Shown here: one piece after another, positions 1-64,000 of the stretch | How positions within the stretch are numbered: the first letter of the stretch is position 1 | Layout: every line of letters begins with the position of its first letter | DNA from: Massariosphaeria phaeospora | Taxonomy: Eukaryota > Ascomycota > Dothideomycetes > Pleosporales | Reading direction: 5' to 3' | NCBI GenBank assembly: GCA_011032825.1 | Contig: JAADJZ010000009.1 | Coordinates: 1,364,001-1,428,000 of the forward strand | DNA: 64,000 nt | The notes under the pieces: generated by a model | Seen by the model: the letters and a program-made list of their open reading frames with translations, nothing else | Databases searched by the model: none | Told to the model about the DNA's origin: nothing | Translations under genes and position numbers: made by a program

Positions 1-1427
1 CGAGCTGCCGGTAGCCATGACGGGGAGCTGTGCGGTGCAGCTAGCTGGTGCTCGGGAGCAGCAGCGTGAGGTCGACGAGGCCTGCTGAGCTCGCAGCCGT
101 CTGCGGAGGTCGTCTGGGGGGCTGTGTAGGCGTCGGCGACGACGCGGGCGGGCTCAGCGAAGAATGGAGGCAGCAGCGGCGGGACGAGGTCGAGACGGCG
201 CGCCGCGCGGGCGGAAGAATGGCTGCGGGTGGGAGTGAGGATGAGGGTGTCGTGACGGGGAAGCGGTGGGCTCTTGGGGCACTCGACCTGCTTCTAGCAG
301 ACAGAGAAGGGGCGGCTGTTATGTGCCAAGCCCGCCAGCCGCGCACGGACGGTTCCGCACAGCGTTAGCATTCGCGGCAGGGGAGCCATCAAACCGGTGC
401 CCCGTCTTATTTTCTGAGGACGGCGAATCCACGTCTGGACCGTTGCCTTTCTGCCGTCGAGCGTCAATTGCGGCGGCGGCAGCGCGCTCTACCGGCGGTG
501 CCCCAACCGCGCCGTCCTTTTCCCATGCCATACCCGCCAGCACGGCAAACATCCGGCGAAAAACAGGCAGGTGTCACCGTGTCAGGCCCCGACCACAACA
601 GCCCAGAATAGAAGGGACGAGACCGTGGACTCGCACGTGACGTGTAACCGACTCGGGCTTGCAAACATCGTGGACGTTTGTCGTGTCCGCCAGCAGCGAG
701 CCAAGCCAAGCCAGCGCGCCTTTCATTCATGTGCCTCGTCTGAGACACGACACACGCCCGCCGCAGCTAGCCAGCCAGCCTGTGTGACGCTCAACGGCTG
801 CTGCGTCGCCACACACACGCCGCCTGGAGACCGGCCACAACGCAACGCGCTTCCACCGAGATTCGGGGGGGTTTATTTCATGCATCACAGTAGGTACATA
901 TACGGAACGGAGTACCTATCCATCGGCTGCTGCTGCCGGTTTCTGGCTCTTCTATTTACACCACCAATCAGACCGCGCGCAAGCACGCCACACATCCAGT
1001 AAATACCTAGAGCCAAGTCTCACCTCACCCCCAAACAAGAAAAGAACTGTGTGCAATGAATGATCTCGCTAAATGCATGTTTTCTCTGGGGCGCCTGGTG
1101 AGCACCGCCTCGCTGATAGGTACACATGTAAGATAATAGGTACACATGTAAGATAACAGGTACACATGTAAGATAATAGGTACACATGTAAGATGGCCAA
1201 GCAGCCCTGGATTGGATTGGATGTATGCAATCCTAATAGTCATCCCCCGAGAAAGCACGAATCGAATCGCCATGGCTATGAACAACAAGAATGAAAAGAA
1301 GACACGTCTGGTGGTGCCAGTTGGTTTTCCGGAAACGCCGCGCCCAATGCTTATTGTGAGGGTCGCCTGTCCTATCAGGTGCCGCAACGTAAGCTCCAGC
1401 CCCTCAATGGCCGGCTTGTGTCAGTCT
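1..1427. other. Intergenic, GC-rich left edge
   Basis: No gene can be supported here. Overlapping open frames of about 100 codons on both strands are rich in Arg, Pro, Ser and Ala and look like by-products of high GC up to about position 860. The stretch may be the promoter of a gene lying off the left edge. Its right part holds the tandem repeat at 1118-1194 and the downstream flank of the nucleoporin gene. Confidence 0.5.
1118..1194. repeat. 20-bp tandem repeat, about 4 copies
   Basis: A 20-bp unit beginning AGGTACACATGTAAGATAAT starts at 1118, 1138, 1158 and 1178; the last copy is cut short. Copies differ by at most one base, so the array is young or kept homogeneous. Each unit contains the palindrome ACATGT. 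It lies about 230 bp beyond the stop codon of the nucleoporin gene. Confidence 0.95.
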
Positions 1428-4400
1428 TCACTGGTCCTGCATTTCCACATCATCGTCCTCGCCCGTTGCGTCCTGCACGCCGTTGATCTCGATGGTATCT
1501 GCGATCGCCTCGTCTTCGTCGGGCGAATCGCCCTCGACGCTGACCGAGTCGTCTTCTAGGTCGTAGTCGAAGTCGGCCGCTTCATCCACGTCCTCGTCCG
1601 CCGGCCTGGTCTTCTCATCCTCGTACTCCCGCTTTCCGGCTGCGCAGCCGGCCTCGAACCATTCCTCCAGCCTATGCTTCTCAATGTGGGTCTGCAAGAT
1701 CTCGTCGTCGGCAAGATTGTCATTGATGATCGGGTTGCGCAGGTCTTCGGACCCAAACCTGCAGCATAACTCGCCGTTCGTGCAGCCGGCTCCAAGTAAC
1801 TCGGATGGCTTCTTGGGCCACGCAAGTCGGCTTAAGGGATCTTGTTCTGCGTGGAGCGTTAGTAGCTGGCCTGGGCAAACTGGATAGATTTCATGCTTAC
1901 CGATTGACTTCAACAACCCTTTGAAAGCCCACCCAAGTGCCGAGGTGACCAACGAATCGTGCAACTCCACATCGGAGATATCCAGCGTATTGTTGATGTT
2001 CTCCCAATCGTCCCTGATGCAAAGTCGCTTCCAGATGAGGTTCAACAGGCCATTGCGGGAATTCTTGTGTATAGAATCCCAGCAGATCACTATCACCCTC
2101 AAGGCCATACAAAACTCTGAAGGCTCCAGCACATTCTGCCCCGATTCGCCATCCTTGGCTGTTACGAGAGTAAGAACATCTATCATCAGCGCTGGTTCCA
2201 TGACTCGGTTATGGACGAGATTGTCGAAGCCCTGTCGCAACAATGCCTGCAGAGCGGGCCGCTCTTTGAGACGACCTCCAAATTCATCCATGAGCAACTG
2301 TACTGCGGACTCGTTATCCAGTGCGTCCTCAGTGAATAGGAGAAAAGTATCGCGAATTGAACCCTGCATCCTGGAATATTCTAGCTGTTGTTCAATGGCA
2401 ATCGACCTTGCATCGCGGATCTTCTCGGCCCTTGTCTTCTCCTCAAGTTGTTCGGGCTCACTGCTCGCACCAGGCTTCTTTTCCTGTTTGCATAACAACG
2501 CGAGTTTGGCGATGGACAATTCGACCTTGCTGCACCAGGCATTTGTCTCCTGTCTGGATGCAACCTCGAGGGCCGCGGCCGCAGCCTCGTAGTTTTTTTC
2601 ACCGCAGACCTCGTTGATCCAACCAAGTCTAGCTCGAGCCGGTTTCGCTCGCAAGAACTTAGTCAGGGCGGGTTGGTTAAGATACTCTTTACTGAAGACC
2701 AGTCCAGACCTGTTCTCCGTGACCAATTTTGAGTAGAATGCTTCAGCCCAGGCATCGCCAAAATTGTCAAAGTAACGGCGAATCCGCTCCTTGATTTTGT
2801 TCATCTTGACGGAGATTTCTGCTTGCTCCATCTTGCTCTCGGAACCAGCCCTGCTCTCTTCTAGGAAGTTTGACTCGTCCCATATGAGATTCGCGAGGGT
2901 AGGCATATCGTGATACTTCTCGGAAAGGTCCATGCCATCGGAGGCCAAACCGACGTCCACGAGTCCTTGGATGTGGTTGGGTCGGACTCGGCGGTCCCAT
3001 TCTTCCTTTAGGCTTTTTCCCATCTCCCTTTTCTTCTCGTCATTCTGACCAAGAGCCCATTGAAACCGCTCGATATGAACGCGGCAGCCCAGCGCGACCA
3101 ATCGATACAAGTCTAGCGCAATCTTCTGTGCAAGCTCCTCTGTCTCACCCAATTCAAAACTCTCTACGGCCATGCTGCGTCCTACGTCAATAAGACTACG
3201 GGTGGCGTTGAGGACGTTGTGGGACGAAGTCCAGAAATGAGGCAGCTCATCCATGCCACAGTCGGGCTTTAGGATGCCATCTTCCAGGTTGGCAGGGTCG
3301 AGGCCGTAATGCTCACAGTTCTTCACTCGAAAGTCGGTAGCTCCCTCAAGCGAGACGAGCAGAATGTCGATTCCTTCGCTCATCATTTGCATTGTCGCTG
3401 GTCGCTGTTTAGTGTCACTATTGAGGTAGCACAAACGCAACAACTGCCAGGAGGAGGTGATCAGGATGTTTATGAGGGGTATATCCTTGAGAAAGTACTG
3501 TCTGATCCAGTCTGTTTCACCTGCCTCCTCATTAATAGGAGTTTTGTAACTCTTGCCAACGGCCTTGATGATCCTGCCCAGACTGATATTTTCATGGTAC
3601 GACTCAGGATGTACTTGTTGGTCTATTAGTTTGTCTTGATACCACGCCCAAAGTTGCTGCGCTGCGGCAAGCCTCTCAGCAAGCCACATCAGTTGCCACT
3701 TTACTGGGAAACTGAATGGTGGATAGTCGGATCGAAGGTGCGCCATAAGCGTGTGAACAGCAGCAGCGCGCTCTTGTAAGTGATCTTCCATCGATGCGGT
3801 GCTATTCTCCAAGTGGTCGTAAGAGGAGGACAGGATGTCGCGGCTGATATCGATTGCTGCATTCTCTACCTCCTCCTGAGCAAAGGTGTATCTTGACTTA
3901 ACAGAGAAATCGATGATGTTTCCAGGGACAGTGCTGAAGAAAGTGGCTTGTTCGATCTTACTACGAGCTGTAACCTTGTGTGTCCCGGTATCATTGTCTC
4001 TTGCTGGGGGTCGAGCACTGATTTGTAGAATTCCATAGTTTTGCACGAAAAGCAGAGCGCTGCATTGCTGGTCCTTTCGGCTTGTTGTTTCAAGAGCAGA
4101 GCCAGTAATGTGCACATGAGCTTCTTCACGGAAGTATATTGAGTCCTGAAAGGGCAGAGTTGAACTTCCGGAGTCTGACTGTAGCTGTGCTTCGGGACTC
4201 TCTTCAGGTTCAGCGAGAGACGCAACTACGACTGCGCCTGGCAACTGCACCAAAGCCGTATGTCCTGGATTGGGAAGCATTAACGATCCTGCGGGTTCGT
4301 GAGAGAGCTGCGTCTGCTGAAAGTTCCGTATTGGTATGGCTCTGCGGACTGCGCCAGAACTATCGAGCAGATCCACTTCCAGCAGTGAGTAGTCCAACGT

Positions 4401-5694
4401 ATTACGCCCGGAAAGAGCCACGAGAACTAGCATCGGAATCGAGCCTTCCACATGCTGCTGATCTAAGATAGCAAAATCCAGGATATGAATATCGTGTTGT
4501 CCACGGGTCTCGGGGGCGGTTCCTTCTTGCACAGTGGCAAGGGCTGCGGCATGGACGTCAAGCTCTCTCTTGAATATCTGCTGTCCAGACCAGCTAAGAT
4601 CCCAGACCTGGAAAACACCGCTTCTGGTCGCTGTCACTACCTCCATCTGGCCCTTGGACTTGGACGGATGAGCTCTCACTGAGGCTATTGTTTTCCGGAT
4701 TGTTGCGCCGAGAAGGCCCTTGAAACTGAAGAAGCTCCCATTGGACCCGTTAGGCGCGTTCAAAATGCTAGTAGCGATGCTGGGTCGGCCTTGGGAGTCC
4801 CTGAGGGTCAGCTGCGCCAGTCGGCCGCTGCTAAGAATGAGGACATATCCAGCGTGTTCTACGTCGACCAGATCCGTTATGGTTTCCCCCGAGTAGAGTC
4901 GTAATGAACCATGGACCCCTTGTTGACGCTGGGGGAAATGGCTGTGTGCTTCTGCAGTCTCGACGTTTTCCCAGAATGTGATCTTGCCATTGGTGGGTGC
5001 GATCGCCACAATGCCGAAATCGTTCGTGGGGCCATTCCGCACAACAGCGCCTATAGGTAGCGGGTCGGAGGCCTTCAGGCCGAAGGGAAGAGGTAGCGTG
5101 AGGACCTTGGCGGCACCGGCTATGGACGTGTATTCCCAAACCAGGGCGCGGTCGGTGGTAAGCGCGAGGGCAAGGCCGGCCGAGGGCAAGGCGGAGGCTC
5201 GGAAGGGAGCTGCTCATGTTAGCTGGCAATGCCGCTGTGGTTGGGGGGCTGCAACATACTTTTCGCGCGGGAGAGAGACTGGGGAAAGCCAGGCAGCTTC
5301 TTGACGGCATAGTGATCGTTCTTCGTCTGCGTCACACGGAATCATTAGCAATCGACGCGCAGAGGGAGCAACGGGGTAGACCCACCAGATACGACGCAGT
5401 GTCGTCTTTGGGTGCGCGCTTCACCAGCGTCTTCTTCTCGCGCACGGGCATGTCGACCAGCACGAGGGAGCTGTCGACGCTGGCGGGGCCGTGGCCGTGG
5501 CTGGCATGGCCGTTCATCAGCGCGCTTCCATTGCCGTTGGCGTGCGCATCCGTGGTCGAGTTGAAGGTGCCCTCGGACAGCTTGCTGCGCTTCCGTCGAG
5601 GCTGCTGGGGCCCGTCTGAGTCTTTGCGCTGGCGGCGGCGCGGATTGCGCAGCGAGCCACGGGTGCCCTGCAGCGACGCTTCTGGCGAGAACAT
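1428..5694 (-). CDS. nup133: Nucleoporin Nup133 (3 exons, 1385 aa)
   Basis: Predicted scaffold nucleoporin of the Y-shaped (Nup84/Nup107) subcomplex, acting at the nuclear pore. Exons: 5694-5386, 5326-5260 and 5209-1428; all phases close. Intron 2 (5259-5210) has a GTATGT donor, a CTAAC branch site and a CAG acceptor; intron 1 (5385-5327) starts GTGGGT and has a GCTAAT branch. The basic N-terminus begins MFSPEAS, as in fungal Nup133 proteins, and is followed by a beta-propeller-like region (about 125-520, with LPSAGLALALTTDRALVWEY near its start) and a long helical region (about 600-1300). The last 60 residues are very acidic. Length is in the family's range. The choice of the intron 1 donor is the least certain part. 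Confidence 0.9.
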
Positions 5695-7071
5695 GGCGAC
5701 GGCGACACAGTCGAGATGGGCGATGGACGCGCGGTGGGCTGGCTGGACGGGGAGGTCTGGTGGATTGGTGGATTGGCGGCCGTTGACAGCAGAGGAATGT
5801 TGTTGTTCGAGCGGATCCCTGTACCTGGGAGGTTGAGCCTTGGCACGGACTTAACTGGTCGAGCCTCACATCACGTTTCCGCTCGCTCTCCACCTGCACT
5901 GCTGGTCTTCGGAGCTGTCCCTCTCACCGCACCGGCCAGCACACCGATCACTCTCTCACTCCCTCACTCTCACTCGCACAGAATTCCGCCGTTGGACATG
6001 CTGTTCTCATGCGAGACCTTGCAGCGTCTGCTTCTCCTCTGGCAGCGAAATGCAACACCCTCCGTGTCCAGGGCGGTACACATTTCGAATGTGAATGTGT
6101 GGCCCACAACAATTGACTTCTTTCAACTTCCGCCAGACGATCCGACTTCGACTTCGGTGTCTGTCCGAGTACGGGAGCCATACCATCTCCAAGTGGCCAC
6201 TGGCCATAGGTTCAACCATCTCCTTCCGCCCCTGGTTGGACGTCTATGGAGGGGTCTGTATTTCTGCGCCGTCAGTTTCTTTGCTGTAACGCACACTTTA
6301 ACCCTGGTTCTTGCTCTTGTTGAATTCTAATCCGGTCACTGTACGGAGTACGGAGTACTGTCACCATTGCACGTCATTGCGAATTCTCTTGCGCTACAAG
6401 TCCACCGCCACGTGTTCGACGATGAGGTACTGAAGATATTAGCCTCGGAGTTCCCGCCTCGTTTACACATCAGACGCCTCGAAGCAGCTCTTTTTAGAGC
6501 TCGCCAGCACCGTGGCGTCTGGCGTTCAGCTGTGGCGTCGGTAGCTGGCTTTGGCTGTCACTGGCGCATCCGAAGGCGGTTAAGTTAAGTCCGAAGGCGG
6601 TTAGGTTCAGGCGACCAAGCCGCCTCAATGAATAAAGTTAACGCTTTCTGATTCGGCTTTCGACTTTTCCTTTGCCGTTTCTTGCACGCTGTCTTTCTTT
6701 TCGAGCTTTAGACGGCGTGTGTTCTGTACGCTCTATCCCCAATATGGTCTGGCATTTTAGAATCTGTGTCAGAGTCGCATATGAGGAGAAAGACCGCATG
6801 GGTAAGGCTGGAGTTCGACGTATACAAATGCACCCCCTGCCCCTGTCCTAACCACAAACATATCTACACTAGATTAGGTACCGCCGGCTCGGTCTGGGTC
6901 CTGGGTCCTATGTATATCCATCCTTCAGACATGGATGATCTGCAGCTTATCTCGGGTGACCTGAGTACCGTCTAGGGGGTAACTCGCCGGCTGCGAACCG
7001 GCTAGCAAAACTTATAAGGACAAGTCAATTCTCTTGTTTTCACAGCTGGGGATCCCTTCGACAATTTCACT
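5695..7071. other. Intergenic between divergent genes
   Basis: This holds the upstream regions of Nup133 (-) and the chitin-binding protein gene (+). I see no supported gene. A 21-bp direct repeat beginning CGAAGGCGGTTA occurs twice head to tail at 6571-6612. Confidence 0.5.
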
Positions 7072-10000
7072 ATGAGACCACTTTCGTTCTGTCTTCTGCT
7101 GGTTACAGCTCCGACTGTTTTTGCAGCCAGTCGTTCTCTTGACGGTACTTGCGGCGGCAAGAAGGGGTACACCTGTTTAGGTTCTTGTATGTCAATTGGA
7201 GCGACGTGGTGGTGGTGGCTGGTACTGACTAATACACAGCTTTCGGCGATTGTTGCTCAACGAACGGATGGTGCGGTCGCACAGACGCCTATTGTGGTAG
7301 CGGCTGTCAAAAAGGACTTGGGTCTTGCAATTCCGCGCCATCGACCCCGTCGAACCCGCCGTCGGCAGCCCCAGTCTCAAAGGATTCGCGATGCGGTACG
7401 GACTACAAAGGGCAGACTTGCAAGGGGTCGACCTGGGGGAATTGCTGTAGCAAGTAAGCGAACAATCCTCCTCAATGTGGCCGCAAGAGCTGACCTGAAC
7501 AGATATGGATATTGTGGAAAAGTTGTAAGTGCGCCAATATGAACCTAAACTGCACTTCTCGCTACCAGTGTCCTTTACTGACTGCTTCAAGGCCGACTAT
7601 TGTGGGGCAGGTTGCCAATCAGGCTTCGGAACTTGCAACGCTGGAGTATCTGCCACCGTCAGCACGATCAACACACGGCCAGCTTCCACTCAAGGTAGCT
7701 CTACAGTACCAACATCCACACTCGCATCCTCCCCTCTTCCTTCGCCGACACAACGTGTATCTACGGACTCACGGTGCGGCACTTCTCATGGCAGTCAGAC
7801 ATGTCAAGGAAGCAAATGGGGTGACTGCTGCAGTCAATGGTGGGTTAATCCGCCATCTCTGTTGTTCACATTGGCTGACATAGATCATGAATAGGTCGTA
7901 TTGCGGATCTACGAAAGGTAATTCACTGCTCGGTCTTCTTCTTGTGCGATCGCTAATGCTCGCAGATTACTGTGAACCACCCACTTGCCAGAAGAATTTC
8001 GGCCGATGCAATGGGCTTCCGTCTTCGAGCGCATCTGTCTCGTCTTCGACATCCTCGTCCAGTACTTCGAGCGCGATTTCGACCGGTTCGGCGTCATCTT
8101 CGAGCAGCTCCATCTCGCAGAGCACGAGTTCCAGTTCTTCAAGTTCCAGCTCTTCAAGCTCCAGCTCTTCAAGCTCCTCCGATTCATCGTCTATAACACC
8201 AAGCTCCAGTACTACTCCCGCTTCTTCTTCAGCCAGTAGCACCGAATCTCTATCCTCGACTAGTAGCCTGGAACCCTCCTCGACTACATCTTCCTCGCAG
8301 CCCCCACCAACCCCATCTGCACCCGCACTTTGCTCATCGGTACCCAACTGCCCCGCCTTTACGGGCCCACTCACCGGGAGCTGTGCTGGCTCGAACCAGA
8401 AATGTCAGAACGGATACCAGGCATTATGCGCTCAATCCCCTGCTGCTGGTGCAAGTACACTCCTGAGACAACTGTCAGGCTCTATCAGCAGCGGTGACGC
8501 GTGTGTTGCGGCATGCACAGCAGACCCTGATTGCCTTGCCGCAGTATACTCACCTCCCAGTCCCGTTAGGCAGATTTGCGATCTTTATAGTAGGGTGGAC
8601 AGATTGGCGTCGTCGTTCGTCAGTACTTACATGAAGGTGTGTGTTGAGCCTCCGGTCTTGTCGAGTAGTTCGTCCTCGGAAAGCCTTTCATCTACCTCGA
8701 GCGATGTACCAAGCACCTCCACATCAGAAATCGTTGCACCGACCTCGAGCGATGTGTCAAGTACCTCAACTCCGGTGGTCGTCACGCCATCATCGAGCGA
8801 CGTGTCCTCTAGTATCTCGTCCACAGCAACGTCGGCGTCCAATACGCCCTCTGCAGCGCCAACGTGTGCCACCAATTTAGCTACCAACGGTGGATTCGAG
8901 AAGGGTTCTTTCGAAGGTTGGACTACCTCCAGCCGTTCCGGCCAACCTGCGTTGGAGGTCGTAAAGAGCACCCCCAAAATCAGCGGTCCATACTCCGGAA
9001 CTCATTTCTGGTCGATTAGCACCCAAGGCCCCGGCCTTATTCTCTCCCAGACCATCAGAGTGCCAAGTGCACCCGCAGGCTCTATCCCCCAACCCCTCAG
9101 GTGTGGTGGCTTCTTCAACTTTCCCGGGGATGGTTTGAACGGCGTAACGCGGGCCAGGGTTGTCATCAAAGTGGACAATGAGTATTGCGCAGATGTCTTC
9201 TCAACCAAGACGAATGGGTGGGAGGAATTCGAAGGGGGATACTTTGATAATGGTGGCAGAGAAACTGTCGACGTGCTTATCGAAGTCAGTTTCTACGACC
9301 CGCCTGTTAACCGTTTTGTCAATCTAGGCGTGGATGGCATTTTGTTCGCCGAAGGGCCTGGGAGCACTCTGCCAGAGTGCGGGGGTGGGCCTGTGCCGGT
9401 TCCTTCCCCTGAGCCGACACCGGAGCCTACGCCGGAGCCCACGCCGGAGCCCACGCCGGAGCCCACTCCTGAGCCTACGCCGGAGCCCACTCCTGAGCCT
9501 ACGCCGGAGCCCACTCCCACTCCCACACCCTCTCCTCAACCCGCCTGCGCAACCAACCTGGTCCCAAATGGCGGCTTCGAAAGCGGCGTTATTTCCCCCT
9601 GGACGGCAACATCCAACAACCCGAGCAACCAACTACGCGTATACGAATCCTTCTCCGATAACTTTGGGCCATCTCAAAGTGGCAACCGCTTCGCCGGCAT
9701 CGTAACCAGCGGGGAGATTCTACTCTCCTTCACCCAAACCATCACGATCCCCAACTACGTCGCAGGCCAAACACGCGTGCGCTGCCAAGCGTACTACCAC
9801 GTTCTACCAACGGCCTACGCCTATCTCGCCGTCTTCATGAATATCAATGGCGAAGCGTGCGCCTGGGACCCAGACGAGAACGAAGCTGCCGAGAATTGGC
9901 AGAAGCTGGTGGTTGGCGGCGATCTTGCACCGATGCTACCGGCGTCGGGGCAGGCTAGCGTGAGCATCGACGTGATCCAGGTGGGTGATGGGGAGGGGGG

Positions 10001-10097
10001 CCCGTTGGCTGTGTTTCTGGATTCGATTGCTGTGTTTGTTGTGGGATCGACTACGGATCCGGGCGAGGGGGGTTGTCCAGCGCTGACGTTTCCGTGA
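7072..10097 (+). CDS. Secreted multi-module chitin-binding protein (6 exons, 917 aa)
   Basis: Exons 7072-7186, 7240-7453, 7503-7524, 7592-7839, 7895-7917 and 7966-10097; the sum is 918 codons with all phases closing. A signal peptide (about 1-18) precedes three hevein-type chitin-recognition modules (about 27-69, 90-133, 178-222), each with the CC-S-x-x-G/S-YCG-x-x-x-x-YC cysteine pattern. Then follow a Ser-rich linker, a Cys-containing PAN/apple-like region (about 329-435), a second Ser/Thr linker, a beta-sandwich-like module starting CATNLATNGGFE (about 506-672), a Pro-Glu-Pro-Thr repeat (about 684-729) and a second copy of that module starting CATNLVPNGGFE (about 733-917). No catalytic domain is visible. 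A wall- or matrix-bound chitin-binding role is inferred, perhaps shielding hyphal chitin or attaching to substrate. Confidence 0.85.
9405..9530 (+). repeat. Coding minisatellite, Pro-Glu-Pro-Thr repeat
   Basis: A 12-bp unit (variants of CCGGAGCCYACG) repeated about nine times encodes (PEPT)n and ends in PTPTPTPS. It links the two beta-sandwich-like modules of the chitin-binding protein. Synonymous variation (acg/act, ccg/cct) shows the copies are partly diverged, but the reading frame is kept. Confidence 0.9.
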
Positions 10098-11356
10098 GGT
10101 ATGTTGTGTTCTGCTGGCTTCTTTTCGCCGTTCCTCCCGACGCTTTCCATGCTTTCCATGTATCTAGCTTTATCTGTCATGCACTCCTGTTTATGAGTAG
10201 CTTACTAGTGCTTGACGTCGTACATAATTCTTAATTCACCTACTACAATACAATCAAGTCTCATCTGAGACCAACGGATGAGAGACTTGTGTTCGCATTC
10301 GTGCATACCTTTCTTCCACGGCAGTAGCTGAAAAGCGGTGGTCGATATTCTTGTCCGATACTTGAAAGCAAAGACATAGCTTTTAGATAGCTAAGTACTT
10401 TGATGTTCGACAAGAAACCCACCTCTTACAGAAGCGGGATGTCTAGAACTAAAGAGATAAATCTGCGCGCCTCTAAAAGCATTATCTAACGCAGCAATAT
10501 AATAATAGAAAGCTATCATTATATACACAGCGTTTACTTAATCTTATAAGACACGATATAAAAACTAAGTAGATAGAGCTTTAGCTATAACTAACGTAGC
10601 GTGTTCAGCCTTACAAAGGTGTTCCGGAGACTAGGTTTCCGCAAGAGACCCACCTCACACCAACGCAACCCGTGGACTCCTCTTCACAAATCCCACCGCG
10701 GACCTCCTGCCTCCTTCGTGAACTGGACAACAGTCAAAACGTCATACGGGCAAAATCGGGGTGTACTGCAGCCTCATTGGCGGAGTTTGAAACGCCGCAC
10801 TTGGATCAAGCCACACACGGCGTGTGATTGGCCAAGCGTTTCGAGGTGACGATATGTGGCGGCTGGACGGCTCTGGGCCGACGATCTTTGTCTTAGCGGG
10901 CGATAAAGCTGGCGGCCCTGCGGCTCCCGCCCAACAGCAAACTCTGCAGATTGCTATACGCCTATTCTTTATCCACATATTGCTCGCGTGCTCTCAAGCG
11001 AAGAAATACATACATTCTCTTGGTTGTTCATCTTATCAACGAGTAATAAGCCGCTCTTGGCGTTTCTGCGCCTTGTTTGACTCGCCGCGGTCCTCCCCGG
11101 GGCCGATTACCGATATCGCACGGCCCACCGGCCTGCCCTTGCGTTTCTGTTGCCGAATTTTGAGTCCTAGCTCTCCTTTCACCTGCCAGCGATCCGACTC
11201 ACCGACTCTCCTCCACACCGCCTACGCTCCTGCCATCGCAGTCAATCGCACCCTCATCCTCAGATAAACTTCGTCAGGACTACAGCCCAAAACCGAAGCA
11301 CACACCACAGCCGCCTTCTACCCTCGTCCGCCACCACACGCGGACTCAACACCGCC
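10098..11356. other. Intergenic, AT-rich core
   Basis: No gene is supported. Positions about 10340-10610 are distinctly AT-rich, with many TA steps (TATCTAAC, ATATAATAATAG, TTATAAGACACGATATAAAA). This could be a repeat-induced-point-mutation relic of a transposon, but no element can be recognised. The right part is GC-rich promoter of the Ups2-like gene. Confidence 0.45.
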
Positions 11357-12008
11357 ATGAAGATCTTCCAGCAGCAAGCAGAGTACAACTACTCGTGGGA
11401 GGAAGTCTCGACATCGAACTGGCAGAAGTACGGACCCTGGAACGAGAAGACACCGCATGTCATCGCCGTCGACACGCTCTCCCGGACAATAGACCCGCAG
11501 ACCCGCATTGTAAGTGACCAGCATTGCTCGAGCACGACCGCCCTACTGACAGACCCGTGTTTAGCTCCGCACAGAACGCCTCATCACCTGCAAGCAATCC
11601 GCGCCGAAATGGGTCAACACGCTGCTCGGCGGCCACGAGACATCCATGGTCTACGAAACATCGTACGTCGACCTCAAGGCCAAGAAAGTCACCATGTGCT
11701 CGATGAACATGACGTGCGCGGACCTCATCAACGTGCGCGAGACATGCATCTACCAGCCCGCCTCCTCCTCACCAGACGCGCGAACCCTGTTCCAGCAGCG
11801 GGCCGAGATAACCGCGCTGTGCGGCGGGTGGCAGAAGATCAAGAACTCGATCGAGCAGTTCACCGTCGAGCGCTTCCAGCAAAACGCCGTGAGGGGCAAG
11901 GAGGGCTTCGAGATGGTGTTGGAGCGTGCGCGGGAGGTCTTTGCTGAGCAGAGGGAGTTGCTGCAGTTGAAGCAGGACTCGCGCATCTTGCAGCAGGCTG
12001 GCATGTGA
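11357..12008 (+). CDS. ups2: PRELI/MSF1-domain mitochondrial lipid-transfer protein, Ups2-like (198 aa)
   Basis: Exons 11357-11509 and 11565-12008, joined across a GTAAGT...TTAG intron; 199 codons with stop. The whole protein is one PRELI/MSF1 domain. It starts MKIFQ, has the Ups2-type block TERLITCKQSAPKWV near residues 54-68, a conserved ETSMVYETSYVDL stretch and a helical C-terminus. In yeast, Ups2 with Mdm35 moves phosphatidylserine across the intermembrane space for phosphatidylethanolamine synthesis; the same role is inferred here. The KQ-x-x-PKW wording fits Ups2/Slmo rather than Ups1. Length matches the family. Confidence 0.9.
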
Positions 12009-12954
12009 GGATCGGTGTTTGCGTAGGATAGCCAGTGCGTCAACCCGCTGCTTCCTGCATCCACTCCTGGGTCTTCACACTCTCGAAGGCCGTATCGCTC
12101 GAATGCGGTATCCACCACCACAACCCACGCTCGAACGCTCGTCCACACCCCCCGCTCATCAATGCCCACACCCCGTTCGCCTTGTACATACTTCTCCCCG
12201 GCCTCAGTGTGTTTTTGCCTGCGTTCTCAGCGGTCCTTCCATCTCTTTACATCGCTACTCCAGTACCGATGTCGGCGCCCACTACTTCTCCATTCCATTA
12301 CACAAAAGGTGGTCCAATCAATCGTTTTAAAAGTCTTTTTTGGGGGCGTTTAAGAAGGCATTAGCTAGGCATATAGGCAATACTGGCGTTGCTTCATACC
12401 CGGGCCTCGATATCTTTGGGAGGGAAGGGGGAGATAGAGATGTTGATGTCTTTATCTGGTTTGGTTTGGTTAGCGTAGATATTTCATGATAGATTGATGG
12501 ATGGAATTGACGACGTGGAGTGGTCGGAATTTTAGTGGAGTTATGATGGTATGGTTATGAATCTTGCTTTTGTTTGAGTGTTGTTCTGTTTGCATAATTG
12601 TTCTTGTGGTGGGGTGGGTAGGTAAGTAGCTTGTAGTACATGTTGGGATGGAACCACGGGTTGGTGGTGAGCTGCATCAGCACCACCATCCGTATCATCG
12701 CCATCACCATCAACATCTTTATGTCAAAAAATTCGTACACATCAAACTTCTCCAACTATGCACCACTCTCTCCTTGAAAGTCACGCCCCACGCATCCATT
12801 ACTCATCCTCCTTCCTTCCCCTTCCCCCCTTCCTCCCTTTCTTTCCTTTCCTCCGCAAGTATATAACCCCCCTCTTCTGCGTCTATCTCCTCCTCTTCTG
12901 TTCTTCACACTGCTCTTCGTATCCGTTGATTCGCATACTAAAATTCACGGACTA
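12009..12954. other. Intergenic, downstream of Ups2-like gene
   Basis: No gene is seen. The stretch contains a T/C-rich tract at about 12790-12860 (CTTCC/CCTTT runs) next to the start of the degenerate array. Confidence 0.4.
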
Positions 12955-13010
12955 CTCATTCATGGTGTGTTCTGGGGCTGGGGTTGTCTGGAAATCGTAG
13001 AGTTGAGACA

Positions 13011-13135
13011 GCATGGGGGACGAGGGAGGGAGAAGAGGGGAGGGAGAAGAGGGGAGGGAGAAAGAGATCGGGATTTTGCGCATGGTGTGGGGAGGAGGGG
13101 GAAGAGGGGGAGGAAGGAGAAGAGGGGGAGCTCGA
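13011..13135 (+). repeat. Purine tract (GGGAGAAGAG-rich)
   Basis: An expanded copy of module C of array 1: about 120 bases almost entirely G and A on the + strand, interrupted by GATCGGGATTTTGCGCATGGTGTG in the middle. A homopurine mirror-like tract of this kind can form non-B DNA. Confidence 0.85.
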
Positions 13136-16100
13136 GCATGGTGTGTGTCGCTGGCTCTCTGGGGACAAGGCTCTAAAAATAACATGTTAATGGAGTTATG
13201 GTTGAGGCTAGCTGGGCTGGGGCTGGCTGAAATTCAGTGAATAGCTGCAGTATGGGGGAGGGAGGATAAGAGGGGGAGGGGGACGAAGAAAGAGATCGGG
13301 ATTTTGCGGATGGTGTGTGTGTCGCTGGCTCCCTCTCGAAAAAAGGTCCTGGACATTCGACATATGGTGCGTTTGCGAGAGGCTTGGCTGAAATTCGAGG
13401 AACGACAATGACATGGGGGAGAAGAAATAGGATGATACTGGATGAATGGTGTGTGGCTGGCCGTTTTCCTCTTCTTCACGCTCTCCAGTCCGCTGAGTCG
13501 GATACTAAAACTGTACGAATTGCGCGTACATGGTGCGCTCGAGCTGGGCTTGTTTGAAATGCACAGAATGTGGACAATATGGGGGAGGAGGGAGAAGAGG
13601 GGGACGACTAAACACACCTGGAAGCTGCAGTATGGCTGTGTGTGTCGCTGGCTCCCTCTCGAAAAAGGTCCCGGACATTCCACATATGGTGCGCTCGAGC
13701 TGGACTTATCTGGAATGCACAAAGTGACGATGACATGGGGGAGTTGAAAAAATGGTTGAAACTAGACAATTGGTATGCGGCTAGCGCTATGGGGAGGAAC
13801 GAATAAACAGGCCTGGCAACTTTAGCATGGTTGTGCGTCGCTGGCTCTGGGGACTAAAAAGAATATGCACATAGAGTTACGGTTGAGACTGTCTAGAATT
13901 CCACAGGTGTCCTCAGTATGGGGGAGGAGAAATAGGTCGGAACAGATACACGTGGTGGCTGGCTGGCTCTGGGACGACGACGACGGGTCTAGAAAGATCA
14001 TCGTCATGGAGTCATGGTTTGGGGCTGGCTGGCTTGACTGAAACCCAACAGGGTCAAAAAGAATGGGGAAGAAGACAAAACATGGTGTGCGGCTGGCTTT
14101 GTGGACGACGACGACGACAGGTCTACAAATAATATGTTCATGGAGTCATGGTTCCCTGGTCTTGAGACTGGCTGGGCTGTTTGGAAATTCTTCTAATTAG
14201 GAAATGTGGGGGAGAAGAAAGAAGTTGGAAGGTGAAATCATGGTGTGCGGCTGGTTCTGGGACTAGAAACATCAAGCTCTCAGAACCACGGACGAGGGTG
14301 TGGAGACTGGCTTATCTACAATTTGTAGAATGTCGATGGTATGGGGACGAAGAAAAAAGTTGACCGGATGAATGATGGTGTGTGGCTGGCAAAACTATTC
14401 GCTGGCTAACCTATGCTACGCTTGAGTATCCCCGTTCTAAAAGTCCAGATACTTCACTTCTTCGGGGAAAAGAACCACCCACAGGCGGAACCATGGTCGT
14501 GCGGTCCCGGTCTCGGCTTCCCTCGCTATGGTCGTTTTGGTTTTGGGACCCAGAAACCAAAATATCGGCGCAAAATGAAATGGCGTTTCCGAGTTTGGGT
14601 TATCTGAAAAACGGAACAAGCTAGAGCATGGGGAAGAAGGAGAAGAGAGGGGGCACAGTTATGCAGCCTTGCTGTCTACAAAATTAAGGAGAAAGCTGCC
14701 ATGGTGTCCTCGCGTCTGGTTTGTTAGAAACCGTATAATAGAAACACTGTGGGGGGAGAAAATGGTGTTCTCGAGCTGTTTTCTCTGAAAAGTTCAAAAT
14801 ACTCCCCCTTATGAGGGAGAAGGAGAAGAGAGGGAGCATAGTTGCGCGTCTCCGCTGTCTACAAACCACAAGACAAAGACGATGATGGTGTCGTCGAGTC
14901 TGGCTTGTCCAAAACCTCATCAATGGAACCAATATGGGGGAGAGATCGAGAAGGGCAAAAGTTGAAATATATCGCGCGCCCCTGTGATCTACACTCTTCA
15001 CATTCGTGGACCCGGACACCGAAAGTTCGGAATATACAAGGTCATGGTACTCTCGAGCTTGGCTTATCTGGAACTCGAAGAACACTAGTATGATGGGAAA
15101 GGACTGAGAAGGGATGCGAGCATGATCGTGCGTCCTCGCTATAAAAACTGAAAATAGGAAATGAGGATAACTTCATGGTCTCCTCGAGAACGCCTGGTCT
15201 GCAGTCACTGGAGGTCTTTGGAACGGTGATTAAACTAGAAAGAGGTAGCCAACATGAGTACGCGTTCTCGCTCTCTAAAAAAAAGTAATATTCAGGTAAC
15301 ATGGTGTCTCTGAGCTGAGCTGGTCTTGGCTAAAAGATGGAATTTACAAGCGCTATGGGGAAAGTTTGAGAGTTTGAGAGTGGAGAATTAGCACAGAAAT
15401 GTTCTATAGGGATTGCGTGTCTTCGTTCCCGCTTACGACAATCTTCGCATCTGGGAAATCGAGATACTAAAAATGGAATATGGAAGGATGATGGTGTCTC
15501 GCGTCTGCCTTGTCTAGAACTGCAAAAACAATAGCAGCATGGGGAAGGTCAACACGGGAATGTCTTATAGGGATTGTGTCACTGTGTCTTCCACCTTACA
15601 CTTTACTGCTGTTGTATCTGCGAATTCGAATCGACATACTGGAACTGAAGGAGGTCTACGATGAATATGCCGTAGGTTTTCCAACCGTCCCAGCGTTTAG
15701 CCATGAAAGGATATACCGCATCTGATGCACCATGGTGCTCTCGCGTCTGCCTTTCTGAAAACCTCCGAGACGATCCTGCATGGGGAAGGAATAAAAAGGA
15801 GGTATTACACATGGTCGTGCGTCTTCGTCTCCAAGCTCTAAACACCAGGAGGTCGGAAGCCATGGTGTCCTCGAGCGCGCCTTGTCGAAAACGGTATTAA
15901 CAACAGGAAATCGGTGGCTGGGAGCACAAAGTCCCCGCTGTGCACACTCTTCGCGACTGTGGAATCGGAATACTAGCAACACAGCATGGACAAAGATCAT
16001 GGTGTTCTCGTGTCTGTCTTCTGAAAAACTTAGCTCGTTGAAACCATGGGAGGCTAAGAAGACTGGCTATTTAGAGCATGGTTGTGCGTCTTCGCTCTTT

Positions 16101-16539
16101 AAAAAAAACATTGGACTGGACATGATGGCCTTGAGTGCACCTGGTTTTTTTTAAAAAAGACCATCTCGAGAACTTGCAATGGAGAATAAACGAAACGGAG
16201 GAAACGTACATGGTTGTGCGTCCTCGTCCTCGCCCTTCACGGTCGTTGTAACTGCGGAATCAGGACACTAAACTGAGTTTTCACAAGATCCATGTGGTAG
16301 GCTTGAGATAGCCTTATAAAAGATTTATGGGTGTCGGGAATAAACTAGCGTAGCAGCTATACCATGCTTGGTAGCTTCGCTCTCTAAAAGATGTAGTCAG
16401 AAGTTGGATGTTGTGTTGAGCGCGCCTTGTCTAAAACCACCGGATGTCCTTGCAAGGGAAAAGTTTTCGCAAGCTCGAAGCTAAAGCGATGGAGCCTTGT
16501 TTGATTTCAGCGTGAGCTGAGTGGGTGGGTGGGGGTGGT

Positions 16540-16665
16540 TCGGTTTTGTGGAGCGCATTCTCAGAACCATGGTTCGTCAAGATGACTCCTATATAAAATC
16601 TTCGGTTCTTCCGTCCTCCTTTTCTCTTCACTCACACACACACACACAATTACTCTCTAATATGT
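16540..16665 (+). promoter_or_regulatory. Promoter-like segment inside array 1
   Basis: Within the array a TATA-type box (TATATAAA, 16590-16597) follows AGAACCATGGTTCGTCAAGATGACTCC. It is followed by a pyrimidine-rich stretch (TCTTCGGTTCTTCCGTCC...), a CACACA run and TCTCTAATATG. The same order of elements and much of the same sequence occurs just upstream of the alkaline phosphatase start at 52239. The ATG here opens only four codons before a stop, so no gene follows. Confidence 0.65.
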
Positions 16666-17984
16666 CGCTATAACATCTCTCGGTCGTTGCGCGTCCTCGT
16701 CGTCGTCGCTCTCTAAAACCTTTTGCAACAAATTACCTGGACTTTTCGACATGGTGCGGGAGACGAGACTTGGTGTTCTGAAGCCCGCTGTCGTCAAAAG
16801 ATCGTCTGAACACGCCAGTATTGGGAATAAACTATCAAACGCAACTGCATATGGTTGTGCGTCCTCGCTCTTTACGATTCTCGCATCTAGCTACCCAAAA
16901 TTCGGACCAGGCTGGACCATGGTTTCCTCGAGCCCGCGTTCTCGGACGCACGGGTCAGACGAAGCGTGTTCTCGTCAAGAAGATCTGGAACTCGAAGGCA
17001 GTCAACTACTAGAACACTAAGGAATAGAGGATACATACCACGCATGGTTGTTCGTCCTCGCTCTCCATACTCTCCGTATCCAGTTACTCGGAAATCCAAA
17101 ACTTGCAGTATATGGTTCCGCGAGCCCGCCTTCTCAAAGTTATTAGAAGCCTACCGGAAAGAAGCGACAAACCTTTTCTATGGTCGTCTTCCTCGCTCTC
17201 CACAATCCTCACATCCGGCTACTCGATAATTAAGCGGTCGAGAGGAAGAACAAATGTGGTGTCTTCGAGCCTGCCAGTTCAAAGATATCGGAGGCCTGTG
17301 AGATGGAAAAGAACAAGACAGAAAGATCGTCGATGGCCGTGCGTTATCGCTGTCTACAATCCGCGCATTCAGCTACTTGGAGACTAAAAACAACAACCTA
17401 CCAAAGTATGTGGTGTCCTTCAGCCCTCCGCCCCCTTTGTATGAATCCAGACCGGACGCCTCATCATGGGGAATGACCAAGGCATAGAAAGCGGCATGGT
17501 TGCGCGTCGTCCCTCTCCCTCCTCTTCATATTAGTTACCCGATATCTAAAAACATCCAAGAAGACTGCACTATGGTGTCCTGGAGCCCGCTTTCCCAGAC
17601 TTATAAGAAGCCAAGCAACGGATAACAAATAAGATATACGAGAATTTGATGGTCATGCGTCCTTACTCTCGACACTCCTCCCAGTCGCTTACTGAGAGAA
17701 AAGCACGTGGTGTCCTCCAGCTCCCCTTTCGATAAATACAGAGGATATAGCGGCATGGCGAACAACATGTCGCGCGAACCAACAAAAGGCTGTGCGGTTG
17801 TCTCTGCGCGCCGTGCAAATCGAAAGTCAACCCATTTGCTTATGTATGGAGTTCTGGCACTGGAATCATATCGCCGAAAAGCCATGTGGTGCTGTTCCCA
17901 CTTCGATCGATATATATATATATATACACAAACCAACCTCTTCAACCTCCATGGGAAAAGAACGCAGTCGCCTCTTCTTAGATG

Positions 17985-20210
17985 TCTGCGCTTTGGACCC
18001 TGGAAGATCCGAAAAACTGAGGCTAAGAAATACTATGAGTGCGGCTTTGGACACTGGGGTGGGGGCTCTGAGGAGACAAAAATGAACGGGTTTGACTCGT
18101 GATGAGTGGCTCTGGTGTCTGGCCGTGTTGAAAATACACATTTGTTTGTGAATGACTGGATTGGAGCTCTGAGCGATTGGAAAATCGTTGGCCGGATTTC
18201 TATGAGTGTGACTGGAGCCTGGAGCCTGGAATCTAGAGGCAATACGCTTGAGACACCATACGGATTATGTGATGACTGGACTGGACTTCTAGGAGACGAA
18301 AAACAAACGAAATGACAACTTATGAATGCGGCTTCGGAGCCTGGGTGTTTTCAAGCACTCCGAAACTAGATGCATGACGGGAGTGGAGCTCTCGTGGATC
18401 GGGAACTCGTTGGCTGGCCATATATAAGTGCGGCTGGAGCCCGGAGTTGGAAATCTAGCGTACTCTGCGATGGCTGGTTTGAGCCTCCGAAAAAAAAGAA
18501 CCGATAGTACATCAATGTTATGAGTGCGGCTCGGAGTCTGGCTGTTTCAAACACGTTGACAACTGGATGCATGACTGGGGCGGCGGGTCGTTCAGAAAAA
18601 ATCTAGAAAGCTCGACGCGTCAGGTATATGGCTGTGTTGCCTGGCATCCTGGAATCGAAAGCCTGTACTATCGGAATCGACGCGAAATTCCTTGGATGCC
18701 TGTTCGGGCTCTGAGAGACCGAAAACCGCACTGAACCACCGGAATGAGTGTAACGCTGGAGTCTGGCCGTTTTAAAGATAGGAATTCACGGGTATGACTT
18801 GAGTGGGTCTTTGGGAGACTGAACAATAGACTGGACTGAAGCTCTACCAAGGACTCTGGCTATTTCGAAAATTATGCATACCTTCACGGTATGACTGGAG
18901 TGGGGATGGGGAGTGGAGTTTGAGGACATCTCCAAAACTTCTCCATGGAGGCGGATGGTGCGGGAGAGCTGTGTTCATGTGGTAAAAAGGAAGTTCGGAA
19001 TTTACTCATGGGTGGCGTGTGGGAGAGAAAGAAAGAAAGAAAGAAAGAAAGACGAAGTTCTTACCCGCGATGGAGCTAGATATGGGGTGAGCTCTAGATG
19101 AACCCAAAACGACCTCGAAACAGTTCTATGACTATAACCACATGGGCGAATGGCCTATGGCGTTGGAAAGAAAAAATTGGACCATGGACCGGATTCATGG
19201 GTGTCCGTGTGTTTGGGTTCCGCGTAAAGAATACAACACACAAGATCTCCGTGAATGTGCTCTGAGCGTTTCTTGTCTAAAAAGAACGTTCTAGAGCGCA
19301 ATGGTGTATTGGAAAACTACAAAATCAAGTTCTTATGGGTGTGAGATCCAGGTTGTGGGGGTGAACACAATAAATAGGGACGCAATGCTCGTGTACAGGG
19401 GTGCGCTCCAGATGATTCATGGACAACAAGACTATGAGTGCGGTTCTGCACTTTGGACTCAGCTGGACATTTCGGCGTGTAGAAAAGTATTGGAGCCAAT
19501 ATTACATGTGCGAGGAGGAAAATGAAAATCGCACTCACTAAGCCATGGTTAGGGGTGTTCTGGTTACGGGCGTAAACAAGCGGGAAGCCGATATGATGGG
19601 AAGTTTATGCGCAAGAAAACTCCTGGAAGGCTGGAACATGACTGTGGTTTCCGATCCTGCACTCCGGACGGCTCTGTACGATAAAGTTTCCTGAAACCTC
19701 GTCATGAGTGCGTTATGGACCGTTCCACTCGAGATAATCTTTGGACAAATCTCTGCTGTGGGCAGCAATAAAAATAGCAAAAACAGATCGATCGATGCTC
19801 GATGTCAATCGTGGAAATTCAAAACCACTCTTCGGAGCTACGTATGTGGAAATGTGCTCTGGACCTTTATGTTTCATAAAACGCTTGAAGAACCTCCATG
19901 GACTGACAGCTGGAAGAAAGCGCATCTCTATGAGAATTCGAGTTATGGAAGTCGAAAAACAGACGGTATATACCGATGGGTGCGCTTTGGACCCCGCGGT
20001 TTGACACAGTCGCTATAAATTGGAATCCTCAGCATATTGTGAGAAAAGCGCTCAAGTACAAGAACATGGGTAAAGACTTGATGTCTAAAAGTGAAAAAAC
20101 AACGTCACACCGTGATATATGTGAGTGTGTGCTCCGGACGATTCGGCTCGAAAATCACAGCCCGCATCAGCATGGGTGGACGGGGGCACGTCGTTCTTTT
20201 ATCGGGTCTT
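17985..20210 (+). repeat. Degenerate module array continuing array 1 (ATGAGTGCGGCT type)
   Basis: The pattern changes to two other alternating motifs. One resembles TATGAGTGCGGCTYTGGAGCCTGG (18034, 18203, 18320, 18426, 18520, 18745, 19433, 19702, 19974, 20118). The other resembles ATGACTGGAGTGGAGCTCT with GGAGAC (18150, 18273, 18373, 18570, 18890). Spacing is about 95-230 bp and becomes irregular to the right. No open frame spans several copies. It may be an older part of the same array. A (GAAA)n microsatellite interrupts it at 19026-19052. Confidence 0.6.
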
Positions 20211-23200
20211 AGGATGCAATCACGACCGACTTTACGACGTTCCGATGAGCGACTTCTGGACTTTGAGTGCTGAATCCAGAGTTATTGGGGATTATGGGAA
20301 ATAAAATGTCGAGGCTTTGACTACAAGTGTAGAACTAGGTCTGAAAGTGAGGGAAGAATAAAAGACACTGGTAACATAGCCATGAGTGTCCTTGTGAAGA
20401 CAACCGCGAAAAGCGGAACATTTGCGAGAATAGGGATAAAGAACTAGATCCGCTCTTAAATAAGCGTAGCCTCGAATTTCATGATTAAAGAAAAGACAGG
20501 AGAGACGTCCCAGCGAGTACTGTATCTAAATTCACCGACGGATGTCGAGATGTCGCGTGGAAATTTCACGAAGAATGCCTAGTACGGAGTGGGTAGTTGT
20601 GGGAACAATCGCAACCAGATAACGCTCATGACCTTGGAACCTTCACGCACTTTGTTGTATGAGGTTCGTGCGGGATCACTCCAGTTATAACCAGATTTCA
20701 GAAACGATAATGCGGCTTGAGAATCCTTCCAGAATAGACGCCTAGAATGCCGGTATGAGACAAAACTTCAGACAGCAATGTTATTATAGCTTGAAGCTTT
20801 TTAGTCAGAAACAAAAAACCTAGACACTGTGTTTGGCATGGGTACATATTGTAGAGACTTCGGGTGGAAGATGGAATCCTGGATACCGGGTTCAGCGGAA
20901 CTGAACCAAACCGCCTCACTTTCCGGTCATGGAACTGGACCGCTTTTTGAAACGGAACTTCCGCGTTGCTTCAGCTACGTGAGTACGTATCGGAAGGCTC
21001 CTGTCTACCCACACTTCAGATTGCGTGATACTACCACGTGGTTCGGAAAGTCTCTGTAAAAGTGGTCTAAGTAGATTATACGACAGCGAAGAACCAATAA
21101 CGATGGACACTACAACTGCGGAACTAAGTTTCTAGCAAACTTTTGGCGTTTAGGCGTTATGCGCGGGATTTGGGAATACCCTGCTTAGCGGAAACAGTGC
21201 TGAAGGGCCTGAAAAGAAAAATTACGCGACAGCATGTCGTGAGAATTAAAGATATGGTGTCCTTTGGATATGACTGGTAGCTGTCTTCTTGAATATAACC
21301 TAGAGCGGCCACTGTTATGAGAAAGACGCGGACTCCCAGATAGTGTCTAAAACCTCTTGACATGACAGATATGGAAACCAAAAGAATTGGGCGTGTTTCA
21401 CCATAACGTCGAACAGGCTTGCGAGACTCTATACATTGCGAACCGCCAGTACGAAGACAATAGGAGTCCCTTCTTTACTGGATCCCAAGATTGCTGTACT
21501 AAACGCTGGATGCTGTTTGGAATATCTTCTCACGACGCCGAATTCGTGGGGATGTTTTGGAATGAAAAGTCTACATACTTTTACGCGGACGCTCTTTCCA
21601 GAATGAATAGCGTGATCTACATAATCCATACAACCGATTCGGGACATGCTCCATGCAGATAAAAGCGACAGTGGCTTTGATTCATGAGTTTGAGCCAGAT
21701 TTCCGAGATAAAACTGCCCAAAACTTCCTATATCTACATGGGTAACCACCTGGATCTTTACTATGACCAACAATGGTCATTTTGTACGGCGCCGGTAGTG
21801 TAAATCTAGACTTTCGTATCATACAAGCATCAAAAATACGTATGCGACCTTCTTGATGTAGGGTCTGTTGATCGCCATCAGCAAGGCTTGACGATGATGA
21901 TTACCGTCAGGCCAGTGAAAAATCCTGAATCATGCTTACGGGAAGTTACTGTGAGCTTCGTAGAGCGTCTAAGTCGTCTTAGCTCTTCCCATTTGGTTTT
22001 TGTTTTCCGCAATTTAATCACACCATCACACCATTTATTCATTCTTTACATGCAGGTCACCATAGACCTTCCTATTCAGCAGACTCATTCGACCGAACTC
22101 CATGAAACAAGTTGAGCGATGTTTTTTGTCAATCCAAGCCTCCATATTGGTGAGTGCTGCATATTGTAGAGAGAAGGAGAGAGGGAGAAAAGAAGCGGTA
22201 AGGAAGACTTTTATATGCACTTCGACATGTCATTAACCGCGCCCTTTTGACAGCCAGAGATGGAATTATTCGAGGGTTGAAACATTTTGATGTACCAAAT
22301 GTTACAAGATACTGGGGAACCGAGTGCGACATAGGCTGAATCTTGATGTTCTTCTCATACACACTTGGGGGTTGAGTTCTTTGCGACTCACAAAAGACAT
22401 AATCTCTTTCTGGTAAATGTTGAAGCGGACGCGCTCCATGTATGAGAAGACGATTGATTTTGTACTAGACATATCGAGAACAGAGATTAAAGTACCTGGT
22501 TCCATAAAGTACCCAGAAGGATAATTGACGTCGCTGGAGAGGAAAGACATGTAACAAGGTCTGTACGTTTTTACATCGTTATGCCGGGAAGATTTGGTGG
22601 TACCATGGCAGGAACGTCAATGAATTTCAATAACGGGTCATAAAAGTTCCGCTGTACTTTTGTAGTAAAGCAGAGGTCCGGTGTACAAGAACATAATGAG
22701 GTTGTCGCAACGGTTCAACGTGGAAGAATACTTTGAGGTAATTTTCATCATTTCGATGATATCGATCCAAGCTAACCAAGACTTCACACAACCATATTGA
22801 ATCGCACTTTTAAGCTGCCATCTTCTGGACACGACATCAAATTTGCCTTCTCGAACAACGACTTTCCCCATGACCGGGCGCTTGGGGACTTTTAGACACA
22901 TGCCTAGCCACTACTTATTTTTAGTATGGAAACTTGAGCTTGTAGAATAGAGCGGGAAAGATAAGGTGCTTATATACCCATTGCTATTCCGGTATGTCAA
23001 AAATGAGGAAATGAGGTTGTCTTAGTAAGACCTGTTAGAACCTTAGAAGTAAATAATGTGTTGGAGTTGAGAGGGGAATAACACGTGGTGACGGAAGGGA
23101 TCTAGATGATGATTATTATCATCAAGGTCAAAATTCCACCATATCCTCGGACACTGTCACACAAACCGTCTTGGGGACTGCACATAGCAAACCGGATTCC

Positions 23201-24811
23201 CAGTTTCTGGAAACCAGCTGATTGTTTCACGACAAGCCCGAAAACCGAGAACATGCAGGTATTGCCTGTAGATCTTTCGACTATTACCCAGTCAACAGTC
23301 CTCTCCAGACATGTGAGGTGTTCAGATAGGTTTTTAGAGGTACCAACTAATTGGCGAGTCGGAGTGTGCAGAGAAGAGAAGCCACATCCGAAGAGGGGCT
23401 TATGTACCCCGAAACTCAGAACTTTGCATTTCCCGAAGCGGAGAAGATATCGCTTTAGAAAGCCGCACAACATCCATATCTGTATAGCCTACATTCCGCG
23501 GAGTCCAGAGACATACGTTTTGCCTCATCCATTTTTGAACCCGAAATCGTTCTTTTCCAGCCATGCGTTCTTGATGTACTCGGTTAAATCACAGGAAGCA
23601 TGTTGTCTTGCATGCAATCATGTGTAAGTAGTGTTTTCAAAGTCCAGAACCTTCTCCACACAAGCTTTGTTCCGCTTGCAGGTTTTAGTCTCCACCCAGC
23701 AGCGATGTGATCGATGGTGGGCGCGGCGCAGACATTGTCGCTTTTTCTCGTTGTTTTATACTCTGCTTTGGGAGCATGTTGCTGATATCACCGTATTTAG
23801 TATACCTTATCTTTGAGTCGAAGTCCAGCACGGATGCTATCCAGACATTTGTTGAGGGAATTCTGGATTTCTTTCTATGATGAACGCAATGGTCTCAGAT
23901 TTCGATATACTGCACACACAACGAGTTATAAAGAGTATGAGTGCTGATTCGCGAAATGCGTTTCGCGAACATGGTGTGACTGCGGTGGCTTTTTTTGTTT
24001 ATTCCAACATGGGCGACATTTTCGTGGGTTTCTCGCTCTCCTCGAGCTACCTGACTTCTGAACGCGCTGCATACACAACGAGCCATAACAAAAGCGAGTC
24101 GCGAGTTTTTCCTATCCATGCTTCACCCAGACCGGTCGTCTTCCTCGTACCGTTCTCAGAAGAATTTTTCTTTTAGTGGCCAGCGGTACCTCAAGACATG
24201 TGTCGATAGCTTCATCTGTTTTAGCCAGCCTCATGAGCTGTACCGTAGAGTTTGTAGTTTCTAGACACGCTCGGAGAACGAGCCATGTGGCTGTATAGTC
24301 ATGTATTTAATCATGTCCGGAAGAGCGAAGACCCTGTCACGCATAGGTCGAAGGCTGTTGTATTTTTACGGTGGAGGAGTGGTCAGTGTGAGTAAGGATT
24401 GTGGTGGTAGGATGGACGTTTTATATGCGGAGATGGGGAGCCGAGACCGGATGCTTGACATCCGCTAGCAATGTACGTAAGCAACTTTCTACCGAATAAC
24501 GCAATTAGCGATGTGCTTCTAGACATAACCGAAGCCGAGCTATTGAGTATAGAGGCGTAGTCACCGCCATGACTACTAAAAAGACTCTGCAGACTAGAGG
24601 CTCGAATCCTGTTATTTGTCTGTTTAGGCCTACTCTTGCTAAGACTTCCAATCGCTCCCTTATGTCCTCATCTGGCTAATAACAATTTCACAAAGTCTAT
24701 ACAGTAGATGGTGCCACTCAGATGAACGTCACTCGAATGTCCAATCCTGAAAACACCTATCGCTCCAGCCACAAATTGATCATTGCTCCAATCGAGATGC
24801 GTTTACACACA
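20211..24811. other. Long stretch without recognisable genes
   Basis: I see no supported coding region in about 4.6 kb; the longest frame (about 23106-23627, +) has no known motif and unlikely composition. Scattered array-like words persist (for example ATATGGTGTCCTTTGG near 21253), suggesting further decayed repeat. A 25-bp imperfect direct repeat containing ACACAACGAG occurs near 23918 and 24070. Confidence 0.45.
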
Positions 24812-26633
24812 TCAAACTTCTTGAGTCTCAGGCCCAATATCACTAACCAGAGATCCAGAGTCGGCAGAGAGAGCAATTTGAGGAGCGTTCTCCGCAACCC
24901 ACGCATCGACACCTTGAAGCGCTTTCTCAGGATCGCCTCGGCACGACTGCAAGAAGTTCTGCACCTTTGCCGGGGTAAATGTGTCGTCCGGTACTCTTTC
25001 AGCAAACGTCTCGGCCAGCACTTCCAGTTGGGGTAACGTGTAATTTCCCTTTGCGGACGCCGCGCGCCCGACCAAGCGAAGGAAGATCGCGCGAATGGCC
25101 GGGGTGCGCATGTTGCCGAAGAAGATTCTCTTGTCAACCCGGCCCGGACGCACAAGCGCTTCGTCGAGGGTATGCGGGTTGTTGGATGTCATTACCAACA
25201 AACGGCCCTCCTGAGAGGCATTGCCGTCGATCGCGTTCAAGAGCCCACTAAGTGTTACTATCTGCGGTTGTCGGCGGGCGGAGGCCCGCATAGATGTGGC
25301 GGAATGAAGAGTCATTGGAAGTTGAGCTACTTGAGGTGACGTAGGCCGGGGGGCGTTCTCGCTGGAGTCGCCCTGTTCGCGACCGATGCCGGCGGAATCA
25401 ATATCTTCAATAACAACCACGCACTTTTTGGGCAGGGCTAGGAACAATCGATGAAGCTTTCCGTCGCTCATCTCTCCAGTGGCTAGGTTGATCATATACA
25501 CATCGCAGTTGAGGTGACCAGCTAAGGCCGCACTGAAACTCGTTTTGCCGGTTCCTGGAGGATAGTCAGCAATGAATGAGTGCCTTAAATTGAGAAATGA
25601 GTCAAACTACCTGGAGGACCATAGAAGAGATAGCCGCGCCGATATGGAATGCCGCAGTCCGCAAAGAACTGCTTTGATTCGTTGCTGTAGTAGTACTCGG
25701 CGTCCTGAATAAGGTCTTGCTTGATATCTTCGGACATGTCGACGGTGTCGAGTTTACGAATGGCCTTCTCAACGGAGTGCCAGGCGTTGCCGCCGAACCC
25801 GTCCTCCCTTGAACCGGAAAAGTAGACCGTAGTTGTGTCTAACTTGGTTTGGATCTTATAGTCGTGACAGATTTTCATGAAATGTTGCAGGGGTTCCAAG
25901 CTCCAGCCAAGCGTTATTATGTTCAGGGAGTTCTGCAGCCGACCATCTTTGCTCGTTATAGCTGTAAAGCCGGCGGCTGCTGGACTATTAGAGTAGCCAT
26001 TACGGGTGACCAAAAATGGCCGAAAACCGATCCAGAAGAGTTTCGTGCCGATTGGCGGGAGACATTGGACCTCCTCTGAAGGATGTGTAACTTGTCCTTG
26101 CCGATGCATATTGATGTGGCGGGCAGGATCTTGTAGACCGCCGGTGATAACCATAGCGTTTCTGGTCATACCTTTGCTTCTAGGGGTAAGTTAGCACGAA
26201 CGGATAGCCTATACACAAGTGAAGAAGCCAGCTAGCGTCTGGCCAGGTGTGACCTTGAAGTATGATCGACATAATAAAACGGGCAATCGCACATTACACG
26301 ATCAGACATCCAAGCCAGAATCTCCCTCCCAACTGGATCACTCTCGGGTACCGTGATCTGCGACGTCAACGCATATGCCAAGAATTGCTTCAGATACATG
26401 TAGACGGGCTTGGCAGCCTTATAGAGCGCAATAATCGCCAACGCTTTGTCGAGATCGCTGTTCGGTTGAAAGCGAGAGAGTAGCCGTTGAATAATCTCCA
26501 GAAGCGGAAACTGGTGTATTACTGAATTCTTCTGATGGATTGGTATGATGCCTGGAGAGTCTAATGGCTCTCGATACATCGCCAGGCTCCGTTCACGCTC
26601 CATCGGGAAATCGGGAACTTCTTGAGGTTCCAT
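24812..26633 (-). CDS. BCS1-like AAA ATPase (3 exons, 563 aa)
   Basis: Exons 26633-26254, 26179-25611 and 25554-24812; phases close at 564 codons. The Walker A loop (GPPGTGKTS, about 313-321) is assembled exactly across the second intron, which supports that junction; Walker B is VVVIEDIDSAG (about 362) and the RPGRVD arginine block follows near 453. The BCS1-type N-terminal region lies upstream. Mitochondrial BCS1 translocates folded Rieske iron-sulfur protein into complex III. Filamentous fungi carry several diverged BCS1-like paralogs of unknown client, and this one, lacking an obvious N-terminal membrane helix, may be such a paralog. The first donor (GTCACA) is unusual; a branch site GTGCTAAC supports the acceptor. 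Confidence 0.85.
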
Positions 26634-27331
26634 CGTTTAGGTATGAATAAGATGCAAAGGGCTATTTCGATAGCACTGAAAGAGGACCAGATTTATGGGT
26701 ACTGTGAGAGCGAATATGTACGCGAAAAGAGTAGTGTATAACGAAGGCGGCGGCGGCGGCGGTGGCGGCTAGCGATGAGTCTTTTACTCGCGGCCTTCCG
26801 TCTTCTCTTTTTAAGAAACAAGAAGGAGAACCACAAATGCGCTGTGTAATGTGAACGAATATAGGCAGAGAAAACGCACACGAAAGTGCACAACCGCGAC
26901 CGGCCTCCCTAGGATGGTCTAGGCAGCAGGCAGCTGCTGATGGCTATGCGAAGGACTAGTGGCAAAAGAGTGTCGATTTGAGTAGATCGGACGTGCGAAA
27001 ACCATCGCTAGGACTAGCTAAAGCCTGCGCAAATATGTGAGATGAAGTCAATGAGCCTGAAAGAGTCTGCGGAGACTGAGGTCGAGGTCAGGCGTGCAGC
27101 AACAAAGCTAGGCCGGATGTAGTCTAGAGCCTCGCTAGAGCCAAACGGGATTAGCTCTGAAACCTGTTGGAACTACGTCATACGTCGCGCATAGGAATTT
27201 CGAACTTCGGCGTCATGAAAACACTCAGCACTCTTGTTCGCACATTCTATTCAGCACTTTCTTCGATCCCTACCGCTTCGATCTAAAAGCACCAGCCACC
27301 AGTCAAAGCGACCCAAATACACCACTCCACC
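26634..27331. other. Intergenic between divergent genes
   Basis: Upstream region of both the BCS1-like gene (-) and the short-chain dehydrogenase gene (+). A short (CGG)n tract lies at about 26745-26770. No gene is supported. Confidence 0.5.
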
Positions 27332-28381
27332 ATGGCTAGTACCAGCGATCTCCGTGTTGAGAAGCTCTTCTCGGTGAAAGACTATGTCTGCGTAGTCACT
27401 GGAGGCGGCTCTGGCATTGGATTGATGGCTGCTCAAGCTTTGGCTGCCAATGGTAGGTGCCCAGCAGTTTTCGCGAGTCGACGAGTAGTTCTAACTAAAG
27501 TTCTAGGAGCCAAGGTCTACATTACTGGACGTCGTAAGTGCATCCTTCTCCCTTGACAAAGTATTCATCAGTAAGAATGTACCTTCATTGACACCAAATA
27601 GGCATGGAAGCTCTCGAAACAGCCGCAAAGTCTCATGACCCCAATGGAGGAGGCCAGATCATTCCGTATGCCGTCCCTTCGCTACGCCAAGCATTTGTTG
27701 TTGACCATCTACAGTCTCGGACCTTGCGACGTGACCAAGAAAGAAGATCTCACAAAGTTCTACGATGAGCTCGCGTCCAAAGAGAAGCATATCAATGTCT
27801 TGGTTGCAGCTGCCGGTATCTCAGGCCCCAAAGCCACGCCCGATGAGGAAAAGGCGACGTCCCTAAAAGAGAAGCTTTGGAACAACGAATCTCCCGAGGA
27901 ATGGAATGAGACATACAACACCGACGTCACAGCGGTCTATTTCACCACCGTTGTTCTTCTTCCGTTGTTGCAAGCCGGCACAGAATCGCGTGGCCATCTT
28001 TCAGCTTCGGTCATCGTCATCTCATCCATGTCTGGCATCATGCGTGATGCTCAAGGCCACTTCAGCTACAACGCTGCGAAGGGTGCTACAGTTCACTTGA
28101 CGAAGCTCATGTCGGCCGAGTTCCAGAAAGCGAGCATCAGGGTCAATTCGATTGCGCCAGGATACTTCCCTAGCGAGATGACGGCCAAAGAGAGTGACGA
28201 CAAGATGAAGAGCCAACTTCCGGATGAGAAGATCCAGGAGAAGGGACATGTGCCAATGGGCCGTGCAGGAAGCGACGAGGAGATGGCACAAGCGGTGTTG
28301 TTCTTGACGAAGAACGCGTACGTCAACGGCGAGATTCTGGCTGTCGATGGAGGCGTGCTGAATGTCGTCGGTGGAAGGTAA
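27332..28381 (+). CDS. Short-chain dehydrogenase/reductase (4 exons, 292 aa)
   Basis: Exons 27332-27452, 27507-27533, 27602-27665 and 27715-28381; 293 codons with stop. This is a classical SDR: NAD(P)-binding TGGGSGIG at residues 23-30, GAKVYITGR for the second strand, NVLVAAAGI as the NNAG-equivalent, the catalytic serine in VISSMSG and YNAAK (Tyr189, Lys193), then SIAPGYFPSEM and a C-terminal GEILAVDGG. The order and length match fungal proteins annotated as 3-oxoacyl-[acyl-carrier-protein] reductase-like or rhamnolipid RhlG-like; the substrate cannot be told from sequence. The start sits in CACCATGG. Confidence 0.9.
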
Positions 28382-31177
28382 ACGAGTGGACATACAGGCT
28401 GCAAGCTTGCGACGGAAATTGTGAGCGAAAGGATGTGAATGGAGTGCCGGGGTAACATACGCCTCATGACGACATGAACAATCGCATGTGGCATGAATGA
28501 TGATCCCTAAGGTCTGACAATCCATTCACTTTGTTAGTGATAGTCTGCCATCCATGGGTATATCAGACTTGCAACCCAAATGAAAACATAAGAGCTCTGA
28601 TCCCTTGTGCATCAACATGCACCAACGGTCGTTTAGTCCTCGTAATAAGATGCTGTCTTGAACAAGCCATCGTAAGATTGCTGCGGCCTTCTCCCCTGAC
28701 CGATGAAGGCTGTTCGGCAAACCACTCCTTTCCGACTCCGACGGATTGATCCAAACAGACCTATCACTATAGCAAGACACAGTTCCCAAAGGCAAGCATG
28801 ACCGATGATGAAGAGGCGGGGGGCGATTCATTCACTATACTTTCCCAACTCATTGGAGACGAGGCAAGGCACCAGCTTCTTGAGTAGAGCACCTGTTTCA
28901 GTATTATGAAGAGCACGTCAAAACCGCGTGGCAGATGTCATGAAGGATGGTAGGATGCAGGATCTCGGACAGAAACGGGAAGTAAGCTCGAAGTGGCGAG
29001 GTGGTGACGCTGCAGATGCATTGGGGCGTATAAGGTTACCTCCTACGAGAGAAAAGTGTCAAGTGCAGACATACCGTCGAAAGTCGAGTGCAGAAAGTCA
29101 TAGTACTGATACTTGAGCCGCAGATTGCGGAATCGGAGAAGGGCATATTATCGGAATCGTGTTCGAAACAGGCTTGGCTCGCAAGTGTAAATATAGATCC
29201 GTTCCGAGTGGAGGTAAAGAATGAACTTCATGGAGATTGCAGTCTTATGCGATGTCGACCAGCGGAGGTAATTACTGTAAAATCGCGAATGGCAAAGGAA
29301 TCACTCCTCGTGTAGTTGGGATTGATGTCATTTGCGTAGAGGCTGCCTGGCAGCTGTTCGGTCTTCCGGAGATCAACTGCAGGTACTGGATCGCTTGAAG
29401 GAGGCGCAAAAGTCCGACCAATGAATCTACTCGGTCTGTAAGAAGTGAATCGTCGCCGAAAATGGTGTCGCGGTTTGTGCCTTCGCGGTAACGATGGAAA
29501 GCGAGGAGAGGTGGAGTGAAAAGGTTGGAAAAGTGGAAGCGCTCGCACGTCGGAGGAAGGTCCAGCCGAGGCTGACAAAGAGTCTTGGCCCAGCTATCTG
29601 CGAGTAGTCAAGCGCCGGGCCGCAAAACCTTACGTCCCGTCCCACCTGGGCAACTCCCAGTTCCCCCCAGTTCCCAACTCCGTCTGCGTTCATCGTCCTT
29701 TGACGCTCACGGAACTTGTCGTCATAGTTTACTTGCTCTCCAATTCGGGATTCTACCGCCGCCGTTATCCAGGTAACTACGTGAGCCGAGTGCCACACAT
29801 CAGCGCTTACTCTCATCGCGCTGTCGAATGCGGACCCGAGGCAGTGCAAGTTTGTCTTTGATTCTTGAGGGCTCCGAGTGATGGTTTGACGAGAGACACG
29901 CAATCTGATTCGCCGATGTACAGTAATACTGGAGTCTGAGACCCCGTCAGCCGATCGCTCGCAAGGCTGACTGCGAGTGGCACGCCGGACTCGCCACATC
30001 TCCGGCTTCTCATCTCCTCATTCAAAACCATCTCCAGGCATGACCGGATATGACGGATTCTCTTCGCCTCAACTCCATTCATCAGAAAGAGAATCGGCAT
30101 GATGCTGATGCGACTGTTGTGACGAACGTCTCTCCGTGTGGAACGCAGCACTCCTAGATGTACTCCGCTCGCAGAGCTGTGTGATTACGCTTGAACGGAC
30201 GAACTCCAGCCTCCAAAATTGGCGCATAGAATCATATGAGGAGCCGCTGAGTCTCGGAAGAGTAGCCGAGTCGTCGTTCTGCAATTGGATAACCTGTGGC
30301 GAAACCAACACACTTGTCAGATGCGGTGTAACAAGCCTTCTACTATGATAGGCGCAACGGAAGGACCCGCTGGCGCCGCGATTGTCACCATGGCTAGTAC
30401 AGCTCCCGTCCAAGTAAGGTCTCGACAAGGCGTATGATCTTGAGTGTGGAGACTGCCTTTAACAGGTATACGCGCCATGCACGAGCTACAAGCTCCATGT
30501 AGTTTCTTAGATCAAAGCAGTAGGTACTCATTCCCCAACTATCACGGTCAGCAGTGTCTCTCCGCCGCGAGAGTCGGAATATCCTTCCCCGAACGGGGGT
30601 ATCGGACGCAAATCTGTGTTCGGCGTCGGATTTCGATGTGTCCGTTGGTTTTTGACAAACGCACCAGAATGCTGGTAACTCAGTCTCCAGGTCCGGCTCT
30701 GGAGCCCGACTACAAATAACGAGGTGTACAGCCATTTGAACGCAACAGGCTGTACTTCCTCCTTGACAGCTACTATCATGGATGCCAAGAACCCTCCAAC
30801 GTATGACTTGGACCCAACTTCTCGCTAAAGGATCGATGCACGTATTGGAGGAGCCAACGCGTGCCCCGGGCTTATGGTGCCATCAAACGCCCTCCGGACT
30901 TCACTGGATACACTGACCAAGTGTTCTGGCCTCTCAGAAGATGAACTGTTTCATGCCGCGCCGCAAAGTACCGCGCAGCATGCTTGTCCGCTCTAGCGAA
31001 AGGATTGCGCAGTTCACGCGCGGCGCAAATTCATGGCATGGTTGGAGTATATAACCAGAATGTAGGTCGAGCGCCCTCTTCCCCGCTCCTCGTACGCCGC
31101 TATTTTCCAATGCTAGGACCGTACGTTCAATACCCCCAGTCTCTTCCCTCCTCGATTTAGGGAAGGGGACTCACATA
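28382..31177. other. Gene-poor gap
   Basis: No gene is supported in 2.8 kb. Short gene-start-like pieces occur: CACCATGGCTAGTACAGCTC with a GTAAGG donor-like site at 30388-30420, whose first 15 bases equal the start of the dehydrogenase at 27329, and a 16-codon frame MDAKNPPTYDLDPTSR at 30778. Both may be chance or remnants. The right end is the promoter of the next gene. Confidence 0.4.
31048..31054 (+). promoter_or_regulatory. TATA box of the membrane protein gene
   Basis: TATATAA lies 130 bases upstream of the ATG at 31178 and is followed by the C-rich tract CTCTTCCCCGCTCC, a usual fungal arrangement. Confidence 0.5.
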
Positions 31178-32876
31178 ATGAGCCTCTTACATTGGACGCC
31201 CGAGAATGCAATGGAGAATGCTAGCGGGCCGCTACTAAACATATGCATCATCTTCGCCTGCCTCGAGACGTTCTTTATAATCGCCTTCATGTTTTCATGG
31301 CACTACAACAACAGCAACAGCAACAACACGAAAGCAGTATACATTTTTGTACTGATAGGATACTTGTTTTGCTTCGGTGGCGTGGTGATGGGAATATGTA
31401 GGACTCCTTCCCCATACGTTTCGCACGGTGCTGACCAGACGCAGTGAAGATCACTATCGGTGGTGCTGGCGTCCACGCAAAATCTTTAGACCCGAAAACG
31501 ATCCGTACTATGCTTCAACTGGTCAAGGCCCACGAGATCATCTACGTCTTGTCCATCCCGTTCCCTAAACTGGCTATCATGTGCCTCTACTTTCGACTAT
31601 TTACCTCGAAATTCGCACACTGCGTTCTTTACATGACAGGTTTCATTGTTGTTGGAGCGTTTCTGTTTGGACTAGTGGCTCCTCTCGCAAACTGCAGGCC
31701 GTTCCATTCATTCTGGGATCGAAAAGTGCCGATGACCTGCACAATGGATATCATGGCAGCTTTTCGGTACTACAGCATCCCCAATATCGCCACGGATGTT
31801 GCGATGGTCATCATCCCAATACCAGCGGTGTGGAAGCTCCATGTTGGACTACTGACCAAGCTTGGAGTACTCTTGACCTTTCTCATCATGACTTTGTGAG
31901 TGCTTGACACCTGCTGCGTAACAATAGTTGCTAATGGATTTCTAGTGGCATCGTTACTGCGGTTCTACGCTTCGTGGCCTTTCTTGATTCCAATCTCTTC
32001 CACGACATCACATATCTGTCCGTCACAACAACGGGCTGGACCATCATCGAGCCGGGCGTCTATCTCATCGCTGCGACAATGCCGACGTTGCGGCCGCTCC
32101 TCCGTAAGATGTTCAAACGTGTTACGCATACCCTACCCAGCAGCCAGCGCCGCACGTCTTGCTTCCGGTCTACGGTCGACTCAGACTCAAAAGACATAGA
32201 GGCAGACTCTGCTCACCCTCGGCTGCTGCGCTCCAAACCATCCGAACGGGAGTTTGTGCAGACGATCGGAAGGGTACCGAGCAGGGCACTCCTACTCGAT
32301 GAGTACCACAGCATGCAGGGACGGTTGCCGACGGACCGGTCACCGCAGGATAGGTCACCGCAGGGTCGATGGCCAAACGATAGCTCGCCGCAGGACCGAC
32401 GACCCAATACCTTGTCGCCGCTGGATCGATGGCCCAATGATAGATGGCCGCAGGACAGGTCGCCGCAGAGTCCACACCTGCAAGACAGATCGCTGCAGGC
32501 TCAGTACGCCCAGGACAGGTCGCCGCGGGTTCCATACTCACCCAACATGTCGCCGCGGGTTCCATACTCGCCAAGCACGTCGCCGCAAGTTCGAGTACCC
32601 AAAAATAAATGGTGGCAGGACCGGGGTGCTAAAGAGCAATCACCCAAGGAACGGCCACGAAAAGAACGAGCGGTTAAAGAACGACCGCCGAAAGAACGAG
32701 GGTCGAAACGTCACCGGAGCGCCGACGAGGAGAGCATGGTATGCGCAGACGCAATCATCCACGAGTCGATGGGCCAACAAGGTCGGAATCCCGACGGCAC
32801 ACTGCATATATGGTCGTTGCAGCCTTCCATTCGGCTCAGTCCGCTGCGGACGTCGTTCCTGGGTAGCAGCAAGTGA
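31178..32876 (+). CDS. Fungal rhodopsin-fold integral membrane protein (3 exons, 533 aa)
   Basis: Exons 31178-31397, 31445-31895 and 31946-32876; 534 codons with stop. The N-terminal 270 residues form about seven membrane helices of the fungal rhodopsin-fold family related to Pth11-type receptors and SAT4-like proteins. Recognisable blocks are a cytosolic K-x-HE-IIYV-x-x-x-PFPKLAI, LANCRPFHSFWD, the D-x-x-MVIIPIPAVWKL helix start and the last-helix TTTGWTIIEPGVYLIAA-x-MPTLRPL. The C-terminal 240 residues are hydrophilic: a degenerate Asp-Arg-x-Pro-Gln repeat (about 345-440) followed by a Lys-Glu-Arg-rich tail. The ligand and role are unknown. The last intron acceptor, TTTCTAG, restores the frame into GIVTAVLRF. 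Confidence 0.85.
32311..32600 (+). repeat. Coding degenerate repeat, Asp-Arg-Ser/Trp-Pro-Gln
   Basis: Units of 12 to 30 bases resembling CCGCAGGACAGGTCG or GATCGATGGCCCAATGAT recur across about 290 bp and encode variants of DRSPQ and DRWPND, plus two RVPYSP units. The frame is kept throughout although units vary in length. Confidence 0.85.
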
Positions 32877-33917
32877 GCTGCGACGAGGATTTGAAGCAGA
32901 TATATAAAGTTTAATAATAGTACAATTAATCTTACCTTCTCGCGTGCTCTATGGCCGGATTGGGAATCACAGATGCCATGTTTTTGACCGTGTGATGACC
33001 TTCCTGTTCGGATGGCTAGATCTGCATTCCGGTCTATGGCTAGATCTGGGTCACGTCGATTTCCCAGGTTCCCCGCAGTGCTCCCTTGAAAGCAGTACAT
33101 AGTACCACGTGTGGGGGAATCCCCTGCAGCATGTTCCTGAGCGCTGGAATTTGGCAGGGGCAATTGTAATACTATGGAGTGGAGAAGTTGAGAGCTCTCC
33201 AGGGCTCGGGAGTGTGCACGTGACAGCGTGAAACCTGAAATCGCATCTGAGACATTAGAGTAAATATGCTAGTATCGTCGGGGCGGCCACCGCAAAGACG
33301 TCGACAAGATTCTGTATCAGGCTGCGAGTATGGCTGCAGGTCCGCCGCAAAGCTAAGCCGGCCGTTTTCTGGCAGCCGATGCACGCTGCAGCCTGCAGCT
33401 ACGAAGCTCCGCGCCGAGCTGCACCTTTCACCACAACGCTCGCAGTGAAGGCCCATCGCCCGTCGCCCATCGCCCGCCGCCCTTGCTGTCGCACCCCCGC
33501 ATGGTGCGCAGACGTTGCTCCGACGCGACGCGTGCCTTGGCAGTCGAAGTGGTCGACGCGCAAATTGGCGGCAGCGCAATTTCCAGTGCGAGCGTGGGCC
33601 GGGATCCCAAGTCATAACTGCTGTCGCAAGGCCTGGGTTCACGAAACGCTCCCCGCACCCCAATGCACTCGCCCTCACCCTCGCGCCGCCGCTGAGACGA
33701 CCGCCGACGACACCCGTCCACCCGCCGCCATTGACGCCTTTGGACAGCTTCGACGACCGGCGGAGGGCTATGCGCAGCGGCATCGACAACCACCGCCAGG
33801 CGCCGCAACCGAGAGACCACCGGCTGGCACGCAGACACAGGCCAGCGCCCACGGGATAGCAGAGCAGGACGCAGCCATTGGCCGCCGCAGCCCCGCGCAG
33901 TGACATACAGACAGACC
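32877..33917. other. Intergenic upstream of the kinase gene
   Basis: No gene is supported. From about 33420 the sequence is GC-rich and pyrimidine-rich, with several long overlapping frames on both strands typical of GC-rich 5' leader DNA. Confidence 0.5.
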
Positions 33918-36900
33918 ATGGTGGCTCATCCGATCAAGGCCCCGAACGCGCCCCGCTCCTCGCAAGCCGGCTCCAGCTCGACGTTGACCGCGCCCGGCCA
34001 CGGCAAGAAGGCCTCGTCGTCGGCCTCGTCGACGAACCACCGCGCCCCGAGCCGCGAGGGCAGACACAGAGATGGCTCGGCCCAGCGGGCCGCCCAGGAC
34101 GTGGTCGGGCTCAAGGACTACCAGTTGGGCGACTGCCTGGGCAAGGGCGCCTTTGCCAGCGTCTACCGCGCGCTGAACTGGGGCACGGGCGAGACGGTGG
34201 CCATCAAGCAGGTCCGCCTGGAGACGGTCGGGACGGTAGACCTGAAGACGATTATGCTGGAGATCGACCTGCTGAAGAACCTCAACCATGCCAACATCGT
34301 CAAGTACCACGGCTTCGTCAAGAGCTCCGAGTCGCTGTACATTATCCTGGAGTAAGTGCACCGGCTACTCATGCCCCTATTCTGCGGGCCCTTCTGCGGC
34401 ACAGTGTTGACAGGCGCAGGTACTGCGAGAACGGCTCGTTGCACAGCATCTGCAAGAAGTTCGGCAAGTTCCCCGAGAACCTCGTCGCCCTCTACATGGC
34501 CCAGGTCATCCACGGCCTGCTCTACCTCCACGAACAGGGTGTCATCCACCGCGACATAAAGGGCGCCAACATTCTCACAACCAAGGAGGGCCTGGTCAAG
34601 CTGGCAGACTTCGGCGTGGCTACAAGGCAGTCGGGCCTGGACCAGTCGAGCGTGGTCGGAACGCCGTACTGGATGGCGCCAGAGGTCATCGAGCTTTCTG
34701 GCGCCACGACCTCGTCGGACATCTGGAGTCTGGGGTGCACTGTGATTGAGCTGATTGCCGGGAACCCGCCATACCACAAGCTCCAGCCCATGCAAGCCCT
34801 CTTCAGAATCGTTAACGACGAACACCCGCCGTTTCCAGGCAGTGTTTCCCCGGTGAGCATATGTCCACTCCTACTACCTGCCAGCGGATCCGCTAATGTA
34901 TACAGCTGCTCCGTGACTTCCTGATGGAATGCTTCCAGAAGAACCCGACTCTGCGAATTTCAGCAAAACGGTTGCTCAAACACCCATGGATATTGAGTGC
35001 AAAGCGGACCGTGCCCGCGGTGCCCACAAAGCCGACAGAGTATACCGAGGCAGTCAAGTCCGTGCAGGAGTGGAACGAGGCCCTGCGGTCACCCAATTCA
35101 CTCCGGCACAGTTCTCGCTTGGTATCGGGGGTGAAGAAAGAAGCCCCACAGTCGTCAACTGCCACGAGGGCCGCGGCGCCGGTAGCTCGGAAGCCTCCCG
35201 TGAACGTAAATCTCAACATCCCGAAGCACAGACCCAACGCAGACTCGTTCCGCTCGCCAGATATTGACCAGGACGACAACTGGGACGACGACTTCGCCGA
35301 GAGCATCTCGCCTCGTGCACTTCGCCTGCCGCACCTAAAGCCCCAGGACAATTTTGGCGGCCTGTTCTCCGGCGATAAGCTCAAGGCTTATGCAAGCTTC
35401 GAGACCGTCACGGAGGAGTCGTCATTTCTTGATGGTGAAGCCACAGTGAAGAGCCCGCTCGACCTCCGGCATTTCCGCGGCGTCGCAGATTCTTTCGACG
35501 ACGTGCTGTCGGTACAGGACTCAACTACCCGTATCAGGGCGTCAAGAATAACGTCAGAGTCAATGCAAGAAGATCGTAATGACGGGCCGAACACGGCAAT
35601 TCTTCGTGGTATTCCCAAAGCAACACAGCTGTCGAAGAGCAAGGTCGCTGCTCTAGCTCGGCCGTCACAGATGTTCCGAGAGAACTCCATCGAGGACTAC
35701 TCGGACCTGATGCCTACCGATGAAAGTGCCTTTAAGCAGAAGCTGAAGGCCATGCAGTATGCGCAGCCACCATCGATGTTACCTCCGCAGACTCTGGCGA
35801 AATTAACGTTGAACACTTCGGCCGAATCGTTCTCGCCCAAGCTGTTCCACCCCAGTGATCTCAAGAAAGCACCACTGTTAGCGCGGGATACAACGTCGAA
35901 CGGGAATGTGCGGCAAAGATCAGCGTCGTCAACGTCGGCGAGGAAGATGCAGCGTTCACAGTCCGAGATCGAAATTCAGAAGTACGCCGAGGACGACCGG
36001 GACGACTTTTCAGACGTCTTTGGGGATATCAAGCCGAGCCGAGCCGAGAGCGACAGTGGTTCTGAGCACAGTAGCATGGCTATGATCACCTCCAAGATGG
36101 CATCCTCGTTTGTACGTCATATCTCCAGAACACAGCTATGACCGAGCTAATGTGACTAGATGATTACCGATGAAGACGACCTTGATCCGTTTGCAAACTT
36201 GGAAGAAGGCCTCGAGAACATCAACCTAGAAAACAACGTAGCCCGTGACAGGGACGACCGTCTAGCGAAACAGACGGAGAGTCTCGTTGGCTGTCTCAAG
36301 ACGAACCAGCCTGACGACGTCCTGCTTGACATTGCAGACCAGCTCATTCAGGTCCTTTATGAGTCGCCCGATAAACGAGCAATTGTACTGCGATCCCACG
36401 GCATGCTTCCTATACTAGAGCTTCTCGGCACCATCCCTCCATACGAGGTTGTTCTGGGCCTCCTCAAAATCATCAACCTTATCATTCTTGAAGACGCCGA
36501 ATCTCAGGAGTCGTTGTCTTTCCTTGGCGGCATCCCTATTATCTGCCAATTCGCATACAAGAAATACCCGAGCGAGATCCGGAAAGAAGCTGCTGCGTTT
36601 GTACGACAGATGTACCAGACCAGCACACTTACGCTGCAGATGTTTATTGGCTGCGGTGGTATTAACGTTCTTGTAGAGTTTTTGGAAGAAGACATAGACG
36701 CGGAAAGAGATCTAGTGCTTATTGGGGTCAATGGTGTTTGGAACGTCTTTCAACTGCAGGGACCGACACCAAAGAACGATTTTTGCCGAATATTCTCTCG
36801 CAGCTCAGTGCTGTACCCGCTATCCCTGGTACTGAACCGCGTCGTTGACGAGAGGGATGAAGTGGCGCAGCTTATCCAAGGCCGCATCGTTAGCATTTTC

Positions 36901-38649
36901 CTCATTTTCTCACAAGCTGAAAGCCATGTGAAAGATCTGGTGGCCGATCGAATGATCCTAAAACGTATGTTTCTTTCCTTTCACTTTTTGCCCTTAGCCT
37001 GGGTTTGTTGTCTGGCCAATGGTTTGCTAACACGTTCACAGGCGTGCTTAAAGACCTCCGCAAAATGGCACCGACCGACCAAGTTACTATGCTCAAGTTT
37101 ATTAAGAATCTGAGCATGCTCTCCTCCACCCACGAAGCACTACAAAATTCCAACGCCATCGACATTCTTATCGAGTTGCTCAAGTCATCACGCAACCAAC
37201 GCCTCTACCGCGAAATTTCTAATCAGATCCTAAATACCATGTACAACCTTTGTAGACATAACAAGAGTAGACAAGAGGAAGCTGCGCTTTCTGACATCAT
37301 CCCCATTCTGAAGGATGTTGTGAAAGAGGGCGGTCCACTGAAGGAGTTTGCTCTGCCGATTCTTTGCGAGCTTGCGCATTCGGGCAAGGTGGCGCGCAAG
37401 ATGTTGTGGGATAGCAAGGGGCTGCAGTTCTACATTGCCATGCTGGCGGATCGGAATTGGCAGGTCACGGCCCTGGATGCTATCTTCATATGGTATGTGG
37501 CGCGACGTTGCTTGTGTGGGAATATCTGCTAACCATACTTTCAGGCTCCAGGAAGAGACTGCCCGCGTCGAGCAGTACCTCCTCTCGTCTAACTTTAGCA
37601 CCGCCATCATCTCGTCCTACACATCCCCCGAGCTTTCCCAATCGACGTTCGAGAACATGCTCGAGCCGCTCCAGAAGCTCGTTCGTCTCTCTCCTCCCAT
37701 CGCCGCATCGCTCGCCGTCCCAGAAATCTTCACCCGTACGATTCAGAAGCTAGGACATAAAGACGCCGTCACCCGCCTCAACCTTCTCCGTATCCTGCGC
37801 ACCATCTGCGACGCCACCGAGGACGGCTGCACCCTGATCAAGCAATTCGGCGTCTACAACACAATCCACCACCTCTCCCTCCAAGACCCCGCCATCCTCG
37901 TCCGCCAAATGGCCGAAGAACTCGTGCGCGCCTGCGACGAAACCGGCAAGCGCAGCGCGTCGCGCAGCTCGGGCTTCCGCCGCCCCGCCTCCAGCACCGG
38001 CACCCGCGCAGGCTCCGGCTCCAGCACCGGCTCGACCCTCGTCTCCGGCCTCACGCCCCCTACCCCTAATAGTCTCAAAACAGCCTTCTCAATCGGATCG
38101 ATGCCGCCTACCCCGACAACGCTCGGCAGCAGCAGGGACCGCGCGTCGCGCAGCCAGTCTACTATCGGCATCTGGGACGTCCAGGAAGAACCCTCGTCAT
38201 CATCGCGCATGAAAGTCCGCCCACTGACCCGCGCGTCCACCGCGCTCGCGGCCATCGGCGGCCCCGCGGCATCGTCGAGTCTAACTTCCCGCGGTGGCGC
38301 TACGCCGAGCGGTCGTCCGCCGAGCCGCGACGCGACTTCTGCGGCGCTGGCGAAGGAGAAGAGCAGGTTGCCGAAAGCAAGGCAGGGTAGGTTGAGCGAG
38401 GCCGTGTCGAGGCGAAGGCAGAGCCAGGCGGGAGAGGAGAACTCGTTGCCGGGCGCTGCGAATGGGAGCGCTGGCGGCGGTAGTAGTGGGAGTGCTGGGG
38501 TGGTGCCGCCGATGCCGATGCCGAGATTGCAGGTTGTGAGGCGGAGGCGCGAGACTAGTGGGGGGGAGATGGCGAGTGCGGCGAGTGCGAGGAAGGGTGG
38601 GACTGGGACTGGGAGTGGGAGTGGGGCCAGAGCCGGAGCTGCTGAGTAG
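33918..38649 (+). CDS. sepH: Septation initiation network kinase, SepH/Cdc7-like (6 exons, 1477 aa)
   Basis: Exons 33918-34351, 34420-34852, 34906-36111, 36160-36964, 37042-37492 and 37545-38649; 1478 codons with stop. A Ser-rich leader precedes a complete STE-type kinase domain (about 67-320): GKGAFASVY 75-83, VAIK Lys97, HRD 188-190, DFG 208-210 and GTPYWMAPE 225-233. A linker then leads to a long armadillo-like helical region (roughly 730-1130) with the [10 protein letters not shown] block conserved in Cdc7/SepH, and a Ser/Gly/Pro-rich tail. In Aspergillus SepH and fission yeast Cdc7, the kinase acts at the spindle pole body downstream of the GTPase Spg1 to trigger septum formation. I chose the ATG at 33918 because the frame upstream has no other ATG. 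Confidence 0.92.
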
Positions 38650-39280
38650 GACTCGGTGGTTGTGGGGGCGCCAAGGATTAGGCGGAGGACGGTGTGGAGT
38701 GGGGGGTTGGCTTTGGGTTGAGTCTGACTGGACTTCACTTGACTGCACTGGACTGGACTGGCCTTTTGAGGAGGCTTTGCGTTGAGTTTGAAGATACGCA
38801 CGCTATGTGCACTTGGCTTTTCTTCTTTCTTCTACGTTTTCCCCTTGTTTGTTCACTCACTCTTGGTTGGGTTGGGTTTCATTTGTCTGTTTGGCTTGTT
38901 TTCTTGTTTGTTTGTTCTAATATGCGCAGGCGGGCGGAGCCATTGGATCAAAGCATTTTTAGATGGGAATGGGCGGGACGGGCTGCGTGGGTATGGCATG
39001 CATAGCTGGGCGTTTATTGGGGGGTTTTTGATATTATAGTAGTGGGAGATCGGAGGGGAGGGGTGTGTGTAGGATATTGAGATTGAGAGTTCGATTGAGA
39101 TTGTGTGTGATGTGATGAAGGGGGGTGTTTGGTGAGGTTGTGTGGTGTGAGAGGGAGAGGGAGTGGGAGTGTAGGGAGAGGGGGAGTGGTGGTGGTGGTG
39201 ACGATGATGAAGACCATGGAGATGGAATTAATTAGTGCATGGGCGTAGGCGCCTGGACTGCTAGTAGGTGAGTAGGTAGG
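38650..39280. other. Kinase 3' flank
   Basis: The flank contains ACTGGACTGGACTGG runs near 38745, the same words that recur in the array to the right. No gene is supported. Confidence 0.45.
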
Positions 39281-42200
39281 ATGGTGGGTATATAAACCCC
39301 AAGTCCTTACCCTTCTTACTTCTTTTCTCTCTACGGGCTCCTTGAGCAGGATGGGAGTGTGAAAAAAACCAGACATGGACATATTCCATGCAGCGGAAGC
39401 GGACTGGACTGGTCTGGGTGGATGGTGGATTTGTGGCTGAAATTGGAGTTGGATACTCGGAATGGAGTGGGGAGGGAAGGGATGGCGGGGGTGGGCGAGG
39501 GAGTGGACGAGGTGATGGAGAGTGGAGATTGGTGATGGTGAGCATTAGCATACATGAAAGGGGGTGGTGGTGATAGGTGGGTGAGTGCGTATATAAGCCC
39601 CTCGTATCCTGCTGCTAAATACGTTTCTTTTCTTTTCTCTACAGGTCTGTTCAAGAGTGTGGGAGTGTTAATAAGATATACACGAGTCAATCATGATGGG
39701 GTGGAGTGGGACTGTGGAGCGCTGTGGGCGGTGTGTTTAAAAAGGAAGGTGGCGGAGATCATGTCTGTGGGACGGGTGTGCGGGCGTGAGTAGTGTGTGC
39801 GGATTTGGGGAGTGGGGTATGAGTGGTGATGGTGAGCGTCGGAATAATTGGCAGGTTGTGAGAAGTGGTGAAGGAATGGGCAGGTGGGTAGGTATATAAG
39901 CCCCCTCGTCTCTGCCCATTTAATCTTCTCTTTTTCTCTACAGACTCTACCGGGGATAGTAGAGGGTAATAAAATGGATTACACAACTTCCATGGAGTGG
40001 AGTGGAGTCAGAGTCAGAGTTAGTGCGCATCAAAAAATTGTAGGAAGCACGGCATGTGTACGTGTTTGCCGCGTTGAAGATAGGGCAAACGGTGACGATA
40101 GTGATAATCAGCATATGAGATAGTTAGTTAGCTGTAAGGCTGGGTGGGTATATAAGCCCCCTTGTCCCTCCCCTTCTAGATCTTCGTCTTCTCTACAGAG
40201 TCAGTCTACCAGGAAGGTAGATGATAAAAAACAAATATCTTAAGTTTATGATGGAGCAGAGTGGAGTCGGAGTTGGTGTTAGGACCAGCACATCAAAAGA
40301 GTTAGGAAGCACGGCATGTGTGGACGTGTTCGCCGCGTTGAAGATTAGGCAGGCGGTGATGATAATGCTGACGTAGATGATGGTGATGATCGTCCTATGA
40401 GAAATATTAGGTATGAATGCCTGGACGGGTATATAAGCCCCTCGTGTCTGCCCTTCCTTTTCCTTCTTCTACACAGGCTTTGTGGAGCTGGGTGGGTGTG
40501 TAAATAAAAGAACCAGTGAAAGAATTTCATGAGCGGAGTGTCTGGACTGGAAAAAAGAAATGAGGTGAGAGTATGTAAATGGGAAATACGGTGGTTATGC
40601 AGGGTGCGTTGCGGTGATACACCCATGGTAGTGTTGATGATGATAATGAGAGGTGATAATAGTAGTAGGAGAAACGGAAAGGTATATAAGCCCCTCGCAA
40701 CCCCCCTTCCTCACCTTCTTCTCCACACGCTTTACAAGCTAGACGGGAGTCTTACTAAAACACACTCAAAAAAGCGCCATAGAGCGGAGTGTCTGGACTC
40801 GAAAATAGACCATGGTGGACGCATGCGGGCTGAGTCATTTTTGTCTGGACTTACGTGCGTTGCGACGTTCAAGTGGTGGTGATGGTGACGTTGCCATTAT
40901 ACTTATTCGATAACGACGACTAGTGTGAACGTCCAGGCGGGTATATAAGTTCCTTAAATCTGCCCTTCTAAATTTTTCCTCTCAGCAGACTCTTCTCTAC
41001 GAAGAGATTCTGAATAAAACTCAATGAGTACCGAGCGATGGTCTGGCGTGCCTGGACTGGGAAAGAGATAGAGATGGTGTGGAAAGGGTGGTTTTGTCTG
41101 GAATTAGAAAGGCGTTGTGGTGAGATTATAATTGTAGTAGTGGTGATGGTTATCGTTTTGGAAGGAAATGGTGAGGTGGTGTTGAGAGGGGGTATATAAG
41201 CCTCTTGTTTCTGTTCTTTGTATAAGGTGATTCTGCACGCTTTGCAAGCGGGTAGGAGTGTGAATAAAATAGAATACTGAGTTCCCGATAGCCTCGCGTT
41301 CCTGGACTGGAAAAAAACGTGACTGGGCGCATGAGCTGGTTTTGGGTGATTCTGAGTGCGTTGCGGCGTTCGAGCTTGGGTACAGAAGAGAAGTGGGATG
41401 ATGATGATCTTCTTATAGCATTGCCGACGAACATAATCATGCTGTCCGCTAAGTGGTTATATAAACCCCTTAATCCTTCCCCTCCTACATCTTTCTCCTC
41501 TGCAGTCCTCAATTCATGTGAGATTGGAATAAAACAGCCTAGAACGCCTTCGATGGACTGCCGTTTCTGGGATTCGAGAAAAGAAGGTAACGAAGAGATT
41601 GTGCGCATAGAAAACTATTAGGTTATAGCGGAGTATAGAGTCAGAGACAGGGTAGAGAAGAGGGAGTAGTGATGCTGACGATGATCTTTTCATGGCGTCG
41701 CTGATGAAGATAAACGTGCTGTCTGTCGAGTAGTATATAAGGCCCTTCTCTCTCTCCCCTCAAGCTTCTCTTCTACTCAACATCCTACTCCCTTTATAAC
41801 GGTATTGAAACCGCGATTCGCAAAGTCCATGGAGAGCGGCGTGAAAGATTCGATTAAAATGAACCACGATCCGCGACAATGGAGCGGACTCCACGTTGGG
41901 TGGGAAGCACAATGAAAATTACGCAAGTTCATTATTGATGTGTTGGGGCGTGGAACGAGAAAGTTGAGAAACCTTCAATGCGGCGGTGCATAGTGCAGCG
42001 TCGTCTAAAAAGTGCGGTTCTCTGTCGGAGTTATGTCTTCAAAATGGCGATGACGGTGGTGATGACGAGTTTCTGATACTAATAGTAAAAGAAGGTGTCA
42101 ACGGGTGGATATATAAGTCCCCTGAATTCACTCTTCTAATCTCTCTCTCTACATGACACTTCTTACTAAGTGCAAGATGCAAGCAAAAGCTATATCGCAA

Positions 42201-44420
42201 GCACTTATGGTGAGCATGGAGTTGAGTGAAGCGCACTAAAATGAACTAGGAGGGCTTCGCATGGTGTGGGTGTGGTGGTTGAAAATAGTTGCAGAGGCAG
42301 AGGATGTGTTGTGTGGTGTGTTTGCCGTCTTGGAGTCGCGCGAGGTTTGCGGGATGATGATGAGAGTAATGGATATGTTAATCGTCTAGTGGTGATGATC
42401 AACTCATTAGCCACTTTGTATGAGGATGTGACTTACTAATAGTAGAACAGGAAAACAGTATATAAGCCCTCGTGTCCCACGATTAATTCAATCTTTACTT
42501 CTCGCCTGCAGACTTTAATGCGTATGTAGAATTAAAAACATGTGGCTAGCGCACTTATGGAGTGGAGCTGAGACGAGGCTGACAACTAATAATAAAAACC
42601 CGGCGAAGGGTGTGACGGTAGCAGTATAGATGTAAGTTGAGGCGAGAGTAGCCTAAGTGTGTGCTGTATTGGTGTTTCGAATCAATAGAACGATATGAAG
42701 ATGAGGAAAGCTTTGAGTTGGATTGAAGGGTATATAAGACCCTCGACCGTGCCGTCCTCTGCTTCTTCTCAATGTAACTCCACCTACGCAGGAGAATAAA
42801 CTCGAAGCTCAATACTGCAATGGGGTTGGGATGAGTCGGAGGAGGTGTGGAATAAAGATCAGGAAATGGGAGCCTATGGAGCAGAGTAGAACATGGGATA
42901 AAACGGAGAAGGTTTCCTTGATGGTGCGGAGTAGCAGTCGCGAATGGCGTGCGGATTGTCGTGAACATGCTACGAAGGCTGCGTATATAAGTCTCAAGTA
43001 ATCGCACCTTCTTCCTCTACATCTCGCTGCGTAGGGGAGCGGAGAATGACATGTCAAAAGCGACGATCCGATGGAGTGAGAAGGTAAAAATACGTAAGGA
43101 ACTATCTATGAGAATTGTGTTGTGTGGAAGAGCTAGTGCAGGCGAGAACAAAATTGTTGAAAATGCAGCCTATGTGTGATGCTGGTATCTACGACTTTGA
43201 GTTTCTCGAGTCCGGAAATACAGATTGTGGTGATGATGCCAGGCGAAATCGTAGCAAATAAGGTCATGAAAGTGACGTAGAGATAGGTATATAAGCCAAT
43301 TGATCTCGCTTTTGAACTCAATTCCTTTTGTCTTCGCAATATAGGTTTACAAAACTCAAGAAATAATCAGCGATATGATTGAGCAGAGTAGTAGTAAGGA
43401 TGAAATAGAACGCGCAGATTGAGGACGACGTGGTGTTGGGAGTATTGAAAAGAAATATCGAGATTATCGAAATAAGCACGTATACAGAGGATGAAGAGAA
43501 CGCGGTAATGATTTGCGTGATGGTGATTATCAAATGAGTTGAGGAGAAGATCAATGAAGTGCAGAAATAACCATGATGAGATCCTATCTTTGGCTTTCTA
43601 AATCCTTTCTCTTTACGTCTGCTAGTGCAAGATTCAGGAACGATTGGAAAGAGAATTGATGAACATATATGATGCTACGGGCAAGAGTAAGATAGATTGA
43701 GAAATCTGTTTGGGGTTGCGTGTTGTAGTATGTGTAAAGTTTGGGTTAGTGTATATGTAACGTCTGCACCGCGTTTAACGTGAAAACGAAGATTGCTGCA
43801 TGCGCTAACAGTAGTAAGCAGTGATAGTTACCACCAAGTTATCAGCACCTCCACGCTTATAATAGGCCAAGAAAAGGTATATAAGGGCCCCCTTGACTCT
43901 CTCGTCGTTGATCCTTCCTTCTTCACATTCGACCTCGTGCGCTGAGCAGCACTGAAAGGTTTCTGGCTTACGAACATAGCCTGGAGGAAGTGAGGTGCTT
44001 TAAAACTGAACGAGTGCAGACGCATGTGTCTAAGTGCTCTATGCGAAGCTGCAAGAAAGATTGCGTTGAGAAGTAAAATCAGTGCAGTGTGTCGCGTCAT
44101 GATGACGGATTGATAGTGTAATCGACAACATCTTATTGATTAGTGCGTACCCCAAGCTTAAAGGTGTAGAAAGTAGCATATAAACCTCCCTTTCTTCGGC
44201 GATCTTTCCTATTTAAACCTTTCGTAGGCTAATAGATATACAAAAGAATAGTCGTGTCGATCATGGGGTGGTGCAGAGAGAGATGTCAAAGAAGTAGAAA
44301 GAGCGGCGACTGCGGTTGATGCGGAGAGGTTATTAGTTTGTGGGACTAGTGAATAGGTAGGAGTTTTGGAAACGGTGATGATAGTAATTATCAACATACT
44401 GCTCGATGTTCCAATATTGA
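39281..44420 (+). repeat. Tandem array of promoter-like units (array 2), about 18 slots
   Basis: Seventeen TATATAAG/TATATAAA boxes (one CATATAAA) lie in the same orientation at 39289, 39590, 39893, 40149, 40430, 40683, 40942, 41193, 41458, 41734, 42110, 42459, 42731, 42984, 43288, 43877 and 44177; a slot near 43580 has lost its box but keeps the pyrimidine tract. Steps are mostly 251-304 bp (extremes 349 and 376; 589 across the lost slot). Each box is usually followed by CCCCTCGT-like sequence, a C/T-rich stretch ending near TCTCTACAG, then 40-60 bases later AATAAA or ATAAAA, then a CATGG-like or CATGAG site and TCTGGACTGG-AAAA. Upstream of the boxes GAT-rich DNA with TGATAA/TTATCA is frequent. 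No frame is conserved between units, which diverge by substitutions and indels, increasingly to the right. Confidence 0.85.
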
Positions 44421-45462
44421 GAGAGGCAATAACTATTACCAAGGGCGGGCATATGCGTAGCGAAACATACAAGTGGTGCCATGTTCAAACTCCAATTCCT
44501 AGACAAGGGAGATGGGAATCCCTTAGGCGTTTCACTGGTGGTATAGAAAGTCACGAAGAATTTGTGGTCTAAAACATGAGACCACTGCCGTATATTACGA
44601 GGCCGTATGAGTTCAGTACTAAAAGCTTTCTCAAGATTTACAAATGAGTTACGGTCATTGGGTTCTGAGGTAAGGTTGGCAAGGGACACGATCACGTGGA
44701 TGTGGTGACACTGAACACGTGACTATCACCCGTCTTCAAACTCGCTTTATAGCAATGCTATTTTTGGGGGAGCATATTGGAATCAACAATGAGACATTCA
44801 TATAGGCGATGAAATTCATTGAGTCTGGTGGGTGTGCTGCTCGAACCAAGACGCAAGGCGAAGACGACAGCAATACAGCGGGTGGTGCATTGACTAACTG
44901 GACCCGCGGAACGAAGTTGAAGGGAAATTGCAGAGTCAGCAATCAAAGTGTGCCTAGGTGAGGTCGATAAAATCCTCAGGTTGGCTGTACTTGACTGACC
45001 GGTAACGTGCAAGAGTGTTTCTTTCGGAAAGCACGAGTCAATGGCTGCGACAGCTTTTACACCTGGATTCTGCCTTGTGCACGATTGGAGGGCGCAATAC
45101 GTGGCTGGATTCGGCCGTCCTGCAGTGCTACGTTCACCCCGCTATTACTCGCTCAACTCCCAAGCTCTTGGAATTCTCAGCCTTGCCTGATTTTCCTTAT
45201 CATCTCGTAAACCCCACTTTCCGACAGCCTTTCATCGCGTTCGCATCCTATTGTCAATTTCTTTCCACGAAGGTCTGCACAGCAACCAAATACATCTCGC
45301 TGCCGACAAAGCGCAATAGCACGACGAAATGGGTCTGAGAGCAAAACCGCTGGTCTAGCATCGTCCAACTTACGTTTCGATTACTTCTTTACAGAGTCTC
45401 AAACTTCAATACTCTTGGGCAGTATATTCGACGGCATTGAAAGACGATAGACACTACTCGTC
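44421..45462. other. Intergenic right of array 2
   Basis: No gene is supported; the first part may be decayed array. The right part is the upstream region of the ankyrin gene. Confidence 0.4.
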
Positions 45463-48400
45463 ATGGCCGACCTCGGTGCCGCTGTATGAGTCCTATCTTT
45501 ATCACTTCAGCTTCTGCAAGGCTTGAAAGTCTACTATGCTCACTTTACTTCCTTCCACGACGATATTGCGGCCGTAACTCAAAATCTTGAGCGCACCCAA
45601 ACGATTCTTCAGGTCCTCGAGATCCCACTCCAGAGAATCTATCGCGACGATGACCCAGTCATTAACGAAGTCTGGACTTCGATTGCCGAGTGCGAAAAGG
45701 GTCTCAAGAAACTGAGGCTATACAAGGACAAGTGTGGAGAGGCGGAATGGGCACCGGATACCTTGAAAAAGAAGCTTGTATTGGTCAAGAAAAATATAGC
45801 GTATCCATTTCGCATTGATACATTGAAAGACTTGCAGATCGTGTTAGATCGGCTTTGGCAGAATCTGAACGCTATAGTACAGACGCTACACCTGTATGTA
45901 AAGGCCGTCTGATCGTAGCATGTGTACTGACTGCTCAAAGCGACACATCGTTACGGTTTCAATATGAAGCCAAGAAGCAAACCATTCAAACGCATCGACA
46001 ACTATCGCTGGCTCAAACTCGGCAAAGCTACCAAATCGAGCTGTTAGAAGCTATGAACGAACGCGCTCAACAAGATTCTAGTCGATCAGTCCGTAAGACT
46101 ACACGCATGGAACAGCGCCTCGAAGATCACTCAACACAGTTGTCTAATGTTGAAAGCAAAGTGGATGATCTAGCCACGGTCGTGGGGCAATTACTCCTGG
46201 CCAACAACCGGCCATCTCCAGGGCGTCTTAAAGAAACCTGTGACACATACGTAGAACTCATGAAGCCCGTCAAGGATGCATTATCTGAGCAACGAGGCCT
46301 CAGCTATGCGATCCCAAGAGGCGAGTCAGCAAGCCCGGTTTGTGGCTGTCCTAAGCCTGTACGACACCACAAACCTGCATTCAAGCGTCGTTGGATCTCG
46401 ACATACCGCTTTGAGGTTTTCAAACACCTACCATCATGTCCACTCTTCGTTCCTGCGCACCGGTCGGTGACAGTAGGGGTCCGACTGGCTACATGTCGAT
46501 TGAAGCTTGGATACCTGGTGGACACCACCTTAACATGGTCGAATGCATCGGTAGATCATCGTGTGGCTTGTTGGACACTTGTTCCATGGAATTCTCCAGC
46601 ATTCCAGATCATAGACGTTATGGAGAAGTGGTGCTATGGAAACGCTAGAAGTAACGGCCTACAGCTGCCTGTTTTGATCGATATAGCAGTCCAAAGTCTG
46701 CGATGCCTTTTTGTAGAGCGCCGTGCTAGCATTCGGGATGTAAACCCAGATGGAACCACGCTAGCGCACGTAAGTAAGATCCTATAGAGATACAGGATGG
46801 TATCCTGACTTTCAAGCCAGGCTATCTGCGAATTTTATGCACACTCAATGTCGGTTGATTTATACAATGGATTACTAGGTGAAATGGGGGTTGTTCTGTA
46901 CACAAGAGAAATCCTGCCTGAACTAGATCGCTTCCACCATTTTGTCCTCGATATGGGACTTGAATTTTGCGAGAAAGATTGCAATGCTCAGTAAGTCCCA
47001 AGTTTATTGTACGAACAGAACTCTTGGTTAATCTCGTTTCAGAACGCCGCTAGAAAGATGGGCATCGCAGATGAGACTAGATTGGTACACTCCAACTGAC
47101 CCAGCTTATCCATCGCATAAGACCCAAGTAGGACTTCTCGATTCGCTCTCGGCTCAACCTAAATTCGGCAATGACGTCAACTTCGTGCCAGCCCAAATTG
47201 AAGCACTTGTCAGTGTAGCATCAGTAAACGATACCATAGACGGTATGTTACGAACCATTCCACTACAGCATGCTAAGTCTCAACAGCTAGTCCGCTCATA
47301 CTCAACATTCTAAAAAGATCTGAAACGGGTCTTTCCGCGTGTTTAGCAAATCAGGAGTGGAAAGTGCATATACAGGGCGAAGAGCTCTATTTGCATCTTG
47401 CAGCAAACTGGCCAACCGGACTGCGTTTGCTGTTGTCGCATCATCACACCAGGTGGCATCTCGACAAATGGGGTTATAGCGCCCTTGACTATGCTTGCTT
47501 TTATAAGAACCTGGATGCCGTTCAGATACTCCTGAACGCTGGAGATGATAGTGCCGATTGACTCACTCAATACACATGGAAAGTTGCCATTGATACAAAC
47601 GATACCGCTACCTGCACAGCAATTGCTATTGACTTGTTCAAGAAGTCTGAAGTCGACTCGGGACCGTCGTATCGTCGGTCGACGATAATATATCTCGCAT
47701 ATAACATGACCGTGGAGGCAGCCCAGTGTCTTTGGAATGCTGGATTCGTAGAGGTTAATACCATCTCCTCTGGAGGAGAAACACCCATATGGCATCACGC
47801 GAACAATCAGGATTATTCATGGCGATCACTAGAATTGATAGCCTGGTTAATACAGAAGGGCGCTCAAACTGACCAGGTGCACCCGGGAAGTAATACTTCG
47901 ATAATGCATCTTTTGATGACCAAGATCGTCCGAGCCAGCGTTTACGAGACCATGAACATGGAAAATCATCAAGCTCAGTTCATGGATACTCTTTTAAGCT
48001 ATACGGACCAGTTTGGAACAACCATTTTCCCCGCTCTCTTCAGCACGGAGCCTGACAGTTGCAAGTGTGCGTGTTCTGACAGGGGCTGTAGTGTCATAGC
48101 GACTACCTTGCGTGGAGCGCGGCTAGAGTTCAATGAGCACGCTTCAGTTCGATGTTGGGATCATACGCAAGACACGTCGCCTACGGGAAGGTTTGGTCTG
48201 ATAAGAGCAATAATAGCTACTATTGTATGTCGCCTCTCACCCGAACCCACTCAATGTCCAACGTGGCGGAAATCAGTACTTCGCATCATAACCTTTGACC
48301 ACCTTGAATTGACACATACCTGTCACGATCATAACCCAGGACACTATGGATGGCATCCAGCTATACCTCTTTCTATAAAAGAAGTCGAAGACATCCAATA

Positions 48401-48704
48401 CATCGAGCTCAGTGACATCGAACTGCTGGAAGCCTTACTCTTAGAATTTGAAGACGAATGGAACAAATTCGATGGGATATTGCTGGACTTCATCGACAAG
48501 TACTGGAAACCCAGGATGGACGAGGTGTTGGATCAACAGCGTGCACCCCGAGAGAGAGAATTGGACATGATCGAGGAAGTTGGGGTTGTACTTGAGGTAG
48601 CTGAAGAAGAGGTGATCGAACAATTTCAGCCACAGTGGCCAGAATATGGAAGTTTTGAGTATTTTGAGCAGAGGATCCGGGGAATTATGGATGGTGATCG
48701 ATGA
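45463..48704 (+). pseudogene. Ankyrin-type protein with STAND-like N-terminal domain, broken by two in-frame TGA codons
   Basis: Exons 45463-45893, 45941-46769, 46821-46990, 47043-47242 and 47287-48704 join in phase to 1016 codons. The N-terminal 110 residues resemble the helical domain found at the start of fungal STAND/NLR and ankyrin incompatibility-type proteins (LQLLQGLKVYYAHF near the start). A coiled-coil-like stretch and a Cys-rich centre follow, then degenerate ankyrin-like helices (DKWGYSALDYACFYKNLDAV) and an acidic tail. In-frame TGA codons stand at 45487-45489 (codon 9) and 47559-47561; the family sequence clearly continues through both, and each would be CGA before one C-to-T change. 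A 27-bp intron removing the first is possible but shorter than any other here. Probably a recent pseudogene or an allele switched off. Confidence 0.7.
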
Positions 48705-49712
48705 AGTTCAGCCGCCTTTGTGCAGATATCTTGAGTGGTTCAAGCAGAGGATCCGGGTTAGGTGATACGTTCATTTATGAAATTGAAGCACAACTTCGCT
48801 GAAATGCGTCGCATCTCCGCATACGCCAAATTGTGGGGTATCTTCAGGGCGGCATAGAGGAACGAATCGGGGAGCGTTGAGATGGTGAAGGGAAAGCAGT
48901 ATACGCGCCAGAGTAGGAGTCCCGGATACGAACTTAGTGGCGGAAGAATGAGGTTTTAAAGGCCGGAGAAGAGCGTGAAGTAGTAGCAGGAGTAATAAGA
49001 TGAGGAGATTTAGAAGAGGACGTCCTACGGTGAGAGTCACAGACCGAGCGCGCCGCAAGCAGTTCTGCGGTGGTGAATCTGCTCTGCCATAGGGACTCGA
49101 GCATTTTACTAATTGCCGTGGAAGTCGATGCCTAGAGAATGTATATATTCGTCCGATCATCCTGGGTTGTGAAGTGGGACAATACGGCTATACGAGGCGG
49201 TAGTAACATCGGTGAGATCTTCTAATAAGTAGCCTCTAGTTTCAGTATTCAGCATCTACATTTCAAGCTGGGTTTTAGCTTCCATAAAAACTAGGAATCA
49301 GGACTTACGTATATCGCAATGCTGATGCGAGTGGGCTATCATAAGTTCGCGCAGATTTTTCGACAAATACTGATACTAGCTAATCGTATAGGAAATCATG
49401 AGCATTCGGGAAGGTCGCGTATCGGAGGAGCAATCTCAGTGCAGATGGCGAAAGGATGATGAGGTACGCTTTGGTCAGCTCTACTTCATGTAAGTATGAA
49501 TTTCAACCCAGATACATCCTCCTAGTACCTTTGAGAACATGGTTGGCCATTGTCTATCTCAACCGATCTGGTAAGTCCTGTCCTAACATCCGTACTTCCA
49601 AGATCCGAGGTCGCGTTTATAATCACATCATTGAGTTATCCTACCGGGTCCACCTGCATTGCGGGACTGAAACGAGTTTGATTAGAAATATTATATTGTA
49701 GCTCCTCCCATT
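48705..49712. other. Intergenic
   Basis: No gene is supported. The end of the ankyrin gene is partly duplicated: AGCAGAGGATCCGGG occurs at 48667 and again after the stop at 48743. Confidence 0.45.
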
Positions 49713-50797
49713 TTATCGAAGACGTGGATCGGCTGTATCAGAAGCCCAAGGATTCTGAATCAACTGTGGATTATCGTAAGTACCCTGGCGCCCAACACCG
49801 GGATGTTGTTGCGAATCGAGTTCGGTGCGATATGGGTCTCCCACCAGCTCAGATCTCTGGTTCGCAATCGGGTGTCCTTGTAATTCATTCCCAACCCCAG
49901 TAGGATGCTGGTTGTATGGCTGACCGTACAGCTCTTGAGCTCCGGGTTCGGTCCACGTTCTATTGTGAGGGTCCTGGACGGCTACTGCTGCGCCACTGTT
50001 GCCCAACTCAGGCGTGATTTCGTTCCTTTGCTTTTCCAGTCCATCGAGTTCGGGCTTGGCCACAGGTTCACCTGGTTCATCATCGCGTATGACGGTTTTC
50101 TTCTTTCGCCGCGCAGAGACTCCCAAGAAGAAACCTCCGGCGGCTAACACAAGACATCCGATAGCCGCACCCACACCTATTCCAGCCTTTGCGCCAGTGC
50201 TAAGCCCACCACTGGGTGCTACCGCTGGTGCCGTAGACTCGGTATTCCCTGGATTCTCTGTGCTGGAAGCCGAAGACGATGTGGAACTAGCATCGGTCCC
50301 GCTTCGTGTCGACGTAGGGTTCGTAGGCCGACTTGTGCTGTCAAAGATGGGACTCGACGTTGCGCTGTTGGCCTCGTTGCTAGTGAAGGGAGTTTCGGCC
50401 TCAGGTGAAGAATTCACGATTTGAGGTTGTGAAGGTCCTGGGGTTACGGCCTCGGGCGGTGTAGTTACGCTATCAGGTTGTGAGGTTACGATGGCAGGTT
50501 GTGTGGGCTGTTCAGGTTCTGAGGTTACGACCTCGGGCTGTCCGGTTACGATGCCGAGGGAGTTGGTCTGCTGGAGAAATGCGGTTTGCGGGAAGGGGTC
50601 CACCTGGCGAAGGTTAGCTAGACTACCTATCTCAAGCGAGATATTTGACGCGCCGTGCTCTCTACTTGACGTCGTTTGATCTGGTAAATTTTGCCAGCCT
50701 CGACTGTTGACGGGTAATCGGCGAGCTCTGAGCCGCGAGTAACAGTTAAGATTGTGGAAGTCAAAGCCAAGAGGCGTAGACAAGCTGCAGGTATCAT
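49713..50797 (-). CDS. Secreted single-pass Ser/Thr-rich surface protein (2 exons, 340 aa)
   Basis: Exons 50797-50666 and 50603-49713. The 62-bp intron (GTAGAG...CTAACCTTCGCCAG) restores the frame exactly. A signal peptide (about 1-21) is followed by ADYPSTVEAGKIYQI, which resembles the start of the Kre9/Knh1-like beta domain of fungal wall proteins. That domain is then cut short and replaced by a Ser/Thr/Pro-rich stalk with repeated VTSQP/VTSEP units. A Gly/Ala-rich transmembrane helix (about 185-206), the basic stop-transfer ARRKKK and a Gln/Asn/Pro-rich cytosolic tail of about 130 residues follow. The layout is that of wall-stress sensors of the Mid2/WSC kind, without a WSC cysteine domain. 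A surface sensor role is inference only. Confidence 0.7.
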
Positions 50798-52125
50798 TAT
50801 GAGCGTCTGTTGGCGCTGCGCAATTGCGCTCGGTGATGATAGGAAATAGGGAACGAAAGGCTGAAGAAAAGCGAGGGGCACCTGGGTTACAGTAGGTAGA
50901 AGAGGTCTCCGTTCCTGTGGTAATTAGAGTGTTAGTCTACACCTCTATTGGCTAGTAGATTAAGCTTAGCCTGGAGCCAGAGCGCATTAGATCGCTAGAT
51001 CGCTAGATGAAGAAGCTAGAACCACGGCTTTAACGCCGACATCTTGTTTAAACCCAAATCTCTTAGCGCCCGCCTTCTTCCCGGCCGCCCTTAGGTGCTC
51101 ATAGATTCGAGAGAGCCTGCAGAAGACAACGTGGTGGAGGCTGGGGTATAGGTATGAGGACAGATCAATGACGTCCTAATCCGTCGGAATGCTCACGTGC
51201 TGTTGGGAGGTTATTGAGCGCCACAACTCTCTGGTGGCGTGCTCTCGAACCGCCAAACTGGCCCCCACCCGCACGCTAGACTATATGCGACTAGTTCACA
51301 GACGTCGAACCGAAACCGAGCCCGCCCGGTCCAAGCGCTATAAAATCACCAAAACTCTTCCTTCTTACGAAGCAGCCATGCTAACTATGCTAACTACAAC
51401 GTATTCTTACATCTAAATTGTATAGAAAGGAGTGTAATAGATAGCCTTGTTGAAACCGGAAATGGCTCGAGAGAATGAGCACGCGAAAACCTTTTCTCTA
51501 TCTCTGCGTTACGGAATCATCTTAACAAACCATAGTTCTGAGAGTGCGCTCCACGAAACCGCCATCCATTCAGCTTACGCTGAGATCAAGTAAGACTCGA
51601 TTATTCGTTCGCGAAATTTTTCACCATACATGCGACCTTGAATCCAACGCATTAGGCTCCCTCGCATCGAGCTCGCGAAAACTTCTATGACCTGGTATTC
51701 ACTGGGTACACCGCGACAGGCTTCTAATTTCAGTGTTTTGAGAATGTAGGTGGCAGCTTCTTCAGGAGCTCGGCCATCGAATAATGCTCTCTCTCCGAAA
51801 ATTTGAGCTTGTGAAGACTTCACTGGGGAGCTACTGCGTGGCGAATCATACAGTGGCAAGTGAGAGCCTCTAATCTAGAAGCGGCCGATGTACAGTCATT
51901 CAATAGAAGGAGCTACGTATATACTGTGTCTATTTCGCTTACCCTTCCTTGTTCTGTTTACGACCAATCAAGCTGTTGCATTCTCAACGCCGATGATTCT
52001 TAAGGTCTGGGTTTTGGTCGCGGGAACGTTTCGCGAGCATATGGCGGTATATTTTTAGTTTAAGCTGAGTTACTGATGCTGTTTGTGAAGCTCGATCAGA
52101 CAAAAATCTGGAAGATAGAAAATTT
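50798..52125. other. Intergenic with promoter-related repeat
   Basis: A frame on the - strand (51859-51575, about 94 codons, no ATG at its start) has protein-like composition (GERALFDGRAPEEAATYIL) and may be a gene fragment; I cannot name it. Its end overlaps the inverted repeat copy at 51480-51640. No other gene is supported. Confidence 0.35.
51480..51640 (-). repeat. Inverted relative of the array 1 promoter segment
   Basis: Read on the - strand, this copy gives GATCTCAGCGTAAGCTGAATGG, then GTGGAGCGCACTCTCAGAAC, then TATGGTTTGTTAAGATGATTCC. At 16480-16595 the + strand reads GATTTCAGCGTGAGCTGAGTGG, GTGGAGCGCATTCTCAGAAC and CATGGTTCGTCAAGATGACTCC. The order and spacing agree, so the two are homologous. 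Similarity ends just where the TATA box stands in the 16.6 kb copy. Confidence 0.75.
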
Positions 52126-52238
52126 TCAGTTTTCTAGAACTATGGTTTCGTCAAAGCAACTCCTATAAAACCTTCGCTTCTTCGTCTCCCTTACTCCTTA
52201 CACACACACCACACGCATCACACACACAAATCTCTCTC
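52126..52238 (+). promoter_or_regulatory. Core promoter of the alkaline phosphatase gene
   Basis: TATAAAA lies at 52164-52170, about 70 bases before the ATG, followed by a C/T tract and a run of ACACACACC and CACACACACA leading into TCTCTCTTGACCATC. The segment from AGAACTATGG to the CA run matches 16557-16650 in array 1. Confidence 0.7.
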
Positions 52239-53879
52239 TTGACCATCATGAAGCTAATCCTTGGTTTGCTCGCAGCATGCCTGTTGACGAAGAGCAGCAC
52301 TGTCCTCGGCCTTTCCAACATCAAGAACGTCATCTATGTCGTTCCGGACGGGTATGGACCATCTTCGCAGACGATGGCCCGCGACTTCGTGGCTTTTCAG
52401 CAGACTGGGATCAATGCAAGCCATCCGCTCATCACCGAGCTTGCCGCCGATCGTTTGGTAAGGATCTCCTTCCGCACCAAGAACGTCGGTTAACACGGAT
52501 CCATAGGTCATTGGAACTGTGCGGACTCATTCGGCCAACCATTTGGTAACCGATTCGGCTGCCGCAGCAACAGCGTTCGCGTCCGGTGTGAAAACGAAAA
52601 ATTATGGTGGATTTGAAATCTTCGTCTTCAAAAAAGTCGCCTTGCTGACCAGTTCTCCAGCTGTTGGTGTAAATCCAGCAGGTGAACCCGTGGCATCCAT
52701 TCTTGAGGCCGCAAAGCTGGCTGGTTACAAGACTGGTCTTGTAGTCACGTCGACGATCTACGACGGCACACCCGCTGCCTATGCTGCCCATGTAGCAGAC
52801 CGATATTCTGTCGAGGCTATCGCGGCTCAGCAGATTGGGTACTCACACCCATTCGGGCCAACCGTGGATGTATTTCTCGGCGGCGGTCAATGTTACTACA
52901 AGCCTGAATCAGCAGGCGGATGTCGAAAGGACGGACTCGAGCTCCTCAAGTTCGCAACTTCGAAGGGTTACCACGTGATGCAAGACCGAGCCGCTTTCGA
53001 CAACTTCACCAAGTCCTCCAATGCATCCCTACCCTATCTCGGTCTCTTCAGTAAAGAGCACTTGATGTACGAAATCGACCGCTCCAAGGTGCCCGAGGAA
53101 GAGCCTTCCCTGGTCGAAAGGGTAGATTCCGCGCTCAAATCTCTTCACGAAGCCACCAGCAAGAGCACCAAGGGCTTCTTCATCATGATTGAAGCTTCGC
53201 GCATCGACCATTCTGGCCACCGCCGAGACGCCGCGACCCAGGTGCACGACACTATCATTACAACACCGTGCTTGAATACGTGGCCAGGTGGATTGATGCG
53301 CACCCGGACACACTCATGATGTCCGCCGCGGACCACGAATGCGGCGGTCTGACACTAAACAAACACTTCGACCCCTCTCACCTCGTCGCAGCCCAACACT
53401 CCGTGCAACACGCCCAAGTTCTGTATAACGCCTTCATCGGCACCGATACCGATCGTGCCTCCTACCTCACCTCCACCTTACTCCCAGCTATTGGCTTCGG
53501 ATCGATGTCACCCACCGAACGCGACCAAATCCTACAGTCCTTGATTCCTCTTACTGATGCCAAAGATATGATTGCGGAGAGAGCCGACGTGGGCTGGGCG
53601 TCTAAAAAGCATTCGGCGTCTGATGTCACGCTACATGGGTACGCGGCAGGTGCCAAAGGTCGCGAGTTCAAGGCGGATATGGCCGGTAATCATGACAACA
53701 CTGACCTGCCAAAATATCTGGCGAAGCTGCTGGGCCTGGACTTGGAGGGAACGACGAGGAAGCTAAGGGCGAGGGGTAGTGGTTGGGTGCCTCGTAAGGG
53801 TCGAATAGGAAGAGGATTACGGAGTATGACCATTAGGTTTGTCGTGTTTTATGTGGTATGGGGTGGCTGTTTAAGGTGA
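52239..53879 (+). pseudogene. Secreted alkaline phosphatase, frameshifted
   Basis: Exons 52239-52457, 52507-52606 and 52661-53879, the last interrupted by a one-base loss near 53259. Signal peptide about 1-20. Alkaline phosphatase signatures are all present: VPDGYGPSS near the N-terminus, the nucleophile region TDSAAAATAFASGVKT, the metal-site block EASRIDHSGH and SAADHECGG. The second intron (52607-52660, GTGGAT...CCAG) is 54 bp with no stop, and removing it restores the conserved VKT-x-N...VGV-x-PAG spacing. After VHDTII the frame shifts: the conserved continuation NTVLEYVARWIDAHPDT lies one base off. Upstream and downstream parts are otherwise intact, so the break is recent or a sequence error. 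Without the frameshift the product would be about 512 residues. It would hydrolyse phosphomonoesters outside the cell or in the vacuole. Confidence 0.85.
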
Positions 53880-54175
53880 TGTCTCCGCTGACCAACTCCG
53901 ATGCGTGTATTTGTTGAGGGAAAAGTCTGTAATACCTGGGCGTTAGTTTTCATGCTGGAGATACTTTATTAGATAACGTGCTTTCAAATCTGACTTTTTA
54001 AGTACCCCGCTCCTACAATAGTAAGATTAGTAATGGGGGCTGAAGAGCGAGCACGTACGAAATTTTCTAATCTCGCTTTCGGATTGGAGCCTAATTGCAC
54101 CACACAGTTCCGCAAAATCAATCGACGACTCATCCACCGTCAATACCGTCGAACAGATCTCAGCATTCGTCAACG

Positions 54176-55147
54176 ATGGTCACGGCCGTAGCCCGCGTCC
54201 TCTCGACCTACGAACTTCTCACGCTCATACTCCAACACCTTCCGAACTCCGGAAAAAAGAAAGAACACGATGAAAACGACAGTAAATCATCGGATGCTAA
54301 AATGTCAAGTCCACCGGATAACTGCCTGCAAATTTTAGCCCTGCGCGGCGTCTCCCGCATCTGGGCCCACACAATCAGTACGTCCCTCGAACTGCGCCGC
54401 CTAACCTGGCATGCACCTTACGTACCCCCGCCAAACACTCCCTACCCAATCCGCAGCCCTCAAGGCGGCGTACTGCCCTTCGAACGCATCATTGATAACA
54501 ACACCACCTATTTCTACCGAGATACTAGTCGTTCAGTCATAAGATCACTCGACTTTGCGCCGAATCCAGTCATCGCACACTTAAAAATCTACGCCGTGAA
54601 GTCGTGCGGGCTTCTTTTGCTGGACTTCGATGACGGCTGCCTGCCGGCTACGTTTGGCAATGCCTGCTGGGCAAGCATGTACGCGACGCGACCGGAGTGT
54701 ACCTTGATGCTTATTACCCTGGTTGGACAGCGGGGTTACTGGCTGGTTTCCACGAGCGGCGCACTGCGCGTGGGCGATTTGGTGTACGCGTTGAACAAGG
54801 TGTACAAGTGGGAGAACGTTACTCCTGGAGGGCACGATGCAGAAGTTTGGTGCGGCACCGCGTGGCCGATGGAGGTAAGAGACGCGGAGGTGGGAACGGA
54901 AGCGGAGCGTTTTCATCGAAAGTTGGCAAAATCGACGGGTCGTGGTGGCGTTAGATTGCCGAAATGGTTTTATGTTGGCACAGAGGGGGTGCGGGCGGAT
55001 GTGTATGTTGTAAAGAAGGAAAAGTGGTGGAAGAGGAGGAGGTGTGTGGTTGCGGCGAGGAGACTAGGTGGGGGTGGCTATAAGGAGGTCGAGCTTGATG
55101 ACGAGGAGTGGGCTGGCGATTTGGAACGGCTATTTGCGGAGGCGTAG
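54176..55147 (+). CDS. F-box-like protein (323 aa)
   Basis: Single exon from the ATG at 54176; the frame extends upstream but without an ATG. The N-terminus (about 8-100) fits a diverged fungal F-box: LSTYELLTLILQHLP, a Lys/Asp/Ser-rich insertion of about 25 residues, then CLQILALRGVSRIWAHTI. The rest has no repeat I can recognise. F-box proteins recruit substrates to SCF ubiquitin ligases; many fungal ones of this kind are lineage-specific with unknown substrates. Assigned by pattern only. Confidence 0.6.
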   Translation: MVTAVARVLSTYELLTLILQHLPNSGKKKEHDENDSKSSDAKMSSPPDNCLQILALRGVSRIWAHTISTSLELRRLTWHAPYVPPPNTPYPIRSPQGGVLPFERIIDNNTTYFYRDTSRSVIRSLDFAPNPVIAHLKIYAVKSCGLLLLDFDDGCLPATFGNACWASMYATRPECTLMLITLVGQRGYWLVSTSGALRVGDLVYALNKVYKWENVTPGGHDAEVWCGTAWPMEVRDAEVGTEAERFHRKLAKSTGRGGVRLPKWFYVGTEGVRADVYVVKKEKWWKRRRCVVAARRLGGGGYKEVELDDEEWAGDLERLFAEA

Positions 55148-55235
55148 TGGGTACTATTGTTATGTTAGTTCTTCCGCATGCAACTGATTAATAGGGAACA
55201 AGGTGCCAAAACTTGTATCTCGATTAGGGGAAGAC

Positions 55236-56404
55236 TTACGTACTAGCCAAACCTATCTTCCTGGAAGGAAAATCAAACAGGTTCAGCTGTCGGACCGCCC
55301 TAGGCTCAGCCGTTCTGATGCATACATTCAGATAGTCTTGACTCGGATAACACTCAAGCTGATGATTTAGCCCTGACATCTCCCTACACCACTTCGGCGC
55401 CCCAAATCTTCCCACTCGCTGGATGAGCGTCCTCAAACTAATCCCGTAATATAATGGTGAATCGAAAGGTGGCTTCGACAAGCCAGAGATGTGCATATTT
55501 TTCTTTAGATGCCCAAGCCACATTGCAGAGCAGTCAAAGCTACAGCCCTTGCGGCCCTCACAGAAATCACAAAGTAGGTCCTCCAGCATAGTCATAATGC
55601 TATGAATGCTTTGTTGTCTGGCTGAGTTAACAGCATCTATTGATCCCATTAGCTCATGCCGAATAAACAAATAGAGAGAATATCATGGCACGTACTCAAA
55701 ACTTGGTCGGGAATAGGTAACCCTAGATCTTGCATGCCAGCCCTACAGTTTCTGATCATAACATAAGTCGTAATTCTGAATTTCATCTCGTCTCGAAATA
55801 CCCAAGAAATCCACAACCATAGAACCGTTGATCTTCCATAGTTGGTAGACATCGCTTCTTCAAGGTTGTCCATCCAATAGGTAAAGTAGACTTCCACAAC
55901 CTCTTCACACTGATAGTAATCAACCATGGATGCAATTTCAGCTATCGCGGCCAAATCTAGTGAGCGTGGAACGCGACGGGCTTTACCATGTATGATGCAG
56001 AGTAAGATTCCGAACGTCTCTGCACCCCATTCAGTCAGTTCTTCGAGAATGAAGCGACCCTTTTCGTCGCGCGGGTGGGTACCCCATTCTTCCCCGAGCA
56101 AACCTCTGAAGTACAGTGATGCAAGGATAAGATGGCGCGATGACACATGAAAGTGAATTTTCTTGGCATCGTCTTCTTTCTCTTCATCGTCATCATCATC
56201 GGCGTCTAGGTCTTCATCCATAGTATCGGCTTCATCTTCATTGATTTGCATTGCGGTATCGATCTGGATATCTTCGTCTACGGGCGGGAGAACGAAAGGC
56301 GGCCTCGGAAACTCCTTCTCTTCATTCCAAGGCGCGAACTCGTGCTTGCGCACCGGCAGGATAAGGATCGCATCCGCGTTGGGGTCAAGTATAACTTCTT
56401 CCAT
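55236..56404 (-). CDS. BTB-like protein 1 of a local family (2 exons, 369 aa)
   Basis: Exons 56404-55696 and 55636-55236; intron GTACGT...GAGCTAATGG...ATAG. The protein starts MEEVILDPNADAILIL, the usual opening of fungal BTB proteins, has an acidic Asp/Glu insertion (about 50-85) and continues with HFHVSSRHLILASLYFRGLL, the core BTB helix. A second half resembles its neighbours at 57.7 and 59.5 kb (IPRSLDLAAIAEIASMVDYYQCEE here, TVTLDMLAKIGVIVDYYECAA there). A role in protein-protein contacts or cullin-3 adaptor function is inferred. Confidence 0.75.
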
Positions 56405-57657
56405 CGCTGAGACTTAACGTAGATAGCGGGGTGGAGGTTATGTATGGTGCTTTTTGCCGTGGGAGGTTGATGTGTGTGGGAGACGGAGTGTCGAGTAGGT
56501 GGAGTGAAGGTGGAGTGGAGGTGAGAAGAATTCGGTGGTCGGTGAACTGTCTCAGCTAGTGGCACGGACGCACTCCGATTGGTGCATCGAGCGCTTGGCA
56601 ATCTCACAGTGCACCAGATTGAACATCGATCAATACCCCATCGTCCCAACCCCCTCAAGAGACACACTACCAGCCCCGTCGGCCCCGCACTAAGCAAACA
56701 TCTCCCCATCCCTCGTAGCGACCGGATCACCCACATCAATCGTCATCCCGGCCCCAAAACCAACTCTCCGTCACTCAGCACTCAGCGCATATGTCTCGCG
56801 TCCAATCGTCACGAACTGTTGTGTCGGAGATCATAATAGCGGGAGAGCCAGCGCTGAGTGTGACCCTGGCGGCGAGGGTTAGTGCTCCGTTGAGGAACGT
56901 CTATGCTTGACCACCGAAGGTCACGAGATGCTCGCTCACTGATATTCGTTGCGAAATTGTGCTGAGCGTTATTCCTAAAACTGTGGATAGCTGGTTCACC
57001 GACTCGAAGCGTGATTCCAGGTCCAACAACCAGCTCTCCGTTACCGCAAATATAAATCTCACCGCCAATCCAAATGGCCTGTCCAGCATCTGAACATCCT
57101 GCCTGAACTAGATGTCTACGACGCCAGAAGACCCAGCCCGGGGTCGTACTATGCGAAAACCTCACTGCGCCTCATTGGTATATTGAGCCGCGGGATAACG
57201 AGCGCGTTAGGTACAACGTCTAGAACCAAGATGGGCGTCAGAACAATTCAACACACACCAACGCCCCAAAAAGTCATATGCCGCAAAGAAGACACCTTGT
57301 TCATGATCGCTTCTAGAGACATCGATTGATATTGTCAGTATAATGACAGCAGATGTTCTACTAGACACTGTCGAAAGAAGATACCAGAGGAAAAGTCAGA
57401 CGAAAGAACAAATTAAGGTTCGCAATGTTCCAAAGTGGAGTTTCAGATGCACACAGAATGCTCCAAGCTAGCTCAGTTTGGCGGTATTCTTGCAAACGCC
57501 TAGACAAAGGAGCCCCTGTTTCCAAGTTGCAGCAATCACAATCGTTGTGGTCTATAAGTACTCCGTACAAGTGTGGTTCGGCTTCAATTTTGTAGCACAA
57601 AGATATGCTCTTGATTCTGCACACAGGACTGAAGGGAACATTTGTTGCAATCCGGTC
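56405..57657. other. Intergenic between divergent BTB-like genes; possible gene relic
   Basis: On the - strand about 57110-56800 two frames encode GGEIYICGNGELVVGPGI and, in another frame, LTLAARVTLSAGSPAIMI. These resemble the repeated Gly-x-x-Ile/Leu-Val-Gly units of fungal Ser/Gly-rich wall proteins. Stops and shifts separate them, so a decayed fragment is possible. Nothing else is seen. Confidence 0.35.
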
Positions 57658-58677
57658 ATGGAGTTCATCGACCAGGTTCTTGATCCGAACGGAGACACCG
57701 CGATAACTCTTACCCATCCTACGTCCAACTTTCTTGTGTGGGATACAGGCGAGCATAATCCCTCTGTATCTGGAGTCGCTGATCGGCATGCGGCCGGTTC
57801 TGAAGAAAATGTGGTTCCTGGACTGACGAGCTATTTAGTATCATCCACGCGTCTGGGGAAGCATTCCCGATACTACGAAAATATATTCAAGCCAGATAAA
57901 TGGCGCGAAGGCTCCAAGACTGAAGACGGATACTACGCGTTGACCACGCAGGATTTTGACCCGGAAGCTTTTCTTCTATTCCAGGAAATACTTAATGAGA
58001 GCCAACATTCACTTCCCGAGAGAGTATCTCCGGAGATGCTAGCCATGCTCGCGAAGATCGTGGACTATCACTGTTGCCAGGATGCTGTGCCAGTGAGGAA
58101 ATGGTACGCCAAATGGATAGGATGGATGTTCGGAAGAGGGAAGCCAAAGCGTTATGAACGGGATGCAATTCTCTGGTTATGCATCGCGGTTGTATTCCAG
58201 GATGTTCCAGAATTCCGTCGAACATTGAAGGTTGTTCTGTCGACTTGCCAGGGGTGGATCTGTGAGCCCGAGGACGTACCAGCCGGCGTTTTACACCTTC
58301 TGCAAGCGATCAACGACGCCACTGGAGATACAATAGAGGGCTTGTTGGATCTCTTGGCTAGGTTCCGGAGCCGAGACTACCTTTGCCCATGTGTCCCGGC
58401 TACGTCGTTCTCCTGTGCCGCTCTGATGCTGGGTAGCTTGATAAAATGGATGGATGAGGTTGGCATTCCAATTGTAGAAGGTGATGAGAACCCGTTTCCG
58501 CGATCAAGTGTAAGCAAGATTTGCAGAGACTTGATGAGGGCTAAGAAGGTGGAGTTTTCGGAACCGGGATTCCCACCAGCACATCGGTGTCGACTGGCGA
58601 ACCATATAAGTCCTATCGCTGTTAAGTTGCAACGAAAAGTGAATGAGCTGAGGATTTTGAAGAGGCGCTTCGACTAA
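57658..58677 (+). CDS. BTB-like protein 2 of a local family (intronless, 339 aa)
   Basis: Starts MEFIDQVLDPNGDTAITL, has TSYLVSSTRLGKHSRYYENIF as the BTB-like core, then VSPEMLAMLAKIVDYHCCQDAV and DAILWLCIAVVFQDVPEFR, aligning with both neighbours. The C-terminal half carries many Cys residues, as in the others. Where the two paralogs have an intron after the LPIP block, this gene reads straight through (VPAGVLHLLQAIND), so the intron has been lost here or gained in the others. Function is inferred from family only. Confidence 0.72.
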   Translation: MEFIDQVLDPNGDTAITLTHPTSNFLVWDTGEHNPSVSGVADRHAAGSEENVVPGLTSYLVSSTRLGKHSRYYENIFKPDKWREGSKTEDGYYALTTQDFDPEAFLLFQEILNESQHSLPERVSPEMLAMLAKIVDYHCCQDAVPVRKWYAKWIGWMFGRGKPKRYERDAILWLCIAVVFQDVPEFRRTLKVVLSTCQGWICEPEDVPAGVLHLLQAINDATGDTIEGLLDLLARFRSRDYLCPCVPATSFSCAALMLGSLIKWMDEVGIPIVEGDENPFPRSSVSKICRDLMRAKKVEFSEPGFPPAHRCRLANHISPIAVKLQRKVNELRILKRRFD

Positions 58678-59478
58678 GGATGACGTAGAAAGAATCAGAT
58701 CACCAATCATACCAGGGATATCGGACAGGTACGGCCGACATATAACTCTATAGGAGCGTATTGCGATAGTATACTAGGATGCTCGTAAATAACGTCAAAC
58801 CGACGAAGTTGGACCTTTTCATCCAACCAAACAAGCTAGTTTCAATTCCGGGAATTCGTCGATGGTGCCAGTACCAAGAACCCACAATGATCAGCAGCAA
58901 GCAACAAACACGATTGCTTACTTTAAGCAGTGTCGCGTGCTCCTCATCTGGGTCGTATAAGAGGGAGAGGTCGTTCGACCTGTGTAAAGCGTCGATGATT
59001 TCAATTGCAACAAGAGGTGTCGACATTAGCATTAGGCGCCGACCCGGTGGGAGACAATGCTTCTCGAAAACAGTGTTGCATGCAACCGGAGTGTACGTGC
59101 GGTTGCTGGATAGCTCTCTATTTGATATCGTTAGCGAGAACGACAGAGCTTTCACTATATTACTCCAGTATGCTTACACCTAGAAAATCAATAAGAAGAC
59201 CGAAGAAGTCGATCGATGGTTAAGCGAGATGAGCCGGGCCTCACCAGAAGCGTTTCCAGAACTCGTTGCGAGGCGCAACAACATCAGTGACTAGGCGCCG
59301 ATGCCGTCACTACCCGAGCATAGAATGGGCGAATGAAACAACCGAGTCGTCACGGTCAGGAACATCCTTCTACCGAATCACTATATATACTCCAATTCTT
59401 TTCCTGGCTACCTCCATCATCACCCACCCTACTTATCGAGCAACACAGGGTTTCGCAACAACGGAAGGTTCTGCAACC
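58678..59478. other. Intergenic
   Basis: A - strand frame beginning at an internal ATG near 59032 has protein-like composition (ALHRSNDLSLLYDPDEEHA) and then a donor-like GTAAGC. It may be a small gene or fragment but is too weak to call. Confidence 0.3.
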
Positions 59479-60689
59479 ATGACTATCGTAGTCCACGAGA
59501 TCGACCCGAGGGCAGATGTCATCATGGTCCTCAAGAACCAAGCAACCGAGTTCGCGGTTTGGAAAACTCAGCAAGCTGCACACGCAGACGAGTCGTCCAA
59601 CACAGCGGATGGACCCCAGAGCACCGCGGAGTCGGCCGGCGTCTCGTCAACGGCATCGGGCGGCGAGGAGACGAGTCTTGCAACTAATCCAGTGGCCACA
59701 GAAGATGATACAACAGATTCGGTCGAAGAAGATGAGGTTCACTATCGTGTCTCTTCGCATCATTTGATGCTGGCTTCACCATGGTTCGAGCGCGCTCTGA
59801 CTCGGAAAGGCTGGACGGAGTCGACTCGAGACAAAACGGACGGCCTGTACTACATCTCCGCGGAGGACTGGGATGCCGAAGCTTTCCTCGTACTGATGAA
59901 CATACTGCATCTTCGAAGTGCCAAGATCCCACGGACCGTGACTCTCGACATGCTCGCCAAGATTGGAGTCATCGTCGACTACTACGAGTGCGCTGCGGTC
60001 ATCGAGATATGGGTCGAGAGGTGGCTTCCAAAGGTGAAAGAGGAGGTAACTGTCCCGGGCGTATACTGCCGAGATCTAATCTTGTGGATCTGGGTTTCCT
60101 GGGTGTTTGAGTTGCCTGCTCAATTCAAGGAGGCTACGCAGGTAGCAATCAGGGAGAGTGACGAGACAATCCGCACGTTGGAGCTCCCGATTCCCACGAT
60201 GATTTCTTGTAAGTTGCAACCGCCGTACCTTGATTCGGATACGATCGTTGACACTATCAAGCCATGATCGACAACAACCGATCCACAGCAATGGAATTTA
60301 TCATTAACCAACTGCACGCTCTTCTCGACACATACCGCAATGTCGACTATATGTGCGACCGAAGGTTAACACGTGGTAGTGACTCCCAGACGGCTGCACA
60401 ATGTGCCTCCATGCTTTCGGGTGCTCTCACGAGGAACCTGCATCATTTCGGGCTGCTGTCACCGAGGCCGGAGGTGCCTTTCGTCGGTCAGAGCTATTAT
60501 AGCTTGGTCGAGAAAATCATGGGAGTCGACACGCCAAAGTGGGCTCGAATAATAGAATATGACAGCTACATGGACAGCTCAGTATGCGACGTACACCATT
60601 GTGCCCTAGGCGAGGCGATTTCACGTATCGGGTGGAACAGCAAAATTGATGGGAATGTACAGGGTCTGGAATGGGAAGTCTTACATTGA
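59479..60689 (+). CDS. BTB-like protein 3 of a local family (2 exons, 385 aa)
   Basis: Exons 59479-60208 and 60262-60689 (GTAAGT...CAAG intron), 386 codons with stop. It starts MTIVVHEIDPRADVIMVL, has a Ser/Thr/Glu-rich insertion (about 35-85) and the BTB core HYRVSSHHLMLASPWFERAL. TLDMLAKIGVIVDYYECAAV, DLILWIWVSWVFELPAQFK and LELPIPTMIS before the intron follow. The intron sits at the same place as in the gene at 55.2-56.4 kb. The C-terminal part has several Cys and the block TPKWAR shared with that gene (APKWCR). Confidence 0.78.
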
Positions 60690-61027
60690 GTAGAGCCTTG
60701 ATATCTTACCCCGTCTTGCGTCGGTGTTTGGACCATCGGCTATTGATTGAGAGGCTTGCTTTCTCGGTTTGAGTTCGAGAAGAGTGGTCGGCATTTACGT
60801 ATCTTAGAGATCCACCCAGGTGGCGCTGTGTGAAGCGTCAGACTCAGATTTGAGAATTCGGAACAAAGTTTCATGGATTGCAGCAACTATGACCACTGAC
60901 TGTGTAAGAGAATGAGATCTATTTGGCTTAGGTTGAAAGCTTGCGCATGGGTTGGAGTTGCCACTCCTGCTGACTTTGTGCGCAGGGGCGCCACACTTAC
61001 CTAAGCGCACCAGCCACAAGTATGACG

Positions 61028-61085
61028 GAACCTTCTAGCATCGCCGCGAAGACTCCCGAAGAGACTTGACAAAGCGCGAACCTTC
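61028..61085 (+). promoter_or_regulatory. Two heat-shock-element-like sites
   Basis: Two copies of GAACCTTC, each a GAAnnTTC pair as bound by heat-shock factor, lie 50 bases apart and 115-170 bases upstream of the TATA box. The third pentamer of a full element is imperfect in both. Confidence 0.45.
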
Positions 61086-61199
61086 ACCAACCATCGCGCA
61101 CTGTCGGGCGTCTTCCAGCACCGTCTTTGCCGCTTTACGAATCCGCATTTTTCAGCCGCGACACGCAAGCTGCCGACTGCCGATACCCGTCACAATGGA

Positions 61200-61207
61200 T
61201 ATAAAAG
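61200..61207 (+). promoter_or_regulatory. TATA box of the small heat-shock gene
   Basis: TATAAAAG lies 190 bases before the ATG at 61393, leaving room for a leader of about 160 bases. Confidence 0.6.
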
Positions 61208-61392
61208 CGCCGCTGTCGTGTCTCCAAGAAGCCATCATCAGATTCAAAGAGCAACACTCCAGATCCAGATCTACAATCTACTCCTGAGCCCAGCAACCAA
61301 CTTCTCGAGAACACTTGCAAACCCCCACGATACTCTTTACTACTCGAGCCCCGACTCCAACCACACAACCAGCCACACAACCAACCACACCA

Positions 61393-62238
61393 ATGGCCTT
61401 CTTCCTCACCCCGCGCTTTGCGCCCGCCTACCAGCAGTGCAGCCCCTTCTCCTGCGCTCCCGCACGCCCCTCATACCGCGTCTCGCGCCCCTCCCCGTCC
61501 GCGCCATCATTCATCCCGTTCCTGAGCCAAGTCGACAACCTGCTCAGCGAACTCGACCGCGAAGCATCACGCCAGGAAGCGCAGCGCCAGCGCCAACAGC
61601 GCAAGCGCGCCTTCCGCGCCCGCTTCGACGTCAACGAGAACAAGGAGGCATATCAGATCGATGGCGAGGTACCCGGCTTCGAGCAGGAGCACATCTCCAT
61701 CGAGGTCACGGACGAGCACACGCTGAAGGTCGCTGGCAACACGGAACAACAGACGGAAGCTGCCCCGGCCGCGGACGCCCAGACTACTACCGCTGAGGTC
61801 GAAGACAAGATGGACGGCGTGACGCTCAACGAGGCCGAAGCCCCCCGCCCCGCCTCCCCGACCCACTCCGACACCAGCTCGCACAAATCCTACCAGCCGA
61901 CCGTCGAGGACGACTTCGAGGACCTCGGCGCCGAGACCTCGTCGACCGTCTCTAGTGCCTCGACCCCCGCCGAGCCCAAGGAGCCCAAGGGCAAAGAGCC
62001 TGTCACCGAGACCGCCGTCCAGAAGCAGCCCCAGCCCGAAGTTCCAGCTCAACAATCACCACAGCCCGAGAACCGCGAATGGCTGTCCGAGCGCGTGCAC
62101 GGCTCCTTCGAGCGCACATTCCGCTTCCCCGAGCGCATCGACGCCACTAACGTGCGCGCGTCGCTGAAGAACGGGGTATTGAATGTGGTGGTGCCGAAGG
62201 CGCAGGCGCCGGAAGTCAGGAGGATTGTTATCCAGTAG
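61393..62238 (+). CDS. hsp30: Small heat-shock protein, Hsp30/Hsp20 type (281 aa)
   Basis: Single exon. An N-terminal region ends in a Gln/Arg-rich helix (about 56-75), followed by an alpha-crystallin domain split in two: FRARFDVNENKEAYQIDGEVPGF...LKVAGN (about 75-116), then an acidic Ser/Thr/Pro/Glu-rich insertion of about 110 residues, then SFERTFRFPERID...LKNGVLNVVVPK (about 234-275) with the final RRIVIQ. A long insertion between these halves is typical of Neurospora-type Hsp30. It binds unfolding proteins and holds them for Hsp70. The upstream TATA and heat-shock-like sites fit stress induction. Confidence 0.9.
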   Translation: MAFFLTPRFAPAYQQCSPFSCAPARPSYRVSRPSPSAPSFIPFLSQVDNLLSELDREASRQEAQRQRQQRKRAFRARFDVNENKEAYQIDGEVPGFEQEHISIEVTDEHTLKVAGNTEQQTEAAPAADAQTTTAEVEDKMDGVTLNEAEAPRPASPTHSDTSSHKSYQPTVEDDFEDLGAETSSTVSSASTPAEPKEPKGKEPVTETAVQKQPQPEVPAQQSPQPENREWLSERVHGSFERTFRFPERIDATNVRASLKNGVLNVVVPKAQAPEVRRIVIQ

Positions 62239-62578
62239 GGAGATCTTGGGGGGTAGAGCGGAGGAAGTAATGGATTGATATGGAAGGGATAAGGGTTGAT
62301 TGTAACTTGTACGATATTTAGCTATCGGTAATGACATAACTGATATATAAACACGTAAACTCTTGACTCCAGATGCGCCTTCCAATCCGTGAACGAAGAC
62401 CTAAAAACCAGGTACATAACGAGGGTATTCGGTATCTCTAAAAAGCTAAAATCGCATCATATCACATGTATCACTTTTCCCTCCCTTCCAACTCCTCTGC
62501 CAGCCAGCCCCCCTCACACCAATCTATCACTTACATCCATCATCCATTGCTGACACCACATTCCTTCTCCAAACCCCC
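62239..62578. other. Intergenic between convergent genes
   Basis: Short space between the ends of the heat-shock and cupredoxin genes; nothing further is seen. Confidence 0.5.
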
Positions 62579-63478
62579 CTACAAAAACCATCCCGCAACC
62601 CCCAACACAACCGCCAACCCCGCATTCACGCTGCCCGGGCCACCAAGCACCGCCGCGGCGCCAGTGCTCTCCGGTTCGGTCGCTGTGCCGGTTGGCTCGC
62701 TGGATGATTCGGTGGGTGTGGTGGTGGGGCTGGGAGGGTGGGTTAGCGGGTGGGAAGATGGTGTGATGGGGAAAGTGAAAGGGGATGGAAAAGGGGGAAA
62801 TGGAAATTTGACTTAAACAGTGACTTACTCAGGGGTAGCCGAAGGCGTAGCAGTCGCGAGGCCCTGGTCGTCTAGCAGCTCGCCCTTGCGCAGAGCGTCC
62901 GGCCTGTTGGATTCAGGCACAGTCTTCGCGGCGTTTGCGTAGGCGTCGATGGTAGCGTTTCCATCTTTCCTATAATAATCGTCAATACCACAAAATGGCC
63001 ACCCATTCAGCTTCCACTGAATACAAATGAGGCTCCCCTTGGGCATTCGCGCAAACTTTTATCCATACATGCTGTCCCCAACCCGGCCAAGCCCCTCCAA
63101 GAAAAGGACGGTGTTTAAAACTCACGGAACATTAATCCCCCCCACCATCCCATCCTGGCAATGCTTCTCCGTGCTGCAATAATAATACACCGGATCCGTA
63201 TTCTCAATCTTAACCAAGAACTTCTTCTTGCCGTCCTCGGTGCCGCTGAACGGGCCCGAGTAGATGCCGTCGGCGGACGCGGCGCACGGCGAGCTGAAGT
63301 CGCTCTGCACGACGTCGTGCGAGGGCGAGAAGGTATACACGACTTGGTCGCCGACTTCGGCGGAGACGACTTGCGGCGTGAAGGTCTTGCCGTCTTTGCC
63401 GACGAAGACGGTGTGCACTTTGGCGGCGAGGGTGAGGGTTGGGATGGTGGCTAGGAGGAGGGTGGGGAGGGTGTACAT
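62579..63478 (-). CDS. GPI-anchored extracellular cupredoxin-like protein (3 exons, 214 aa)
   Basis: Exons 63478-63126, 62969-62829 and 62729-62579; the phases close at 215 codons. A signal peptide (1-18) is followed by a cupredoxin fold: VHTVFVGKDGKTFTP, VGDQVVYTFSPSHDVVQSDF, and VYYYCSTEKHCQDGMVGGI, with the His, Cys, His and Met pattern of a type 1 copper site. A Ser/Thr/Pro stalk and a hydrophobic C-terminus (NAGLAVVLGVAGWFL) suitable for GPI attachment complete it. Such extracellular serine-rich cupredoxin proteins are common in filamentous ascomycetes; electron transfer or copper binding at the wall is inferred. Intron 1 (156 bp) is longer than usual, but the junction restores the family wording PKDGNATIDAYANAA. 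Confidence 0.82.
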
Positions 63479-63771
63479 TTTGGGTGGGGGTGGTGGTGGT
63501 TGGGTGTATGGGTGGGTAGTTAGGGAGGTGGTGTGGTGTGGTGGTTTGAAGGTGTGGATAAGGTTTGATGAGTGGATGATTGGGATGATGATGAGAGAGA
63601 GGAATTGAGCAAGTTCCTGAGATATATAAGGTCGAGCAGCTACTCCTCACTTCATATCCGCTGACCTTCAGCCCCGCATCGCCGCGTCCGTACGTCTCTC
63701 GCCGCCCTCAGGAGCAGCGCAGCCTCGCATGACTGTCCGTTCGCACGTCACATATGCGACCCGCTAACCGC
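63479..63771. other. Promoter region of the cupredoxin-like gene
   Basis: A TATATATC box (- strand, 63628-63621) lies about 145 bases upstream of the ATG; GGTGGGT and GATGA runs dominate the leader. Confidence 0.4.
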
Positions 63772-64000
63772 TCACACTCTCATACATCCAATCGTCGTAG
63801 TCTCTGGATGGCCTTCGCGGCGTATGGGTTTGCACCTTCTAGGAAGTGTGCCCATAGACGAAGCTGTGTAAGCCACCGTGTCCGTATCGAACATGTACTT
63901 CGTATCCGGGATTGGGATGTGCGAGTTGGCGTCGGGGCGCTTCAAGCGGCGAGGGATCTGGTTCCTGGGATTCTTTGTTTGGGGCGGGGTGTGTTGGTGT
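63772..64000 (-). CDS. Possible 3' end of a gene cut by the right edge
   Basis: A frame open from the right edge to the stop at 63774-63772 encodes RRLKRPDANSHIPIPDTKYM, FDTDTVAY and a short tail. Composition up to DTVAY is protein-like; an intron may start at GTGGCTTAC, so the last part may be spurious. I do not recognise the product. Confidence 0.3.
   Translation of the reverse strand, partial: HQHTPPQTKNPRNQIPRRLKRPDANSHIPIPDTKYMFDTDTVAYTASSMGTLPRRCKPIRREGHPETTTIGCMRV

Follow-up and report, generated by a model that had tools for sequence, protein, structure and literature searches.

The tandem array A3 occupies positions 39281..44420 (+ strand) of the 64,000-nucleotide stretch of Massariosphaeria phaeospora DNA analysed here (the window), and comprises 18 promoter-type slots of ~280 bp each. 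Its upstream neighbour is a protein kinase gene (33860..38649, + strand) with the Pkinase domain in its first ORF; the same-strand ORFs that follow, up to 38649, are presumably part of this one gene, and the kinase ORF ends ~640 bp upstream of the first A3 box. The row of TATA boxes described in the initial annotation is real: 17 TATATAAG-type boxes lie between 39289 and 44177, and the pattern [TC]ATATAA[GA] matches 17 times in A3, on the + strand only. These are located at 39289..39296 (unit 1, TATATAAA), 39590..39597, 39893..39900, 40149..40156, 40430..40437, 40683..40690, 40942..40949 and 41193..41200 (units 2 to 8), 41458..41465 (unit 9, TATATAAA), 41734..41741, 42110..42117, 42459..42466, 42731..42738, 42984..42991 and 43288..43295 (units 10 to 15), 43878..43885 (unit 17) and 44177..44184 (unit 18, CATATAAA). 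Successive boxes are 301, 303, 256, 281, 253, 259, 251, 265, 276, 376, 349, 272, 253, 304, 590 and 299 bp apart, 13 of the 16 intervals falling within the 251-304 bp reported earlier. The 590-bp interval is the place of the remaining slot (slot 16, 43578..43620, + strand), in which, as judged by eye, the box has been lost (~43578) and a pyrimidine-rich stretch remains. The downstream C/T tract also noted earlier is found throughout A3, with 68-86% C+T over +8..+45 relative to the box. The right end of the array is plainly decaying.

The unit is laid out as a TATA box, a pyrimidine tract, CTACA(C/G), a short hairpin, TAAAA and an ATG 23-24 nt further on. The AATAAA-like and CATGG-like sites of the initial annotation both exist, but they form one module, an A-rich word and an ATG at a fixed distance. 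In a loose test this module was found in 8 of 17 A3 units and at none of the four boxes elsewhere in the window outside arrays, and ATG modules outnumber boxes in A3 (24 vs 17). Units were collected from the genome by the word TATATAA[GA] (for the RNAalifold set also CATATAA). Among 191 such units TAAAA, which was not a search criterion, occurs at +52..+95 in 130, compared to 32.1 ± 5.1 in shuffles, and in 85 cases TAAAA and ATG are 23 or 24 nt apart, with 10 cases for each of the distances next in frequency. Since the boxes served to find the units, their conservation cannot be counted directly and rests on their regular spacing: 135 intervals in the genome arrays are of 200-399 bp, 30 of 400-699 bp and 27 longer. 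In unit profiles, the C/T tract and the positions around the box are conserved above the rest of the unit, the excess that the initial annotation had proposed to look for. GTGATG is also enriched upstream of the box (73/191 units vs 18.4 ± 4.2 in shuffles). This would suit a factor-binding sink or scaffold, in which the arrays titrate TBP or a factor binding the GTGATGATG...GCATCA-like upstream stretch, but such a role leaves the downstream module, the fixed spacing and the position behind same-strand genes unexplained and is regarded as very unlikely.

A3 is not unique, as the same unit occurs across the 42 Mb genome and two further arrays lie in the window. The combined pattern TATATAAG-N58-84-TAAAA-N14-26-ATG has 226 genome matches (a few with one box in common) compared to four for the reversed control, which shows that the A3-type unit is not a product of chance. 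A stricter form gives 65 matches and TATATAAGCNC-N48-75-CTAAAA gives 144, neither with any match in the control, while CTAAAA-N17-20-ATGG by itself discriminates poorly in the genome (372 vs 219 in the reversed control). The matches listed fall in at least 75 places, at least 38 of them with two or more matches, a rough tally that takes 20 exact matches from one list with its one-mismatch rows left out, and omits two look-alike pairs and five rows not fitting the unit sequence. An old satellite, i.e. a functionless tandem duplication of a promoter-bearing segment whose core elements survive through homogenization, would account for the higher similarity between adjacent than between distant units (mean rho of similarity with unit distance -0.31 in 16 arrays, 15 of them negative, p = 1e-5), and for the plain decay of some arrays (A2 and the right end of A3). 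Against this, the units of an array share on average only 41-62% identity, but their boxes still recur at unit spacing and the distance from TAAAA to ATG is constant to within about 1 nt; arrays differing in sequence share one layout, and a neutral repeat would not respect gene orientation. A satellite origin of this kind is considered unlikely.

The two other arrays in the window differ from A3 in their composition. A1 (12851..22450, + strand) begins with one full promoter unit (box TATATAAC at 12860) and continues as a tandem row of [AAAA-N17-21-ATG] modules, mostly without TATA; 53 modules and only three TATATAA words were counted. Its upstream neighbour is a PRELI-like gene piece (11171..11947, + strand) which scores below the Pfam cut-off. 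A2 (21900..24430, - strand) is decayed and converges on A1; it holds 13-14 modules, with TATA-like words at 24427, ~23405, 22976 and 22217, and follows a BCS1-like AAA gene (24812..26190, - strand). The initial annotation held that only the promoter is multiplied, which is not borne out: units also carry the hairpin and the A-rich/ATG module, and A1 repeats this module about 53 times while holding just three TATATAA words. Module density on the sense strand of the arrays is 4.7-5.5 per kb compared to 0-0.3 per kb outside them in the window, and no TAAAA-ATG spacing peak is seen on either strand in the remaining 45.3 kb of the window.

In all 13 arrays with a Pfam-identified upstream neighbour (the PRELI-like piece not counted), this neighbour is an ordinary gene of the array's own strand and the array starts after it, two of these genes being distant (~2.5 kb at L018 and ~3.4 kb at L023, with ORFs lacking identification in between). 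Genes flanked by arrays include kinase, BCS1-like, pirin, MatE and sorting nexin genes. Ten fetched stretches without a Pfam-supported upstream gene stand outside the 13 (L011, L012, L015, L016, L020, L022, L025, L026, L045 and L046); same-strand ORFs, none of them Pfam-supported, are present at L011, L012, L022 and L046, and at L016 the nearest ORF (222 aa, without Pfam match) is on the opposite strand. One Pfam scan of upstream neighbours took same-strand ORFs only; a check for bias on 15 opposite-strand ORFs beside arrays gave no Pfam match. The sense position is among the observations that would favour a cis-acting array, built, on the analogy of rDNA spacer promoters and terminators, of repeated elements for initiation and poly(A)-like termination, which would block read-through or insulate the neighbouring genes, any short RNAs being by-products. 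In rDNA intergenic spacers, tandem pol I promoters lie between the rRNA genes in one orientation. The arrays resemble these in that promoter-bearing units are repeated in tandem, all pointing the same way, downstream of a gene's 3' end, but they follow unrelated protein genes and have a pol II-type core, and the window, without any Rfam match at the gathering threshold, is not a ribosomal DNA spacer. The make-up of A1, mostly 3' module, also speaks for a cis role, as does the raised G+T content after the ATG (0.70 vs 0.56 in A3; 0.62 vs 0.52 in A1). By our own count, the distance from TAAAA to the GT-rich stretch equals the 24 nt separating the A-rich signal from the G/T-rich stretch in an efficient synthetic poly(A) site that derives from a rabbit gene and serves in mammalian vectors; its sequence is given in PMC11905892 and cited there to Levitt 1989. 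The remainder of the window must contain the ends of other genes but has hardly any such modules; at 0-0.3 per kb outside the arrays of the window, the module is probably not the ordinary poly(A) signal. Furthermore, termination would not require each unit to have a TATA promoter or a hairpin, and the cis-acting role is judged possible but rather unlikely.

The units are non-coding. In 118 units, stops after the ATG number 83, 87 and 72 across the three frames, in agreement with the earlier statement that the units share no reading frame, and by eye no peptide is common to the units of most arrays. A family of small secreted peptide genes is rejected on the equal stops, and alternative first exons of a downstream gene on the orientations at two arrays: a KilA-N/Ank gene beside L011 and a Fungal_trans_2 gene at the distal end of array L019 are both on the opposite strand, and since the arrays run toward the 3' ends of these genes they cannot supply their first exons. 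The ATGG context and a repeated hydrophobic-looking start in L013 (ATGGTGCTGGTGCTG) are what would point to decayed secreted peptides, and either version of this reading is now extremely improbable. As for known RNAs, no match to the curated covariance models of Rfam, snRNA included, was obtained for 39000-44600 at E<=5; six other array stretches gave one 5S rRNA gene only, and a tRNA search found none. A snoRNA reading, its boxes weighed by eye only, was likewise not retained.

Hairpin stability is in excess just before TAAAA, centred ~12 nt upstream of it (mean z -0.88 over 24 array-strand groups of 1 to 12 units, 21 of them negative, p = 3e-4, omitting 56 of the 191 units without an A-rich anchor), compared to a mean z of -0.10 in a control segment downstream. 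The signal is modest and is not strand-specific: the complementary strand shows a nearly equal excess (mean -0.71; forward vs reverse p = 0.10). Groups without the excess are L018+ (0.37), L023+ (0.79), L046 (0.22), L029 (-0.06) and L022 (-0.12), and A3 alone gives no clear peak, the signal having come from pooled arrays. When hairpin halves were exchanged within an array, the units' own halves paired better than the exchanged ones at splits 12, 14 and 16 (0, 3 and 10 of 1000 permutations as good, respectively), and four shifted control positions were null; the test fails at splits 17, 18 and 20. With RNAalifold, run on MAFFT alignments, nine of the ten arrays shown lacked a consensus structure.

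Taken together, we tentatively favour, at just under an even chance, that the arrays are rows of pol II mini-genes for hairpin RNAs of ~50-60 nt. TBP would bind TATATAAG in each promoter-bearing unit, and transcription would start ~40 nt past the box, where the pyrimidine tract ends, close to CTACA(C/G). The 5' part of the RNA would form the short hairpin, predicted here for the array strand, with pairing kept better than sequence, and the RNA would end at the TAAAA-N~19-ATG module, which has a G/T-rich tail. The product would be a non-coding RNA of roughly 50-60 nt, which itself, rather than the act of transcription, may be what matters, and the number of units would grow through local tandem duplication, downstream of the 3' end of a gene on their own strand. 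Counting against such mini-genes, 61 of the 191 units lack TAAAA at +52..+95 and 77 lack a CTACA-like word, and the composition of A1 (~53 modules, three TATATAA words) is not predicted by independent mini-genes. Of the four meanings offered initially, short RNA genes fit best and tiny peptides are rejected, the sink and the satellite staying at the low probabilities given above.

A close parallel is with the Class I RNAs of dictyostelids which, in the excerpted text of PMC7919456, are short (42-65 nt), non-coding and intergenic, and in many cases clustered; their 5' and 3' ends are joined by a stem whose structure is kept without sequence, and they have a common 11-nt motif and a DUSE promoter element. 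The putative RNAs here would likewise be many, short and non-coding, with a stem kept in structure rather than sequence, and the clustering is seen in the places with two or more matches. As far as that excerpt describes Class I RNAs, the arrays differ in that the hairpin would be internal relative to the predicted RNA ends, that TATA and a pyrimidine tract take the place of DUSE, that they form long regular rows behind same-strand genes, and that the 11-nt motif has no counterpart in the unit profiles, where no conserved motif is found between the pyrimidine tract and TAAAA (166 TATA-anchored and 109 TAAAA-anchored units).

None of the known families compared here shows all of its own features in the arrays, and no description of such promoter-hairpin arrays was found in the open-access literature searched. 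More tentatively still, and below an even chance, the genome may hold a class, probably of hundreds, of sense-oriented pol II mini-genes behind genes, making array-specific hairpin RNAs from a promoter and 3' module of fixed geometry. These would be a new class of small structured eukaryotic RNAs, provided with a 3'-end signal of their own. It seems improbable that more than 200 matches to units which diverge quickly and yet preserve promoter, spacing and orientation would have no role in a genome of 42 Mb. Should the units be transcribed, they would form a new class of genes for small RNAs, as well as a naturally occurring set of minimal pol II transcription units; should they act in cis, they would mark the ends of genes in a way not known so far. 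Both readings can be tested directly through the rule of position and the TAAAA-23/24-ATG geometry.

The tandem core promoters (TATA and pyrimidine tract) claimed by the initial annotation are further supported by their resemblance to the U2 snRNA genes of the same genome, which have a similar core: TATATAAGCCC (L037) or TATTTAAGCCC (L038), a pyrimidine tract and then TTACAC (L037) or CTACTC (L038), with the U2 RNA 5' end lying ~40 nt after the box, which also speaks for the mini-gene reading. The U2 genes differ in carrying a PSE-like GCTAGCGCGAGGC upstream, and this element joined to a TATA box has two matches in the genome, both of them U2 genes. In the two U6 promoters read (L034 and L036), a TATA-like word stands without a pyrimidine tract.

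The array under study, A3 (39281..44420), carries 17 boxes of the form [TC]ATATAA[GA], all on the + strand between positions 39289 and 44177, and 13 of the 16 intervals between them measure 251-304 bp, in agreement with the box array proposed in the initial annotation. A 590-bp gap represents an extra slot whose own box is gone. The multiple alignment of the 18 slots suggested there as a check shows the box and the C/T tract to be the best-kept parts, conserved above the rest of the unit. As the copies are too diverged, A3 is absent from the output of Tandem Repeats Finder. The same architecture recurs elsewhere in the genome. The sequence TATATAAGCCCCNCG, with at most one mismatch, has 109 matches (one for the reversed pattern) grouped in clusters, and in 16 of 20 stretches taken around or beside such matches a single strand carries five or more boxes (23 and 16 in stretches L019 and L013, for example). 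The composite pattern TATATAAGCNC-N48-75-CTAAAA matches 144 times versus 0 in the reversed control, TATATAAG-N58-84-TAAAA-N14-26-ATG 226 times versus 4, and the strictest form 65 times versus 0; these are counts of matches, a few of which share one box and a few of which come from other repeats. Among the matches listed there are 75 places, 38 of them with at least two matches and spread over 16 contigs.

The anatomy of the unit was derived from 191 units in 24 array-strand groups. A GTGATG-rich stretch precedes the box (73 of 191 units versus 18.4 +- 4.2 in shuffles); the box, TATATAAG followed by CCC, leads into a pyrimidine (Y) tract reaching about +43 (profile of 166 units), and CTACA or CACAC/G follows at +28..+56 (114/191 versus 48.9 +- 5.1 in shuffles). 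TAAAA is found at +52..+95 in 130 units (32.1 +- 5.1 in shuffles), the distance from its T to the ATG being 23 or 24 nt in 85 cases, 22 nt in 10 and 25 nt in 10, and a G-rich stretch comes after this ATG. Mean identity within arrays is just 41-62%, and adjacent units are more alike than distant ones (mean rho -0.31, negative in 15 of 16 arrays), which together point to old tandem duplications with the key elements kept. Between units the + strand is C-poor and G-rich (GC skew up to 0.39), versus strongly C/T-rich after the box, in the 24 groups.

A short hairpin is located between the CTACA-like word and TAAAA, and folding energy dips immediately ahead of TAAAA relative to dinucleotide shuffles (mean z -0.93 +- 0.12, 130 units; averaged per group -0.88, negative in 21 of 24 groups, p = 3e-4), a downstream control segment giving -0.10. 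The complementary strand reaches -0.71, so either strand may carry the hairpin. A unit's own halves pair better than halves swapped within the array at splits 12, 14 and 16 (0, 3 and 10 of 1000 permutations equally good), with no such advantage at splits 17, 18 and 20 and a null result at four shifted positions. The signal is genuine though modest, and is missing in several arrays.

Units as coding genes are rejected: stops after the ATG are near-equal in the three frames (83, 87 and 72 in 118 units) and the predicted peptides, compared by eye, show no consistent agreement. The initial annotation, which saw a promoter multiplied without a shared frame, thus holds as to the frame; as to what is multiplied, the 3' module (A-rich word plus ATG) is more common than the promoter. 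In the sense orientation, AAAA-N17-21-ATG reaches densities of 5.5, 5.5 and 4.7 per kb in the three array stretches; elsewhere in the window and on the other strand it stays at 0-0.3 per kb. A1 (12851-22450, + strand) opens with one complete promoter unit (TATATAACCCCCC at 12860), after which come tandem modules, 53 in total, with just two further TATATAA words among them, and is a TATA-poor relative of A3; A2 (24430-21900, - strand), a decayed array behind a BCS1-like gene, converges head-on with A1. Since the module is dense in all three and A1 is mostly without TATA, the common currency of the arrays is the 3' module to a greater degree than the promoter.

Each array start is preceded by the 3' end of a same-strand gene that is ordinary and unrelated to it. 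This applies to 13 of 13 arrays with a Pfam-identified upstream neighbour (1.2e-4 at a chance rate of one half); in ten other genome stretches no upstream gene had Pfam support. The neighbours are a kinase (A3), the BCS1-like gene (A2), RTC4, MatE, PX, Pirin, a sorting nexin, NIPA, an eIF5A-like gene, EBP, two Fungal_trans and a RING protein. The first box lies 219-674 bp beyond the ORF end in 10 of 11 measured gaps and 1539 bp beyond it in one, eight of the gaps being at arrays among the 13; two more of these neighbours lie more than 2 kb away. None of 15 opposite-strand ORFs beside arrays has a Pfam match, and the downstream neighbour may be on either strand. In stretch L022, the array's last TATA box is followed, after some 320 bp, by a 5S rRNA gene on the same strand (1375-1256, - strand, 79.6 bits).

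That the arrays act by position, as termination or insulation elements behind genes, seems rather unlikely to us: such a role suits the TATA-poor A1 better than mini-genes do, and the spacing from A-rich signal to G/T-rich stretch equals that of a synthetic poly(A) site whose printed sequence in PMC11905892 has these two elements in this order, yet outside the arrays the window, which must contain the ends of ordinary genes, has hardly any modules. The module may be a 3'-end signal of a special kind, or it may be something different. Units as pol II genes for short non-coding hairpin RNAs, the leading reading, which we hold tentatively, would account for promoter, hairpin, module and non-coding character, and leave A1 unexplained. 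Spacer promoters of rDNA resemble the arrays in layout only, and among literature titles no comparable array system surfaced. Nearest in kind are the dictyostelid Class I RNAs (PMC7919456), but the motif common to those RNAs was not seen in the array units.

The core promoter has a counterpart in the U2 snRNA genes of stretches L037 and L038, which carry TATATAAGCCC or TATTTAAGCCC plus a Y tract; by the known 5' end of U2, their RNA begins about 40 nt downstream of the box. By this likeness, array RNAs would be expected to start where the Y tract ends. A PSE-like element around GCTAGCGCGAGGC precedes the TATA box in both genes; joined to the box it is matched exactly nowhere else in the genome. 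Portions of the element are also present at L040 and at the U2-like locus L041, which scores under the Rfam cut-off. The U2 genes of L037, L038 and L040 also appear, by eye, to contain insertions of the form GTAAGT...CTAAC...AG. One follows a TAGTT/CAGTTT-like stretch, and L038 and L040, unlike L037, have a second close to the 3' end; these are possible candidates for spliceosomal introns inside U2 snRNA genes.
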